Assembly (NCBI GenBank): GCA_003194525.1
Contig: NBIV01000331.1
Location: 1-64,000 of the forward strand
DNA length: 64,000 nt
Reading direction: 5' to 3'
From: Gracilariopsis chorda
Lineage: Eukaryota > Rhodophyta > Florideophyceae > Gracilariales > Gracilariaceae
The position numbers and the translations under genes were made by a program. Below the pieces are notes generated by a model. It saw only the letters and a program-made list of their open reading frames with translations. It ran no database searches and was not told the origin of the DNA. This document shows, piece by piece, positions 1 to 64,000 of this stretch (positions within the stretch are counted from its first letter, which is position 1; each line of letters starts with the position of its first letter).

Positions 1-607
1 GGTGCTCAAGAAAGTCAAGTGCATCTTTTGAATGTGACACCTTGGTATCGCTTTGGGGCGCTGGAGAGCGCGGTATGCTTGGCACAATAACATCTTGAAT
101 ACCTGGTGAATGATCTGTAGTTAAATCACAGCTTCTTTTCAAAATAGAACGCACGGCAGCTATGGTCTGCGCCCGAGACTCACTGGTGGGGTTTTTAAAG
201 GCATGATGTCCTAAAAACAGGAAGTCAAGAGCTTCAAGGCAAGCGGAGACAGTGTCATGCGGAGACTGTGATGTGCTTCCTTTTCTGAAGAAGGGCAAGA
301 GGGGAAAGGTGCGCGGCCTTCCTTGATGCTGTATTGCTTCTGATTCTACTTTCCGTTCACTGCTGAGCTTACTCTGGCACACCTTGCCTTTTGAGGGACA
401 GGGCGGTGTCGTTTCACTAGACTGCGGACTGCATTCCTCGCTCGCAATGCTGCCGACATTTGACGGTTTACGTTTGATTGCATGGCTGGAACCCTGATGT
501 TATGATGAACATTCATGAATGTGGCGATCCCCCCTGGAAAGCGCAAATGCGCACACAAGGCGCCATGCACGATCCTTGCTGTTTGATGAAAAATGTGCAT
601 GCAGTAG
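1..607 (-). pseudogene. DIRS-like ORF1 (gag-like) fragment, third partial copy
   Basis: This is a near-identical copy of 57791-58399, where it is continuous with the ORF1/RT of DIRS copy 2. Here the window edge cuts it. The minus-strand frame is rich in Ser, Pro and charged residues and shows no zinc knuckle. Its role as the structural ORF1 is inferred from position upstream of the reverse transcriptase in the longer copy. There is no ATG in the main frame after the nearest upstream stop, so the true start is unknown. The right end is abruptly replaced by Copia B leader sequence near 600-607. Confidence 0.6.
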
Positions 608-967
608 TTTTTTCATCTAAGATAAGCGATAGGCATTTACTTACGACTGGTAGAGTTTTGCAGGCCAATCATCTCAGAGGTTTGCAAAACAGGACAAACA
701 TGAGTATGGATGGAGAGTAACTGCCAAAAACGGATTCACGGCTGAAACAGGATAATTTCATCCTCTCGCGTAATTCAGAGTACAAAATCTGACTATAAAA
801 GCGAGATAGTAGAAACTAAAGAAGTAAATGTAGAAGCGAACTCCTGTACAACCGTTTCTCACTAATTATCCAGTTTTCCCCTTGTGCTAACCACTGTCGA
901 CCTATATCTCTAAGAGATTATGGGACCAGGTTTGGCGCTAAGAAAGCACGAAAATACCAAACGTTTG
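600..967 (+). repeat. 5' LTR/leader remnant of Copia B
   Basis: No coding frame is convincing. The stretch contains a TATA box at 794-801 and, at about 917-930, a primer-binding-like string (ATTATGGGACCAGG). The string resembles the one next to the 5' LTR of Copia A (GGTTATGGGCCCAG on its minus strand). Copia A then inserts at 968, and the Copia B gag resumes at 17259. I infer that this is the promoter-bearing LTR and leader of Copia B. I could not define the outer LTR edge: an inverted GATGAAAAA/TTTTTTCATC pair straddles the junction with the DIRS sequence. Confidence 0.5.
794..801 (+). promoter_or_regulatory. TATA box of the Copia B LTR
   Basis: TATAAAAG lies about 120 bp upstream of the presumed primer-binding site, the usual arrangement in an LTR (U3 TATA, then R-U5, then PBS). 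It is conserved in the duplicated copy at 58579-58586. Confidence 0.45.
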
Positions 968-1199
968 TTTAGCTTGATCACGACTTAGATACCTCTCTTT
1001 ACTTCGTCAAGGCACTCTTATCTTCTTAAGTAGTCATTCTGGAGCTTAGTTCTTTGCCCAAATCGTGCATACAATTCAATCTATTGTCAAATATCTATCT
1101 ATCGTAAAGAAAGATATTATCGCGTAAGTCAAAATTCATTCTATAATATCAGAACGCATGCAAAACTGTCAACAGACTAACGTTAGCATCCAGTCAACA
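968..1199 (-). repeat. Copia A 3' LTR
   Basis: A 232-bp terminal repeat matching 17024-17253, with the outer edge adjoining the GTTTG target duplication. It is AT-rich with repeated ATCTATC-like words. The same LTR recurs at 58750-58980 in the duplicated block. Confidence 0.85.
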
Positions 1200-1211
1200 T
1201 ACCCTCTCGTT

Positions 1212-2539
1212 CTATAACATAGAAGTAATTGAGAGACCCAGAGCTTGACAATGACGATTGTGAACTTCTGTCGGCAGTCCTTTGGTCATAATGTCTGCGA
1301 ACAACAACGAACTGGGAAGATAGCTCAGTTGAACAGATTTCTTCTCAACATGGTCACGAACCAGGTGATACCAAACGTCAATGTGTTTCGTTCTCTCACT
1401 GCATAAGTTGTCATTCGATATGGCCAACATGCCCTGATTGTCTCCATGAATAACAGTACCCTCAGAATTGCCAATTCGTAGATCTTTCATTAGTTGTCGA
1501 AGCCAAATAAATTCACGGATGGCAAAAGCCATCGCCACATACTCAGATTTCACTGTTTGATTGTGCAAAAATCGATTGCTTCTTAGATCTCCATGAAATT
1601 GTTGCTCAAGAAAGGATAAATCCAAATCCACTTGTCGATTTGCGATCACATACATCACCAGCAAAATCCGCGTCACTATAGCCTACCAAAAGGCCATCTG
1701 TCTTCTTGTACACGAGTCCCATATACTTTGTACCCTTAAGATAACGAATTACTCTCTTTGCGGCCTTCCAATGGTCACTTCCGTACTTGTCCAAAAAGCA
1801 AGATAAATAACCAACAGCAAACGAGATGTCCGGTCTACAGGTGTTACTCAAATGCAATAACAATCCAATAATTTCACGATACGGGACATCAGTGCGTCGC
1901 TCATCAACGTCTGTAGCCAGAAGCTTTGTGCCGGGAACCATAGGAGTGGCAACAGGTATACAGTTCGCCATTCCAAAACTTTCAAGAGCATCCTCGATCA
2001 ATGGAGCATTATGAATCTTAATTGATCCGATAGCAGACTTTTCAATGACTAGTCCCAATAATTTGCTATCATCCGTTTCGATTCGAAGCTCGACATGCTT
2101 TGATAACTCTTTGACAACGTGTTGGACGTCCTTCTTGGTTTTTTTCAGCGATTAGAACATCATCGACGTACAGTATAAGCACAATCACCGTCTTGCTCTC
2201 ATCATGAAGTAGATACAGAGAAGGATCAGCAGAAGAGGCAACGGCACCAAGACTGAGCAGGATAGAGTGCAAGAATTTTCGGAACGCTCTAGATGCCTGC
2301 TTCAAGCCATAAATAGCTTTCTTCAGCCAATACACCAGATTTTCCTTGCTGCAAACTTCAAAACCACGGAGTTGCTCCATGTAGACTTCTTCTTCAAGTG
2401 TGCCATAGAGAAAAGCCGCGTTTATGTCCAATCCCATGTAGCACATAGACTGATCGACTATCATAGCCAACAACATCCGAACAGTGGTATACTTGGCTAC
2501 AGATGCAAAGACTTGAGAGTAATCTACACCATACTGCTG
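1212..2539 (-). pseudogene. Copia A reverse transcriptase (C-terminal part) and RNase H, frameshifted
   Basis: The frame ending near 2069 carries the Copia RT core with LDINAAFLYG, IYGLKQASRAFRKF and the catalytic LYVDDVLIA. A frameshift at an A run then leads into the RNase H half, with GLLLHLSNTCRPDISFAVGY, GYSDADFAGDVCDRKSTSG and, at the C-terminus, ADIMTKGLP. Two compensating one-base indels near 1556-1616 split RNase H into two frames here, whereas the duplicate at 58993-59838 reads through. RT residues upstream of 2539 are displaced to 14180-14452 by the Gypsy 1 insertion: the frame KGFMQ/QYGVDYSQVFA rejoins exactly across the TGCTG duplication. Confidence 0.9.
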
Positions 2540-3345
2540 TGTGGTGCAATGCCCCAAAGGGGAAAAACACCGAAAGACGTTCGGGATCTTCCTCTCACGA
2601 GGTGAACCCAGTTGGGTAGAGCCCTCCCAGAGGTGTCACGGCGAAGCCGGTTTGTAAGACCAGGGACACCTGTCGCGACTCGCGCAGGGAGGTGAAGGCG
2701 AAGAATCGGTATCCGCGTGAGCGGGTGTGATCCTCAGTAGAGGTATGTTTCCACGTAAGTGGGGGTGTGTGAGCGGATGCGCACACGAGGGCCGCGGATA
2801 GCGGGTGGTGCTACCCTAAAAAGGGGAAAAAGGAAGGGCGAAGTGGGTCGCGAGAGCGACGAACAGATACGGCAATGCCGGTGGACAGGACTCCCTATAC
2901 AGGTCGAAACACCAATATGATTGGAACAATTATACTCCCAAGGATGGGCTTCTTTAGATGTGCAAGGGGGTTAGATGTCCCGCGGTTTACGGCGTTTCCC
3001 TCCAAGGAGGAGTAGAGCACGCGCGCAAGCGGCAACAACTAGAGCCAATTCCCCAGGTTGGGGTCCCTTGTTGGGGAAGGTTTACTGGTGCGACGGCAGT
3101 GCACCGTCGCACTAAGTACTAGCTTCCCAGAAATGGGTGTGAAAATAATAAATAATATTAACTAAAATACTCCACATTTCGTGGCAACATCCACTACTGT
3201 GGCCAACCGCCAATTGACCCAAACCCGTGTCCCACGTGTCCATACCCACCATTGTGGGGCGTAGGTCATATACACACTACACAACCGATAATATCGGGAA
3301 AGCGTTCAAGTACCAAGAATCCCTCCCTGAGGGCGTTGCACTTCA
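2540..3345 (-). repeat. Gypsy 1 3' LTR
   Basis: An 806-bp terminal repeat matching 13383-14174 and 60320-61126. It contains many short stem-loops, the largest at 3088-3112 (9-bp arms GTGCGACGG/CCGTCGCAC around a 7-nt loop), and an A/T-rich stretch near 3140-3175. The plus-strand accessory gene starts only 56 bp beyond its inner edge. Read in the plus direction, the LTR is therefore the natural place for that gene's promoter, though no promoter motif proves it. Confidence 0.92.
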
Positions 3346-3357
3346 TATCCCCCCCCT
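3346..3357 (-). other. Gypsy 1 polypurine tract
   Basis: On the element's strand the bases directly inside the 3' LTR read TTAGGGGGGATA, a purine run in the exact place where plus-strand DNA synthesis of an LTR element is primed. The duplicate near 61127-61140 keeps it. Confidence 0.7.
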
Positions 3358-3401
3358 AAGACGGGAAAACGACCGCGGACGCGGAGGATTCCCAGACGAA
3401 A

Positions 3402-5093
3402 ATGGGTGATAAAAGCGCGTGCTCTGTCTCCGGTTCTCCGGTAAATCCCTCTGCACCAGAGTCATCGAGCGCACAAACAACAACAACAGCCACCCTCCAA
3501 AAGGGAAAAATGAACAACGACAACAATATCAACAACCACAGCCAACCTCCGAGACTTCTCGGGCGATACACCACCGGTTTCCGGTCAGTTCCCCTGCCTC
3601 AGGGCGATCAACATCCGGTACAACCCGGGAATATGGCTGCTGGAGCCGACCATCCCTTCGCACTACCACCTTCGGTGGTGTCCTCCGGAACCACTCCGGT
3701 GTCCAACTGGCCAACCTACAACACCCTGGTGGGGCTCAACCCGATGAATCGGAATCACGCGTCGCGCCTGCGCCTTGCCCCGTGGTTCCACCCGGTCGCT
3801 GTCCTCAATGAGGGATTGGTCACCGCTTATGCGGATGGCTCAGACACCCTTCCAGGGGATCTGCCCAGAGCGGTCACCACGTCGTGGGATTGGCGTCACC
3901 GGATTGCGATTCCGCGTCACCACCTCCGAAGAAATTCGGGCGAGACCGTCGCTGCGGCACAGACCGCGTTGACGCGCATGGCGTATCAACGGCAGAGCCG
4001 GGCTCCATTCGATGTACCGGTCCCACCGGAGTTTGGCTTCGACGTTAGCTACTTCCGCACTCGCGGGGAGATTGGGTACGGCGAGAACCTGTTCCGCCTC
4101 GAGACCCTCTCTTGGAAAAATTTCCCCGCAGCGCGGCAAGAAGCCCTTTGCTGGGAGCGAACGATTATTCGGGCGGAGTTCAGGTACCTTCCCCGGCAAT
4201 ACCGGTCCAACTTTCTCCAAAACTTCATCCGCTACGAGCGGCGTTGGCGATCCCGATTCGGGTATTTTATCCCGTATCAGAACGTGGAGATAGAGCGGAT
4301 TGCGCCGCCTCACCGACTAGGTCGGTATGTAGCACTCCCCGAGTGGTGGCGCTTCCATGAAGCCTGCCTGGGGTGCTACATAGAACTCCCGCCAGTCCTT
4401 ACGTACCTCGGTTCGCTGCTCATGCAGGATCCCCGGTCGGGGTTGTGGTCCGTAGTGGTTACGGAGTGGGCGGCCCGCAGTGCGGCTTATATCCTCAACG
4501 AGGCGTACGACCAGTATCGTCTCTGGTTCCTTCAACCGCGTGTGTGGGCAGCGATCCAAAACCTGGATCTTCGCATCCCCCTTGGGGGCCAGGCCAACAA
4601 TGAAGAGGTCCTCCAATTACTTGGGTACATCGACAGCGTTAGCTGGAGTGAGGTCCCGCTGGAGCAAAGCGGTCGTCTGGATGGCGGCAGCGGTAACACC
4701 GGTGGTCCGGGACTGGGTAGAAACACCGCCCTTGCGAGGGATTATATCTACTTCGACCCCTGGGAGTTCCGAGAAATTTCCTCCGAGGAGGCGCGCGAGC
4801 CTTGCGATACGCCCCGGCATGTGCCGGAAGACCACCCGGTGGGGTACGTTGATTCTGACGACTACTACCGCGCATACGGCGGAAATGACCCAATGGTCGA
4901 TAACGAACCGGAAGAACCCGGGGAGATGGACGTAGGGGAAACCGGCGCTAGCGCGGAAGCTTTCCCAGAGGGGGTATCTCCGGCCGAGCCGGCTGCTGAC
5001 CCTTCGGCGGCAAGTGCCGGACCTTCTATCCCCAGCAGGGTGACGGCGAATGAAAACGAAATCATCGCACGTTTCCTCCGGTGCCGGTCTTAG
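3402..5093 (+). CDS. Opposite-strand accessory protein of Gypsy 1 (unknown family), C-terminally truncated
   Basis: A 563-codon frame running against gag-pol, between pol and the 3' LTR. The ATG has A at -3 and G at +4. Residues 1-75 are Ser/Thr/Asn/Pro-rich. The middle (about 100-400) is folded-looking and rich in Trp, Tyr and Arg. It includes a PF-VP-VPP segment near 200, EWWRFHEAC near 314, PVLTYLGS near 331 and WSVVVTEWA near 348. The rest is acidic and Pro-rich. I see no signal peptide, membrane segment, zinc finger or known domain. A homologue lies in the same place in Gypsy 2 (31264-32712), which supports a real gene rather than an antisense shadow. A 2-base deletion near 5085 ends the frame early at CRS. 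The duplicate keeps about 35 further residues ending in DDGGE. The function is unknown. Additional sense or antisense ORFs between pol and the 3' LTR are known in some plant LTR elements. Confidence 0.75.
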   Translation: MGDKSACSVSGSPVNPSAPESSSAQTTTTATLQKGKMNNDNNINNHSQPPRLLGRYTTGFRSVPLPQGDQHPVQPGNMAAGADHPFALPPSVVSSGTTPVSNWPTYNTLVGLNPMNRNHASRLRLAPWFHPVAVLNEGLVTAYADGSDTLPGDLPRAVTTSWDWRHRIAIPRHHLRRNSGETVAAAQTALTRMAYQRQSRAPFDVPVPPEFGFDVSYFRTRGEIGYGENLFRLETLSWKNFPAARQEALCWERTIIRAEFRYLPRQYRSNFLQNFIRYERRWRSRFGYFIPYQNVEIERIAPPHRLGRYVALPEWWRFHEACLGCYIELPPVLTYLGSLLMQDPRSGLWSVVVTEWAARSAAYILNEAYDQYRLWFLQPRVWAAIQNLDLRIPLGGQANNEEVLQLLGYIDSVSWSEVPLEQSGRLDGGSGNTGGPGLGRNTALARDYIYFDPWEFREISSEEAREPCDTPRHVPEDHPVGYVDSDDYYRAYGGNDPMVDNEPEEPGEMDVGETGASAEAFPEGVSPAEPAADPSAASAGPSIPSRVTANENEIIARFLRCRS

Positions 5094-5378
5094 CGCTGCC
5101 GAGGTATCGGGGGATGTCACCACCATGGCGGACGCGTTGGCCTACCGCCTTGCTGGGGGTTACGCCCCGGACGATGGGGGTGAGTGAAACCTCTAGTCCA
5201 GTTTCCTGGTTCTTCTTTCCCTGGCTATGCCAGTTAGTGTAGTGTAGTATTGTGGGGAGCTAGCTGCTCCCTTGAATAAACTTTCCCGTTTAGAACGGTG
5301 CTTCTCGGTTGAGTTCCCCGTCTTCGACGGACCTTGCCTTTTTATCCCTTCCTTTCGCTCTCCGCTCGCGCGGCAACG

Positions 5379-7556
5379 TTACCCAACTTGGGCATTAACC
5401 AGCGTGGCTGGGGCTGCAGTTCCCGTTTGACGGTGGTATCGCAGGACCTGCGACCGTGGGAGGTGTTCAATTGGCTCCCACGTATCCCCACTGGGGTCGT
5501 ACCCGTACCAGCGGACGCGGTATTGTAGAATACCATCCTGGTCCCAGGTGTGTCCGACAAGTCGGTCTACTACGAACTCTCGTTCGTAGACCTGCCGGCC
5601 GTGCCGGGTGGTGGTTGTACTTCCTTGCGGAGGCTGCCCGCTGTGCGGTATAATGTCCCTTAGCAGGGTGTTCGGCGATAACTCCGGCGTTGCCGTGCGC
5701 TGTGATAGCGGCCGCTGCTCATGCGGGAAGATATCCCTCAAGAGGGTGTGTGGTGCCACGGTTTTCACCGGCAAGTCATTCCCCATTGGGGCAGGTTCAT
5801 TTCCGCTTTCGCGGTATTGCGGGCGAACTGCCAGTCGGCGGGGGACTTGGGCTCCGCCTTCGCGGTTGAGCTCACGAACCGCGAGTTTGCGGGAAGATGA
5901 CCGCTCCTGCGGGATCGGCATTTCCACAATCCCCTGGGGGGTCCCGTGCGACACGTTGATTGGGTGGCAAACCGCCTCCCTGCCAGGCGCACGAGCGCTC
6001 TGCACCATACGTTCCGGCGATGCCGTGGTGTCCCCGGCTACTGACGGGTTGCCTGGGGCTAACTCCGGTACACCGGTATTTTGGTCAAAATTCCCCTTTG
6101 GGGGGTGCCGGGCAGGTGCCGATGACACCCTTTTCAGGGGAATTGCCGCTAAGCGCGGTGCACCATCTCCATGAGGAAGAGCAGCGTCCGGTACGACCGG
6201 TCTCGAGCGTGCCATGGCGCGCGTTTTTCCCGAGTTCCTCGGTTCTTCGCCGCAGCGTTGCGGGGGTTGGCGCAAATTATTCCCCGTAGCGGGGGCTTCG
6301 ATTCCGTCAACGACGGGAGGCGTTTCCGGTGCTTGCGAGCCAGGGCTTAAAGCTTTGACTGCGGTTTGGCTGCCTTTTTCCCCAGGTTGGGTGTGGGGAT
6401 TTCCCAGCGGCGCTGGTGTATCTGGGCGCCTCTTCTCCGCAGGGCGCGGGTCTGATCGACCTGATTGAAACGCTTCCGTGGGGAATTCCGCCAACGGCGG
6501 CTTCGAGGCATCGCCCTGCTCAGGGGATTGGGGGCATTCGTCACCATACTCCCTTATCGGGGATCGTTCCCTGACACGGGTGTGCAGTAGTTGCGCTTCA
6601 ACTTCCCGTGTAGCACGGTATATTTTCCGCGTTTGTGGCGATGCCTCCGGGAATGGATCGGGCGATTGCCTTTCCGCTGCTGCGGTATTGGAGTGAGGCT
6701 TCTCGTTTTCCCGTGACAAACGGTGTATTTGCCGCTTTTGCGGGGCCTGCGCGTCTGGTTCCTGTTGCACAGCACTGCCCGGGAACGGGGGATTAGTGTC
6801 GCGTGACATACTCCGTGCTCCACGGTCAGTGTTCCGTATGTTACGGTGTGTTTCCCGTTGCGACGGCGATATCGTTCCTCTAAAACGAGTGTTCTCCTCC
6901 CCCTCCTTAGACGGAGCGGCGGGATAAGGGATAACATTCCCCGCCTGGCGGGTATAAATGCGCGCCAGTGGGGCAGACGTGGTAGGGGCGGGCGCTGAGA
7001 GGCCTGAATTACCCGGCTGAGCCGGTGAGTCCGACAGAGTCGGTAGGTCTGAGAGTCCCCTGCTGGGGTGTGGTAGTACCGTAGGTCTAGTACTCCCGGA
7101 TGGTTCCGGTGTTGCAGAGTCCGTAGAAACGGGGTTGCCTGGATCCAGGACTACCTCTGACGAGGGAGGAGGGGCAAGGACAACACGATCACGGGAAATC
7201 CGTTCGTGCGTGTCGCCCATCTCTACCACGACAGTGTCGGTGTTAACCGAGATGACCTTGAAGGGTCCATCCGCCACAGGCGAGAGTTTGTGACGCTTCT
7301 CCCGTTCCGGGTTGTAGTACTCCTTCCTGATGAAGACGTAGTTATTTGCCCGAATCGGGGGGGTCTTTCCTCGCAAGCGAGCGTCAAAATCCCGCTTGTA
7401 AGCGGCTTGGGCCCCTGCCATAGACTTCCGCGCAGCGGGGACCAGCTTGGAAAGCCATTGCTTCAATTGCTGCCGGTAGATACCCACAGATGGGAAATTG
7501 TCCAAGGTAGCTTGGGGTTCCAGCGCCACAGACGGGGGTGTTCTAGATAGAACCAA
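5379..7556 (-). CDS. Gypsy 1 Pol C-terminus: integrase C-terminal domain, low-complexity tail, chromodomain
   Basis: A 725-codon frame that is the 3' part of pol; its nominal start is an artefact of frameshifts upstream. Residues 1 to about 130 are the integrase C-terminal region (AYKRDFDARLRGK, then the SH3-like GPFKVISVNTDTVVVEM). About 150-640 is a Pro/Ser/Arg-rich tail with degenerate repeats of the pattern R(K/R)LAVRxxxRE and two NTLLRDI(F/I)PH copies. About 652-706 is a chromodomain: YEREFVVDRLVGH, then QYRVRWYGYDPSGDTWEP and IEHLP, with the aromatic cage positions Y and W present. Chromodomains at the end of integrase direct Ty3/Gypsy chromoviruses to marked chromatin in other organisms; that role here is inferred. 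The tail is far longer than usual, and its DNA is the densest hairpin region of the window. Confidence 0.85.
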   Translation of the reverse strand: MVLSRTPPSVALEPQATLDNFPSVGIYRQQLKQWLSKLVPAARKSMAGAQAAYKRDFDARLRGKTPPIRANNYVFIRKEYYNPEREKRHKLSPVADGPFKVISVNTDTVVVEMGDTHERISRDRVVLAPPPSSEVVLDPGNPVSTDSATPEPSGSTRPTVLPHPSRGLSDLPTLSDSPAQPGNSGLSAPAPTTSAPLARIYTRQAGNVIPYPAAPSKEGEENTRFRGTISPSQRETHRNIRNTDRGARSMSRDTNPPFPGSAVQQEPDAQAPQKRQIHRLSRENEKPHSNTAAAERQSPDPFPEASPQTRKIYRATREVEAQLLHTRVRERSPIREYGDECPQSPEQGDASKPPLAEFPTEAFQSGRSDPRPAEKRRPDTPAPLGNPHTQPGEKGSQTAVKALSPGSQAPETPPVVDGIEAPATGNNLRQPPQRCGEEPRNSGKTRAMARSRPVVPDAALPHGDGAPRLAAIPLKRVSSAPARHPPKGNFDQNTGVPELAPGNPSVAGDTTASPERMVQSARAPGREAVCHPINVSHGTPQGIVEMPIPQERSSSRKLAVRELNREGGAQVPRRLAVRPQYRESGNEPAPMGNDLPVKTVAPHTLLRDIFPHEQRPLSQRTATPELSPNTLLRDIIPHSGQPPQGSTTTTRHGRQVYEREFVVDRLVGHTWDQDGILQYRVRWYGYDPSGDTWEPIEHLPRSQVLRYHRQTGTAAPATLVNAQVG

Positions 7557-8072
7557 CTCGAATGGCGAAACTCCGGTAGTCCGGTGTACCTGCGTATAGT
7601 ACGCGTAGGTTACCGCATCAGCGTAGAGATCCCATTCGTTGGGTGGTCAGCGACGTAGGAACGTAACGCCGCGAGTAACGTCCGGTTAAACCGTTCAACT
7701 TGCCCATTACACTGGGGGGTGGTAAGTAGTCGTGAACAAGTTCTTGACATCCAGGATGCGACAAACACCCTGGAAGAACTTGCTCACGAACTGCTTCCCG
7801 TTGTCGGAGAGCACCTCCACAGGGGGACCGTAGACAAAAATCCAGTGCGTCACCAGAGCCTGGGCCACCGTGAGAGCGGTTATCCTCCGAAGAGGGACAG
7901 TCCGTACCAGCTTAGAAAAGCGGTCGGTGATGACAAGTAGGAACTTGTTTCCACGTTTTGTGGTGAGTAGTGGTCCGAGAAGATCAATTGCGATAAACTC
8001 GAGTGGCGCCCTTGCGGGGAATAGTTTCATCTTCTTCGCATTTTGCGGAGTTTGACGCGATTCTTCGCGCAT
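7557..8072 (-). pseudogene. Gypsy 1 integrase catalytic core, frameshifted
   Basis: The frame 7707-8072 contains the first two catalytic aspartates, in FIAIDLLGPL and VEVLSDNGKQFVSKFF. A one-base change in a C run (near 7720) then ends the frame at TYHPPV. In the next frame the sequence resumes with NGQVERFNRT, which holds the catalytic glutamate, and a second slip near 7635 restores the frame that continues as PFELVLSRTP. All three residues of the DDE triad are therefore present but in separate frames. The junction with the RT-bearing frame near 8030-8070 is also slipped. Confidence 0.85.
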
Positions 8073-10048
8073 TCGCTACAAAACCGCACAGTTGCGTAGC
8101 AATCCACCGCCATTGCGGGCCAATAGAAATCCCTTCGCAGGGTTAGGTAGAGTTTCCTCCCACCTGGGTGACCTCCAATGGGGGCGTAGTGTGATAGATG
8201 TAACACCCGCGATTGCAGGGAATGTGGTACCACAATCTGTGGGCGGGCTTCGACCTTCCTTACGAGGTAGCCTTTGTCGTTTACCCCGAAAGGGAGATCT
8301 TCACCACCGTTGATACGGGCACGAATTCTCGTACAGGATGGGTCGCCGAATTGTTCTCGGATCATTTCTTCCGGTGATACCGGTACAAAGTTTCCCGGTA
8401 ACGGGTTCTCAGATTTATCTCGCGATGCGAGTAGTTCGTCAAAATCAGCATCCTCGTCCCAGGTTTCTGGCCTAGCCTCGACGGCATGTTCCGGATCATC
8501 CGAATCTATAGCCATGAAGCATGGGACTTCATCATCCTCCGTTGGGAGTGCTTCCCCACTTGTGGGTAACCGCGATAAAGCGTCGGCCTGAGTGTTCTGC
8601 GCGCCCTTTTTATAAATGACTTGAAAGTCATATTCCGCGAGGCGGAGTCTCCAGCGCATGAGGCGTCCCGACGGGTCGGAGATATTCATCAACCACCTCA
8701 ATGAGGAATGATCCGTGTACACGGTGAATTGAATTCCCATAAGGTAGGGGCGCAGAGTGGTCATCGCCCATACGACGGCGAGGCACTCTTTCTCCGATAC
8801 GGAGTAGTTCCGCTCATGAAAATTGAGCGAGCGCGACCAATAACCAATTGGATGTCGTTCCCCCTCGGGGGTGGTTTGAAAAAGAGCACACCCGACTTGG
8901 TAGTCGCTCGAGTCCGTATCTACGGAGTATGGCAACCCAAGTTTTGGGAGATGTAGGATTGGTGCTGATGTGACAGCCTCCTTTAAGGAGTTGAAGGCTT
9001 CCGATTGCTCGGGCGTAAATGTTCCCAGTTTTGGGGGGCTCCCCTTTCGCAACAACGCGTTCAGGGGCGCCGCAGTATCCGAAAAGTTCGGGATAAACCG
9101 TCGATAGACGTTGACCAGCCCCAGAAAGGAGCGCAGTTCCGTTTTAGTACGGGGTTCTTTCGCCTCAACGAGGGATTTGACTCGAGCTCTCTCGATCGCT
9201 AACCGTCCAGGACGGATAATGTGACCCAGATACTTCACAGTATCTGTGAAAAACTCGCATTTCCTCAACTTGAGGGTAATTCTCGCATCGCGGAGTACGG
9301 TCAGCACGTCTCGGAAGTGAGTGAGATGGTCGTCCAACGAGTTGGAGAAGATGATAATATCATCAAGGTAGACCAGACAACTCCGCCACTTAAAGCGGCT
9401 GAGCAGAATATCTACTGCACGCTGAAAGGTGGCGGGGGCGTTGGTTAACTCAAATGGCATCCGCTTGAAGCGGTACGTTCCTGCATGGCAGGTGAATGCG
9501 GTTTTGTCGCGATCCTCCTGTCTGACAGGTACTTGCCAATATCCCCAATTGGCATCGAGAGCCTTGAACACGGTGGCGTCTCCCAGGGAGTCAATGAACT
9601 CGTCCATACGAGGGATGGGGTACGTGTCCCTAACAGTCACGGAATTGAGCCGGCGGTAGTCGACACAGAACCTCCAGGTTCCGTCGGCCTTTAAATCCAG
9701 TACAACTGGGGATGCCCAGGGTGATTGAGCGGGCTCAATCACACCTGCGCGGAGCATCTTGTCCACTTGGGACTGCTCCTCTTCCCGAGCTTTCGGACCT
9801 GCCCTGTAAGGGGGTCGTGCAACCGGTCGCGCACCGGGGATTAAATCGATCCGGTGTTCCGTTGCGTTAATCTCGCCAAGCGAGCCATCCCACATTGTGG
9901 TGAATTCCCGTAACATGGTACGGAGTTTGTCGCGGTGCGACTCTGGCACGTGGCTAAAGTCCAGCGCTTCAAGTGCTTTTTCCGGATCAATCCGGTCGTC
10001 GCTCGATGGAGCATTGTCCTGTGGAACAGGTGTGGTTCGCAATTCCAA
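8027..10048 (-). CDS. Gypsy 1 reverse transcriptase, RNase H and integrase zinc domain
   Basis: A 673-codon frame. RT motifs run in order: WASPVVLDLKADGTWRFCVD, YRRLNSVTV, the first catalytic Asp in KALDANWGYWQV, RMPFELTNAPATFQ, and YLDD in SCLVYLDDIIIF near residue 227. The connection domain is VKYLGHIIRPGRL. RNase H follows with Asp in YSVDTDSSDYQVG, Glu in SEKECLAVVWA, Asp in VYTDHSSLRWL, and NTQADALSR. The end holds the integrase zinc-binding module with HxxxxxxGGH and CSEC. This is a complete-looking polymerase. The nominal start is a non-ATG codon, and the frame was fused to the protease upstream until a slip near 10090. In GFELTN the usual Gly of PFGLxNAP is Glu, which may impair activity. 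Confidence 0.93.
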   Translation of the reverse strand: MELRTTPVPQDNAPSSDDRIDPEKALEALDFSHVPESHRDKLRTMLREFTTMWDGSLGEINATEHRIDLIPGARPVARPPYRAGPKAREEEQSQVDKMLRAGVIEPAQSPWASPVVLDLKADGTWRFCVDYRRLNSVTVRDTYPIPRMDEFIDSLGDATVFKALDANWGYWQVPVRQEDRDKTAFTCHAGTYRFKRMPFELTNAPATFQRAVDILLSRFKWRSCLVYLDDIIIFSNSLDDHLTHFRDVLTVLRDARITLKLRKCEFFTDTVKYLGHIIRPGRLAIERARVKSLVEAKEPRTKTELRSFLGLVNVYRRFIPNFSDTAAPLNALLRKGSPPKLGTFTPEQSEAFNSLKEAVTSAPILHLPKLGLPYSVDTDSSDYQVGCALFQTTPEGERHPIGYWSRSLNFHERNYSVSEKECLAVVWAMTTLRPYLMGIQFTVYTDHSSLRWLMNISDPSGRLMRWRLRLAEYDFQVIYKKGAQNTQADALSRLPTSGEALPTEDDEVPCFMAIDSDDPEHAVEARPETWDEDADFDELLASRDKSENPLPGNFVPVSPEEMIREQFGDPSCTRIRARINGGEDLPFGVNDKGYLVRKVEARPQIVVPHSLQSRVLHLSHYAPIGGHPGGRKLYLTLRRDFYWPAMAVDCYATVRFCSECAKNRVKLRKMRRR

Positions 10049-11085
10049 GTTACTCGGTATGTTCGACGCTGAAGTAGCGGTTTCCTCCCCTCCTTAGACT
10101 TGACGTCTTCGGACGGCGGGGCGAACTCCTCAGAAGAGGTGGTAACTCCGAGTACATCGGAGGCTGTCATCTTTGTTGGCAGCATTCCCATAGGATGGGG
10201 GGTTACACTCCCAATTACTTGGTGTTTGACCAGATACTGGGGGTGTTTGCCAAGATTGGCAACCAATATCCGGAAAGGGACATCCGGGGAAATGGAGACA
10301 ATTCCATTAGCCAGCGCCAGCTGGGATTTCTCGTACAACGAGGCGAGGGGTTGTATAACCCGAAGACCGTGTTGACGGGAATTTACCTGCACTCAGACTT
10401 GGGACTCAGCCGGTATAGAAACCGAGGCAGCGACGCGGAGCTTGGTGGGCTCGCGGGACGCGGGCGGTGGTTCCTGCGCAGCAGGGAGCGGAACTTGTTT
10501 CCGAGAGGACCGCTTTAGCGGGCGGCGAACAATCGGAACCGACGATCTGTCGTCAAGTTCTACACGCCTGAGGCGGGGCCTGATTGCGTCGACAAATCTG
10601 TCGCAGTAATCACATCCCAGTATGACTGGTGCTGCCAATGAACGGCAAACGATGAATTCCAACTTCACCACAGAGGTACCAAGTCTCACGACGAGGTCCA
10701 CTGTGCCCACCGTTTGTAACGGATTGTTGTTCGCATCCGAAATGTCAGGGACCGCGTCAGAGCGGATACGCGACCGCACAAGCGGGGGTAACAATGATTC
10801 CACAACAAAGTTGGGGCCTGCAACTGTATCCAGGACGGTGAGAAACCTCACCATAAACTGGGGGTCAAGGCCAAGGTCGGCATAGACCTTATAATTGCGT
10901 TTGGCCAAGACCAAGACTCTACCGGGAATCCGGGGATTTTTACTCCGTATCCACGGGCGACGCAACACACCGAGGTGCGCAGAGTCTGCGTCAGCGGTGT
11001 CTTTCCTCGAGAGGACTTTCACCGGGGAGCGAGGCGAGGACGCCTCGGGTGCCAACAGCCTCGTTCTTGAGGACGCCTCTCCCAA
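10049..11085 (-). pseudogene. Gypsy 1 aspartic protease and protease-RT linker
   Basis: The frame 10393-11085 holds a retropepsin-like domain: FMVRFLTVLDTVAGPNFVVE, then KLEFIVCRSLAAPVILGCDY. The active-site triplet is DTV instead of DTG/DSG. The homologous protease of Gypsy 2 reads VLDTGAGPNLV, so the Val is a derived change likely to abolish cleavage. The frame 9841-10392 continues as the linker seen upstream of RT in this lineage (SLYEKSQLALANGIVSI, FRILVANLGKHPQYL). A slip in a G-rich run near 10085-10100 separates it from RT. Confidence 0.75.
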
Positions 11086-11294
11086 AGGGGGGACTCTCTC
11101 AGTTAATTTTCCGCCTTCGGCGGTGGTTTGGTTTCCTCGACAACGAGTGCTTCATTTCGTTGACGGGGGTTTCTATCCGCATAAGCGGGGGTTGCAACGG
11201 ATGGTTGCGTGATCTCCCGAATCGGGGTGTATGAAGCTTGCAGCGCACGCGGGGTCTGTGGTAGGGCGTGGGAAAAGTCCGTTTTAGCACGGAG

Positions 11295-13277
11295 TTAGGA
11301 AGCCGTCGGGACGGAACGTTTCTCCTCTGGAGTGAGGGCCTCATAATTTGCCACCACTTTGGCCATATCCTTCAGTGAACCAATACACTGAGGGAAGGTA
11401 TGGCCATGGGCATAGCACAGGTGGCAAATGAGAGCCAATACCGCGACACGCGGATTATTATTCCGAGTATCGGAGAAGCGAACTGCAGGGCGGGTGTCAG
11501 TCCATCCAGGCCGTTGATAACGGGATTGACAGTTTGAAAACGGGAGTCGTTGGGGTTGCACACGACTGTTACCACTGTACAAAACGAGGTCTTCCGTTCC
11601 CGTATCACGGGTCATCTCCGTCGTTGAAGGCAAATCACTGGTGGGTATCAACACACCATCCCCCTGCACTAAATGCACGGTATCAAATCCCTGTCCAGGG
11701 TTCCCATCCGCGGTGAACGGGAGAGAGGAAGCTTCGCTTTCCAACAACAACGCCTTGGCGGATTTAGAGCGATTGTTCGGAGTTCTTGCACGAAGTGCAT
11801 CCCCTTCCGCTCGGGCGTGTTGGACCAGCTCGAGGTAGGTGATCCTCCGCTTGTCCTCCCGATAACGGGTAACTGAACTCCGGATTGCCGGGTCAAGACC
11901 ATCAATGAACATGGTACTGCGCTCCCCAGCGGGGTATACGTTACCACATCTGTGGAAAGCCTTGTTAAGGCGCACCGAGTAATCGGTCTCGGTCTCTCCA
12001 GCACGCTGGCGTGTATCTCGCAAAGCGAGGATAGCCTGCTGAATAGCGGTGTTGGTGGCGTAGGAGCGCAGAAGATACTGCACAGCCTCCGGCCAGCAAG
12101 TAACTCCTCCCTCGGAGGCGCGAGAAGATCCTCTGACAGAGGTGTATTGGTCCTCCGCCACTCCCCGTAAGAAATACGGTAAAGCCAAATAGGCTTGTCC
12201 CTCATTCATACCGAGGATATCGGCCTCCGCTACAAAGCGGGATAGGAAATCCAGTACTAGGACTGGGTCCTCTCCAGTAAAATACTGGTTGCGGAGCGAG
12301 AGCTGCATTCGCTTAATGCATTCTCGCACCTTTCCCGTACCACGGGGCGTACGTCCAAGTGACGAGTCTTCGAGCCGGTAGTACCGGTATGATAAAAGCT
12401 TCCGGTAGTCCGGGTTTGTCGGTTTCAATTCCCGGAGACCGGGGTGTCTTCTCCCTTTCTGGTGGGTTCGGACCACACCTTCAGTGGCCGATGACCGCCT
12501 CGAGCGGGAGGAGTAGCCTCGCTTCTCGTCCTCCGAGTCGGAGTCCGAGGAGCTCGAGCTAACCGAATGGTTTCGGGATGAGTCCGACGATGTCGAAGAA
12601 TCGGAGTCCGAATATTTTCGGTGGTGTTTCCGTCGATGACGGCGTTTCTTCTTCCCAGCAAGCTGGTCGTTGTGCGATGCCTCGTTTACCGGATCATCCG
12701 GGGATGGTTTGTCCATGAGGACGAACTGCTCCAGCGTCTCCAGGCGGGCACCAATCCGATCAAATCGGGCTTCAACTCCTTCGATGAAGGTGGCGGGTTG
12801 TCCCAAACTCTCCAACACGGAGTTGACGTCAGACCGTAAAATACGGAGTTCCTCGGCAACCCCCTTTACGGGGGTTGCCGAGACCACCTCTTGGAGGGAT
12901 TTTAGTTCCCCTACAAGGGTGTCATGGGCGGTCCACAGAGCGCGGACCTGGGATTCCAGGGAACTCCCCTGGGGGTTGTTATCGCCCGTTCCACGGGGGC
13001 TTGAAGCCGCGACAGCGGGAGCAGGCCGGGGTGCCTGGGGCACTGCGACAACAGCCGGAGTCGATGCTGCATTCCCCTGCGGGGGTGATAACGAGGGCAA
13101 AAGGAGGTTCCGGGGTTCCCGGTCGGGGGTATCATTCCGCAATGAAGCGGCGCCAGTACGGCTGGAACTTGTCCGTATAGGGATACGGGGTACGACCCGA
13201 ACTTCGGATGTGTCCACGTTGTCGCGGGAGCGAATACGCGTAACCACTGGCTCCGCATCGGAGGGATTTCTCGACAT
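11295..13277 (-). CDS. Gypsy 1 Gag
   Basis: A 660-codon frame starting at an ATG about 90 bp inside the PBS. The N-terminus is Ser/Pro-rich, with a helical stretch (SLESQVRALWTAHDTLVGEL). Next comes a basic run (KKRRHRRKHHRK) followed by an Ser/Asp-rich tract, about residues 205-260. Then comes the retrotransposon-gag capsid region (VLDFLSRFVAEADILGMNEG, YLALPYFLRGVAEDQY, SYATNTAIQQAILALRDTRQ, and FIDGLDPAIRSSV). Near the C-terminus is one CCHC zinc knuckle, CHLCYAHGHTFPQC (CX2CX4HX4C). Gag assembles the cytoplasmic particle that packages element RNA. The frame is intact. Confidence 0.9.
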   Translation of the reverse strand: MSRNPSDAEPVVTRIRSRDNVDTSEVRVVPRIPIRTSSSRTGAASLRNDTPDREPRNLLLPSLSPPQGNAASTPAVVAVPQAPRPAPAVAASSPRGTGDNNPQGSSLESQVRALWTAHDTLVGELKSLQEVVSATPVKGVAEELRILRSDVNSVLESLGQPATFIEGVEARFDRIGARLETLEQFVLMDKPSPDDPVNEASHNDQLAGKKKRRHRRKHHRKYSDSDSSTSSDSSRNHSVSSSSSDSDSEDEKRGYSSRSRRSSATEGVVRTHQKGRRHPGLRELKPTNPDYRKLLSYRYYRLEDSSLGRTPRGTGKVRECIKRMQLSLRNQYFTGEDPVLVLDFLSRFVAEADILGMNEGQAYLALPYFLRGVAEDQYTSVRGSSRASEGGVTCWPEAVQYLLRSYATNTAIQQAILALRDTRQRAGETETDYSVRLNKAFHRCGNVYPAGERSTMFIDGLDPAIRSSVTRYREDKRRITYLELVQHARAEGDALRARTPNNRSKSAKALLLESEASSLPFTADGNPGQGFDTVHLVQGDGVLIPTSDLPSTTEMTRDTGTEDLVLYSGNSRVQPQRLPFSNCQSRYQRPGWTDTRPAVRFSDTRNNNPRVAVLALICHLCYAHGHTFPQCIGSLKDMAKVVANYEALTPEEKRSVPTAS

Positions 13278-13366
13278 GAGAAAATACCGTTACGACGGGA
13301 AACGATCACGGAACTTCCGGTCAATAAAAACAAACCTCGTTAGAGGGAAAACAAAAACCGATTCTA

Positions 13367-13379
13367 GGTCGGGAGACCA
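13367..13379 (-). other. Gypsy 1 primer-binding site
   Basis: Immediately inside the 5' LTR the element strand reads TGGTCTCCCGACC, starting with the TGG expected to pair with a tRNA 3' CCA. It is itself a hairpin (GGTC/GACC). I cannot name the tRNA without a tRNA set for this genome. Confidence 0.6.
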
Positions 13380-13382
13380 CTT

Positions 13383-14174
13383 TGTGGTGCAATGCCCCAA
13401 AGGGGAAAAACACCAAAAGACGTTCGGGATCTTCCTCTCACGAGGTGAACCCAGTTGGGTAGAGCCCTCCTAGAGGTGTCACGGCGAAGCCGGTTTGTAA
13501 GACCAAAGACACCTGTCGCGACTCGCGCAGGGAGGTGAAGGCGAAGAATCGGTATCCGCGTGAGCGGGGTGTGATCCTCAGTAGAGGTATGTTTCCACGT
13601 AAGTGGGGGTGTGTGAGCGGATGCGCACACGAGGGCCGCGGATAGCAGGTGGTGCTACCCTAAAAAGGGGAAGAAGGAAGGGCGAAGTGGGTCGCGAGAG
13701 CGACGAACAGATACGGCAATGCCGGTGGACAGGACTCCCTATACAGGTCGAAACACCAATATGATTGGAACAATTATACTCCCAAGGATGGGCTTCTTTA
13801 GATGTGCAAGGGGGTTAGATGTCCCGCGGTTTACGGCGTTTCCCTCCAAGGAGGAGTAGAGCACGCGCGCAAGCGGCAACAACTAGAGCCAATTCCCCAG
13901 GTTGGGGTCCCTTGTTGGGGAAGGTTTACTGGTGCGACGGCAGTGCACCGTCGCACTAAGTACTAGCTTCCCAGAAATGGGTGTGAAAATAATAAATAAT
14001 ATTAACTAAAATACTCCACATTTCGTGGCAACATCCACTACTTTGACCCAAAAACGTGTCCCACGTGTCCATATCCACCATAGTGGGGCGTAGTTCATAT
14101 ACACACTACACAACCGATAATATCGGGAAAGCGTTCAAGTACCAAGAATCCCTCCCTGAGGGCGTTGCACTTCA
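13383..14174 (-). repeat. Gypsy 1 5' LTR
   Basis: A 792-bp repeat of 2540-3345. It lacks the short stretch GGCCAACCGCCAAT present near 3200 and in the duplicate near 60980. Otherwise only scattered substitutions separate the two LTRs. Confidence 0.92.
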
Positions 14175-14179
14175 TGCTG

Positions 14180-14468
14180 CATAAACCCTTTTGCAACTAT
14201 GCGAGCCCTGTGTCGCGTCACCTGACCAGATTTGTTACGCTTGCGGTCAAAGACCCATCTGCATGGTATAGGTCGCGACGGATTCGGCAGGTCTGTATGC
14301 TCAATCACTCCTCTTTGTCGCAGGTTCTTCATTTCAGCACGCATTGCACTATGCCACTGTTCATGTTCACTACTTCCCATGGCCTCATCGTACGTACAAG
14401 GCAAATCCGGACTGCAGGCTCCCATCACACAACGCAGTTGCAAGGCCAACATAGCGTCTGGTGTGTAC
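14180..14468 (-). pseudogene. Copia A reverse transcriptase, N-terminal part
   Basis: The frame contains HEQWHSAMRAEMKNLRQRGV, the classic start of Copia RT, and CRWVFDRKRNKSGQVTRHRA followed by RIVAKGFMQ. At the Q codon the Gypsy 1 5' LTR begins. The next RT residues are at 2539 on the far side of Gypsy 1. A slip near 14460-14470 separates this frame from the integrase frame upstream. Confidence 0.88.
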
Positions 14469-15701
14469 CTACTCGGGCTTTAGTATTCTGCTTGACCGTC
14501 GTGGCTCTTGTGGATAATGGGTGACAAGTTCCGGGTCCACATTTCCAAGCTCATCCAGAAACTCCAACTCCATCAAGTCTTCATTGTCCTTGGCATTATT
14601 CCCTTCCGTACTAGTCGCGAAATCTTCATTATCCACTTCATTTCCACTTATATCCATATCTTCGCTTCCTTCATCATCACTGCCAAATAAATCGGATAGA
14701 CTGGTACCATCTTCTCCGCGATTCTCTGTTGGCCAGCCAAGAATCGACTCATCAAAGTGGACATCTCTTGAGATAGAGGAAGTAGCACTATCTGGATAGT
14801 AAATTCTGTAAGAATTTCCTCTTTCAAATCCGACGAGTATGCCCTTTCGAGCCCTTGGACCAAACTTGCCACCTCTCTTCTCCTTCGGAATGTGCACGTA
14901 GGCTAAGGACCCAAAAACTCTGATGTAGGATAATTTGGGACGTGTTCCGAACACTTTCTGAAAGGGCGTACTGCTTCCATCAGAAGCGGAGTTGTATATA
15001 GCATTCCGAATATGGTTTGCAGTATTGATAGCCTCAGACCAAAGCCTACTCCATCCAGTAAATGAGGATAAAGATAATAAAATCGTCCTCGCAGCATCAT
15101 TCAAGGTCCGATTCAGTCGTTCCGCCTTTCCATTCGATTTAGGGCTTTCTGGTGCTTTCGGCTGCTTCTTGACGCCTCGTTCAGAGAGCCAGTTCTGCAA
15201 AGTTTTGGAAAGGTACTCTTTGGAATTGTCGAACCTGATACTCTTCACATGCTTATCCAAAGCGGTTTCTAGCTCAACAATCATTTCTCTGACAGCAGCC
15301 GGAACTACAGAACGTTTCTGCAGGAACCTGACCATCGAATAAGCACTCTTGTCATCATATAATGTCACATAGTACTTGGCACCACCAATCGATGCGAGGC
15401 GTATTGTTCCAACAACATCAGTGTGTACCAGGTCACCTGGTTCTTTCGAATGATGATTTACATGGAGTGCGGGCCTAGTATCTCGTACAGACTTCGATAC
15501 CTTGCAGTCATCGCATATACCCCACTCAGAAACATTCTGCAATGGAACACCATTCACAAGCGGGACAGTCTTACGAAGATGGCCTCTGCACGTGTGCTTC
15601 AGTCGTCGGTGCCATAGAAATGATTCTTTCACCTTCTTCTTGGAAACTAAGGCCGCACTACCCGCACTGGCAACGGACGGTTTCAGTAATGCCGTGTACA
15701 A
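14469..15701 (-). CDS. Copia A integrase
   Basis: A 410-codon frame with the integrase zinc domain (LWHRRLKHTCRGHL and CDDCKVSK) followed by the rve core. The catalytic Asp residues are in LVHTDVVGTI and IRFDNSKEYLS, and the catalytic Glu is in SNGKAERLNRTL. The typical Copia C-terminal block YVHIPKEKR, KGILVGFERGNSYRIYYPD and SRDVHFDE is present, then an acidic linker. All three catalytic residues are kept. In the second motif, K replaces the usual G (DNSKEY for DNGxEY). Confidence 0.92.
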   Translation of the reverse strand: MYTALLKPSVASAGSAALVSKKKVKESFLWHRRLKHTCRGHLRKTVPLVNGVPLQNVSEWGICDDCKVSKSVRDTRPALHVNHHSKEPGDLVHTDVVGTIRLASIGGAKYYVTLYDDKSAYSMVRFLQKRSVVPAAVREMIVELETALDKHVKSIRFDNSKEYLSKTLQNWLSERGVKKQPKAPESPKSNGKAERLNRTLNDAARTILLSLSSFTGWSRLWSEAINTANHIRNAIYNSASDGSSTPFQKVFGTRPKLSYIRVFGSLAYVHIPKEKRGGKFGPRARKGILVGFERGNSYRIYYPDSATSSISRDVHFDESILGWPTENRGEDGTSLSDLFGSDDEGSEDMDISGNEVDNEDFATSTEGNNAKDNEDLMELEFLDELGNVDPELVTHYPQEPRRSSRILKPE

Positions 15702-15785
15702 TCCAGTCCGTTCTGACTCAGTTCCCAGGAGACAAATTGTGTTCGTCTTTGAGTCAGTTACAGTACAAGTACCATATCACTCTCG

Positions 15786-16222
15786 TTAATCACTCCGGAA
15801 CGTTATGACTAGACCTTTCTTGCGCATAAACCCAACAGAGAGAAGATTGAACTTCAAATCGGGAACATACTGCACATCAGTGAGTGTAACAAGGTTGGTG
15901 GTACCATAAGCAACAGCACTTGCATGTATGTTGCCTTTCCCATGCACACGAATATGAGTTCCCTCTCCGACTTCAACACTCTCACGCATTGATCTTTCCA
16001 ACGTCTCAAACAGGGAACGATCATTACACATGTGGGTTGTTGCCCCAGAATCGATGAACCATTTCGGGCGGGATTCATGGCTGTCAGATCCCAAGATGAG
16101 CGCTCTGGCAACATTTGAATCTGTGTCCAACACCAGACCTTCTGTCTTCTGCTGCGGTGGACGGTACTTTTTGCTCTCAGGGTTCGCATACCAGTTGACC
16201 TTCTTGTGTCAAGACTTACCAC
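15786..16222 (-). pseudogene. Copia A protease
   Basis: The frame holds KWFIDSGATTHMCND, the Copia aspartic protease active site (DSGA), and LTDVQYVPDLKFNLLSVGFM, the conserved LL-S- motif before integrase. Frames are broken on both sides: the junction to gag is at about 16209 and the junction to integrase between 15701 and 15786. Confidence 0.88.
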
Positions 16223-16901
16223 AGTAATAGCATTTGATCTTTGACTTCATCTTAGGCTTCTGACGAGTATCTAATGCCCTTGTAACTTCGCCGGAAAGTT
16301 CAAGACTAGAAAGGTAGGTTGCTTCTTTAGAAATGAGCAGCGCAAGAGATTCCGATACAGACTTGTCCATTCCCCGAATGACTTCTGCAGTGACCCCAAA
16401 TTCCTCACGCAGGCCATGTAGCAAAGCGCGTAGCTGTTCTGCTTCGGAAGTGTTGTAGCCAATCCCTCCAAGTTGGGACTCCAGTTCAGAGAGACGAGCG
16501 CGAAATTCAAGTACAGTTTCACTTGGTTTCATCTTCATTGCCTGATAACAGTCCGAAAGACCATCCCTACTAGCTTGCGATACAGCCTGGTGTTGTTCCT
16601 TGAGAGTGTTCCATACAAGGGATGGATCTCGCATATCCATGACAGGGGCAACACAGGAGTCATGCACTAAAAGCAAGATGGTAGACGATGCTATTTCCTT
16701 ACGGCGATCGAATTTCCGAACATTTTCGTCATCTTCTCGTGGCGAAGATTCGGAGCCATCGACGATGCTCCACAGTCCCTTGCTACGCAAAACCAGTTCC
16801 ACCTTCCGGGACCAGAAAAAGTAATTTGTTGACGTAAGCAGCGGTAGACAAATTTTATTCACGTCAACAACAGAAGTACGTTCATCCCAATCTTCGTTCA
16901 T
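16209..16901 (-). CDS. Copia A Gag
   Basis: A 230-codon frame with the Copia gag signature KICLPLLTSTNYFFWSRKVE near the start, SLVWNTLKEQHQ, and LSELESQLGGIGYNTSEAEQ in the UBN2-like gag domain. It ends in the first half of a zinc knuckle, CYYCGKS, where a frameshift removes the His and last Cys. The ATG lies about 120 bp inside the 5' LTR. Confidence 0.88.
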   Translation of the reverse strand: MNEDWDERTSVVDVNKICLPLLTSTNYFFWSRKVELVLRSKGLWSIVDGSESSPREDDENVRKFDRRKEIASSTILLLVHDSCVAPVMDMRDPSLVWNTLKEQHQAVSQASRDGLSDCYQAMKMKPSETVLEFRARLSELESQLGGIGYNTSEAEQLRALLHGLREEFGVTAEVIRGMDKSVSESLALLISKEATYLSSLELSGEVTRALDTRQKPKMKSKIKCYYCGKS

Positions 16902-17010
16902 CTTTGAAGTACGTCAAGTATGGAGGACAATCAGTAGAACCAGGGAAAATTATCGTATAGACTCACAAACGACAGGTGGTTGGGATCGACAAGAGGCAGG
17001 AGAAAGGGTC

Positions 17011-17023
17011 TGGGCCCATAACC
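17011..17023 (-). other. Copia A primer-binding site
   Basis: Next to the 5' LTR the element strand reads GGTTATGGGCCCA. A closely similar string lies at 917-930 in Copia B, so the two families appear to use the same primer. The identity of the tRNA is not resolved. Confidence 0.45.
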
Positions 17024-17253
17024 TTTAGCTTGATCACGACTTAGATACCTCTCTTTACTTCGTCAAGGCACTCTTATCTTCTTAAGTAGTCATTCTGGAG
17101 CTTAGTTCTTGCCCAAATCGTGCATACAATTCAATCTATTGTCAAATATCTATCTATCGTAAAGAAAGATATTGTAGCGTAAGTCACAATTCATTCTATA
17201 ATATCAGAACGCATGCAAACTATCAACAGACTAACGTTAGCATCCAGTCAACA
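17024..17253 (-). repeat. Copia A 5' LTR
   Basis: A 230-bp repeat of 968-1199, bordered outside by GTTTG at 17254-17258. Confidence 0.88.
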
Positions 17254-17267
17254 GTTTGAATTCATCG

Positions 17268-17890
17268 ATGAATAAGTTCAACGCCATCTTGTAACTGAAG
17301 GTACCACTGTTGACTGCTGAGAACTATTTTATGTGGTCGAACACGCTAGAATTGGTACTGAAAGCAAAGGATTATGGTCGATTGTAAGTGAGCCTGAGAC
17401 CAAACCAAAAAATGAAGAAGAAGAAATAGCCAAGTTCGAGCATCGTAGGGAGATTGCCTTGTCCGCAATACTGCTATCTGTTCACCCTGCGTGTGCAGCT
17501 CCATAAGTCAGTATCCTCGATCGAGTAGTTATCTGAAAGAGATTGAGCTCGAGTTTTGAGAGTGTATCGCAGGCTGACTTGGATGCATTAGTCGAAATGC
17601 ATCAAGGTATGAAGTTGAGACCCGAGGAGTGCATTATACAATTTTGAAGCCGGCGTGGAGAAGTGGAGTCGAATTCAGTGGAATTGGTAAGGTCATACCT
17701 GACGACGAAAGACTGAGCATTACTGAGAGGCCTACTAGATGATTATAGCACAACAAAGAAGATAATTACAGGACTTGAAAAGTCCTATCAACAAGCACTG
17801 GCAATACTTATTCCGAGAGAGGTAGTGCTCAGACAGGATGATGGAAAGGAAGAGGAAGTCAGAGTGCATGCCATGCCGGCTAAGAAATAG
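17268..17890 (+). pseudogene. Copia B Gag, multiply disrupted
   Basis: From the ATG at 17268, the frame pieces read KVPLLTAENYFMWSNTLELV, close to Copia A gag, followed by recognisable gag segments around 17400-17800 broken by stops. At 17935-17965 a degenerate zinc knuckle reads HHCGKPGHKMDR, with the first and last Cys lost. Confidence 0.75.
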
Positions 17891-18076
17891 ACTGAGAGAC
17901 TGACTGGAAGCAGCTCATTTGTCTACAGTAGAGAAAAAAGGCACCACTGTGGGAAACCTGGCCACAAGATGGACAGATGATGGGAGAATCCGGACAGTGA
18001 GTGTTATCGAGGCAATGGCAGACACCAGAAGAAATCCGAGAAAGGGAATCCAAGACCGGAGAGATGTAACGAATAC

Positions 18077-18886
18077 ATGGCAGGACTGGTACTTTGTGCT
18101 CATGACTCAGAAGTTCAGCATATCTCGTGTCATGAGGAAGCGCAAGGAGTTGTTCCCAAGTATCAACGGGCATCTGGGGCAAGCCAAAAATGGTATTTGG
18201 ATTGCGGAGCATCGGTACACATTACAAATTCGTGTCAAAGCTTAGATGGAGAAGTCATGAAATCCAAAAGAACGAGGTTTTCTGTTGTCAGTGGTGAGAT
18301 CCTGGATGTACAAGGGATGGGAACAATTCAGTGCAAAGTGATGACAAATGGAAAGGCAATCCGGATAACCATTGGTGAAGTCCATTACATCCCTAAAATG
18401 GCTTGTAATCTGTTATTTGTAAGTGCTATCCGTCGAAAAGGGTGTGAAGTGTTATTTTCAACCGATGGAAATGGTAATGGGATTGCTACTGTAACAAAAC
18501 CAAGCATAAATATGCCAATTGTTGTGGCTTTGGAGTTGAAACATGGACTCTACGAATTGATGCTGAAGGTAGAGAACTCAGAGGGAATGGTAATACGTTG
18601 CCCAGATCATGGAGGGGTAACGAAGCTATGGCACCAACGACTGAGACAACCTGGCAAGGAACAACTGGAGAAGACACTCAACTGTGTCGAAGAAGTTTCC
18701 TTGAAGAAGGTATCTGAGATTCGGCATTGTAAACCATGTTTCCTAGGTAAATCCATAAGGGTCCTAAGCAATAGGTTACAGGTGAAATCCAGAGCCAAAG
18801 AGATGCCGGAACTGGTTCAAAGCCATGTGATGACCGCTCAAAATGCCTTCACGTTCTGGCGCGAGATATGTGACCACTGCATTTGA
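18077..18886 (+). pseudogene. Copia B protease and integrase zinc domain
   Basis: A 269-codon frame with WYLDCGASVHITNS, a Copia protease site in which DSGA has become DCGA, and YIPKMACNLLFVSAIRRKG. It then has the integrase zinc module TKLWHQRLRQPGKEQL and CKPCFLGK. In the expected place of the first catalytic Asp it reads LVQSHVMT, a loss of the Asp. Confidence 0.8.
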
Positions 18887-19506
18887 TGAAAAGAGTGCAG
18901 TATCGTCTATAGGACTGCTGAAGAAACGGGCATCATGTAATGAAGCTTTAAGGCAGACGAGAACAGAGATTGAAGTCGCATCAGGGAAACAACTGAAGGG
19001 ATTTCGATTCGACAATGCCGGAGAATACTTTTCGAAGTCATTCACGAATTGGCTCCAAGACAAAGCATTTAGGTTGTCATCAACACCACCGTATAGTCCT
19101 GAGTCAAATGGAAAAGCTGAGCGACTGAATCGGACGTTGGATGACCAAGCTAGGACAATGATGGTGACGATTCTGGGGAATTCCAGATGTGCTCAGCGTT
19201 GGGATGAAAGCGCTGAAGACAGCCTACTACTTCCGAAATAGCATGTTTGCTCACCTTTAAGGGGAAGATGTGCGTACTCCGATATAGTTATTTACTGGAA
19301 AGGCTCCCAACATCGGACACATGCGAATCTTTGGATGTGAATTCTATGTGCACATCCCTAAGGAGAAGAGATTGAAGAGTGACAAGTATGCACCCAGGGC
19401 AATAAAAGGAATACTGGTCGGTTACAGCAATGGTCGATGCCTCAGAGTCTATTTTCTCCAGCTGAGGAAAATTGAAGTGTCAAAAGACGTAACATTCAAT
19501 GCATAG
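18843..19506 (+). pseudogene. Copia B integrase core and C-terminal block
   Basis: Frame 18843-19241 carries FRFDNAGEYFSKSF (second catalytic Asp) and SPESNGKAERLNRTL (catalytic Glu). After a break, 19321-19506 carries FGCEFYVHIPKEKR and KGILVGYSNGRCLRVYF, the usual Copia C-terminal block. Confidence 0.82.
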
Positions 19507-19539
19507 AAAATACGATGGAGAGCAAAGGAAACCGACTAT

Positions 19540-20461
19540 GAATCTGCCATGAAAAAGAAGGTAAAGGACCAGTTCACCTACCACCGAATCGAAGATGAAG
19601 AAGAGTTGAACGTGATGCAAAAAACAGTAGTCAAGGATGAAGTTCTGAAAAACCAGAAATCGGTTAGGAAGATGAAGAATTCACGTATGAATCTGAATAT
19701 GTGTTACTCATAACCCTCTCAGAAGATCAACGCAAACATCCAGGACCCCGGAATACTACATCCCAAGCGCATACGTTGCCTTGACGACGCATGAGAATTG
19801 TGATCCTGAAGAAGAAGTTCCCAGCTTCTATCAGATTCCTGTGAAGAGTGAAGAAGTGGAGAAAAGGCAGGAGTCTATGAATGATGAAATAAGAAGCATG
19901 AACATGAGAGACGTTTGGAAAGTTGTAAAGCCACCGAAAAATTGCAGACCAATCGACAGTCGATGGGTTTTTCTTCAAGCAAATTGACGAGAAGGGAAAT
20001 GTGTATCGATTCCAAGCAAGACTGGTCGCTCGAGGGTTTAAGCAGTGGAAAATAATTGATTACGGCAATGTTTTTGCACCATTCACTAAGTGTAATACTC
20101 TTCAGCTATTGATCTCAAGAGTATCTACTCAAGGACTACATATAGTGCATTTTGATGTCAAGATTGCATTTCTGTAGAGAACTTGATCAGGAAATGTACA
20201 TGACCCAACCTGAGGGTTTTGTGGTTGAAGGAAAGGAGAAGTATATCCTTCACTTGAACAAAGCTATCTACGGCACAAAACAGGCATCGCAAGCATGGAG
20301 GAAGAAGCTGAAAGAAATATTAATCAACATGAAGTTCACTCAGTCTCCGTCAGAGCCAAGCTTGATCTACCGGGGCAAGGGGAGAGACTTCTTATGGTAC
20401 TTGTTGAAATGGACGATTTACTAATTGCTGGACGACAGCCAGAAGCCATGAAGGAGGTAAT
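19540..20461 (+). pseudogene. Copia B reverse transcriptase, truncated
   Basis: Contains ESMNDEIRSMNMRDVWKVV, CRPIDSRWVFL, ARLVARGFKQ, LHIVHFDVKIAFL and AIYGTKQASQAWRKKL. The YVDD box is degraded to EMDD (LVEMDDLLIAG). The frame ends at MKEV, where the Gypsy 3 LTR interrupts it. Confidence 0.82.
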
Positions 20462-20758
20462 TGTTGATCAGAACGTTGCGGGTGCATGCGGCCGTCGAGG
20501 TGCTGGCAAAAAAGTAGGCACAAGGAACTTGAGAGTTCCTCCTAGGATGCCTCCAACTCCTCAGATTTTGACGCTGGAGTCGGGTATTTATTCTGCCTCG
20601 TTCGGGCGTTTTCCCCAAAGAGGTTCCTTCCTCTTTGGGGTGCGCCACCCATGTACTTTGGGTGCCCTGTAAATTGAGTAGGCTACAATCTACTGAAAGA
20701 CGATACTGATACCTGACGCGAACCGCCATCTACGCAGCTGTGTAGGCTGCCATCAACA
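20462..20758 (-). repeat. Gypsy 3 3' LTR
   Basis: 297 bp with termini TGTTGAT and ATCAACA. It carries strong hairpins: GGAACT/AGTTCC near 20523 with a 4-nt loop, an 11-bp stem CCCCAAAGAGG/CCTCTTTGGGG at 20613-20640, and CACCCA/TGGGTG near 20645. The 5-bp flank on the left is GTAAT. The partner LTR is not in the window, so boundaries rest on the termini and the abrupt end of Copia B. Confidence 0.7.
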
Positions 20759-20786
20759 GTCCTCCATGGCCAATTGTCGAAATTGT

Positions 20787-21095
20787 TTATTTCCTATCAA
20801 TGGCAGCAATTGTGTTACGCTGTCTGCACGAGCCCGACTTCTTGGTTTCTTCCAAGTACTCCTGTAAACGTTCGGGAACGCCGTGCTTCAGTGATTCGAT
20901 ATCTACCCAATACGTTTCGTCCTTCGCGAAACCAGTCCACTTTACAAGCAGTTCTGTCTTGTTGTTTTTCCTTCGGATGTCTTCAAAATCCTCGATAACT
21001 AGTAACTCATTCTGTTGATAGGCCATGTGCTCTTTGAGCTCTTCTGTTACCTCGTAGTCCTTATTGCAAAGTAGCTTAAATCTCCTTCCATGCAT
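20787..21095 (-). pseudogene. Gypsy 3 chromodomain
   Basis: The frame reads LLVIEDFEDIRRKNNKTELL followed by VKWTGFAKDETYWVDIESLK and VPERLQEYLE. This matches a chromodomain (VKWTGF plus W in the third cage position). It lies at the end of pol, as in chromoviruses, 29 bp from the LTR. Integrase-tail sequence upstream is frameshifted relative to it. Confidence 0.8.
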
Positions 21096-21847
21096 AAATT
21101 TTTTCTCTTCTGTTAGCAGGTTTTCGACCTCAAAAATGTAGTGCTCTCGGCACTAGCTTACGGGAATAGTCCGTGCCAGCGCATACTGGTTTTTGCGCGG
21201 ATGCTCTTCTGCATAATAGCCTTGAGCACGTAGTCGCATTTCGTGAAGTCAATACTTTTGATTCTTGTGGGTCTGTTGTGGGCATCGACTGCAGATTGGC
21301 GTTTTTCTTTCTTCGATCCGCACAGATACGATGAATGTCTTCCAGCGCCTTTTGTAGCTTCTTAATTTCCATTAGAGCCTTCGCGCGACAGCAGTTGATG
21401 TCCTTGATCCCAACTACGTTCTCCTGGTTTCTAAGAACAGCGGCAAGCGGCGAGTCTTGCGGTAGTGCAGTAAACACTGTGAGCGAGCATTTTCCATTGA
21501 GTTTCCTAGGTTGCGCGCTATTCAAGGCTGACTAGATGAGTGGTAAGATGGCAGCCCAAGCAGAATCCCGTAGTTGAAATTTGGACAGTAGTGCTCAGCA
21601 TGTTCTTAGTAGCTCCCCGCAAACGACTTCGACTGACCCACTACTCCACGGACAGTACCGTAGTGTGAAATGATGGTGTGCTTTGAGCTTTTGAGCGAGT
21701 GTTTTGACGAGCTTGTTCTTGGAGTGACTGCCTTGGTCCAATATCCATGAATTTGCGACTCCAAATGCGGCAAACCAGTCTATTCAGGCTTCTGCTGTCG
21801 ATTCTGAGTCGGCTTCTTCTGCGTCTTTAAGAAAAACGTACCCTAAA
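21096..21847 (-). pseudogene. Gypsy 3 integrase, C-terminal half
   Basis: Read on the minus strand from the Copia C insertion point. WILDQGSHSKNKLVKTLAQK contains the second catalytic Asp and HHHFTLRYCPWSSGSVEVV the catalytic Glu. Then comes NSAQPRKLNGKCSLTVFTAL, the usual post-core segment. Several stops and shifts break it. CTAAA at 21843-21847 is the Copia C target duplication. Confidence 0.75.
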
Positions 21848-22092
21848 TGATGAAATGATTGCGCGAGCCTGACAGTTCTGTCGTAAGACAACATGGAATT
21901 GTGTTGTATCAGAGATTACGAAACAACTCAGTGTTTCGTAATATGTCAGGTAGTAGGTATTTGTAGCCCCTCGCGTTAGAAGTTACTGTGAGATTAACTA
22001 GTTTAGCGAGGTTTTGAGTTAATCGAATCAATATTAAGGAGGCTCTAGAATCCCGAAAGGGCAATAAAACCACGAGGAAGTCACCACCAACA
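21848..22092 (+). repeat. Copia C 5' LTR
   Basis: 245 bp, TGATGAAATG to CACCAACA. The following bases GAGTAGTAGCATCGCCC are the presumed primer-binding region, matching GTGGTAGCATCGC after the Copia D 5' LTR. Confidence 0.9.
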
Positions 22093-22173
22093 GAGTAGTA
22101 GCATCGCCCGTAACGTTGCTTCCTCTAATTCAACTGCCTCTTCTCTCCTCCCCATTGTCCGTTCAGCTATGCA

Positions 22174-22902
22174 ATGGACGAAGACGGGTTAAAGAAGCTA
22201 CCTAAATTTACCGCTCGCCACGGTGAGGACTTTACGCTGTGGACTATGCGATTTGAAGCAGTATTGGAGTTTAAGAAACTGCTTGGCATTGTAAGACGTG
22301 ACCCTGCAATAACCGCTCCAAACGGAGATATTGAGGCCATTTCCGAAGACTCTATGAAGAAGGTTTCGAAGACACGCATGCTGTTAATACAATCTTTAGG
22401 TGACAAGCCTCTTCGAACTATTTGTATCGAACGCAGAAATCCGTTCTTGATGTATATGAAGCTCAAAGAAAGATATGCAACGACAAATACGGCCAATAGA
22501 GTACAGATTCAGACGAGGCTACATAAGATGAAATACACTGAAGACAAGACGATTTCTGAGTACAGTGACGAACTTGAATCCTTGTTCGCTAGGCTTGAGG
22601 GGATGGAAAGCGCAGTGGAAGGGTCTATGCAAGTTGCCATTCTTCTTTCCAGTTTTGAAAATACCAGTGGCTGGCCTTATGGTGTTGTTGTATCTGCACT
22701 ACAGACCATGTCAGCCCAGGAACTCAACTGGGACAGAGCAACTGCGCGCTTACTTCAAGAGTACGAAAGTCTTACTGCAGAGGGTGCCCAGTCGAGGAAT
22801 GGAAGCACATCAGTCGAACCGGAAACGGCGCTGCGAGCGCGAATGAGAGGAAAATGTTTCCAATGCGGAAAGAAAGGGCATTTCAAGAGAGATTGCCCTT
22901 AA
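22174..22902 (+). CDS. Copia C Gag
   Basis: 242 codons from the ATG at 22174, about 80 bp inside the LTR. It has the gag domain (FTLWTMRFEAVLEFKKLLGI, FLMYMKLKERYATTNTANRV, YSDELESLFARLEGM, LLQEYE) and a full CCHC knuckle CFQCGKKGHFKRDC at the C-terminus. A TAA follows directly after the knuckle. In Copia D the corresponding frame continues into the protease, so the stop is either a mutation or a recoding point. Confidence 0.92.
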   Translation: MDEDGLKKLPKFTARHGEDFTLWTMRFEAVLEFKKLLGIVRRDPAITAPNGDIEAISEDSMKKVSKTRMLLIQSLGDKPLRTICIERRNPFLMYMKLKERYATTNTANRVQIQTRLHKMKYTEDKTISEYSDELESLFARLEGMESAVEGSMQVAILLSSFENTSGWPYGVVVSALQTMSAQELNWDRATARLLQEYESLTAEGAQSRNGSTSVEPETALRARMRGKCFQCGKKGHFKRDCP

Positions 22903-23175
22903 GGCAAGTCAGAAGCTGCTCCCAACAAATGGCATAGAAGAGTACACCGTGTTTTAGTTGCAAGACCTCAGTATAAGGTATTCGTTGTTGACTCGGGAGC
23001 CACTTGTCATATGATTGGGGACAAGACTCTATCCAGGAACTTCCATAGGATGCCACCTAGGACCATTGCCCTTGGCGATGGAAGGTTGGTAGAATCATGA
23101 TTATGTGGAAACCTGGGTATTTTTCTTGAAGGACAAAGGGGACAAGCTCAATCATGCTTATGTCTCAGGGATGTC
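22903..23175 (+). pseudogene. Copia C protease
   Basis: In frame after the gag stop, the sequence reads FVVDSGATCHMIGDKTLS, the aspartic protease active site. Then PRTIALGDGRLVES precedes a TGA. The protease core is visible but interrupted before the integrase frame. Confidence 0.8.
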
Positions 23176-24273
23176 TTGTTTGCTAATGATCTTGACTGCA
23201 ATCTGCTTTCATGCTCAGAAATAACTGATGATGGTTTCGAGTGCACATTTACAGATAAGCACTGTGTCATTGCAAGGCAAGAACAAAGGATTCTCGCCCC
23301 AAAGAGAGAAGGTATCTACGAACTTCGTGGCACTGTACGCCATGACAGAATGTACAAGGCATCATCCTCAGGAAACGGTGGTTTGCAGCTCTGGCATGAA
23401 CGCTTTGGCCATGTCGGGAAAGAGACAATTCGAAGAATGGCTATCGAGCGTATTGTCAGTGGTATTGATCTGAAGGAGAAGCCAGAGATGAAAGCAGCCT
23501 GTGTTCCCTGCACAGAGGGCAAGATGACAAGAATTTCACTCAGGCCCAGATCAAAGGCATCGGTAGGAATTGGTGATGTGATATACTCCGATATTTGTGG
23601 CCCGCTTCCAACACAGAGCATTGGTGGAAAGAAATACTTTGTCTCTTTCATTGACAAAAGTTCTGTCTATAAAAACGTACGGCTCTTGAAGACGAGAAAG
23701 GAACTGAAGGTCCAGTTCCGGTGCTTTCAACTCAATTTCGAGAGAAGGACAGAGAGAAAGATAAAGTTGTTGTACTCTGATAACGGGCCTGAGTACATTG
23801 GGCTACGGAAGTACCTTGCTGAAGAGGGGATAGATTGGGAAAACAGTGCCCCATATGTCCCACAGCAGATTGGTACAGCAGAGAGATTCAACAGAAGCTC
23901 AATGAACATGGTGAGAGCAATGCTTTCCCATGCAAGCCTAACACAGAGATTCTGGGGTGAGGCACTGGTAACAGAAGTGCGTCTGATGAACTGCACACCA
24001 ACTTCTACAACTGGAGATAGATCTGCACGCGAGATAATTGACGGTTGTGTACCGTACGTGGGACATCTCAGAACCTTTGGATGTGAGGTTTGGATGCATG
24101 AAACAAACGGGAGGAAACTGGATAAGAAATCCAAACGTGGGATCTTTCTTAGATCCATATCACACAGGAACTACAGAGATTACGATATACAAAGTGGTTC
24201 CATAACCTTTGCACGTCATGTGCAAATTAACGAGTCTGAATTTCCAGGAAGACGTATCTTGAGCACAGAGTGA
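23176..24273 (+). CDS. Copia C integrase
   Basis: A 365-codon frame. The zinc domain is LWHERFGHVGKETIRRM and CVPCTEGKM. The catalytic core is VIYSDICGPLPTQ, LLYSDNGPEYIGL and GTAERFNRSS (D, D, E all present). The C-terminal block is TFGCEVWMHETNGRK and YDIQSGSITFARHVQINE. It is complete for the domain, and the frame opens upstream without ATG constraint because it is part of a polyprotein. Confidence 0.92.
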   Translation: MFANDLDCNLLSCSEITDDGFECTFTDKHCVIARQEQRILAPKREGIYELRGTVRHDRMYKASSSGNGGLQLWHERFGHVGKETIRRMAIERIVSGIDLKEKPEMKAACVPCTEGKMTRISLRPRSKASVGIGDVIYSDICGPLPTQSIGGKKYFVSFIDKSSVYKNVRLLKTRKELKVQFRCFQLNFERRTERKIKLLYSDNGPEYIGLRKYLAEEGIDWENSAPYVPQQIGTAERFNRSSMNMVRAMLSHASLTQRFWGEALVTEVRLMNCTPTSTTGDRSAREIIDGCVPYVGHLRTFGCEVWMHETNGRKLDKKSKRGIFLRSISHRNYRDYDIQSGSITFARHVQINESEFPGRRILSTE

Positions 24274-24288
24274 GAATCCACAAGAGCA

Positions 24289-26213
24289 ATGCCTCCAGAC
24301 TCAACAGAAGAATCCGCAGATCGTGATGTCTCAGACTCGGAAACACTTGAAAAGAATGTCGGAAGAAGAGAGGCTGAAGTTGGGCAGTTGGAATCTGGAA
24401 CTGGACATGGATTGGAATCTGGAACTGGTGTGGAAAGTACTCAGAATTGCCACGATGGAGAAGATCCCTGTTCAGGAAATCATGGTAACGAACCTCCATA
24501 TGGGGGTGGCAGCCCATCTAGCAACAGTGGAACTGGTGAGAATGTTGATGCAGTGTCCATCTCATCGAGCATGCAAGAGTTTTTAACACACTACCCAGTC
24601 CGGAGGTACCCTACCAGGGATAGAAGTGCACCGAACCGATTCTCCGACACCCAGCACAGTGGCTTTGTCGGACGGGTGACTCTACCTAATGACATTCCAG
24701 ACTGTTTGGCAGCTGCTCTTTCATCAGAGTACAAGCAGGAATGGATGCAAGCCATCAAAGAAGAGCTGTTGACGCTGGAGAGGATGGAGACACGGGAGGT
24801 ATCCCAAGTACCGCGAGGGTGCAAAGTTATTGGCTCCCGGTTCTTTTCGCTATCAAGCGCAATGAAGATGGTTCGATTGCAAGATTCAAGGCACGCCTGG
24901 TTGCAAAGGGATGCCAGCAAGGTGCAGTTCAACAGGTATACTTTCCGGTTGTCAACTTTGAAACAGTGGGGATTGCACTGACTCTGGCAGTCAAACGTGG
25001 CTACAGCATTCAACAGCTTGATGTGAAATCTGCATTCTTGAATGGCTCGATGCAAGATAGAGATCCAGTCTATATGCGTCCCCCACAAGGCGTACAGTTT
25101 GGACTTGGAACCGGTGAAGCTCTGAAGCCTAAAAGGTCCATATACGGACTGAAGCAATCCAACTCTATATGGGACAAACTGTTGACATCAAAGCTGATTA
25201 ACCTTGGGTTCCACGCGCTAAAGTCAGACGAGTGCTTCTTTATCATGAATGTTGGAAGAAGCACAGTGTGGATAGTCGTCTATGTTGATGATATGCTACT
25301 CATGGGTAACAATGACGGTGTGATGGGGAAGGTGAAGTCGGACTTGGAAACGTCTTTTCAGATTATAACCGAAAATAAGGCTGCTAGCTTTCTTGGGGTT
25401 CACATGGAGCGAGGAGAGCAGTCTGTTTTACTACACCAGAAGGCCTTTACATCAGATATACTGCAGCGCTTCAATATGGATGAATCAAAGGCTGCTCCAA
25501 CCCCAATGTCTGCCGCTGCAAAGCCAGGTGATCTTTTGCAGGGAGAGCATATATCCTTTACTGTTCTCTACCAGGAGGCCGTAGGGGCACTGATGTACTT
25601 GGCTGGCAGGACGAGGCCGGATATCAGCTATGGTGTGAATATCCTTGCTTGTGCTCAAGCTCAGCCAACAATCAACCACTGGAGGGGAGTGAAGAGAGTT
25701 TTTCGTTACTTGAATGGGTTGCTGGACATGGGACTCACCATCTGCGCTGACGATGGAGACAATGACTCACCTCTAACTGCGTACGTTGATTTGGACTGGG
25801 CTGGTGATGATTTGGACCGGAAATCTACTTCAGGATTCTGTTTGTTTCTTCATGGCACACCCGACTTGTGGTAAACTCTGAAGCAGCGGTCCATTTCCAT
25901 GTCAAGTACCGAAGAAGAGTACATTGCACTTTCTGAATGCGTGAAAGAGGTCAAATGGGTCCGAGCAATTTTTTCTGAACTAGAAATGAATATTCAGAGT
26001 AGACCTACGACAGTAATAGAAAATAACACTGGTGTACTACACTGGATTGCAGGAGAGAGGAAAGCGAAGCACGTTGAGTTGCGATATCATTTTGCACGAA
26101 ATGCTGCGGAGCAAGGCGATATAGTTTTGAAGTACTGTCCGACATCTGAAATGATTGCAGAAGTGTTCACTAAGCCTTTGCCAGTGTACCAGCATGATCT
26201 GAAATGTCAATGA
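24289..26213 (+). pseudogene. Copia C reverse transcriptase and RNase H, three frames
   Basis: 24289-24981 holds the acidic linker and the start of RT (SSEYKQEWMQAIKEELLTLE). After a slip, 24741-25874 holds RT proper: ARLVAKGCQQG, LDVKSAFLNGSM, SIYGLKQSNSIWDKL, VVYVDDMLLMGN (YVDD intact) and RPDISYGVNILA, plus the start of RNase H, AYVDLDWAGDDLDRKSTSGF. A TAA after LW splits it from 25899-26213, which finishes RNase H with STEEEYIALSECVKEVKW, KAKHVELRYHF and AEVFTKPLP. Confidence 0.9.
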
Positions 26214-26251
26214 CTGAAGCTCAGCACTGTCACCCACGCGCAAGGAGGGGC

Positions 26252-26496
26252 TGATGAAATGATTGCGCGAGCCTGACAGTTCTGTCGTAAGACAACATGG
26301 AATTGTGTTGTGTCAGACCTTACGAAACAATTCACTCTTTCGTAGTATATCAAGTAGTAGATATTTGTAGCCCCTCGCGTTAGAAGCTACTGTGAGATTA
26401 ACTATTTTAGCGATGTTTTGAGTTAATCGAATCAATGTAAAGGAGGCTCTAGAATCCCGAAAGGGCAATAGAACCACTAGGAAGTCATCACCAACA
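26252..26496 (+). repeat. Copia C 3' LTR
   Basis: 245-bp partner of 21848-22092, preceded by the purine run AAGGAGGGG (polypurine tract) and followed by the CTAAA duplication. Confidence 0.9.
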
Positions 26497-26501
26497 CTAA
26501 A

Positions 26502-27043
26502 AGGTCGTATTTGTTGATCAGCGTGTACAATTTTTCTTTTTCTCCCTTGTTCATGTAACAGTAGTCAAAATGCAGGAGTTCGTTGGGATTGCTCTCATGA
26601 ATCGTGTGACCCAGAGGGTTCGGAACTACTTTACCGGACTCGGTGGCGATAAGGTGGAAACAAGAGCGTGTAAATTCTACGGTGTGTCTTCGGAGGTATT
26701 TCCACCAGACATGTGCGGCGACAGTGTCGAAGGTAGGTTCTGTTGCTCGATGTCCCCCTTTTCCAGTGTGAGCATCGATGAGGATCCTGAGCTGCAGATT
26801 TACGTCGTTTTCTGGTATCCCAACTTGTCCTGTCAGCATTCTTATGACGTCGCCTGTCTTTACGCAACGTTTCGGGGGCGGAGTGCGACTGGTGTGCTGT
26901 GACTTGGAAGTATTTTCCATAGAGGGCCAGTCATAGTCTTCGTTCGTTCCAGGTTTGATAGGTGCAGACATCAGTACTTGTATGCGTCCAATTGTTCTGG
27001 GTTCTACAGTTATTTTTGTCTGGACTGCCCATCTGGTAAGCAT
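26502..27043 (-). pseudogene. Gypsy 3 integrase, N-terminal half
   Basis: The minus-strand frame has RILIDAHTGKGGHRATEPTF (first part of the HHCC module), WWKYLRRHTVEFTRSCFHL, and NELLHFDYCYMNKGE (first catalytic Asp as LHFD). It stops where Copia C inserted; the other half is at 21096-21847. The sequence upstream in the frame is linker from RNase H. Confidence 0.8.
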
Positions 27044-28567
27044 ATCGGCCCAGACGTTTCTTCCTCCAGAGACGTGCTCGTTTATGTAACGAAAACCCTT
27101 CAGATTCAGAGCCCAACGAATGAGTTTGTTGGCAACTTGCCGAGCTATGCCCGGGTTGCGACCATACGGTTCCTAGGTATACACGAGGTTCGCATGATCG
27201 GTATGTATGGAAACCGTTCGTCCGATGGTGAGGTAGTCTAGTCTGCACATAGACTGCACGATCGCGAGTCCTTTCTTCTTGTGTACGCTCCACCTCTCTG
27301 AAGATCCACTGAACGCACCAGATAAAAAACACAGAGGCTCGTGTGTTTGTTCTTTGAGTGCTTTTTTCTCCTCATTCTTTGGCGACTGGGCCAAAATTCC
27401 AGCCCAGTGTAATTCTGAAGCGTTGGTTAAGAGACAGACTCTGTACTCTTCCTTGGAGAGTGAGAGCTTCGTTGTGGCAGCCAATTGGCTTTTAACCATA
27501 TCAAATGCGTGGGAGTGCTCCCCTTTCCAGTTTAGCTGCACTTTCTTGAGTGCTTTTTTGATTCGTTTCCCGGCCTTCCTACACGCTTCTTCAAGGAGCT
27601 GGTGTAAAGGTTCTACAAGACGCTTGTAGTCCGGTATGGATCCTCTCATCCAGTTTGCCGCACAAAGCAGTTGCTGTAGCTCGTCTCCCCTTTTCGGCGC
27701 TTTTATTGCCAACAAAACCCTGAAGTTTCTCGCATCGAACGGGATACCCTCGGATGAGATTAGCCTGCCGCAGAACTTCAATTTTGTTGTGAGGAAACGG
27801 GACTTTCTTGGATTCACTTTGAATCCCACTTCTGTGCACGCTTTGAGAAATGCTGCAGTGTCCGCTTACAGCTGATTTTCGTTCTCAGCGTGGATAGGGA
27901 AGTCGTCGAGCCATTGCAGCATGCGCTGTACCCTGCCCTCGAATTTTTCCCGTGTCACAGATTGAAAGTGGTTTTTAGAGTCCGTACCTTCCTGGAGTGT
28001 TCTGGTCAGAGAGTAGATTCCCAGTGGTGTCTGAATAGAGATAATCTTCTGAGATATCTTACCCGATGGTATTTGCCAGTATCCGTGCGTGAAGTCGATG
28101 TTGACAAATCAGTTGCTTCCTCCACAGTCCTGCAAAATTGATTCCAGATGCGGCACTGCGGACTGAAATAGTAGAGTTCGTGCGTTTGTTCCGTGCAAGT
28201 CGATAGTAAAACAAAGTGTGTCGGTACCAGGTTTCGGAACTGCCAGGCGGGGCACGCCCATCTTGCCTGGTCGTTCTTCTACAACGCACCTATTTTCTCT
28301 AGCTGTTGAATGGTGTGATTGATAAAACTCTGTGTGCGGGAGAATACCGGCGCTGAGGCGTACAGTATGGCTTAGCGTTTGGCGCGAGCTTGACGGAGAG
28401 GGGGCGCACCTTGGCTGGGGGTTATGATCGCAACTTGATACCAAAACAGCTGCATTTCTCTTCCAAAAGAGCGCGCAACTTCTCCAATCCTGTGGAAGAC
28501 ATACCATTCTCCTTGGCGTCGTCTGCTGCAGACCTGATTGCTTCATAGATTTCTTCAACGGTGTCAA
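27044..28567 (-). pseudogene. Gypsy 3 reverse transcriptase and RNase H
   Basis: 28109-28567 carries the RT N-terminus (CVVEERPGKMGVPRLAVPKP, CFTIDLHGTNART). Around 27880-27930 the active site reads MLQWLDDFPIHAE, the WLDD variant of YxDD, followed by a TAA. 27173-27829 carries VGFKVNPRKS, KFCGRLISSEGIPFD and FLSGAFSGSSERW, with RNase H motifs VCLLTNASELHWAG (first catalytic Asp replaced by Asn), KKGLAIVQSMCRL and IHTDHANLVYT. Stops and slips break the polyprotein at several points. Confidence 0.8.
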
Positions 28568-28569
28568 TT

Positions 28570-29102
28570 CAGAATCCAGCTTCGAGACATTCTGGGAGCT
28601 CGATATGATCCTCTTCTTTGTCTGTGTAGCTCAGTTGTCGACATCTTGCAGACGCCAGCCTACAGTTCCGTTCCAGCAGTTACTTTTCCGACTTTCAGTC
28701 GACGAGTATGGCTACGAAGTGGAGAGGCTCGTTAAAATCGAAACCCGTGACTTTAAAAAGGGGTCTTCTTAGAAGTACTTCAGGCATTCCTGTGTCTGCA
28801 ATCAAGACCTGCACTCCACGGACTCGTGCGGGTAGTCCGGTCCGTGGCAGCAGGGTTGTGAGATCGAGGTTCACTCTTCTCGACGCGTTTGCGTATGGTA
28901 CTCGTTCGTCTGCCTTCGACGCAGTATCGAGGGTCATAGGGGTTTCGAGTTCTTCTGCCGCTAGTTCGGAGTACTTTGCCGAAACAGACTCGAAAACTTC
29001 AGAGGTGATTGTCGAATAGTCTGCCCCAGAGTCGCCCCAGGCTACGGTATCGACGTCGTTTAGACGGATCCTGTACCTTCCTCCTTCAGAACTAGGGTCA
29101 GA
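28570..29102 (-). pseudogene. Gypsy 3 protease
   Basis: Near 29010-29040 the minus strand reads VAWGDSGADYSTIT, an aspartic protease active site (DSGA). The frame continues through 28695-28937 with LTTLLPRTGLPARVRGVQVL, PEVLLRRPLF, and ends at AILVD. The gag frame lies directly upstream. Confidence 0.7.
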
Positions 29103-29937
29103 CTAGGCTGCAGAATACAATACGGCTGCTTTCGCGGTTTTCCTGTTATTGCGCTTTCTTTCGAAGTGCTTGTCAAGAAGCTCGCGTCTCTTCTCCTTCG
29201 TGGTAACGGGGCACTTGCTGATCAGATGTACTCCTGAGCACTCCTCGGTGTTCAGACATGGCTTGTCCCATTCCCCAGCTTCGAACGTCTCGGTTGCTCT
29301 CTTCGTCTCGCTCTTTGGGCCTTCGGTGCCTGGAATCTGCAGCCGTGAGCCTCTTCGGGATTTCTTCCTCTCTGTCTTTTCAGACTTTCCATTCTGTCCT
29401 CCATTATCATGCCTATGCGTGATTTTACGCTTGAGCTTCAAACTCGCACACTGTACCAGACGCACTTGTGCTGCAAGAGTAGATATCGTGTTCATAAAAA
29501 ACTTCAAGTCTCTTTTCTGCTCTTTCTTACAGAGACGCATCTGATCAGTTACAATTGGCTTGAGCTCTGTGGGTTCCAATGGGCGCACTAGCTTTGCATT
29601 AAGTTCCTTACATTGATCATTATGCATGATAATCCTTGACGCGTTGTATTCGTCCAAGGCTGCGATTGTTTCCATAACAAGGTTCTCTGCGGCCTCAGAT
29701 GGGTCTCAAGGCATTTGTTTGTATCTCACCGTCGAAAGAGCCTCTTCGACGCTGTCAATTAGGTCGCAGAAAGTAGATGCCAAATTTGCGTCATATCAGG
29801 CTCGAACGGCATCATCAGTTGCTTCTTCAGCTGTGGCGTAGCCTTCGATTAGTCCCAGTATGCACAAGCTGTGCAAAAGCCTCGGTTTCATACACTGTCA
29901 GACGGAAGCAGCCTTCATTCGCTGTTTTGCGGGTGGT
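29103..29937 (-). pseudogene. Gypsy 3 Gag, 5' truncated
   Basis: Frame 29103-29675 contains helical segments (TIAALDEYNASRIIMHNDQC) and a basic region (RKSRRGSRLQ). A zinc-knuckle-like CLNTEECSGVHLISKC (CX5CX3HX4C) is followed by ERKRNNRKTAKAAVLYSAA at the junction to protease. Further gag sequence to 29937 is frameshifted and then cut by the Gypsy 2 LTR. Confidence 0.7.
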
Positions 29938-30481
29938 TGTGGTATAATCGAACATGGCCATTAGCAAATGGCTAGTTCGTGTGGACCTCGACTGTAGGGA
30001 GCCCTGGGTGAGTTCGACCTAGAAGGTGAAGAGAGGGCTCCCGGTAGGGTCTGTGGCCACACCAACCACTCGAGGTGCAAAATAGTCGGCTAGTTCTACG
30101 TACCAGCGGGGTAGTCGCTAGGTCTCGGGACTGGCGGAATACTAATACCTGATAAGAACTTGAATAACCAAAAACATTGACCGTAAAAACCAGATGGTAT
30201 CAAAATTATCCCAGAGATGCGTACCGTTTACCTTGAAGGGGGGTGAGGATGGCGCTCACATTAGAGGTGGGCGAGCTCGACTCTCCGTGGACATGGCACG
30301 CTACGTGTGCCACGTCTGATGTACACCCCAGTGTTGCACCACAATACTGTAGTTAAAAGTTAGAACTATTTCTAAAAGTAAAGTTAAATACTAGGATATA
30401 CCGCCCTGATCCAATCACCCACGTGGCACACCGAACTGGTATGTTGCACACCACTTTGTTACAAAGACCCACTATACTACA
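29938..30481 (-). repeat. Gypsy 2 3' LTR
   Basis: Termini TGTGGTATAAT and CTATACTACA form an imperfect inverted pair, and a C-rich stretch (polypurine tract on the element strand, 30482-30493) follows directly. It contains hairpins GCCATT/AATGGC (29957) and GGGAGCCCT/AGGGCTCCC (about 29998-30044), and an A/T-rich segment near 30350-30400 like that of the Gypsy 1 LTR. There is no partner LTR in the window, so the ends are inferred. Confidence 0.65.
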
Positions 30482-30493
30482 GACCCCCCTCCT

Positions 30494-31263
30494 ACATGCA
30501 GCCACGACCTCTTGGGAGCCAATTCAGTCCCTAATGGGTAGTTCTGCCCCAGTGTGCACCCGTTGGTCAGTACCTAAGCGGCACCTGAGCATCGGCCTTA
30601 GTGCTCTCCACGTCAGCATCGAACGAAGCGACCAAATTGGTTTCGTATTACCCCCCTCCTGCATCCTGCCGTCCTTTGCCGTTAGGTCGCTTTCCTCTCC
30701 GTCGTATCACTGTGTCGGTCTCTTTCGCTCACCACGCCCTTCCTTTCCTCCTTCTTCGTGCCACGTGGGGCCTTTGAGGCTACTTTCGCGATTCTTACCG
30801 GGTCGATATTGTCTCCGTTCTCGTCCGCCCGTGACCATTTTGTATTAGTGCAACACCGCTTGTTCCCAGTGCAACGCCGTCTTCCTCCCCTTTCGACCGT
30901 TCGGTGATAATTGCGACGCCTCCGTGGTCCTTGGCTCTCCATCCCAGCGCTCTTCATAGCCATTTGGGTCATCTTGTCCGTGGACTAGTGCAACGCGGAC
31001 TCACCATTATGGTGCATCAACGTGCCTAGAAGGCTCCCGTACCGGACTGTGAGACAGGTAGGGTGGATTTGAACCCATTGTAGCCGATTGGCGCTCCCTT
31101 GCCCGAATTGGTTGGCGCCAACAACGAGTTGGCGCATACCAACTCTGGTCCGCGTCCTAGGTCACCTGGATGGTTTTCTCCACCCGAATATTTAGCCGAG
31201 TCGGATAGACTCCTAACCAACTAACGTCGCCGTCCTCCTCGATCACCGGTCAGTCAGATCACC
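30494..31263. other. Gypsy 2 spacer between 3' LTR and accessory ORF
   Basis: No reading frame here shows recognisable protein similarity. In Gypsy 1 the corresponding spacer is only 56 bp, so this is either a decayed N-terminal part of the accessory gene or extra leader. There is a second C-rich run (ATTACCCCCCTCC) near 30648. Confidence 0.4.
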
Positions 31264-32712
31264 ATGTCTGGTTGCGGTTCTCGCAGCCCTCGCGGCTCCC
31301 GCACCGGGCCTTGAAGTGGAATCACCAAGCCGGTAACAAGGTTGCGCGGGCGTGGACGGGGTACTCCGCAGATCCTGCCGCTTCCAAACAAAAGTGGTAC
31401 GATGCCCGCATCCACTTTGGCCGAACTGGTAAACCTCGTGGCGTGCGAGTTTCCCGCTGGGACTCGCGTGCTACACGACCCATATGTGGTTACAGCGACC
31501 ACCGAGGATGCCTCCCATATGGGCGAATTTGGCCTGCTCCCGTCAGAATTTTGTCGGGAGTTGTTGCAAACCACTTCCTGGCCCATTCCGGTAAGTGAAC
31601 CCCTTGGTCAACCGTTTGACCTTCCGGATTTTTCGCTGTACTCCCCTTGGAGGAGGTAGGACAGTCGCCGTTGGCAGCCATTCCACACAACCCACCCAGG
31701 AGGGGTAAGGAAACACGTCAGCGTCCGGGTCGTCACAGCTGCTTCCTCCATCGTGCTCACCATTCACCGTTCAGGTACTTCATCCCGCCCACCATTCCTG
31801 GTGATCTACCTTATCTCAGGAGTGACTTTGAGTTCCTGTACTTAAGAGATCTCGTTGATGTCCTGTCCTCGGGCGGTCCTTCAATAGATTGGTTAAAGCT
31901 GGACCCCGACCTGGTGCCCTTTGAATCCCCTTATGATAGGATTCATTGGCTCGACCGTAAAAGATGGGGTGAAGACGCCGCATCGGAGGCGCGCATTCGT
32001 CACCGAAACAGTTTGGTCAAGACCATGCATTGTTACCACCTCATAGAGTACTTGTCTCAAAGTACTGAAGGTCGCCGACAATGACGTGCGGCAACCAGGC
32101 TGGTGGAATGAGTACGAAGCACTGCAGTCGTTATCGGTTCCAATCTCTCCGGTACTGGCCTATTTTGGAAGTGTGACCCGGGAGGGTAGTACCTGGTACC
32201 ACACCATATGGTCCGTTGCGATGTGCGAATGGGCCGTCCTGGTCACCATGTTGGCTTTGGGAGCCGGCCGTCACGGTATCACCTGGAACTCGCGGTGCCC
32301 TGAGACGTGCTTCTATACCCATGGGTTCCATCCAGTAGAACGCCTCTTCCATTTACCCATCCAGTTGATCCAGTTGATCCAGTTGATCCGCCGTTTAGGA
32401 ATATCTGACATCGTCGCCCGTACTGGTTACACCGAAAACCACTTGGACGACTACCTCCGTGCTGCTGAGAATCACCAGTGGGGTCCTGACCAAGTATGGG
32501 AAGTGTGGGATCATGACCATCAAAGTGCTTCCTCACCAGGTGAGCGAGCTCTGCCTGGTGACGACCACATGGGAGAAGAAGCCCAGTATGGTTATGTGGT
32601 AGAGACCCCCGAGGTTCTCACCCCTGCAACCTCCGTGGCCCCTACTTCTGGTCAGCGCCCTACAGTTTCTCCGTCGAACACCTCTCCCGTACCGCGTAGG
32701 GGTGCATTCTAA
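31264..32712 (+). pseudogene. Opposite-strand accessory gene of Gypsy 2, frameshifted
   Basis: Three consecutive plus-strand frames (31342-31659, 31647-32084, 32086-32712) together follow the order of the Gypsy 1 accessory protein. First, VTATTEDASHMGEFGLLP and TTSW match VTAYADGSDTLPGDLP and TTSW of Gypsy 1. Second, PFRYFIPPTIPGDLPYLRSD matches PFDVPVPPEFGFDVSYFRTR. Third, WWNEYEA, PVLAYFGS and IWSVAMCEWA match WWRFHEA, PVLTYLGS and LWSVVVTEWA. A 9-bp unit (CAGTTGATC) is repeated three times near 32362, giving IQLIQLIQLI. The C-terminus is acidic and then Ser/Thr/Pro-rich, as in Gypsy 1. Function unknown. Confidence 0.65.
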
Positions 32713-32736
32713 ACAATTGGTCTTGTAAGTAATCCG

Positions 32737-33321
32737 ATGAGAGGGGGTAAGCCTCTTACTGGCCCTGAGGTGACGGACACGCAAATGCGTATCCAGCAGC
32801 TGTGCGTCACCCGCCTTAACCGTCCTCGTCCGCGTTCGATTCAGGAAGCGCTCACCCTTTTGGAAGGGCTCATCCCGCGTCATGCGACCTATGTGGAACC
32901 GTTGAACCAACTTGGTGGATTCCGGACCAACTCGCACGCGGAATTGTACAGTGCAGTCACTCACCACGTTGGTAAGCTTTCAGAACTTCTAAGGGGAGCG
33001 AGCTCTACTGAGGATCCACTTATAGGTACTCTTGTAGGTCCGCTACTTACATCTGTAGTTCGGTACCCGGTTTGGAATGTACTGATGCCCACGCCAATTA
33101 CCTCCGCTCCGGACCCTTCCGCAACGGTCCCGCCCACCTATCCAGGTGCACCATATACCACTCAGAGCCCCAATCCCAATGGCTCTCACCGTGCTGGCCC
33201 GGCGTGTAATTGGGGAAGTGGCAGCGCGGCTGCGTCGCCCTCCTTCAGTCATCCGTCTGGTACCACTGCTGGACCTGCAGGTGGTCCAAACGTCGCTCTA
33301 ATGATGGAGGGATTTCCTTAA
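32737..33321 (+). CDS. Second opposite-strand ORF of Gypsy 2, unknown
   Basis: A 194-codon frame just downstream of the accessory gene. The first half looks folded (TQMRIQQLCVTRLNRPRPRS, IQEALTLLEGLIPRH). The second half is a Pro/Ser/Gly-rich tail. I see no counterpart in Gypsy 1. A GTAAGT string lies at about 32726 between the two frames, so they could be exons of one gene, but no acceptor is convincing. It may also be a continuation displaced by a frameshift. Confidence 0.35.
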   Translation: MRGGKPLTGPEVTDTQMRIQQLCVTRLNRPRPRSIQEALTLLEGLIPRHATYVEPLNQLGGFRTNSHAELYSAVTHHVGKLSELLRGASSTEDPLIGTLVGPLLTSVVRYPVWNVLMPTPITSAPDPSATVPPTYPGAPYTTQSPNPNGSHRAGPACNWGSGSAAASPSFSHPSGTTAGPAGGPNVALMMEGFP

Positions 33322-34247
33322 CAAAGCGGTCGATAGACTATCTTAATTCACCCCTTTGTGGCCAATAAACCTACTTGCATCCTGCCTAACCTCCTCGCCC
33401 TCTCCTTCCTGTTCTTTCTTACCAAGACGGTCTGAACCTATTGAGCGTCTCCCGCACCGGCGTGGCGGTCTCAAACCCTTTGGGTGGGGCGCGCAGGGCA
33501 CTCTGCTACATGATTTCACATATGTGTGGCGCGTGCACCCTGTGGTGGTTGGCCAGCAATGATATCCACGCGGTTTGCATACCCTCCTCGGGCGTATGCG
33601 CCTAGGCGTGGCACTCAGCCTTGGGGGCTACTTGCAAGGCGAATCAAAAAATCACCTGCGAAAACTACCACCTCAGATGGTGCCAAAAACCGCGTTTTAC
33701 CTTTTGCTCCGTAGCTCCGAAACGCGGGCGTTTCAGAGGCTGAAAATGGGCGGTTTGCGCTCCCTGCCAGGTAAAAATACTTAGATTTTTCGAGCATGCA
33801 CGCGCGTGGGCGTTACACACATTACTGTTTACCGAATCGGTTACCCAACCGCCGTCGTGTGCATAGCGTGCTGACCACCTCAGTGAATAAAAAAATGCAA
33901 ATTTCTTTGAGTTCGATGTCGGCGGGCTTCGCGTGTTCGTGGCTCGCGTGCACCACGCGCGTGCACGGCGCGCTGCCAAACTGCCTTCTCTCTCCGTGGT
34001 CCGTGCACTCACCAAGTTGTTGGGTCCCATCTTCCTTAATGGTGCTCCCCTTCCATCTTCGTCGTCTTCATCTTCATTTTCGTCTGCGCGAGCATCTCCA
34101 GGGTTATTGTCCTTATGGTCAGTTAGTTCCCATTTACCATTTGCTTATTAGTTGAATTTAATACCCCAGCGGTCGAGGTCGCGATTGACATCCCCTCCCT
34201 TCTTCTAAGAGTGGTTGACCTCACCACTCAAGGTTGCTGCCGGGTCT
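33322..34247. other. Gypsy 2 non-coding interval between accessory ORF and pol
   Basis: No recognisable protein. In Gypsy 1 this interval is about 290 bp. The sequence holds poly-purine and GCGCG-rich words near 33940-33975 and no terminal repeats, so I see no further inserted element. Confidence 0.4.
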
Positions 34248-35836
34248 GTCCTCGCTTGCGCCAATACCGCACTACAAAGTTGCGCGGGATATGAATAGGT
34301 GGTTATAACCTGTCTGACTCGGAGGACCATCTGTACCACCTTAAAAGGTATCGAATACCTCGAATGGTGTGCTCATGACCAACAGTGGTTTCAGTTGCAC
34401 ACTCCGTGGTTACCGGTGGGTGAGATTTCGCGAACAGATCTCCAGAGGTCTGGTCTGCTTGTACCGACTTTGGTGGAGGTATCACTACGGGGCCAAGGTT
34501 AGTAAGGTCGCTCTTAACCGCAGGTTCCCAGAGCGGGGACGCGTCAAGTTGTACCACAGGTGAGTTAATGGGTGAGCCTTTTCTCGATGCAGTCTGGGAA
34601 CTTGCAGGTTTCCCGACCACTGGTTGTGCCGCCGTCAGTTCTTCAACGGGCCTCGGGGCCTTTGTCACTCAATCGAACGAAATGGTATTTTCCAACCCGT
34701 CCATCAGTACCGTAACGGTATGAGCGTCTGCTCGAATCGCCTTGTAAGGTCCAGTAGCCCTAGGGAGAAGTTCAGAATTGATGTGCGCATCAATGCTAAT
34801 GTCTTCCTTCTCCTCTGCTGGCGTGGGCCTCTGGTCATCAGGTGGAAGGTCGATAAAGATATATTCCCCTGTAACCACTTTGGTGATGTGTAGTACCTTC
34901 CGGTCATAGTCCTTCTTGTACCGCTGTTGGGCCTTCGTGGTTCTGGCTCTTGCATGACGCAGGGCCGCACGCAACCTTCTAAGGATGTATTTCTTGACCT
35001 GTGCAAGAGTAGTTCCACCTGGAGGGTTACCTTTTACAGGCTAGGTCTCAGGTACAATCGCTTGAGGTGCACGCCACAATACCAAATCGAATGGTGTGGT
35101 CTGCGTACCCCGGTGGACCTGCAGGTTATACGCGTACGTTAATGGTTGAACGTACTCGCCCCAATCAGTTTGGTGTTCCTCCACGTAATGTCGCAGTCTT
35201 TCCACGAGGGTCTTATTGTACCGTTCCACTTGACCATTGGTCTGGGGGTGGTAAGCGGTAGTGAAGTGGTGTTTCACACCCAGCATGGTACAGACGGCTT
35301 CGAAGAACTTCGATGCAAGGTTCGAACCGTTATCGGTAAGCAATTAGAGCGGAGCAACCTAGAGGTATATCCAGTTGTTAAGGAACGTCTTGGCCAATGT
35401 GGTCGATTTTGTATCCCTCAGAGGTATCGCGCAGGTCAACTTCGAACACTTATCGGTGATTACAAGTACGTACTTATTTATAACCCTTGTTGCTCTTTGG
35501 AAGTGACCCTAACAGGTCGATCGCAATAACTTCCAACGTACTCGCTGCGGGGAAAAGCTTCAGGTACTTCCTGTGCTTTTGCAAACCACCTCTGGTCCTC
35601 ACGCATGATGCACACTGACCTACGAAGGTATACACATCGTGTGCCACATTGGGCCATTAAACGTTCCTCCTTAGATTATAGTATAACCGAGTGGCTCCTG
35701 GATGACGTGCAAGGCGAGGGTAATGCGAGAAGTGCAAAACCCTGGACCGTAGGGATTCTGGAACGACCTTTTGGAGGGACCCATCCAGGGGCGATCGTCT
35801 CACCAAATAACCATTGTGGTCGTTGTTGAACTGTGA
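34248..35836 (-). pseudogene. Gypsy 2 integrase and chromodomain, disrupted
   Basis: 35041-35343 reads LTDNGSNLASKFFEAV (second catalytic Asp), FTTAYHPQTNGQVERYNKTL (catalytic Glu) and PFDLVLWRAP. 34669-34974 reads QQRYKKDYDRKV and GPYKAIRADAHTVTVLMDG (C-terminal domain). 34303-34668 ends in a chromodomain remnant, HTIRGIRYLLRWYRW, aligned with HTWDQDGILQYRVRWYGY of Gypsy 1. A TAA replaces the following TWEP segment. The tail between integrase and chromodomain is much shorter than in Gypsy 1. The zinc module near 35560-35830 is only faintly visible. Confidence 0.82.
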
Positions 35837-37449
35837 TCAAGATATCCCGATGTGGTCCGACAAGCTTGTGTAGTACTTGTACTTGGCTTGACCTTCTAGG
35901 AATTTCTCTCGGGTGATTGGAGCGTTCATTTGTCCATCCTGGTCAGCGACCAAAATTGGTGACTTTCCCCCTGAGAGTTCTGGTTCCGTATCTACAACTA
36001 TACCTGTGAAGGTTTCATCACCCATTGCTCCGCTCCTACAGATGTTGAAACAGGGATTTTGTCCTCAACCTCTTCGGTCTCTAACCCATTGGTGCTAAGG
36101 CGCGACATAGCGTCAGCCACGTTGTGCTTTATACCTGGAAGGTACTGGACATCGTATTTGAATCCCAGTAGGCGGAGTCTCCATCCGGCCAGCCATCCGC
36201 AGGCGTCCGCCAGTTCGAGTATCCACCTAAGGGCATCGTGATCTGTTCTTATTGTAAACTTAACACCATATAGGTACGGGCGAAGCATGAGCATGCTCCA
36301 AACTACTGCAAAGCACTCTTTGTTGGTCACGGTGTAGTTTTGCTCTGTGTGGGACAGGGCTCTACTCCAATAACCAACTGGTAACTTATCCCAGTTGTCT
36401 TGCTTCTGAATGAGGCAGAAACTAATTTGGGCGTCCGAGGAATCGGTAACGAGGGTGTAGGGTAGACCGCTTTTGGGTAATGCCAATATTGGTGGATGGA
36501 GAAGGGCAGCTTTCAGCTGTTGTCAGGCTTCCACTTCTTCGACCTCTAGGTAATGGAAACGATCTGGTTGACCTTTCATGAGTCTTCGGTTCAGGGATAC
36601 CGCAATTTTTGGGAACCCCTTGATGAACCTACGGTACACATTGCAAAGATCTATAAAGGAACGGATATCCGTCTTGGAGGTAGGAATACGTGCCTCCTGT
36701 ACCGCACGGATATTCCTCTTGGTGACCTCCAACCTTCCAGGTCTTATAGTGTGTCCCAAGTACTCCACCTTTTGGTCAAAGAAGGTACATTTCCTCAATT
36801 TGAGGGAAATGCCGGCCTCCATTAGGAGTCTCAGTACTGTACCAACATGGTCAAAGTGTTCTTCTACCGTTCGGGAGTAGATGATTACGTCATATAAGTA
36901 TACCAAAGCGGTGGTCCATTTAACCTTAGATAGGATAATGTCCAGCGCTCGCTGAAACGAGGCTGGCGCATTCTTCAGACCAAATGGCATTCGGAGAAAC
37001 CTGAATAGGCCAGCCTGACAAGTAAAAGTGGTCTTGTCTCTGTCCTCTTCAGGTATTTCCATTTTCCAATAACGACTGTTGGCATCCAATGTGGTAAACA
37101 TTTTCGCATCCCCTAGGATATCAATGCACTTGTCCATTTGTCGTATTGGGTAAGAATCTCGCACCGTAACGGTATTTAGTTTTCGATATTCTACACAGAA
37201 CTGCATACGGATATCACCTCTTTTTTGGACAAGGACCACTAGGCTCGCCCACTCCGCATTTGCGGGTTCGATTACCCCCTCACGGAGCATGCACCCCACC
37301 TCCTGTAGCTCTACCTCACGGGCCTTGGGACCAGCTCGGTAGGGGTGTTGTTGGATGGGCCTCGCACCGTGTACGAGATCGATCTGGTGCTTGGCGGCCT
37401 TGGTAACTCCGAGGCGCCCTGAACACATGGTGCAAAACGGATCTAGCAT
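35837..37449 (-). pseudogene. Gypsy 2 reverse transcriptase and RNase H
   Basis: 36523-37449 is RT: HPYRAGPKAREVELQEV, FCVEYRKLNTVTVRDSYP, TTLDANSRYWKMEIPEEDRD and RMPFGLKNAPASFQRALD. The active site is altered to YLYD (ALVYLYDVIIYS), losing the first Asp of YxDD. 35998-36486 is RNase H with TLVTDSSDAQIS, NKECFAVVWSM, IRTDHDALRWIL and NVADAMSRL. A slip separates the two. Compared with Gypsy 1 RT it keeps the normal FGLKN but has lost a metal-binding residue. Confidence 0.88.
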
Positions 37450-37631
37450 ATCGAGAACCTTCTCCCTAAGGGTCTCATCTTCGATACCAATATGGACTTC
37501 TTCCTTCCATTCTAGTGGTTAATCTTCACCCTCATGGCCTTTTACGTCTGTCTTCTTGTTCTTATTTCCACTTTCATAGTCCAAGACTTCATCTTTTTTC
37601 CGTCCATGGTCTTCATCTTCTTCCTTCTGCT

Positions 37632-38670
37632 CTACATCTCCCTCTTGGTTATCTTGGACGCAACTCTCTCCAATTGCTCTGCGCAATTAACCTGCGGGGT
37701 TGGGTTTTGCGATTTTGGTATCGCCTCTCCCCTCCTTAGGGTTACCACCTCGGTTGACCTCACAAGGGCAAAGATGATTTCTAGCGATGGATAAGCATGA
37801 CAAATTACGGTATTATTCAGTAGCTTGGCGGGTTTATCCCCAACGTTGCTGACGTATACCGAGAATGGTTGATTAGGTATACTATCACATATACCATTAG
37901 CCATTAAGGTCACGTGTTTCTTCAACAGTTTGGAATGGTTCTGTACCGAGATGAGTCCGGGTTCCTGAAAGATAACCGGAACAACCATTTGGGTCATCGG
38001 TGGTATTGTTACCCGTCGACTAAGCCATACCTTATTGGAGACCGTACCTCTAGGTTGTGAATGGTCATCTCACCAATCCACACTTGTAGTCCTTCTTGGT
38101 CACCAATAATGGCAATCTGCGGTCCTTCATTGAACAGGACCGTGCGAGACCGTGGGAAGACCGCCTGGACGTGACGATCGATAAACGTAGTGCAGAGAAG
38201 GCACTTCGTGGCCAATTGGTTGACAACGATAAACCGAACGCGGATCTTCAAGGTGTTGAAAATTACCATCAGGTGGATGGTTCCACGAAACGATAACGGA
38301 CGCTTGTTTGCATCTACCAATTGGTTGTTGAGGATACAGGGCTATACCATTTTCAGGCTTGCGCTTGAAAGAATGTTGGAATTCACCAGATTTGGTCCCG
38401 CCCCAGTGTCAAGGACGGTTATCGTTGGTACCATGTGGTTTACAGTAGTCCCGAGGGTGATTTTTACCTTATAGTTACTGTGCTTTAGAAAGCATGTAGG
38501 AACCGATTGTTCTAAAATGCCTTCTTCATCGGTCGCCATTGGGTACTCATCCATATGTAAACCACGTGGTTCTGGAGAGCTTTCCAGGTGTAAACTGTTG
38601 GGGGTGGCCTCTATGTTAGGAACAGAGGTGCAGTGGTTGAATTGGTTGGAAGTCGATGGTGATGATCCGA
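37632..38670 (-). pseudogene. Gypsy 2 protease and linker
   Basis: 38342-38554 (open to about 38670) contains NHMVPTITVLDTGAGPNLVN, an intact DTGA active site. 38009-38320 continues with RGTIHLMVIFNTLKIRVRFI and LLCTTFIDRHV. 37632-37997 is the linker with HSKLLKKHVTLMANGI and FSVYVSNVGDKPAKLL, matching the Gypsy 1 linker. Stops at the joints make it non-functional. Confidence 0.75.
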
Positions 38671-38877
38671 GTTAGAAGTTCGGAACATCCGTCGGGGTTT
38701 ATATAGAGTTTCTAATCTAGTTCTATCAGTGCCCCTAGTCGATGAGAATTTGTCCGAGTTAAACGGTCTGATGCTTGGTGTTCGTGCTGGCCTCCCTACG
38801 CGATTGGTTTACCGGGTTCAGTGCCAAATCTAGTCATTTGATGACTTGGCAAATTGCATCAATGCTGATGACTTGTT
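38671..38877 (-). other. Unassigned junction between Gypsy 2 and DIRS copy 1
   Basis: Contains hairpins AGTCAT/ATGACT (about 38834) and CATCA/TGATG (about 38856) in the Gypsy style, and on the minus strand a TATA-like CTATATAAAC near 38695-38705. It may be a fragment of a Gypsy-type LTR. Homology to DIRS copy 2 starts at 38878. Confidence 0.35.
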
Positions 38878-39692
38878 CATGCTGGTAACGCCCGCTCTAC
38901 GATTGCTCAAATAGCGAAGGGATTAAGAAAAAGACTTCCAACGACCAGTAAATGTGATCGTTTTTGATGAGTGTCCCCGCAAGTAATCTTCCAGGGCCCC
39001 TCCGATTCGTGCTGAGTGTGTTGTGAAGCGGTTGTAGTTGAGGCCATGGTGCGTTGCTGCTTCCTTAAATAAGATGTTGTAATTAGCATATGAGATACTG
39101 AAAAGCCTAGCAGTTGAGAAAGTACCTTTCGTTTCGACATAGCTTCGAAGCAAAGAAACAATTTCCTTGTCACATAAAGGAGTGAAATCCATCGGACCTG
39201 TCTTTGAAACTCGAATGTTCATGCCTACCGCTACATGCTTAGATTGCGTTGATCGGACATCTTCTGGGAGGATGATATCCGCTGTTCTTAGCGATAGAAC
39301 CCCTGATGCTCTCATGTATCATGCTCATTGGACACAAACGACAATGGCGGCGGGTACATTGCTTCTTTGCAAGAAAGACTACGCAAAGGCTGTCATGAGG
39401 ACGCATGTAAGCGGTAGCACTGGTAGAGGTGGTTTGATCTTGTTCCATCCAGCAAGGGCCCGACGGGATAAACCAAGTTTCGATCTGAGAGATGGGCGAA
39501 AAAGCTGCAGGAAGGACAAAGCATATATCATTTGTTGGAGGTTCCCAGGCGACGAATCTCGCGAATAATTTTCGTGAATGTAGTCCGCACGACATTCATC
39601 CAGCTTATCTACAGAGCTGGGGTTGATGCCGATAGAGTTCCAGAAACTAGCATAGGCGTTGCAGTAATGGGTCTCTGTCTTTTATGATATAG
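38878..39692 (-). pseudogene. DIRS copy 1 tyrosine recombinase, catalytic part
   Basis: The frame 38923-39315 shows YMRASGVLSLRTADI (first catalytic Arg) and RFTTHSARIGGALEDYLRGH (the HxxR box), then GRWKSFS with the H/W position as Trp, and a stop. In copy 2 the frame after KSFS continues to HRYL with the catalytic Tyr. Here a local change of a few bases (TCTTAATCCCTTCGC) destroys that part. Upstream residues carry several stops in all copies. Confidence 0.8.
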
Positions 39693-39697
39693 TGACG

Positions 39698-39971
39698 TGA
39701 TGTAATATTGTACTGGATGTGCCATGAGACATGTTGCCTGACCTTACGTTAGATGAATTGTGTGAGCAGAGGTGGAAGAGATATTTTGCTCACGCAATCA
39801 GTACGAAAACATTCTGATGTGATATCTACGTAGAGTGGTTCCCTGCTCTGTAGCCGCAGTAGTATCTAGCGTCCTTGATTTTAGCAGGTTTTTGCCTGGG
39901 CGCAGCTTCTATATAAAAGGATAAGACTGGAGCTCTTCCATGAGAGGAGAAAACTCAATCATCTGCCAACC
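39698..39971 (+). repeat. Copia D 5' LTR and primer region
   Basis: 274 bp. The last base is C where the 3' LTR has A. A TATA-like TATATAAAAGG lies at about 39911. The primer-binding region directly after it, starting TGGTAGCATCGC at 39973, matches that of Copia C. Confidence 0.9.
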
Positions 39972-40068
39972 GTGGTAGCATCGCATCCGGAGGTGAGTGC
40001 CACTCGATCCTTACCAATCCAGTATTCGTGACTGCCACTCGTTCTCGTTTTCCTGGAGCAGACCCGTA

Positions 40069-41100
40069 ATGGAAGACGATGCTGTGAAGCAGTTGCCGCG
40101 ATTCCTTGCTCACCGACATGAAGACTTTACCCTGTGGACATTAAGAAATGAGGCAATCCGATAATCCAAAGACCTTCTTAAGGTTGTTTTGGAGGAGCCA
40201 TCCGACGGCGGTAAGATGGACGCATTTTCAGAAGAGATGAAACTCAAGGTATCGAAAGCGCGCATGTACTTTATTCAATCTTTGGGAGATAAAGAACTTC
40301 GTGCTATTATATCAGAACGAAGAAATCCCTTCATCATGTACCGGAAGCTGAAGGAACGGTATGCCTCTGAAAACACAGGCATCAGGGTACAACTGCAGAC
40401 TAAGCTCCACCAGACTCGATTCATGTAAGGATCTGTGATGGCCGACTACGTAAATGAACTTGAATCTATATTTTCGGGCCTGGAGTCGATGGGTAGCCCG
40501 ATTGAGGAGACCATGCAGATTGCAATACTGTTTTCAAGCTTTGGAAGTACAGGTGACAGTGTGTACGGACCAGTGATATCTGCACTTCCGACACTGTCGG
40601 ATGAAGAACTTTCTTGGGACAAGGTCACGGCGAGATTACTGCAAGAGTATGACTCTAGAGCGACCGCGGGAGCAGGAACTTCAACAATCACCGCACCATA
40701 TTCAGAAGGGAGTGAATGTGCCTTGAAGGCTAGGATAAAACGCAAGCGCTTCAGGTGCGGACTAAGGGGCCACTACAAACGAGATTGCCCATCGCACAAG
40801 CAGAGCAAGGGTGAGATAAACCGACAACCAAGACATTTCCAGGCCCTAATTGCACATAAGAATGAACACAGCTTTGTTGTTGATTCCGGAGCGACATGTC
40901 ATATTGTTGGTGACAAAACCTTGGCGGAGCGCTTTAACTCTGTACAGCCTAGGACCATTGCCTTTGGCGATGGAAGGCGTGTACTCGCTTCAAGAGGCGG
41001 AGCGTTACTGCTAAGGGTGTCTCAACCGGACAGACCAGAGGTTAAATTGGAACTGAAGGATGCATTATACGTCAAGGATATGGATTGCACCTTGATATAG
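40069..41100 (+). pseudogene. Copia D Gag and protease
   Basis: From ATG 40069 the frame reads KQLPRFLAHRHEDFTLWTLR, then stops at 40162. 40189-40428 and 40435-41100 carry on with NPFIMYRKLKERYASENTGI, YVNELESIFSGLESM and LLQEYDSRA. The zinc knuckle is FRCGLRGHYKRDC, with the first Cys replaced by Arg. Then FVVDSGATCHIVGD gives the protease. Gag and protease are in one frame, unlike Copia C. Confidence 0.88.
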
Positions 41101-42803
41101 TGCCGCCGGTTGGTTGAAGATAAGTATCTGATTCGGTTCGACGAGTCCGGTTGTACCATTGCCAAGAATGGAAAAGAAATCATATCGCAAGAGTGTGAAG
41201 GAATGTATGCCCTGTGGGCGAGAGTGGCTGACCATAGAGTAATGTGGCAAAGGAGCCCAAGGGGTTACAACTCTGGCATGAGAGACTTGGCCACCTTGGT
41301 AAGCAGCGAATCCATCAAATGGCTGGCACAAGGTCTGTGTCAGGACTGAACCTGGAAGACACGCCTGAGAGGGGTGCAAATTGTGTTCCATGTGTCAAAG
41401 AAAAGATGACACCACTGAGCCTGCCGGGAAGAAGCACAGACAGTGCAAATATTGGAGATGTAATATTCACCGATATATGTGGGTCGCTCAGTACTCCCAG
41501 CATAGGCAACAAAAGGTACTTTGTATCTTTCATTGATAAGAAATCCAGGTACAAAGATGTACGTCTGATGGCTAAGCGGGAGGAGCTCACAAGTCAATTC
41601 AGGTGCTTTCAATTGAAGTTTGAGAGGCAAACGGAAAGGAAGATCAAACTGGCATACTCCGACAATGGGCCAGAGTACATAGGACTCCGCAAGCACCTCT
41701 GAGCCAAAGGAATTGATTGGGAAAACAGCGCACCTTACACACCTCAACAGAACGGCGTGGCTGAATGCTTCAATCGATCCGCGGTGGAGAAGGTCAGGAG
41801 AATGCTAAGACATGCAGGACTACCTCCACGGTTCTGGGGAGAGGCCTTTGTTACTGCTACAAAGATAATGAAAAACCTCAGCAGCAACGCAATAGGTGGA
41901 AAAACGCCCCACGAAGTGTTGACTGGGAATGTACCAAACCTGAGCTCTCTAAGGAGTTTTGATTGTGAAGTATGGGTTCATGTTGCAAAAAGGAAGAAAC
42001 TGGAGAGCAAAGCTCGACGTTGTATCCTTATGCGCTGCTTACCGCATCTCAACTACCGCGTATATGATATCGGAAGAGGTTCCATTACGTTCGCAAGGCA
42101 TATCACTATGAACGAAACTGTATTCCAAGGTCGAGAAATGTTCAGGGACAGCGCTCAGACTGTACCATATATGCAAAGGAGAGCAGCCCGTCAGCAAGCA
42201 TCATTATCCAGCCCGCAATATGACGAACTACATGTGGACCTGCCTGTAGAAGACGTAGACGAATCAAGCTCGGGGATGGATCTTGGGGTTATGAAGATGG
42301 AAGATGAAGGAAATAGGAATCTTGGAAATGAAGCAGAAGGTGAGGCAGAGAATATAGAAGGAGATGATGTGGGACATGTTGTAGGAAATCAAGCGGGAAC
42401 TGATGAGTCCAATGAAGACTTCGTGATGACACCCAGCATCCAGGAATTCTTGACCCATTACCCTACACGACGCTATCCAGAACACCGCCGCAAGCCCCCA
42501 GTCAGGTTCTCCGAAGGGCACCACAGCTCTCTTGTCACAATGGAGAACAGTGCGAGTCCTACTTCTAGGGATATACTTGAGGCAAAGCAGTCTCCAGACT
42601 GGAGGAACTGGAAGAAGGCAATTGACGAAGAATTGGCATCTTTGAAAAGAATGGAGACTTGGGACGTGATCAATAGACCCACTGGAGCAAAGGTTGTTGA
42701 CTCTGAGATCGTCTTCGCAACAAAGCAGAATGATGATGGCTCTGTCTCAAGATTCAAGGCTAGAATTGTAGCCAAAGGGTGCCAACAAGGACATATTTCC
42801 TAA
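41101..42803 (+). pseudogene. Copia D integrase and linker
   Basis: 41244-41702 holds LWHERLGHLGKQRIHQM, CVPCVKEKM, VIFTDICGSLST and LAYSDNGPEYIGL. A TGA interrupts. 41757-42803 resumes just after TPQQNG with AECFNRSAVEKVRRML (catalytic Glu) and SFDCEVWVHVAKRKK, then an acidic linker and the RT start (SPDWRNWKKAIDEELASLKR, RFKARIVAKGCQQG). Confidence 0.88.
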
Positions 42804-44123
42804 TTTCACACAACCATTGTAGGTTTTGGGACTGTACGTGTTGCACTAACGCTAGCATGCCGCTTTGGACTTGACATACACCAGCTTGATGTGAAATATG
42901 CATTTCTGAATGGTCACATTAACAAGGATGAACCCGTGTGCATGTCACCTCCGGAAGGACTAGACATTGGCCTGCAAGATTGCCAGGTACCCAAGCTGAA
43001 GAGATCTATCTATGGTTTGAAGCAATCAAACTCGATCTGGAGCCGATTATTCACGGAACGCATTCTGGAACTGGGGTTCACACAGTGCTTGACAGACCCT
43101 TGCTTCTTCCATATGAGTCGGAAAGAGCATAGGCTTTGGCTCTTACTGTACTTGGATGACCTTTCGCTCATGGGAGACAACAAGGACCTCATCAATGAGA
43201 TGAAGAGCATGCTGTCGTCAGAATTTGTGATGAAAGAATGTAAAAAGACAGACAGTTTCTTGGGAGTATATATCCAGCGAGAAGAGAATGGTTTCATGCT
43301 GCACCAGCAACCATTCATAGAGAAGATCCTTGCACGGTTCTACATGGCACGGTCTAACCCAGTTCCCACGCCCATGTCTACTGGATACAACAACTCCCAA
43401 GCGCAAGAAGCAGAACCTTTTTCGTCGAAGACTACGTACCAAGAAGCAATTGGGTCACTTCTCTACGTTTCAACCCATACTAGACCAGACATATGTAACG
43501 CAGTCAACATTCTCTTTCGGGCTCAGGCTAGTCCAACAGTTGCACACTGGAATGCAGTGAAGAGAGTGCTGCGATATCTAAATGGTACTAAGAGATATGG
43601 ACTCATGATTTCTGCTAGCGGGAGTGGAACTGATGTACTCAGTGCATATGCTGATGCAGATTGGGCTGGAGATACGAGTGATAGGAAATCTACTAGTGGC
43701 TACTGTTTGTACTTATTGGGAAGTTTGGTAGCCTGGCGAACCTTGAAGCAGACATGCGTTGCTACGTCCACTACCGAATCAGAATATATCGCTCTCTCGG
43801 ATTGTCTGAAGCAGGTCAAATGGACTCGCAACATTATTTGAGAACTTGGAGTGGTACTGCGATTGAATCCTACAACTGTGTATGAAGACAACACTGGAGT
43901 GCTTGGATGGGCATCTGGTGGTCGAAGGGCAAGGCATGTTGAACTTAGGTACCATTTTGTGCTTGAAGAAGTTGAATCACGACGAATAAGGCTACAACAC
44001 TGCAGGACAGAGAATATGGTTGCTGATATTTTCACGAAGGCAATCTCGAGAGAACGTTATAAGATGCTGCGAGAGTATCTAGGCGTACGAGAGAATGCTC
44101 ATGGCATGGGAGGGATGATGTAA
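42804..44123 (+). pseudogene. Copia D reverse transcriptase and RNase H
   Basis: 42891-43841 contains QLDVKYAFLNGHINKDEPV, SIYGLKQSNSIWSRLF, LLLYLDDLSLMGD (YLDD) and TRPDICNAVNILFRA, and RNase H segments AYADADWAGDTSDRKSTSGY and STTESEYIALSDCLKQVKW. A TGA separates it from 43851-44123 with VYEDNTGVLGWASGG, RARHVELRYHFVLEEV and VADIFTKAIS. Apart from single stops the enzyme is well preserved. Confidence 0.9.
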
Positions 44124-44389
44124 TATTTTAGTGGATGTGCCATGAGACACGCTGCCTGACCTTACGTTAGACAAATTGCGTGAGCAAAGTTGGAAGAGAT
44201 ATTTCGCTCACGCAATCAGTACGAAAACATTCTGATGTGATATATACGTTGAGTGGTTCCCTGCTCTGTAGCCGCAGTAGTATCTAGCATCCTTGATTTT
44301 AGCAGGGTTTTGCCTGGGCGCAATTTCTATATAAAAGGATAGGACTGGAGCTCTTCCATGAGAGGAGAAAAGCCAATCATCTGCCAACA
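44116..44389 (+). repeat. Copia D 3' LTR
   Basis: 274-bp partner of 39698-39971, preceded by the purine run GGGAGGGA, followed by TGACG. Confidence 0.92.
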
Positions 44390-44859
44390 TGACGGACACA
44401 AGAGGGTAGCGGCTAAGATAATCAATATTAGGGAGATGACGAAACTCTTTTCTTCAGCATTTACCATGAGGTTGTGCTATGCTGGGAGTCACTGGAGAAC
44501 TTCTTTTGCGCGTAATAATGGATGCACTGAAACGCTTGTGAGCGCGTTATTCCATTGCCGTTCAAAAGAACGGTCGAGGGGGCTAAGCAGCTACGGGTCC
44601 GAGCTGCAGCCATGTATTCATCCCAGGCGCGTAAAGTCGCCCTTGAGGCGCATCGGAAGTGGTCGCGGAGGCGGTCATGGCTGTCCCGCCGTAGACCAGC
44701 CACGCGAGGGGCCATCGGCGGGATTTTGTTGTGTAGAGATGTGAACGAGAAGAGGTTCTAAGTCATTGGCGAGACAGAGCACGGCGCATCGCCTGCAGCG
44801 GAGACAAAGATTTGCGGACGAAGATTGCCTTTTGCGGAAAGCACCAATAGTTACTATCG
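44390..44859 (-). pseudogene. DIRS copy 1, segment between RNase H and recombinase
   Basis: Matches 55690-56158 of copy 2. The minus frame 44461-44715 reads RATLRAWDEYMAAARTRS, whose family I do not recognise. By position it belongs to the RNase H C-terminus or the N-terminal part of the recombinase ORF. Confidence 0.55.
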
Positions 44860-45920
44860 GTCGCGAAATTGGTAGAATGTCCCATCAATGCTGGAACACA
44901 CGTGTAGAGTGCTCCAGCAGTGTCTGGAGCATTCTAAGCTTCGCTGGCCCAGCATTACCACTGTATTTCGGTGATGCAGGTGCCAGTTGCTAAATTCCTA
45001 TTGGTTAGTTTGCAGCTCCAGAGGCTTCTGGAAGCCAATGGAGTAACCTGGACGGACACATGAGTAAGTAGAAAGTAGTAATGCGTTTCTGTGTTGTTTT
45101 GCATGCTTTTTGACTCTATAAAAGGGCGAGTTGAGTCCCGGACTTCAGTCTGGACTCATCTCAAGAACGACATCAAAAACTCCTCACTCCCACAACTGAC
45201 AACTGACTCAACCTTCAATATCAACCATCAACTCTCAACCGCACTTAGTGAGACGATTGCCGCTTTGTGCATACTTGGGGTTAGGCATTACCATCGCTGA
45301 GACCGGTTGAAGCGCCCTTGGCGTGGATGGGAGACGGCTAGTGTGTACCAAAGGGGCTTCTGTCATCTGTAAGCCCCCACCAGAGCTTTGCTCGGATAAC
45401 GATGACGGTCGAAAGACCTGGTGGTTTCCGGACGGAGGTGCTTGACAGGAAGCTGTCCGCAGGTGACGTGCCATGCAACCTCCCCTGTAAAGGGCCAGAT
45501 TGGGTATAGAGTGAAAGCATATCCCGCTGTCAGTAGCTCTCCTTTGGAAGCCCTGTAAGGATTGTACGCACCTGCTTCTGGTTGGTGTAGAAGTGGGTAG
45601 GCTGCAGAAATCACTTTGCATCCGGAGTTTCATACCGTGAGCCGGGAGTCTGACTCCTAGTGACCCTAATAATTCTTGGGTTGTGCGCCGTTTCAAGAAG
45701 TATCAAAAAGTTTGTATTTGGATTGAGCCTTGTGCTCTTTTTTGTATTTGTTGTTATTGTTGCAGGTTGAGTCCTTTTGGTCCCTGCATTGGTTGTTCGT
45801 TTTATCTTTTGTTCGTTTTGTTTCATTTTGTTGGGGCTTCGAGCTACGAGGAACACCCTTTTGAGGCTAGTTTGTCATTTATTTTGGCCCCCTGCGTCAC
45901 CGTCTCGTGATGGCGCCCAC
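44860..45920. mobile_element. 1061-bp non-autonomous insertion with 9-11 bp target duplication
   Basis: It interrupts DIRS copy 1 at a site uninterrupted in copy 2 (near 56150). AGTTACTATCG lies on both sides (44849-44859 and 45921-45931). Ends are GTCGCGAAATTGG and ATGGCGCCCAC, with at most weak inverted similarity and no poly(A). A TATA box (45117-45124) precedes a C/A-rich leader-like stretch. The right third is T-rich. No ORF is convincing. A 9-11 bp duplication fits Mutator-like (MULE) elements best, but the near absence of terminal repeats leaves the class open. Confidence 0.6.
45117..45124 (+). promoter_or_regulatory. TATA box in the 1061-bp insertion
   Basis: TATAAAAG followed by GGCGAG and, about 30 bp on, a C/A-rich pyrimidine start region that looks like a 5' leader. 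No start codon leads into a long frame. Confidence 0.35.
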
Positions 45921-45931
45921 AGTTACTATCG

Positions 45932-47104
45932 AGTCAGAAAGAAGTAGGACTCTGCGGCCAGTGATGTTGAAAGATGTAGCGCATTGCAAGGCAAGGATAG
46001 CTGTGTGAGCTTCGAGATCGTTTATATGCTGTGTTCGTCTCCAATTGTCCACAAGGGCTGTTTTCCAGCTGTGCCCTTGGACAAACTCTGCAAGTTTGGT
46101 TCTGGTTTCGGAGCTTTTGGCGCTTGAACTAAAGGCCAATGAAGTGAGTCTTGCAATGCATGATGGCGAAACCTGTTTGTATAATACTGCGCCTGACGTT
46201 TTGGATGCATCGAAAGCAATTACTTGATTCCAAGACAAACGGTTAAGACGAATTCCCGAAAAGGGGTTGAGCTTTGCCAATATCATCAGTTCTAGAAATA
46301 CCGCAGTCTGAATCCTGTAATTTTGTTTTGATGGGTTCTCTAGGTATTGGAAAGTTCGATAAAGCACGGAGAGCAAAGGTCTACATCCCAGTGCAATCCA
46401 GATAAGCTTTCCCACAGATGATCGTATAACGGATTCACTGAGCGGTACAAGTATTGCTTTCGAAACGGTATCCCTGCGGAGACGAGCGTTTATAGCTTGG
46501 GACGAATTATATTCTGACGCAGGTACCATATCCATCCTATGAATGCTAGTTGATTCAACTCTAGCGTTCCTAGAGGGCATGAATTGGCCCGCTTAATTGG
46601 CGGCTCATTGGCTTCTAGTACGGACTCAATGGTACTTTGGAGCCTAGTAGCCTGCTCTTTGGGCCATCCGGGAAAAGCGAGATTCAAATCGTCTGTAATA
46701 TGAAGGACGACGACTGCATGGTTGGTTAACTAGGCAACCCGTTCATGTCTGTGCAACAAGATTTGAGCGGGGAAGGTGAACTTGGAGCCAAGTACTTGCG
46801 ATATTGCTTTGAAAATGGGGAACACTTCCATATAGCAGGAATCCACGAAGGTATGGCCGATGAATACAGACCACTTAAGACCCATGGGCAAAGTTCTCTG
46901 ACGCAGCCGAAACTTCTGGCTTTGCCTGGGTCTGAATCCCAAATTGTTCTGTATTTCTTTCTGCAGCGTTCCGGGGAGGTATCTAAATGCGATACATTTG
47001 AGGGGAAGAAGAGAACGAGCTGGGGGGGTAGCCAAATGTTGTGAAACATATTGGCCACATCCAAATAGAAACCAGACAATTCAGGCGTCTTAGTTGATAT
47101 ACTG
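45932..47104 (-). pseudogene. DIRS copy 1 RNase H and reverse transcriptase
   Basis: Corresponds to 56158-57334 in copy 2. RNase H: QVIAFDASKTSGAVLYKQV, INDLEAHTAILALQ and VLLLSDSIVTVGA. RT: YLDVANMFHNIWLP in one frame, LPMGLKWSVFIGHTFVDSCY in another, and FIGWIWYLRQNIIRPKL. More frameshifts than in copy 2. Ends at the Harbinger insertion. Confidence 0.8.
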
Positions 47105-47340
47105 TAAGAGCATCTCCACCCGCGACAGGAAAATATGCCAAAGTGCTATTTTCGAGAGGCCACGTGTACGGTGCGTATTGGCCAAGCAAGATAAAAGCAT
47201 TTGCACATTTGATCATCAGGTCTTCCACAGTCCCAACTCTCCACCGGTTCACGTGGACATTCACGTGATCCTTCTGACATCCTGTCACCGTTCCTTCACC
47301 TCGCTCATTGAGAGCTCCTCCGCACCTCAAGAGCATCACC

Positions 47341-48555
47341 ATGGCGGACCTCTGGTGGAACGAAGCGACAGCGACAGCGGAAGATGTGGACATTGAGTAT
47401 CTTCTCGACAGCAGCAGTGATGACTCCCAGCCGAGCTGGGGCGGTTCAAAGCCCGGAAAAGCACCAAACATCAACCGCAGATCCGACGAAGCAGCTCAAA
47501 GACTGCACATGCAGTACTTTGCGAGTAGTCCCATATACGATGACGCCGCATTCCAAAGACGATATCGCACTTCACGTCAAGTGTTCCAAAGAATCTTCGA
47601 CAAGATTACTGAACATGACCCGTTCTTCCAACAAAGAAGAGATTGTACAGGGCGTATGGGGTTGAATCCTTATCTAAAGATTACTGCAGCCTTCCGCATT
47701 CTGGCGTACGGCATAGCAGCTGACACGATTGATGAAACGTTCGCGATGAGCGAAACGACAGCCCTACTATGCCTCGAACACTTCGTACAGTCTGTCATTG
47801 CTTGCTTTTCAGGTGAATACATGCGAGCGCCTACCGAAGCGGACATGAAAAACATTCTGTTGCACTCGGCCAAGCGTGAATTTCCTGGCATGCTGGGGCG
47901 CATCGACTGTTGCAAATGGCATTGGAAGAATTGCCCAACGGCTTGGCATGGGCAATATGAAGGGAAAGAAGGGGTTCCGGTTGTAACTCTTGAAGCAATC
48001 GGTGACCATTCACTCTGGATACGGCACGGCTTCTTCGGCTTCCCAGGGTCGGGAAATGACATTAATGTTGTTAAGGCCTCTATACTGAAGGGGAAAATAA
48101 GCAATGGGACCTATCCACCGCCCTTAGAGTACGTCATAAACGGGGTGAGACGGAACAAGCCGTATTGGCTCGCTGGCGGCATCTATCCGAAGTGGCCAGT
48201 GTTCTTACAAACCGTGGCTTTCCCAGCAAACAAGAAAGAGGAATGTTTAGCAAAGCATCAAGAAGCATGCCGAAAAGATGTTGAAAGAGCATTCGGTTTT
48301 CTTCAAAGTAAGTGGCATATTGTAGCAAGGTCGGCACGTTTTTGGGCTAAAGAGACGATGAAAGATGTCATGCAGTGCTGTATAATTTTACATAACATGA
48401 TGGTGGAGGATCTAGGAGGGCTGGCAGTCGAAGCAGACGCTGCCGCTGATGATGTGACTCTGCGCATTTCCAATGGAGCCGAGCCTACGTGGGGTGGTCT
48501 ACAAAGAATACTGGGACGTACACCACCGCCTGTTGGGAGCTTGGCGGCAATGTGA
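47341..48555 (+). CDS. PIF/Harbinger transposase
   Basis: 404 codons from an ATG in a strong context (CACCATGG). It matches the plant-type PIF transposase family: GMLGRIDCCKWHWKNCPTAW holds the first catalytic Asp (D189), GFFGFPGSGNDINVV the conserved D240, and RKDVERAFGFLQSKWHIV the catalytic Glu (E315), followed by CCIILHNMMVED. Where the family has LADGIYP the protein reads LAGGIYP (Gly279, codon at 48175-48177), a single A-to-G change at what is normally an invariant and probably catalytic Asp. The frame is otherwise intact. It would excise and reinsert the element in the nucleus with the help of the SANT partner; the Gly suggests loss of activity. Confidence 0.93.
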   Translation: MADLWWNEATATAEDVDIEYLLDSSSDDSQPSWGGSKPGKAPNINRRSDEAAQRLHMQYFASSPIYDDAAFQRRYRTSRQVFQRIFDKITEHDPFFQQRRDCTGRMGLNPYLKITAAFRILAYGIAADTIDETFAMSETTALLCLEHFVQSVIACFSGEYMRAPTEADMKNILLHSAKREFPGMLGRIDCCKWHWKNCPTAWHGQYEGKEGVPVVTLEAIGDHSLWIRHGFFGFPGSGNDINVVKASILKGKISNGTYPPPLEYVINGVRRNKPYWLAGGIYPKWPVFLQTVAFPANKKEECLAKHQEACRKDVERAFGFLQSKWHIVARSARFWAKETMKDVMQCCIILHNMMVEDLGGLAVEADAAADDVTLRISNGAEPTWGGLQRILGRTPPPVGSLAAM

Positions 48556-48784
48556 GAGACCCAAGTTTACTTAAGAGATAGCACTGAGTACTTCGAAACG
48601 CGAATATTGGTCATGGAACACTTGTGGAATCGGCAGGGTACAATCTAAACACCGCTGCGGTGATCCTTTTAGTGGGTCACGGACAATCCTCAGGGCACAC
48701 TACAGCCCCGGAACCATTATCGAGACCGGCCCAAGGACTTGTAACATCCGTAAGTAAATTGATAGACGGTGCGGTGGGGTGCTT

Positions 48785-49672
48785 TTAGCCAGTGGCGGGC
48801 TCTTCCTGGATGACATCCTCAACACTTCCCTCAGACAACTCAGTGAAAGCCCTCTTCGCTTTCCGGGCGGCGGCCCTGTCCCGCAGAGCCTCTAACGCTT
48901 CCTCCTGCATCAGCGAAAAGAACTCTTGCGCCTGCTTGGAATGCACCCCACCAGGGCCATTTGTGAACAGCAGGATGTCGTTGTGTCGTGATAAAGCAGT
49001 GTTTCGATTCTGCAGAGCTTTGAAAGCCTCCTGCGCGATCTTAATCTTCTTGTTAGCGTTATGCTGTTTCTGCGCAATCTTCTTTGCTTTGCGACGCCCT
49101 ACAGGCCTCTTTTTGGATCGCGACGTGGGGGGCCTGACATGGGACGAAAACGATGGTCTGGAACCATCTGAAACTTCGTCAGCAAACGGCACGTTAGATG
49201 GTGTTGCTGCGTTTCTCGTCGGAGGTTGGCGTTCTACGGCGCTATCCCCACCTGCGCAAAATGTTTCATGAAAACGAAGGATTCCACAAGTGTTTAGGAA
49301 CTAGAATGGCCTGCCGATATCTTCCTGCGGATCCTTGATCTTCTTGCCGTTGAAAAGAGCAGTGGTGATACGAATTATATCAGCATCATTGACGCCAGTT
49401 GGCTTGCTTCCAACCACAGTGCTGTGGCAGGCCGAAAACCGCACACAGTGCTTTAAAATCGTCTTGACTCGAGTAGAGTTTGATACAAGCGAACGGAGGG
49501 GAAGCTCTCCTGGTTTCGCCTGCTTGTACTCGTTGCACTCTTTTGTGTAGAATGTGTTGCCTTTCTGCTCTGAACCTACAATCGGGTCTTCAGAAACGCG
49601 AACCCAAGCCTTCGCAAGCACGACATCTTCTTCTGTTGAATAGTTGAATCCGCGCACGTTCGTGCCTGACAT
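48785..49672 (-). CDS. Harbinger Myb/SANT-like partner protein, probably two exons
   Basis: Exon 1 starts at an ATG at 49672: NVRGFNYSTEEDVVLAKAWV, then DPIVGSEQKGNTFYTKECNE, a SANT/trihelix-type DNA-binding start, and VSNSTRVKTILKHCVRFSAC. The frame stops near 49301. A second frame, open from about 49251 to 48785, has a basic stretch (SKKRPVGRRKAKKIAQKQ), a predicted coiled coil and an acidic end. A TTTTGCGCAG acceptor (AG at 49252-49253 on the minus strand) allows an intron joining them. The donor is unclear, so exon 1's end is uncertain. In Harbinger elements this protein binds the terminal repeats and brings the transposase to the nucleus. Confidence 0.75.
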
Positions 49673-50045
49673 TTCGAGGCGCGCTTGGCACGACCTCGGC
49701 AAAGGAGGCGAGCAGAGCACTGAGGAGATAAATGTAATTGTGGAGTCTTTGGCGGAGGCACGACGGGGATGCAGAATAGTTTCTGTTTGCTTTCCGTTTC
49801 CCGCGACGACCTAGACTCTCCGCGCCAAGTCCTCGCCAATGAGAAGGCAGCGCTTGGATAGAACCGAGGCAAATCGAGGTGGCAAAAACAGCCGGATTTG
49901 CCACCCGGCTTTACCATTTGGTGCGATGCGAAAGTGCGTTTGTGTTTTGGTTTCTTCCGGTGGGGACGGTGCAATTGTCATCAAACGCTAAACTGAGGGA
50001 CATTTTATTATTTTGTGCTTTTGTTTTGCACGAGTGGAGATGCTC

Positions 50046-50420
50046 TAACAGATCGAAATTGCCCTGAATTGGGAAGAAATACATGTGGCGGCTCTGGCAT
50101 GCAAAGATTCTGAACCCGAGGCCAGCTGATTAGCCGGTCTCTCTCTCTGTCCTTGACAACTGCAAAAGAAGTCATGGTGATCTTGTCAGCAAGGTGAGTG
50201 TAGCTACTATCTTCATTGTCTACGGCAGACCAATGCAACATTTCAGACGTTGAAAGACGGAGCAGCAATTTAGGATACTGCCCGAGTATGCAATGACCTT
50301 TGGATGGGGGAACGGGGGAGGACAGGACGTAGGATTTCATGCCCTGTACCATCTGATTGAAATCAGCACCGTTTAGTGTGCGCTGCACGCTTTGAGGCAT
50401 TCGCTTGAGCCAGAATGCTA
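50046..50420 (-). pseudogene. DIRS copy 1 ORF1-RT junction, truncated
   Basis: One minus frame runs FWLKRMPQSVQRTLNGADFN, then MLHWSAVDNEDSSYTH and TSFAVVKDRERDRLISWP, showing that ORF1 and RT are one polyprotein. In copy 2 the Trp codon has become TGA. Homology to copy 2 ends at about 50420 and single-copy DNA begins. Confidence 0.75.
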
Positions 50421-50817
50421 AACGTGTAGTGTAATGAGGAATGGTATTCAATTCCATACGACCCTCTCATGCATGAAAGTTTCGCCATGTCCTTTCGAGT
50501 TTTAGGATAAAGAACGCATGAAAAAGACGATGTTCACATAAGTGCCACGAAACCGTTTGTCAGAGTGTATGAGTAGGTATGGCACGGTAATGGCAACAAT
50601 ACTAAATGGATACAATTACGATGCTATAAAAAATGCAAGGCGTCACTCTTTGCGTGCTTTTCTGTTCGAAATAAGTATTGCAATGATTAATGTGGCAGCC
50701 TTTTCCCGCAGCTCCCTGCGACACTTCTCCAAAACCGAACAAGTCTCTTGCACAATTTTCGAAACCGCTCCCTGGGTTGCTCTTGGTGTAGAGAGCTTAA
50801 CTTATGATGCAAGGCGC
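50421..50817. other. Single-copy intergenic DNA downstream of the protease gene
   Basis: No convincing frame, repeat or RNA gene. AT-rich; presumably 3' flank of the protease gene. Confidence 0.4.
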
Positions 50818-52035
50818 CTAGGAAGAGCTGCAAGAATAAATGGAAGCCCATACACCAACAAACAAACCCACTATAAGAACTACCATAAACATACTAATAA
50901 TCCACCTACCCTCGGACGATTCGCTTGTCCTCTTGGAGCTGCCCATCACCTCACTGTCATCCACTCCGTCCAAGCCAGGTTGCTGACTTGGCGTGTGCGA
51001 CGCCATGGCGTCCTGTGCCTCCATCACCTCACTGTCGTCCGCTCCGTCCAAGCCAGGTTGCTGACTTGGCGTGTGCGACGCCATGGCGTCCTGCGTCGTA
51101 ACCGGGTCTCTGAACACCTGCTCGGGCTCAGCGCTCTCAAATACAGCGCCCACCTCTCTCATCCAAGCCAACGCTGCGGATACTCGCAAACCAATGCCCG
51201 GAAATCCCGTTCGCGCGCATTCGTACGAGGCTGTAATGATGCCCACTTGCACGGCGCGTCCATTCTTATCATACTGCAACACTGGACCCCCTGAATCCCC
51301 TCGGCATGCATTGCACCGGTTGAGTTCGTAGCCCATACAGAGATGATTATCCGCTTTCAACGGCGACAATCCAGAAGAAATTAGCGACGCGTAAGCGGAG
51401 CTGCAAGTCGAAAAAGGGTGGATTGGAATGTCGGCGAAATGTAACTCGCCAGCGGTGGGTTCTAGAGCCCCATAGTTCTCGTAAATACCATATCCAGACA
51501 CGCGGACAAACGCGTTCTCAACAGGTAGTGAAGGTGCCTCATTCAGACGCACCACATGCACATTGCCCTGTTCAGAAGGAGGCGGCACAATGCGAAGCAA
51601 CGCATAGTCGGAGGGATCCGCAGTACCATACGTGAAGTTCGGGTGAATATGCACGCTCTGGATACTCGCACGGATGCCGTTTTCAACTCCAACCGACGGT
51701 GAGGACAGCGATACCCTCCACGCCGTTGTAACGTCACAATGCGCAGCCGTTAACACCCAGTTCTTCGAGAGCCGTGTGGCGCTGCACAAATTGCTTCCGC
51801 CAAAAACGTCAGTAAAGCTAAGCCATGCGTGAAAGAGGAGGTCGTCGTGCTGCACGAGTTGGCCGCCGAGGACGAGTTGTGAAAGGTTTGATGATATCGG
51901 AAGCACCACCGGACATTCGGGATCTTCCGAAAGGACAGGCTCATCCGAGACGACCGGCTGCGGCCAGGGGACTACCGCTCTCGAGCTGACGACGCGGGCT
52001 GAGCTTAACGCTAGGAGAAACGTGAGCCAAAGCAT
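50818..52035 (-). CDS. S1-family serine protease, secreted and membrane-anchored
   Basis: 405 codons. I chose the ATG at 52035 because it gives a signal peptide (MLWLTFLLALSSARVVSSRA); the longer open frame upstream begins at a non-ATG codon. The catalytic triad is His99 in NWVLTAAHC, Asp143 in DPSDYALLRI and Ser248 in CRGDSGGPVL, with matching disulfide cysteines. The activation site is VLGGQL rather than IVGG. The residue six before Ser is Asn, where trypsin has Asp189, so Arg/Lys specificity is doubtful. Residues about 315-366 are two 26-residue repeats (QDAMASHTPSQQPGLDG...). Residues 378-397 form a membrane helix (WIISMFMVVLIVGLFVGVWA) with a short tail. Role inferred: extracellular or cell-surface proteolysis. 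The gene is intact and apparently intronless. Confidence 0.9.
   Translation of the reverse strand: MLWLTFLLALSSARVVSSRAVVPWPQPVVSDEPVLSEDPECPVVLPISSNLSQLVLGGQLVQHDDLLFHAWLSFTDVFGGSNLCSATRLSKNWVLTAAHCDVTTAWRVSLSSPSVGVENGIRASIQSVHIHPNFTYGTADPSDYALLRIVPPPSEQGNVHVVRLNEAPSLPVENAFVRVSGYGIYENYGALEPTAGELHFADIPIHPFSTCSSAYASLISSGLSPLKADNHLCMGYELNRCNACRGDSGGPVLQYDKNGRAVQVGIITASYECARTGFPGIGLRVSAALAWMREVGAVFESAEPEQVFRDPVTTQDAMASHTPSQQPGLDGADDSEVMEAQDAMASHTPSQQPGLDGVDDSEVMGSSKRTSESSEGRWIISMFMVVLIVGLFVGVWASIYSCSSS
50944..51099. repeat. 78-bp tandem repeat, two copies, in the protease gene
   Basis: Two direct copies (50944-51021 and 51022-51099) differing at a few bases. In frame they encode 26-residue units in the linker between protease domain and membrane helix. 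Confidence 0.9.
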
Positions 52036-53049
52036 TGCGACGACGGGCGTTCCGTCAAATGTAGCGCACCATTCGCCGCGCTTTTTGAATGACTTGCTCT
52101 GAGAGAATGATTTGCTGCCGCGCGCTAATTGGCGCGACACTTATCTCTCCGTGATTCCCGTTGGTGGCTCTAACGGTTACGTGAGCTTGTTCAAGCGTTA
52201 AAGTTTAGATCGCATACAGCGCCTTACCTTTACGGTTGAAAGAGACCAATTATCTGCGAGTGCGATGATGCGGCACGCCACGACAGTACGACTGTCCGTT
52301 GCCGCCTTGCTATTGGTGCAGAACAATCATCAAGCGGCGGTGGCACTAGTCGGTGCAGCCTTCAACGCCTCGCTGAGACGCAGACTAATAGTTGTACACT
52401 GTGGAAGATGATAGTGTGACTCGGGGCCGCGCGACACTGGGCAAAGTTACGGACGGCAGTCCCTTGGGAGCTGGGCATTTTAGAGTAGCAAAAGGAACGT
52501 GCCACTCTGCCCCTCAAGGAGCTGTTAACACGGTACATAATCAATCTCGTTGATATAAAGCAGTTGATTACAAAATGAGAATGGTGATATAAGAAGGTTC
52601 ACTCTTCACGAGATGTTGGGGAGCGTGGGTGATGCCCCTTACAAGGAGGAAGTTTTTTCTTTACTCTGTTAGGCCTGATATCAGATGTTCACATTCATAG
52701 TTGCGGAAACAAATTACAAAGAGTTCAAAGGTAGATGAACGGCCGGAGCGATGCAATACGCTCATGTTACGCTTGCTGCACTTCCTCATTTGCTGCTCAC
52801 CACTTTTTATGTCGCTTTTAAAACCTGACAATCCGTTTGCTTTTTTTAATTCAATACAAACTTCCTCCGCAGGTTCATATCATATCTCGTCGGAAATACC
52901 AAATTCAAGTTCTGCTGAACGATAGATACCTTCAGAACGGAACAAGTTAAATAGACATCCTCTTCTTGTCCCAGTGCGTGACTTTCCCCACACACCACAG
53001 CTTGTCACGTTTGCAAATTGCAACAAAACCAAGTCCTTTCAAAATAGAA
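52036..53049. other. Intergenic region between divergent host genes
   Basis: Separates the minus-strand protease from the plus-strand zinc-finger gene and should hold both promoters. I see no clear TATA box on either strand near the starts. It contains a short ORF (52266-52412). Confidence 0.4.
52266..52412 (+). CDS. Possible small secreted peptide, 48 residues
   Basis: ATG-started frame MMRHATTVRLSVAALLLVQN..., with a basic start and a hydrophobic stretch ending in AVALVGA, like a signal peptide, then RRRLIVVHCGR and TGA. It is short enough to arise by chance. It could also be a first exon. No homologue recognised. Confidence 0.15.
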
Positions 53050-53778
53050 ATGAATATGTATCCCTACAGTTGCACTGAAGGCGACGGAAGAGAGCCCCCA
53101 AGAGACAGAAAAGACATCGGAAAGCACAAAAAAGGTACAGGGAAGAGGTCTAAACAACGTAAGCAGAGACAAGACACATCACCTGATCAATCCCGAAGTG
53201 CAGCAGGAGTCTCTCAAAACTCGGGAAATCAACAGTTTGTCTCGGAAAATATTGGGAACGCTACTTCGAGAACACTGAATACGACTTCGGATGCCAATCC
53301 ACTTGGTACAGTAGCTTCGGGTTCCATTGAGGCCGTAGATGCAGCTGCGGTTGCACAGGCAGTTACAGCAATGCTTGCGGCAAGGGGGCTACATGCTCCA
53401 TCTTCGGAGTCTGCACCGTTGCCTGTGCCTCCGCCCGAGGCATCGCCACCAGCACAATCGTCAAGTTCCGGGGCCGGTGCTTCAACTTTGAACCCTTCGG
53501 GAGCTAACGATTCAAGCCCTGTTCCACTACCATACCCATGCCCTCATTGTGAAGAACGGTTTAAGGCTCATCATCGTCTTAGAAAACATGTTTTGAGAAC
53601 GCATAACACGAGAGATCTCCATTATTGCATAGATTGCAGGGTTATAGCTTCGGATCAGGCAACCATCCTTGATCACAGTTGGAGTGAACACACTCGTCAA
53701 TGTCCTGAATGCAAACGGAGGTTTCACTGTTCTCAGTATGACCTTCATATACCATATTGCATACATAGGTACTTGTAG
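53050..53778 (+). CDS. C2H2 zinc-finger protein
   Basis: 242 codons from the ATG at 53050 (the open frame extends upstream only from a TTG). Residues 1-60 are basic (KDIGKHKKGTGKRSKQRKQR). The middle is Ser/Ala/Pro-rich and probably disordered, with one short helix (AAAVAQAVTAMLAARG). The C-terminus has two classical fingers, YPCPHCEERFKAHHRLRKHV-LRTH and HYCIDCRVIASDQATILDHS-WSEH (CX2CX12HX4H), and a third, degenerate one (QCPECKRRFHCSQYDLHIPYC). This suggests a nucleic-acid-binding nuclear protein; target unknown. Apparently intronless. Confidence 0.75.
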   Translation: MNMYPYSCTEGDGREPPRDRKDIGKHKKGTGKRSKQRKQRQDTSPDQSRSAAGVSQNSGNQQFVSENIGNATSRTLNTTSDANPLGTVASGSIEAVDAAAVAQAVTAMLAARGLHAPSSESAPLPVPPPEASPPAQSSSSGAGASTLNPSGANDSSPVPLPYPCPHCEERFKAHHRLRKHVLRTHNTRDLHYCIDCRVIASDQATILDHSWSEHTRQCPECKRRFHCSQYDLHIPYCIHRYL

Positions 53779-54804
53779 AAGTTAACTCGTCAAACTTAGA
53801 CTGATGAACGGAAAGTAAAAGTAATTCAGCAAATACGCACTTCGTCAATTTATTGCACACCCTTGACCGAGATTGTCGAGAATCTACACTGGTCGGTAGA
53901 AGACCTGTTAGTTCAGGACCGGCGGGTGGTCCATAGTACTCAGCGTAGTCTACGTCCATAACGTCTGCTATTTCAGGGATAGCTAGTATCCCGGAGTAAT
54001 CAGCACGTAGGCGGTACCTATCAGCGTTATTTCAGGGGATTGGAATCCCTGGGGTAATCGCCTGAGAAGTCAAAGGGTTGTCGTGTGACGGTAGTTCTGT
54101 GTTGGGTTATTCTTATTGTTCTTGTTGTTCGGCAAAGTGACGCGTAGCAGCTAACCTGCATCTACTCTTATATACCCTCCACCAAAGTCACAGTCCTCCA
54201 TTCGCCCTGCACTAAGTCGCAGTTACTAATTGTAGTACCAATATTCGTGTAAAGTAGTTTGGACGGTGCAATCTCCAAACGTACGTTATTTGGTGCTCTA
54301 CAGTTCCTCAGAGCACGCATATGCATCACACATGTCGCGCTTATGTCTGCTCGGCGACAGAGATCTGTGGATGCTACATTTGTGCTAGCCCCGTACCATA
54401 TACCCTTGCAGCGGAAGTTTCGTTGTTGGTACCCTTGTAGTGGATTTTTTTTGTTGGTTCCCATTCCATGCGTAGAGAACTGCGCTTTTGTTCAATATAT
54501 CTGATTTCGGAATTCGATACTGAAATCTTGTCCGAGACGTACCTGCATTGCTTCAGAAGCAATATATCTTATTACGCTCGTGCGCGAACCAGAACTGGAT
54601 GTTGCAATATTTTGGAAAGCTTGCTTTGCGATGCAGGCATTTCTTTCGCTAGAAAAGATGATATCACGCGTTGTGCGAAGATATCTGGCGGCACCGAGCG
54701 GTGCTGCTGCAATGCGTTGTGTTTTCATCCCAAGTCCCATGTTTAGATATATTGTATTGATGGGGGTTCTTGAAACATTTCATTAATTGTTGTAGCAAAC
54801 GCAT
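53779..54804. other. Intergenic DNA, no gene recognised
   Basis: Several frames of 60-100 codons exist on both strands, but none shows a domain or sensible composition. It includes two imperfect direct copies of a hairpin-bearing unit (53969-54003 and 54028-54062) beginning TATTTCAGGG, and a TATATA-like string near 54170. The right end adjoins the terminal codons of the DIRS recombinase. Confidence 0.4.
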
Positions 54805-55699
54805 CTACGTAGAAGAGCCTTTGAACGCTTCGGAGAGTTCTCGGACGCGGCGCTGCATGAGGTCTGATACGGTCATGCTGGTAACGGCAGCTCTACGATT
54901 GCTCAAATAGCGATGCAATGAAGAAAAAGACTTCTAACGACTAGTAATTGCGATCGTTTTTGATGAGTGCCCCCGCAAGTAATCTTCCAGGGCCCCTCCG
55001 ATTCGTGCTGAGTGTGTTGTGAAGCGATTGTAGTTGAGGCCAAGGTGCGTTGCTGCCTCCTTAAATAAGCTGTTGTAATTAGCATATGAGATACTGAAAA
55101 GCCTAGCGGTTGATAAAGTACCTTTCGTTTCGACATAGCTTCGAAGCAAAGCAACAATTTCCTTGTCACGTATAGGAGTGAACTGCATCGGACCTGTCTT
55201 TGAATTTCGAATGTTCATGCCTACCGCTACATGCTTAGATTGCGTTGATCGGACATCTTCTGGGAGGATGATATCCGCTGTTCTTAGCGATAGAACCTCT
55301 GATGCTCTCATGTATCATGCTCATTGGACACAAACGACAATGGCGGCGGGTACATTGCTTCTTTGCAAGAAAGACTACGCAAAGGCTGTCATGAGGACGC
55401 ATGTAAGCGGTAGCGCTGGTAGAGGTGGTTTGATCTTGTTCCATCCAGCAAGGGCCCGACGGGATAAACCAAGTTTCGATCTGATAGATGGGCGAAAAAA
55501 GCTGCAAGAAGGACAAAGCGTACATCCTTTGTTGGCGGTTCCCAGGCGACGAATCTCGCGAATAATTTTCGTGAATGTAGTCCGCACGACATTCATCCAG
55601 CTTGTCTACAGAGCTGGGGTTGATGCCGATAGAGTTCCAGAAACTAGCATAGGCATTGCAGTAATGGGTCTCTGTCTTTTCTGATATAGTGACGGACAC
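54805..55699 (-). pseudogene. DIRS copy 2 tyrosine recombinase
   Basis: Catalytic Arg in YMRASEVLSLRTADI, HxxR in TTHSARIGGALEDYL, then KSFSSLHRYLSNRRAAVTSM with the catalytic Tyr (HRYL). The Trp codon before KSFS, intact in copy 1 (GRWKSF), is a TAG here. The N-terminal part (KLDECRADYIHENYSRDSSP) is in another frame. Stops just before the first Arg occur in both copies. The protein ends with LMQRRVRELSEAFKGSST. Confidence 0.82.
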
Positions 55700-56763
55700 A
55701 AGAGGGTAGCGGCTAAGATAATCAATATTAGGGAGATGACGAAACTCTTTTCTTCAGCATTTACCATGAGGTTGTGCTATGCTGGGAGTCACTGGAGCAC
55801 TTCTTTTGCGCGTAATAATGGATGCACTGAAAGGCTTGCGAGCGCGTTATTCCATTGCCGTTCAAAAGAACGGCCGAGGGGGCTAAGCAGCTACGGGTCC
55901 GAGCTGCAGCCATGTATTCATCCCAGGCGCGTAAAGTCGCCCTTGAGGCGCATCGGAAGTGGTCGCGGAGGCGGTCATGGCTGTCCCGCCGTAGACCAGC
56001 CACGCGAGGGGCCATCGGCGGGATTTTGTTGTGTAGAGATGTGAACGAGAAGAGGTTCTAAGTCATTGGCGAGACAGAGCGCGGCGCATCGCCTGCAGCG
56101 GAGACAAAGATTTGCGGACGAAGATCGCCTTTTGCGGAAAGCACCAATGGTTACTATCGAGTCAGAAAGAAGTAGGACTCTGCGGCCAGTGATGTTGAAA
56201 GATGTAGCGCATTGCAAGGCAAGGATAGCTTTGTGAGCTTCGAGATCGTTTATATGCTGTGTTCGTCTCCAATTGTCCACAAGGGCTGTTGTCCAACTGT
56301 GCCCTTGGACAAACTCTGCAAATTTGGTTCTGGTTTCGGAGCTTTTGGCGCTTGAACTAAAGGCCAATGAAGTGAGCCTTGCAATGCATGACGGCGAAAC
56401 CTGTTTGTATACTACTGCGCCTGACGTTTTGGATGCATCGAAAGCAATTACTTGATTCCAAGACAAACGGTTAAGACGAATTCCCGAAAAGGGGATGAGC
56501 TTTGTCAATATTATCAGTTCTAGAAATACCGCAGTCTGAATCCTGTAATTTTGTTTTGATGGGTTCTCTAGGTAATGGAAAGTTCGATAAAGCACGGAGA
56601 GCAAAGGTCTACATCCCAGTGCAATCCAGATAAGCTTTCCCACAGATGATCGTATAACGGATTCACTGAGCGGTACCAGTATTGCTTTCGAAACGCTATC
56701 CCTGCGGAGACGAGCTTTTCTAGCTTGGGACGAATTATATTCTGACGCAGGTACCATATCCAT
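55700..56763 (-). pseudogene. DIRS copy 2 RNase H and inter-domain region
   Basis: Frame 55975-56763 carries NQVIAFDASKTSGAVVYKQV (first Asp), INDLEAHKAILALQ (Glu), VLLLSDSIVTIGA (second Asp) and QQNPADGPSRGW, the end motif of DIRS and caulimovirus-type RNase H. The shadow frame 55761-56015 overlaps its end and leads toward the recombinase. Confidence 0.82.
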
Positions 56764-57461
56764 CCTATGAATGCTAGTTGATTCAACTCTAGCGTTCCTA
56801 GAGGGGATGAACTGGCCCGCTTAATTGGCGGCTCATTGGCTTCTAGTACGGACTCAATGGTACTTTGGGGCCTAGTAGCCTGCTCTTTGGGCCATCCGGG
56901 AAGAGCGAGATTCAAATCGTCTGTAATATGAAGGACGACGACTGCATGGTTGGTTAACTCGGCAACCCGTTCATGTCTGTGCAACAAGATTTGAGCGGGG
57001 AAGGTGAACTTGGAGCCAAGTACTTGCGATTTTGCTTTGAAAATGGGGAACGCTTCCATATAGCAGGACTTCACGAAGGTATGGCCGATGAATACCGACC
57101 ACTTAAGACCCATGGGCAAAGTACTCTGACACGGCCGAAGCTTCTGGCTTTGCCTGGGTCTGAATCCCAAATTGTTCTGTATTTCTTTCTGCAGCGTTCC
57201 GGGGAGGTCTCTAAATGCGATACATTTGAGGGGGAAGAAGAGAGCGAGCTGGGTGGGTAGCCGAATGTTGTGAAACATATTGGCCACATCCAAATAGAAA
57301 CCAGACAATTTAGGCGTATTAGTTGATACTGTAACAGATCGAAATTGCCCTGAATTGGGAAGAAATACATGTGGCGGCTCTGGCATGGAAAGATTCTGAA
57401 CCCGAGGCCAGCTGATTAGCCGGTCTCTATCTCTGTCCTTGACAACTGCAAAAGAAGTCAT
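56568..57461 (-). CDS. DIRS copy 2 reverse transcriptase
   Basis: 297-codon open frame: SWPRVQNLSMPEPPHVFLPN, SGFYLDVANMFHNIRLP (first catalytic Asp), TLPMGLKWSVFIGHTF, and VVVLHITDDLNLAL, where the YxDD box reads HITDD with both Asp retained. Then AFIGWIWYLRQNIIRPKLEK. ORF1 lies directly upstream, separated by one TGA that is TGG in copy 1. Confidence 0.85.
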   Translation of the reverse strand: MTSFAVVKDRDRDRLISWPRVQNLSMPEPPHVFLPNSGQFRSVTVSTNTPKLSGFYLDVANMFHNIRLPTQLALFFPLKCIAFRDLPGTLQKEIQNNLGFRPRQSQKLRPCQSTLPMGLKWSVFIGHTFVKSCYMEAFPIFKAKSQVLGSKFTFPAQILLHRHERVAELTNHAVVVLHITDDLNLALPGWPKEQATRPQSTIESVLEANEPPIKRASSSPLGTLELNQLAFIGWIWYLRQNIIRPKLEKLVSAGIAFRKQYWYRSVNPLYDHLWESLSGLHWDVDLCSPCFIELSIT

Positions 57462-57515
57462 GGTGATCTTGTCAGCAAGGTGAGTGTAGCTACTGTCCTC
57501 ATTGTCTACTGCATA

Positions 57516-58330
57516 TCAATGCAACATTTCAGACGTTGAAAGACGGAGCAGCAATTTAGGATACTGCCCGAGTACGCAATGACCTTTGGATGGGGGAACG
57601 GGGGAGGACAGGACGTAGGATTTCATGCCCTGTACCATCTGATTGAAATCAGCACCGTTTAGTGTGCGCTGCACGCTTTGAGGCATTCGCTTGAGCCAGA
57701 ATCTGGCATCGGATGCGGTTTTCAAAGGGAGATCTAGGCGTTCGGCGGTCAGAAGGGTGAACTCGCCTCGAACCATTCCATTTGATTTCAGGTGCTCAAG
57801 AAAGTCAAGTGCATCTTTTGAATGTGACACCTTGGTATCGCTTTGGGGCGCTGGAGAGCGCGGTATGCTTGGCACAATAACATCTTGAATACCTGGTGAA
57901 TGATCTGTAGTTAAATCACAGCTTCTTTTCAAAATAGAACGCACGGCAGCTATGGTCTGCGCCCGAGACTCACTGGTGGGGTTTTTAAAGGCATGATGTC
58001 CTAAAAACAGGAAGTCAAGAGCTTCAAGGCAAGCGGAGACAGTGTCATGCGGAGACTGTGATGTGCTTCCTTTTCTGAAGAAGGGCAAGAGGGGAAAGGT
58101 GCGCGGCCTTCCTTGATGCTGTATTGCTTCTGATTCTACTTTCCGTTCACTGCTGAGCTTACTCTGGCACACCTTGCCTTTTGAGGGACAGGGCGGTGTC
58201 GTTTCACTAGACTGCGGACTGCATTCCTCGCTCGCAATGCTGCCGACATTTGACGGTTTACGTTTGATTGCATGGCTGGAACCCTGATGTTATGATGAAC
58301 ATTCATGAATGTGGCGATCCCCCCTGGAAA
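57516..58330 (-). pseudogene. DIRS copy 2 ORF1 (gag-like)
   Basis: Open minus frame through SIASEECSPQSSETTPPC, HDTVSACLEALDFLFLGHHA, KDALDFLEHLKSNGMVRGEF, FWLKRMPQSVQRTLNGADFN and LLLRLSTSEMLH, then the TGA. No zinc knuckle. No ATG follows the upstream stop, so the start is uncertain. From 57791 rightward this sequence is also present at window position 1. Confidence 0.7.
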
Positions 58331-58399
58331 GCGCAAATGCGCACACAAGGCGCCATGCACGATCCTTGCTGTTTGATGAAAAATGTGCATGCAGTAGTT

Positions 58400-58749
58400 T
58401 TTCATCTAAGATAAGCGATAGGCATTTTACTTACGACTGTAGAGTTTGCAGGCCAATCATCTCAGAGGTTTGCAAACAGGACAAACATGAGTATGGATGG
58501 AGAGTAACTGCCAAAACGGATCACGGCTGAACAGGATAATTTCATCCTCTTCGCGTAATTCAGAGTACAAAATCTGACTATAAAAGCGAGATAGTAGAAA
58601 CTAAGAAGTAAATGTAGAAGCGAACTCCTGTACAACCGTTTCACTAATTATCCAGTTTTCCCCTTGTGCTAACCACTGTCGACCTATATCTCTAAGAGAT
58701 TATGGGACCAGGTTTGGCGCTAAGAAAGCACGAAAATACCAAACGTTTG
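58400..58749 (+). repeat. Copia B LTR/leader, duplicated copy
   Basis: Counterpart of about 608-967, with the TATA box at 58579-58586 and the ATTATGGGACCAGG string. GTTTG at 58745-58749 is the Copia A target site. Compared with the first copy it lacks many single bases in short homopolymers. Confidence 0.55.
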
Positions 58750-58992
58750 TTTAGCTTGATCACGACTTAGATACCTCTCTTTACTTCGTCAAGGCACTCT
58801 TATCTTCTTAATTAGTCATTCTGGAGCTTAGTTCTTTGCCCAAATCGTGCATACAATTCAATCTATTGTCAAATATCTATCTATCGTAAAGAAAGATATT
58901 ATCGCGTAAGTCAAAATTCATTCTATAATATCAGAACGCATGCAAACTGTCAACAGACTAACGTTAGCATCCAGTCAACATACCCTCTCGTT

Positions 58993-59838
58993 CTATAACA
59001 TAGAAGTAATTGAGAGACCCAGAGCTTGACAATGACGATTGTGAACTTCTGTCGGCAGTCCTTTGGTCATAATGTCTGCGAACAACAACGAACTGGGAAG
59101 ATAGCTCAGTTGAACAGATTTCTTCTCAACATGGTCACGAACCAGGTGATACCGAACGTCAATGTGTTTCGTTCTCTCACTGCATAAGTTGTCATTCGAT
59201 ATGGCCAACATGCCCTGATTGTCTCCATGAATAACAGTACCCTCAGGATTGCCAATTCGTAGATCTTTCATTAGTTGTCGAAGCCAAATAAATTCACGGA
59301 TGGCAAAAGCCATCGCCACATATTCAGATTTCACTGTTGATTGTGCAACAATCGATTGCTTCTTAGATCTCCATGAAAATGTTGCTCCAGAAAGGATAAA
59401 TCCAAATCCACTTGTCGATTTGCGATCACATACATCACCAGCAAAATCCGCGTCACTATAGCCTACCAAAAGGCCATCTGTCTTCTTGTACACGAGTCCC
59501 ATATACTTTGTACCCTTAAGATAACGAATTACTCTCTTTGCGGCCTTCCAATGGTCACTTCCGTACTTGTCCAAAAAGCAAGATAAATAACCAACAGCAA
59601 ACGAGATGTCCGGTCTACGGGTGTTACTCAAATGCAATAAAAATCCAATAATTTCACGATACGGGACATCAGTGCGTCGCTCATCAACGTCTGTAGCCAG
59701 AAGCTTTGTGCCGGGAACCATAAAAGTGGCAACAGGTATACAGTTCGCCATTCCAAAACTTTCAAGAGCATCCTCGATCAATGGAGCATTATGAATCTTA
59801 ATTGATCCGATAGCAGACTTTTCAATGACTAGTCCCAA
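58993..59838 (-). CDS. Copia A RT connection and RNase H, open in this copy
   Basis: 281 codons without interruption: GLVIEKSAIGSIKIHNAPLI, RRPDISFAVGYLSCFLDKYG, GYSDADFAGDVCDRKSTSG, GATFSWRSKKQSIVAQSTVK and ADIMTKGLPTEVH. Two indels near 59336-59400 relative to the first copy restore one frame, so the duplicated copy preserves the ancestral state. The upstream RT frame (59849-60319, VLYVDDVLIAE) is separated by a slip in an A run. Confidence 0.9.
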   Translation of the reverse strand: MGLVIEKSAIGSIKIHNAPLIEDALESFGMANCIPVATFMVPGTKLLATDVDERRTDVPYREIIGFLLHLSNTRRPDISFAVGYLSCFLDKYGSDHWKAAKRVIRYLKGTKYMGLVYKKTDGLLVGYSDADFAGDVCDRKSTSGFGFILSGATFSWRSKKQSIVAQSTVKSEYVAMAFAIREFIWLRQLMKDLRIGNPEGTVIHGDNQGMLAISNDNLCSERTKHIDVRYHLVRDHVEKKSVQLSYLPSSLLFADIMTKGLPTEVHNRHCQALGLSITSML

Positions 59839-59848
59839 TAATTTGCTA

Positions 59849-60319
59849 TCATCCGTTTCGATTCGAAGCTCGACATGCTTTGATAACTCTTTGACAACGT
59901 GTTGGACGTCCTTCTTGTTTTTTTTCAGCGATTAGAACATCATCGACGTACAGTACAAGCACAATCACCGTCTTGCTCTCATCATGAAGTAGATACAGAG
60001 AAGGATCAGCAGAAGAGGCAACGGCACCAAGACTGAGCAGGATAGAGTGCAAAAATTTTCGGAACGCTCTAGATGCCTGCTTCAAGCCATAAATAGCTTT
60101 CTTCAGCCAATACACCAGATTTTCCTTGCCGCAAACTTCAAAACCACGGAGTTGCTCCATGTACACTTCTTCTTCAAGTGTGCCATAGAGAAAAGCCGCG
60201 TTTATGTCCAATCCCATGTAGCACATAGACTGATCGACTATCATAGCCAACAACATCCGAACAGTGGTATACTTGGCTACAGATGCAAAGACTTGAGAGT
60301 AATCTACACCATACTGCTG
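59849..60319 (-). pseudogene. Copia A reverse transcriptase core, duplicated copy
   Basis: LDINAAFLYGTLEEEVYMEQ, IYGLKQASRAFRKFLHSIL and LVLYVDDVLIAEKKQEG. The frame ends through a slip in a run of eight A. It is cut at 60319 by the Gypsy 1 LTR. Confidence 0.88.
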
Positions 60320-61126
60320 TGTGGTGCAATGCTCCAAAGGGGAAAAACACCGAAAGACGTTCGGGATCTTCCTCTCACGAGGTGAACCCAGTTGGGTAGA
60401 GCCCTCCCAGAGGTGTCACGGCGAAGCCGGTTTGTAAGACCAGGGACACCTGTCGCGACTCGCGCAGGGAGGTGAAGGCGAAGAATCGGTATCCACGTGA
60501 GCGGGGTGTGATCCTCAGTAGAGGTATGTTTCCACGTAAGTGGGGGTGTGTGAGCGGATGCGCACGCGAGGGCCGCGGATAGCGGGAGGTGCTACCCTAA
60601 AAAGGGGAAGAAGGAAGGGCGAAGTGGGTCGCGAGAGCGACGAACAGATACGGCAATGCCGGTGGACAGGACTCCCTATACAGGGCAAAACACCAATATG
60701 ATTGGAACAATTATACTCCCAAGGATGGGCTTCTTTAGATGTGCAAGGGGGTTAGATGTCCCGTGGTTTACGGCGTTTCCCTCCAAGGAGGAGTAGAGCA
60801 CGCGCGCAAGCGGCAACAACTAGAGCCAATTCCCCAGGTTGGGGTCCGTTGTTGGGGAAGGTTTCCTGGTGCGACGGCAGTGCGCCGTCGCACTAAGTAC
60901 TAGCTTCCAAGAAATGGGTGTGAAAATAATAAATAATATTAACTAAAATACTCCACATTTCGTGGCAACATCCACTACTGTGGCCAACCGCCAATTGACC
61001 CAAAACTGTGTCCCACGTGTCCATATCCACCAAAGTGGGGCGTAGTTCATATACACACTACACAACCGATAATATCGGGAAAGCGTTCAAGTACCAAGAA
61101 TCCCTCCCTGAGGGCGTTGCACTTCA
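60320..61126 (-). repeat. Gypsy 1 3' LTR, duplicated copy
   Basis: About 807 bp, matching 2540-3345 including the 14-16 bp missing from 13383-14174. The large hairpin near 60868-60893 keeps its 9-bp stem, with one change in the loop. Confidence 0.92.
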
Positions 61127-61181
61127 TATCCCCCCCTAAGACGGGAAAACGACCGCAGACGCGGAGGATTCCCAGACGAAA

Positions 61182-62870
61182 ATGGGTGATAAAAGCGCGT
61201 GCTCTGTCTCCGGTTCTCCGGTAAATCCCTCTGCACCAGAATCATCGAGCGAGCAAACAACAACAACAGCCACCCTCCAAAAGGGAAAATTGAACAACGA
61301 AAACAATATCAACAACCACAGCCAACCTCCGAGACTTCTCGGGCAATACACCACCGGTTTCCGGTCAGGTCCCCTGCCTCAGGGCGATCGACATCCGGTA
61401 CAACCGGGGAATATGGCTGCTGGAGCCGACCATCCCTTCGCACTACCACCTTCGGTGGTGTCCTCCGGAACCACTCCGGTGTCCAACTGGCCAACCTACA
61501 ACACCCTGGTGGGGCTCAACCCGATGAATCGGAATCACGCGTCGCGCCTGCGCCTTGCCCCGTGGTTCCACCCGGTCGCTGTCCTCAATGAGGGATTGGT
61601 CACCGCTTATGCGGATGGCTCAGACACCCTTCCAGGGGATCTGCCCAGAGCGGTCACCACGTCGTGGGATTGGCGTCACCGGATTGCGATTCCGCGTCAC
61701 CACCTCCGAAGAAATTCGGGCGAGACCGTCGCTGCGGCACAGACCGCGTTGACGCGCATGGCGTATCAACGGCAGAGCCGGGCTCCATTCGATGTACCGG
61801 TCCCACCGGAGTTTGGCTTCGACGTTAGCTACTTCCGCACTCGCGGGGAGATTGGGTACGGCGAGAACCTGTTCCGCCTCGAGACCCTCTCTTGGAAAAA
61901 TTTCCCCGCAGCGCGGCAAGAAGCCCTTTGCTGGGAGCGAACGATTATTCGGGCGGAGTTCAGGTACCTTCCCCGGCAATACCGGTCCAACTTTCTCCAA
62001 AACTTCATCCGCTACGAGCGGCGTTGGCGATCCCGATTTGGGTATTTTATCCCGTATCAGAACGTGGAGATAGAGCGGATTGCGCCGCCTCACCGACTAG
62101 GTCGGTATGTAGCACTCCCTGAGTGGTGGCGCTTCCATGAAGCCTGCCTGGGGTGCTACATAGAACTCCCGCTGGTCCTTACGTACCTCGGTTCGCTGCT
62201 CATGCAGGATCCCCGGTCGGGGTTGTGGTCCGTAGTGGTTACGGAGTGGGCGGCCCGCAGTGCGGCTTATATCCTCAACGAGGCTTACGACCAGTATCGT
62301 CTCGGGTACATCGACAGCGTTAGCTGGAGTGAGGTCCCGCTGGAGCAAAGCGGTCGTCTGGATGGCGGCAGCGGTAACACCGGTGGTCCGGGACTGGGTA
62401 GAAACACCGACCTTGCGGGAGATTTTATCTACTTCGACCCCTGGGAGTTCCGGGAAATTTCCTCCGAGTAGGCGCGCGAGCTTCGCGATACGCCCCGGCA
62501 TGTGCCGGAAGACCACCCGGTGGGGTACGTCGATTCTGACGACTACTACCGCGCATACGGCGGGGATGACCTCATGGTCGATAACGAACCGGAAGAACCC
62601 GGAGAGATGGACGTAGGGGAAACCGGCGCTAGAGCGGAAGCTTTCCCAGAGGGGGTATCTCCGGCCGAGCCGGCTGCTGACCCTTCGGCGGCAAGTGCCG
62701 GACCTTCTATCCCCAGCGGGGTGACGGCGAATGAAAACGAAATCATCGCACGTTTTCTCCGGGGTGCCGGTCTTAGCGCTGCCGAGGTATCGGGGGATGT
62801 CACCACCATGGCGGACGCGTTGGACTACCGCCTTGCTGGGGGTTACGCCCTGGACGATGGGGGTGAGTGA
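61182..62870 (+). pseudogene. Opposite-strand accessory gene of Gypsy 1, duplicated copy
   Basis: Same start as 3402. Relative to that copy it lacks 33 codons in frame (after YDQYRL, before GYIDSVSW), and a GAG codon has become TAG at 62469-62471 (EISSE stop). Beyond the stop the frame continues intact from 62502 to the natural end at 62870 (LRGAGLSAAEVSGDV...DDGGE), which the first copy has lost through a 2-base deletion. The two copies are thus broken at different places, and comparing them shows the original length was about 600 residues. Confidence 0.8.
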
Positions 62871-63061
62871 AACCTCTGGTCCAGTTTCCTGGTTCTTCTT
62901 TCCCTGGCTATGCCAGTTAGTGTAGTGTAGTATTGTGGGGAGCTAGCTGCTCCCTTGAATTAACTTTCCCGTTTAGAACGGTGCTTCTTGGTTGAGTTCC
63001 CCGTCTTCGACGGACCTTGCCTTGTTATCCCTTCCTTTCGCTCTCCGCTCGCGCGGCAACG

Positions 63062-64000
63062 TTACCCAACTTGGGCATTAACCAGCGTGGCTGGGGCTGC
63101 AAATCCCGTTTGACGGTGGTATCGCAGGACCTGCGACCGTGGGAGGTGTTCAATTGGCTCCCACGTATCCCCACTGGGGTCGTACCCGTACCAGCGGACG
63201 CGGTATTGTAGAATACCATCCTGGTCCCAGGTGTGTCCGACAAGTCGGTCTACTACGAACTCTCGTTCGTAGACCTGCCGGCCGTGCCGGGTGGTGGTTG
63301 TACTTCCTTGCGGAGGCTGCCCGCTGTGCGGTATAATGTCCCTTAGCAGGGTGTTCGGCGATAACTCCGGCGTTGCCGTGCGCTGTGATAGCGGCCGCTG
63401 CTCATGCGGGAAGATATCCCTCAAGAGGGTGTGTGGTGCCACGGTTTTCACCGGCAAGTCATTCCCCATTGGGGCAGGTTCATTTCCGCTTTCGCGGTAT
63501 TGCGGGCGAACTGCCAGTCGGCGGGGGACTTGGGCTCCGCCTTCGCGGTTGAGCTCACGAACCGCGAGTTTGCGGGAAGATGACCGCTCCTGCGGGATCG
63601 GCATTTCCACAATCCCCTGGGGGGTCCCGTGCGACACGGTGATTGGGTGGCAAACCGCCTCCCTGCCAGGCGCACGAGCGCTCTGCACCATACGTTCCGG
63701 CGATGCCGTGGTGTCCCCGGCTACTGACGGGTTGCCTGGGGCTAACTCCGGTACACCGGTATTTTGGTCAAAATTCCCCTTTGGGGGGTGCCGGGCAGGT
63801 GCCGATGACACCCTTTTCAGGGGAATTGCCGCTAAGCGCGGTGCACCATCTCCATGAGGAAGAGCAGCGTCCGGTACGACCGGTCTCGAGCGTGCCATGG
63901 CGCGCGTTTTTCCCGAGTTCCTCGGTTCTTCGCCGCAGCGTTGCGGGGGTTGGCGCAAATTATTCCCCGTAGCGGGGGCTTCGATTCCGTCAACGACGGG
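63062..64000 (-). CDS. Gypsy 1 Pol tail and chromodomain, duplicated partial copy
   Basis: Continuous minus frame equal to the last ~300 residues of the 5379-7556 frame, ending in the chromodomain (YEREFVVDRLVGH, QYRVRWYGYDPSGDTWEP). The few differences are mostly single substitutions. The 5' part is beyond the window. Confidence 0.85.
   Translation of the reverse strand, partial: PVVDGIEAPATGNNLRQPPQRCGEEPRNSGKTRAMARSRPVVPDAALPHGDGAPRLAAIPLKRVSSAPARHPPKGNFDQNTGVPELAPGNPSVAGDTTASPERMVQSARAPGREAVCHPITVSHGTPQGIVEMPIPQERSSSRKLAVRELNREGGAQVPRRLAVRPQYRESGNEPAPMGNDLPVKTVAPHTLLRDIFPHEQRPLSQRTATPELSPNTLLRDIIPHSGQPPQGSTTTTRHGRQVYEREFVVDRLVGHTWDQDGILQYRVRWYGYDPSGDTWEPIEHLPRSQVLRYHRQTGFAAPATLVNAQVG

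What the first reader, a model, noticed from the sequence alone, without database searches (positions are those of the whole stretch)
2540..14174. Gypsy 1 is saturated with short perfect hairpins, even inside coding sequence
Seen: stem-loops of the form CC-NN(N)-loop 1-7-(N)NN-GG recur every 25-40 bp. Examples: CCGTCTTCGACGG, CGCAGGACCTGCG, CCGACAAGTCGG, CCCTCAAGAGGG, CCGCTTTCGCGG and CCGCCTTCGCGG (5300-5860), and inside RT CTCCGATACGGAG, CCCCCTCGGGGG, CCGTATCTACGG, CCCAAGTTTTGGG and CTCCTTTAAGGAG (8640-9010). Many share flanks TTCC...GGTG or GGTAT. Around 8640-9040 I count about 9 uninterrupted stems of 5 or more with loops of 7 or less. A uniform random 400 bp would give about 3. The polarity is strongly CC-first rather than GG-first, and stems vary while staying complementary. 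I know of no described element with such a feature. It could shape RNA packaging, resist silencing, or reflect a mutational or copying mechanism that writes local inverted repeats.
Basis: partly seen in the sequence, partly recalled or inferred. Interest (0 to 1): 0.88.

Follow-up and report, generated by a model that had tools for sequence, protein, structure and literature searches.

The report
Retrotransposon built of regular RNA hairpins
A jumping element in a red seaweed carries hundreds of tiny hairpins about every 20 letters along its whole length, genes included, and changes that break them are rarely passed on among its copies, so the folding itself seems to matter to the element.

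Summary
The Ty3/Gypsy chromovirus at 2540-14174 has 225 matches to CC(N)7-9GG with >=4 perfect pairs, against 17.9+-4.2 in shuffles; GG-first ones are not enriched (23 v 17.9). The excess stops at the element's ends, survives codon-preserving shuffles, recurs in a second copy at 60.3-64 kb, and is absent from the rest of the window. Pairing stops where the loop would fall below 3 nt. Hairpins sit on a local ~20-21-nt lattice whose register is kept between families. Singleton mutations hit stems as often as other sites, but variants shared by >=3 copies avoid stems (5 in 1100 stem sites v 49 in 2108 others): selection, not a copying error. Compensatory changes are modest. A 73%-identical relative is also saturated, without CC bias; two 51-53% relatives are not, or barely. 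Host: Gracilariopsis chorda (inferred). Best guess: the RNA is a regular string of micro-hairpins, each docking an element protein such as Gag nucleocapsid. An RNAi shield or a cDNA role is not excluded; the acting strand is unresolved. Listings of ten paper searches showed no description.

The parts
2540..14174 (-). Ty3/Gypsy chromovirus with the hairpin array along its whole length (399 non-overlapping hairpins of >=4 pairs by one count; 259 CC-first by another)
   Evidence: genomic-RNA sense is the minus strand (PBS-like site, polypurine tract, pol)
2535..2539 (.). target-site duplication TGCTG, left copy
   Evidence: sequence
14175..14179 (.). target-site duplication TGCTG, right copy
   Evidence: sequence
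2540..3345 (-). 3' LTR (left), hairpin-dense
   Evidence: 24 helices counted across six family members
13383..14174 (-). 5' LTR (right), hairpin-dense
13367..13379 (-). primer-binding-site-like stretch (sense TGGTCTCCCGACC) 3 nt inside the 5' LTR
   Evidence: tRNA not sought
3346..3357 (-). polypurine tract next to the 3' LTR
   Evidence: sequence
11295..13277 (-). gag ORF with one CX2CX4HX4C zinc knuckle (no Pfam match); 41 CC-hairpins v 3.9 in synonymous shuffles
10393..11085 (-). ORF in the protease position (named by position, no Pfam match); 7 CC-hairpins v 1.2
8027..10048 (-). pol ORF: RT, RNase H, integrase H2C2; 34 CC-hairpins v 5.1
5379..7556 (-). integrase C-terminal/chromodomain ORF (separate frame in this copy); 51 CC-hairpins v 7.2
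3402..5093 (+). conserved 563-aa gene on the strand opposite to pol; 30 CC-hairpins v 5.3
60320..64000 (-). second copy of the same element (about 98% identical in the two long blocks), cut by the window end; 78 CC-hairpins v 6.9 in 60301-64000
35567..37476 (-). negative control: another Gypsy, 51% identical in RT over 483 aa, 3 CC-hairpins (0.9+-0.9 expected)

Best explanation
The element's nucleic acid is maintained by selection as a quasi-regular string of micro-hairpins (mostly 4-5 bp with a 3-4-nt loop, about 12 nt, spaced about every 20-21 nt where slots are filled) from LTR to LTR, with a family-specific clamp (CC:GG at the base in this family). Most likely they act in the genomic RNA as an array of docking sites for an element-encoded protein, best candidate the Gag nucleocapsid (single zinc knuckle), so that the ~11-kb RNA is condensed, marked as self and packaged by a regular nucleoprotein array. 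Shown: the array, its rule, the local lattice, the selection. Inferred: that RNA is the acting molecule, and that Gag binds it.
For: Excess over dinucleotide and codon-preserving shuffles. Physical folding: at spans 11-13 the paired fraction of the inner pair is 57/80, 90/121 and 62/78 where the loop stays >=3, and drops to 14/57, 25/90 and 14/78 where it would be 1-2. Lattice: pairs of hairpins at 18-24 nt 78 (52.5+-5.5 in a hard-core null), 27-33 nt 19 (39.1+-5.9), 38-44 nt 51 (40.3+-5.3), 47-53 nt 24 (40.7+-5.6); in G1 also 56 at 121-127 v 35 at 130-136 (null 40); register kept between families, with +-21-nt side peaks even against a 72%-identical family. Selection: in 21 copies x 1.42 kb and 21 copies x 2 kb, singletons are 147 in 1100 stem sites and 254 in 2108 other sites, but variants shared by >=3 copies are 5 v 49; Fisher on shared v singleton p=2e-5 (RT piece alone 0.025, gag piece alone 0.0009). 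The clamp is sequence-specific without gain in stability: the same stems with GG..CC would be 0.5 kcal/mol more stable (n=74), which suggests recognition by a protein. The clamp changes with the family: CC here, C-first in L011, none in L030, as expected if it tracks an element protein; zinc-knuckle residues of G1, L011 and L030 differ too. Weak strand signal for sense RNA: the base next to the stem is A rather than T on the sense strand, 218:106 v 328:271 beside non-hairpin CC/GG, p=2.6e-4 in G1, and G-U flanks that would extend the helix are scarcer than A-C ones (p=0.046, pooled G1, L022, L011).
Against: No binding data. G-U wobble is not tolerated more on the sense than on the antisense strand (excess 261 G-T v 288 A-C, five loci). 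Folding energies do not differ between strands over 561 windows of six loci (p=0.24; L030 alone leans to sense, p=0.028), nor do hairpin energies with flanks (p 0.05-0.77 in four loci). A linker-shuffle strand test was inconsistent: G1 favoured sense (p=0.003), L027, L022 and L030 gave nothing. The flank A bias is not significant on its own in L022 and L011 against the CC/GG control (p=0.09, 0.26), and AA v TT flanks reach only p=0.057. Variants shared by exactly two copies are not depleted in stems (23 in 1100 v 36 in 2108). Compensatory change is modest: 74/844 v 298/5754 changed pairs, OR 1.76. Against L011 the stems of CC-hairpins are hardly more conserved than the rest in the two longer blocks. 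In Ty1, Ty3 and HIV-1, packaging is placed in the structured 5' end (PMC11381356, section 29), not in the whole length.
Confidence: 0.42

Rival explanations
1. RNAi shield: the hairpins make every ~21-nt stretch of the element's transcripts partly double-stranded, so that small RNAs loaded in Argonaute cannot pair with it; the spacing matches small-RNA length.
For: The period (~20-21 nt) is close to a usual small-RNA length (recalled); the host has two full Piwi-domain matches; both strands carry genes and hairpins, and no strand preference is needed.
Against: Does not explain why CC-first and not GG-first stems are in excess, since GG-first ones would be more stable. Long hairpin-free gaps are not much rarer than chance (7 gaps >60 nt v 9.8+-2.5).
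Confidence: 0.2
2. The hairpins act in single-stranded cDNA during reverse transcription (compaction, protection, or ordered second-strand synthesis) rather than in RNA.
For: No extra G-T tolerance on either strand; the array covers everything that is copied, including both LTRs.
Against: The flanking-A asymmetry points, weakly, to the sense strand, whereas the long-lived single-stranded cDNA is antisense.
Confidence: 0.14
3. A host-sensor evasion or stability role like genome-scale ordered RNA structure of persistent RNA viruses, without a dedicated binding protein.
For: Folding energy is shifted along the whole element (mean z -1.22 over 96 windows; 0.01 in window 14.3-26 kb; -0.34 in the other Gypsy); GORS lowers recognition of viral RNA (abstract of PMC3950689).
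Against: A strict 11-13-nt span, short stems, a lattice and a CC clamp are more than bulk structure needs.
Confidence: 0.13
4. Mutational origin: template switching of the reverse transcriptase on its own product keeps writing and repairing local inverted repeats.
For: Would also need a loop of >=3 nt and would act on all of the element (reasoning, no call).
Against: Predicts stems changing at the neutral rate by paired changes; instead stems are conserved (L022 0.094 v loops 0.292) and shared variants are rare in stems although singletons are not. Predicts no outer CC rule, no cap on stem length and no lattice.
Confidence: 0.05
5. Double-stranded DNA palindromes: binding sites or cruciforms in chromatin.
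For: Period near two turns of B-DNA (recalled value).
Against: A dimeric site would not need complementarity of varied inner bases nor stop pairing at a 3-nt loop; edges coincide with the element.
Confidence: 0.04

Closest known systems
[quoted passage not shown]
   Same: Structure along the whole genome, in excess of shuffles, overlaid on coding sequence
   Different: Here: micro-hairpins of fixed size, a CC:GG clamp and a ~20-21-nt lattice, in an LTR retrotransposon; GORS as I recall it has no such unit or period
Dispersed packaging-signal hairpins of some RNA viruses (recalled, no call)
   Same: Many hairpins sharing a minimal motif spread over coding RNA
   Different: Hundreds instead of tens, near-regular spacing, motif in the stem base rather than the loop (no loop consensus); binding not shown
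Ty3 and Ty1 genomic RNA structure (PMC11381356, abstract and section 29 read)
   Same: LTR-retrotransposon genomic RNA with structured parts
   Different: Those are mosaic, with stable structure in up to 30% of the RNA and packaging signals at the 5' end; here the array is continuous
Chromodomain-bearing Ty3/Gypsy elements (chromoviruses)
   Same: RT, RNase H, integrase H2C2, chromodomain, LTRs
   Different: Hairpin lattice and a conserved gene on the opposite strand
Mobile GC clusters / double-hairpin elements of organelle genomes (recalled)
   Same: Many small hairpins scattered through a genome
   Different: Those are inserted copies of one sequence; here stems and loops vary, and positions lie in aligned reading frames

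Membership tests
Ty3/Gypsy chromovirus | RT, RNase H and integrase in Gypsy order | tested here: met
   RVT_1, RT_RNaseH, Integrase_H2C2 in one ORF; the integrase catalytic core was not among the Pfam matches of the six ORFs scanned in this copy
Ty3/Gypsy chromovirus | Chromodomain at the integrase C-terminus | tested here: met
   PF00385 E=2.7e-10 in the downstream ORF, a separate frame in this copy
Ty3/Gypsy chromovirus | LTRs with target-site duplication | tested here: met
   LTRs 2540-3345 and 13383-14174, TGCTG duplicated
Ty3/Gypsy chromovirus | Primer-binding site complementary to a host tRNA | tested here: inconclusive
   TGG-starting site 3 nt from the LTR; no tRNA search was made
GORS | Folding energy below shuffles along the whole genome | tested here: met
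   mean z -1.22+-0.15 over 96 windows; control stretch 0.01
GORS | Genome of a positive-strand RNA virus | tested here: not met
   LTR retrotransposon
GORS | Lowers recognition by host defences | not testable with these tools
   needs cells
Packaging-signal array | Many hairpins with a common recognition motif | tested here: met
   CC(N)7-9GG with paired interior
Packaging-signal array | Binding by the element's own capsid or nucleocapsid | not testable with these tools
   no binding data
Quasi-palindrome template-switch signature | Stems change at the neutral rate through paired changes | tested here: not met
Mobile hairpin repeats (GC clusters, double-hairpin elements) | Copies share sequence and insert as units | tested here: not met
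   shared sequence: loops diverse; positions kept between aligned families; insertion as units was not examined further

The most novel reading that the evidence does not exclude
A lineage of red-algal retroelements carries a genome-length assembly code: its RNA is a quasi-crystalline chain of micro-hairpins, one slot per ~20-21 nt, each a docking unit for one copy of an element protein, with a clamp sequence that changes between families and so separates 'self' from rival elements.
Probability: 0.33. Interest if true: 0.95.

Novelty: new variant of a known kind. Interest (0 to 1): 0.86.

Why it matters
I know of no retroelement with so regular a selected fold along its whole length, and the listings of ten searches showed none; it is written into genes on both strands at once. 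Because copies are numerous and young, selection on stems can be read directly from which mutations are shared between copies. It offers a natural system to ask how a capsid protein recognises and counts along its genome, how far synonymous sites can be bent by structure, and whether structure can protect a transposon from silencing.

Tried and rejected
Strand by wobble: a first count suggested G-T excess on the plus strand; with controls (CC..GG at spans 17-23, GT 39: AC 17; GG..CC 34: 15) it vanished. In one search the keys GT, AC and WC were counted twice for one order; corrected by hand the G1 numbers are WC 208, GT 34, AC 21, other 68. With CC fixed (first half) the AC class is inflated by outer-pair mismatches, so only the unrestricted half is used. 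Strand by folding energy and by linker shuffling gave no consistent answer. The mutation spectrum among L001-L008 was looked at for asymmetry only.

Tetraloop codes: no loop consensus, GNRA about 7% of 4-nt loops in G1 and in L027/L022/L014. Global phase coherence: the lattice fades beyond roughly 150 nt, so one helical register along the element is not supported; L014 and L022 showed weaker or shifted periods at longer lags, and L022 has the opposite of G1 at 121-136 nt. The generic score profile shows only a shallow peak at +-20.

Relatives elsewhere: two scans of viral contigs and one of genome contigs found none; a second genome-contig scan found two loci. Structure prediction of the plus-strand gene product was poor (mean pLDDT 38.1), so no fold search was made.

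Literature: only listings were seen for most papers; abstract plus section 29 of PMC11381356 and the abstract of PMC3950689 were read. The ten searches were made; the library lacks most subscription papers, and no paper on the Gracilariopsis chorda genome itself came up.
Full report
What is there. Window 2540-14174 is a Ty3/Gypsy chromovirus with both ends (TSD TGCTG; LTRs 2540-3345 and 13383-14174; a PBS-like site and a polypurine tract that put the genomic-RNA sense on the minus strand). Pfam finds RT, RNase H, integrase H2C2 and, in a downstream ORF, a chromodomain; gag has one zinc knuckle. This copy is split over several frames, while a number of the 90 listed copies have open frames of about 1,875 aa or more around RT. 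A 563-aa gene lies on the opposite strand (3402-5093): five relatives were found in the protein database (38-58% identity; one named Gracilariopsis chorda, one Gracilaria domingensis, three without a name), and third codon positions change most (0.180/0.139/0.417 against the divergent L014 family).

Host. The best named RT hit is from the red alga Agarophyton chilense (69%). P0122, named Gracilariopsis chorda, lies on a contig of 445,473 bases, exactly the length of G000 contig C30. I infer that the genome is Gracilariopsis chorda.

The hairpins. Perfect stems are in 3.3-fold excess (173 v 52.4+-4.8). The stem-by-loop table peaks at 4 bp/4 nt and 5 bp/3 nt, with little beyond 6 bp. The rule is CC at the 5' foot and GG at the 3' foot, 11-13 nt in all: 225 v 17.9+-4.2, against 23 v 17.9 for GG-first. 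In 1-kb steps the density is 14-26 per kb in the eleven full kilobases from 3 to 14 kb, 0-2 in the kilobases that hold no part of the element or its second copy, and high again from 60 kb. Synonymous shuffling within each of five ORFs leaves it unexplained, and another Gypsy in the same window (51% identical in RT) lacks it (3 v 0.9+-0.9).

They are folded things. Given CC..GG and the outer pairs, at spans 11-13 the next pair is complementary in 71-79% of cases while the loop stays at 3 or 4, and in 18-28% when it would shrink to 1-2. This is the minimum loop of a real hairpin. A swap of the clamp to GG..CC would be more stable (-4.42 v -3.92 kcal/mol, n=74), so CC is not there for stability.

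They form a lattice. Centre distances of CC-hairpins pile up near 21, 42 and 63 nt and are scarce near 30 and 48; against a hard-core random null the counts at 18-24, 27-33, 38-44 and 47-53 nt are 78, 19, 51, 24 (expected 52.5, 39.1, 40.3, 40.7), while 59-65 v 68-74 (47 v 38) is weak. L027, L022 and L014 show the same first two peaks. The order is local and fades beyond roughly 150 nt. Empty slots tend to hold weaker hairpins (shallow signal).

They are under selection. Between families aligned by BLAST, stems of CC-hairpins differ less than loops in 17 of 18 blocks (the exception is a 98.3%-identical W60k block, stem 0.013, loop 0.000), e.g. L022 0.094 v 0.292, L014 0.033 v 0.231; the two longer L011 blocks show little difference (0.277 v 0.319; 0.252 v 0.316). 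Hairpin centres coincide: 84 v 14.7 expected for the long L022 block; 59 v 15.6 summed over four L011 blocks. Most telling for selection rather than low mutation: in 21 copies of a 1.42-kb RT piece and 21 copies of a 2-kb gag/protease piece (G1 plus 20 each; none dropped; columns with a gap skipped), singletons fall equally on stems (60+87 in 472+628 sites) and elsewhere (127+127 in 950+1158), but variants shared by three or more copies are 3+2 in stems and 25+24 elsewhere (odds ratio 0.18, p=2e-5). A site was called stem if at least 40% of copies keep it, so stem-breaking variants of very high frequency would be missed. An earlier labelling of the RT piece (60%) gave 1 v 25, with 2 more in unlabelled sites. 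Variants shared by exactly two copies show no such depletion (12+11 in stems, 13+23 elsewhere), which weakens the contrast.

Compensatory change. Over all hairpins and five comparisons (L014 split into two identity classes; right-LTR, W60k and short blocks left out), 74 of 844 changed stem pairs are paired double changes, against 298 of 5754 changed control pairs (OR 1.76, p=8e-5; blocks overlap and are not independent). In the LTR, across six members, 8 pairs have changes on both sides v 3.8+-1.4 in shuffles (2 of 500), and the covariation score is 0.108 v 0.075 (0 of 500), while the number of further pair types is not raised (23 v 21.9); the structure was drawn from the same rows, which favours it.

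Who else has it. Of 20 ten-kb samples of the genome, 4 are dense (70-132 CC-hairpins) and 16 are not (2-11). The four contain relatives of this element. A contig in a Robiginitomaculum MAG (L030; 73% over 92 aa of RT; gag and pol; probably algal contamination, inferred) has 54 stems v 18.7+-4.3, holds under synonymous shuffles (31 v 14.5; 21 v 6.9) and favours the same sizes, but has no CC preference. L011 prefers C-first. L029 (Moorena MAG, 53%) has no excess of generic hairpins (15.5 v 15.5 per kb), though 57 v 40.0+-5.8 long stems. So saturation seems to mark one lineage and the clamp a later, family-level feature; two loci outside the genome are few.

Which strand. Unresolved. No wobble, energy or linker-shuffle test is consistent. 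The main strand-specific signal is A next to the stem on the sense strand (G1 218 A: 106 T, v 328: 271 beside non-hairpin CC/GG, p=2.6e-4; weaker in L022 and L011).

How it may work. The array, the rule, the lattice and selection are shown; that RNA acts and that Gag binds is inferred. A protein is suggested because the clamp is sequence-specific without gain in stability and drifts with the family. The RNAi shield fits the period but not the clamp. Template switching is contradicted by the shared-versus-singleton test.

Noticed in passing
G000 contigs C483, C648, C777, C944, C317, C345, C882 and others: Besides two full Piwi-domain matches, 44 partial ones occur (46 matches in all, one below the cut-off), in places every ~8 kb and as opposed-strand pairs about 200 bp apart: a repeat unit carrying inverted Argonaute pieces, which could make hairpin RNA against host Argonaute.
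   Followed up: no
window 3402-5093: A conserved gene on the strand opposite to pol, 38-58% identical to five database proteins (one from the same species, one from Gracilaria domingensis, three unnamed), no Pfam family; predicted structure poor.
   Followed up: partly
G000 C70:248649, 258569, 268479 and C3:100001, 108814, 117625: Copies repeat at constant spacing (about 9.9 kb and 8.8 kb), as in tandem arrays.
   Followed up: no
window 2501-2539 and 60281-60319: The similarity between the two copies in the window begins upstream of the LTR (the query began at 2501), so they may share a flanking repeat or a duplication.
   Followed up: no
L029: Nine hairpins with an 8-bp stem and 3-nt loop where none is expected: possibly a repeat of its own.
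   Followed up: no
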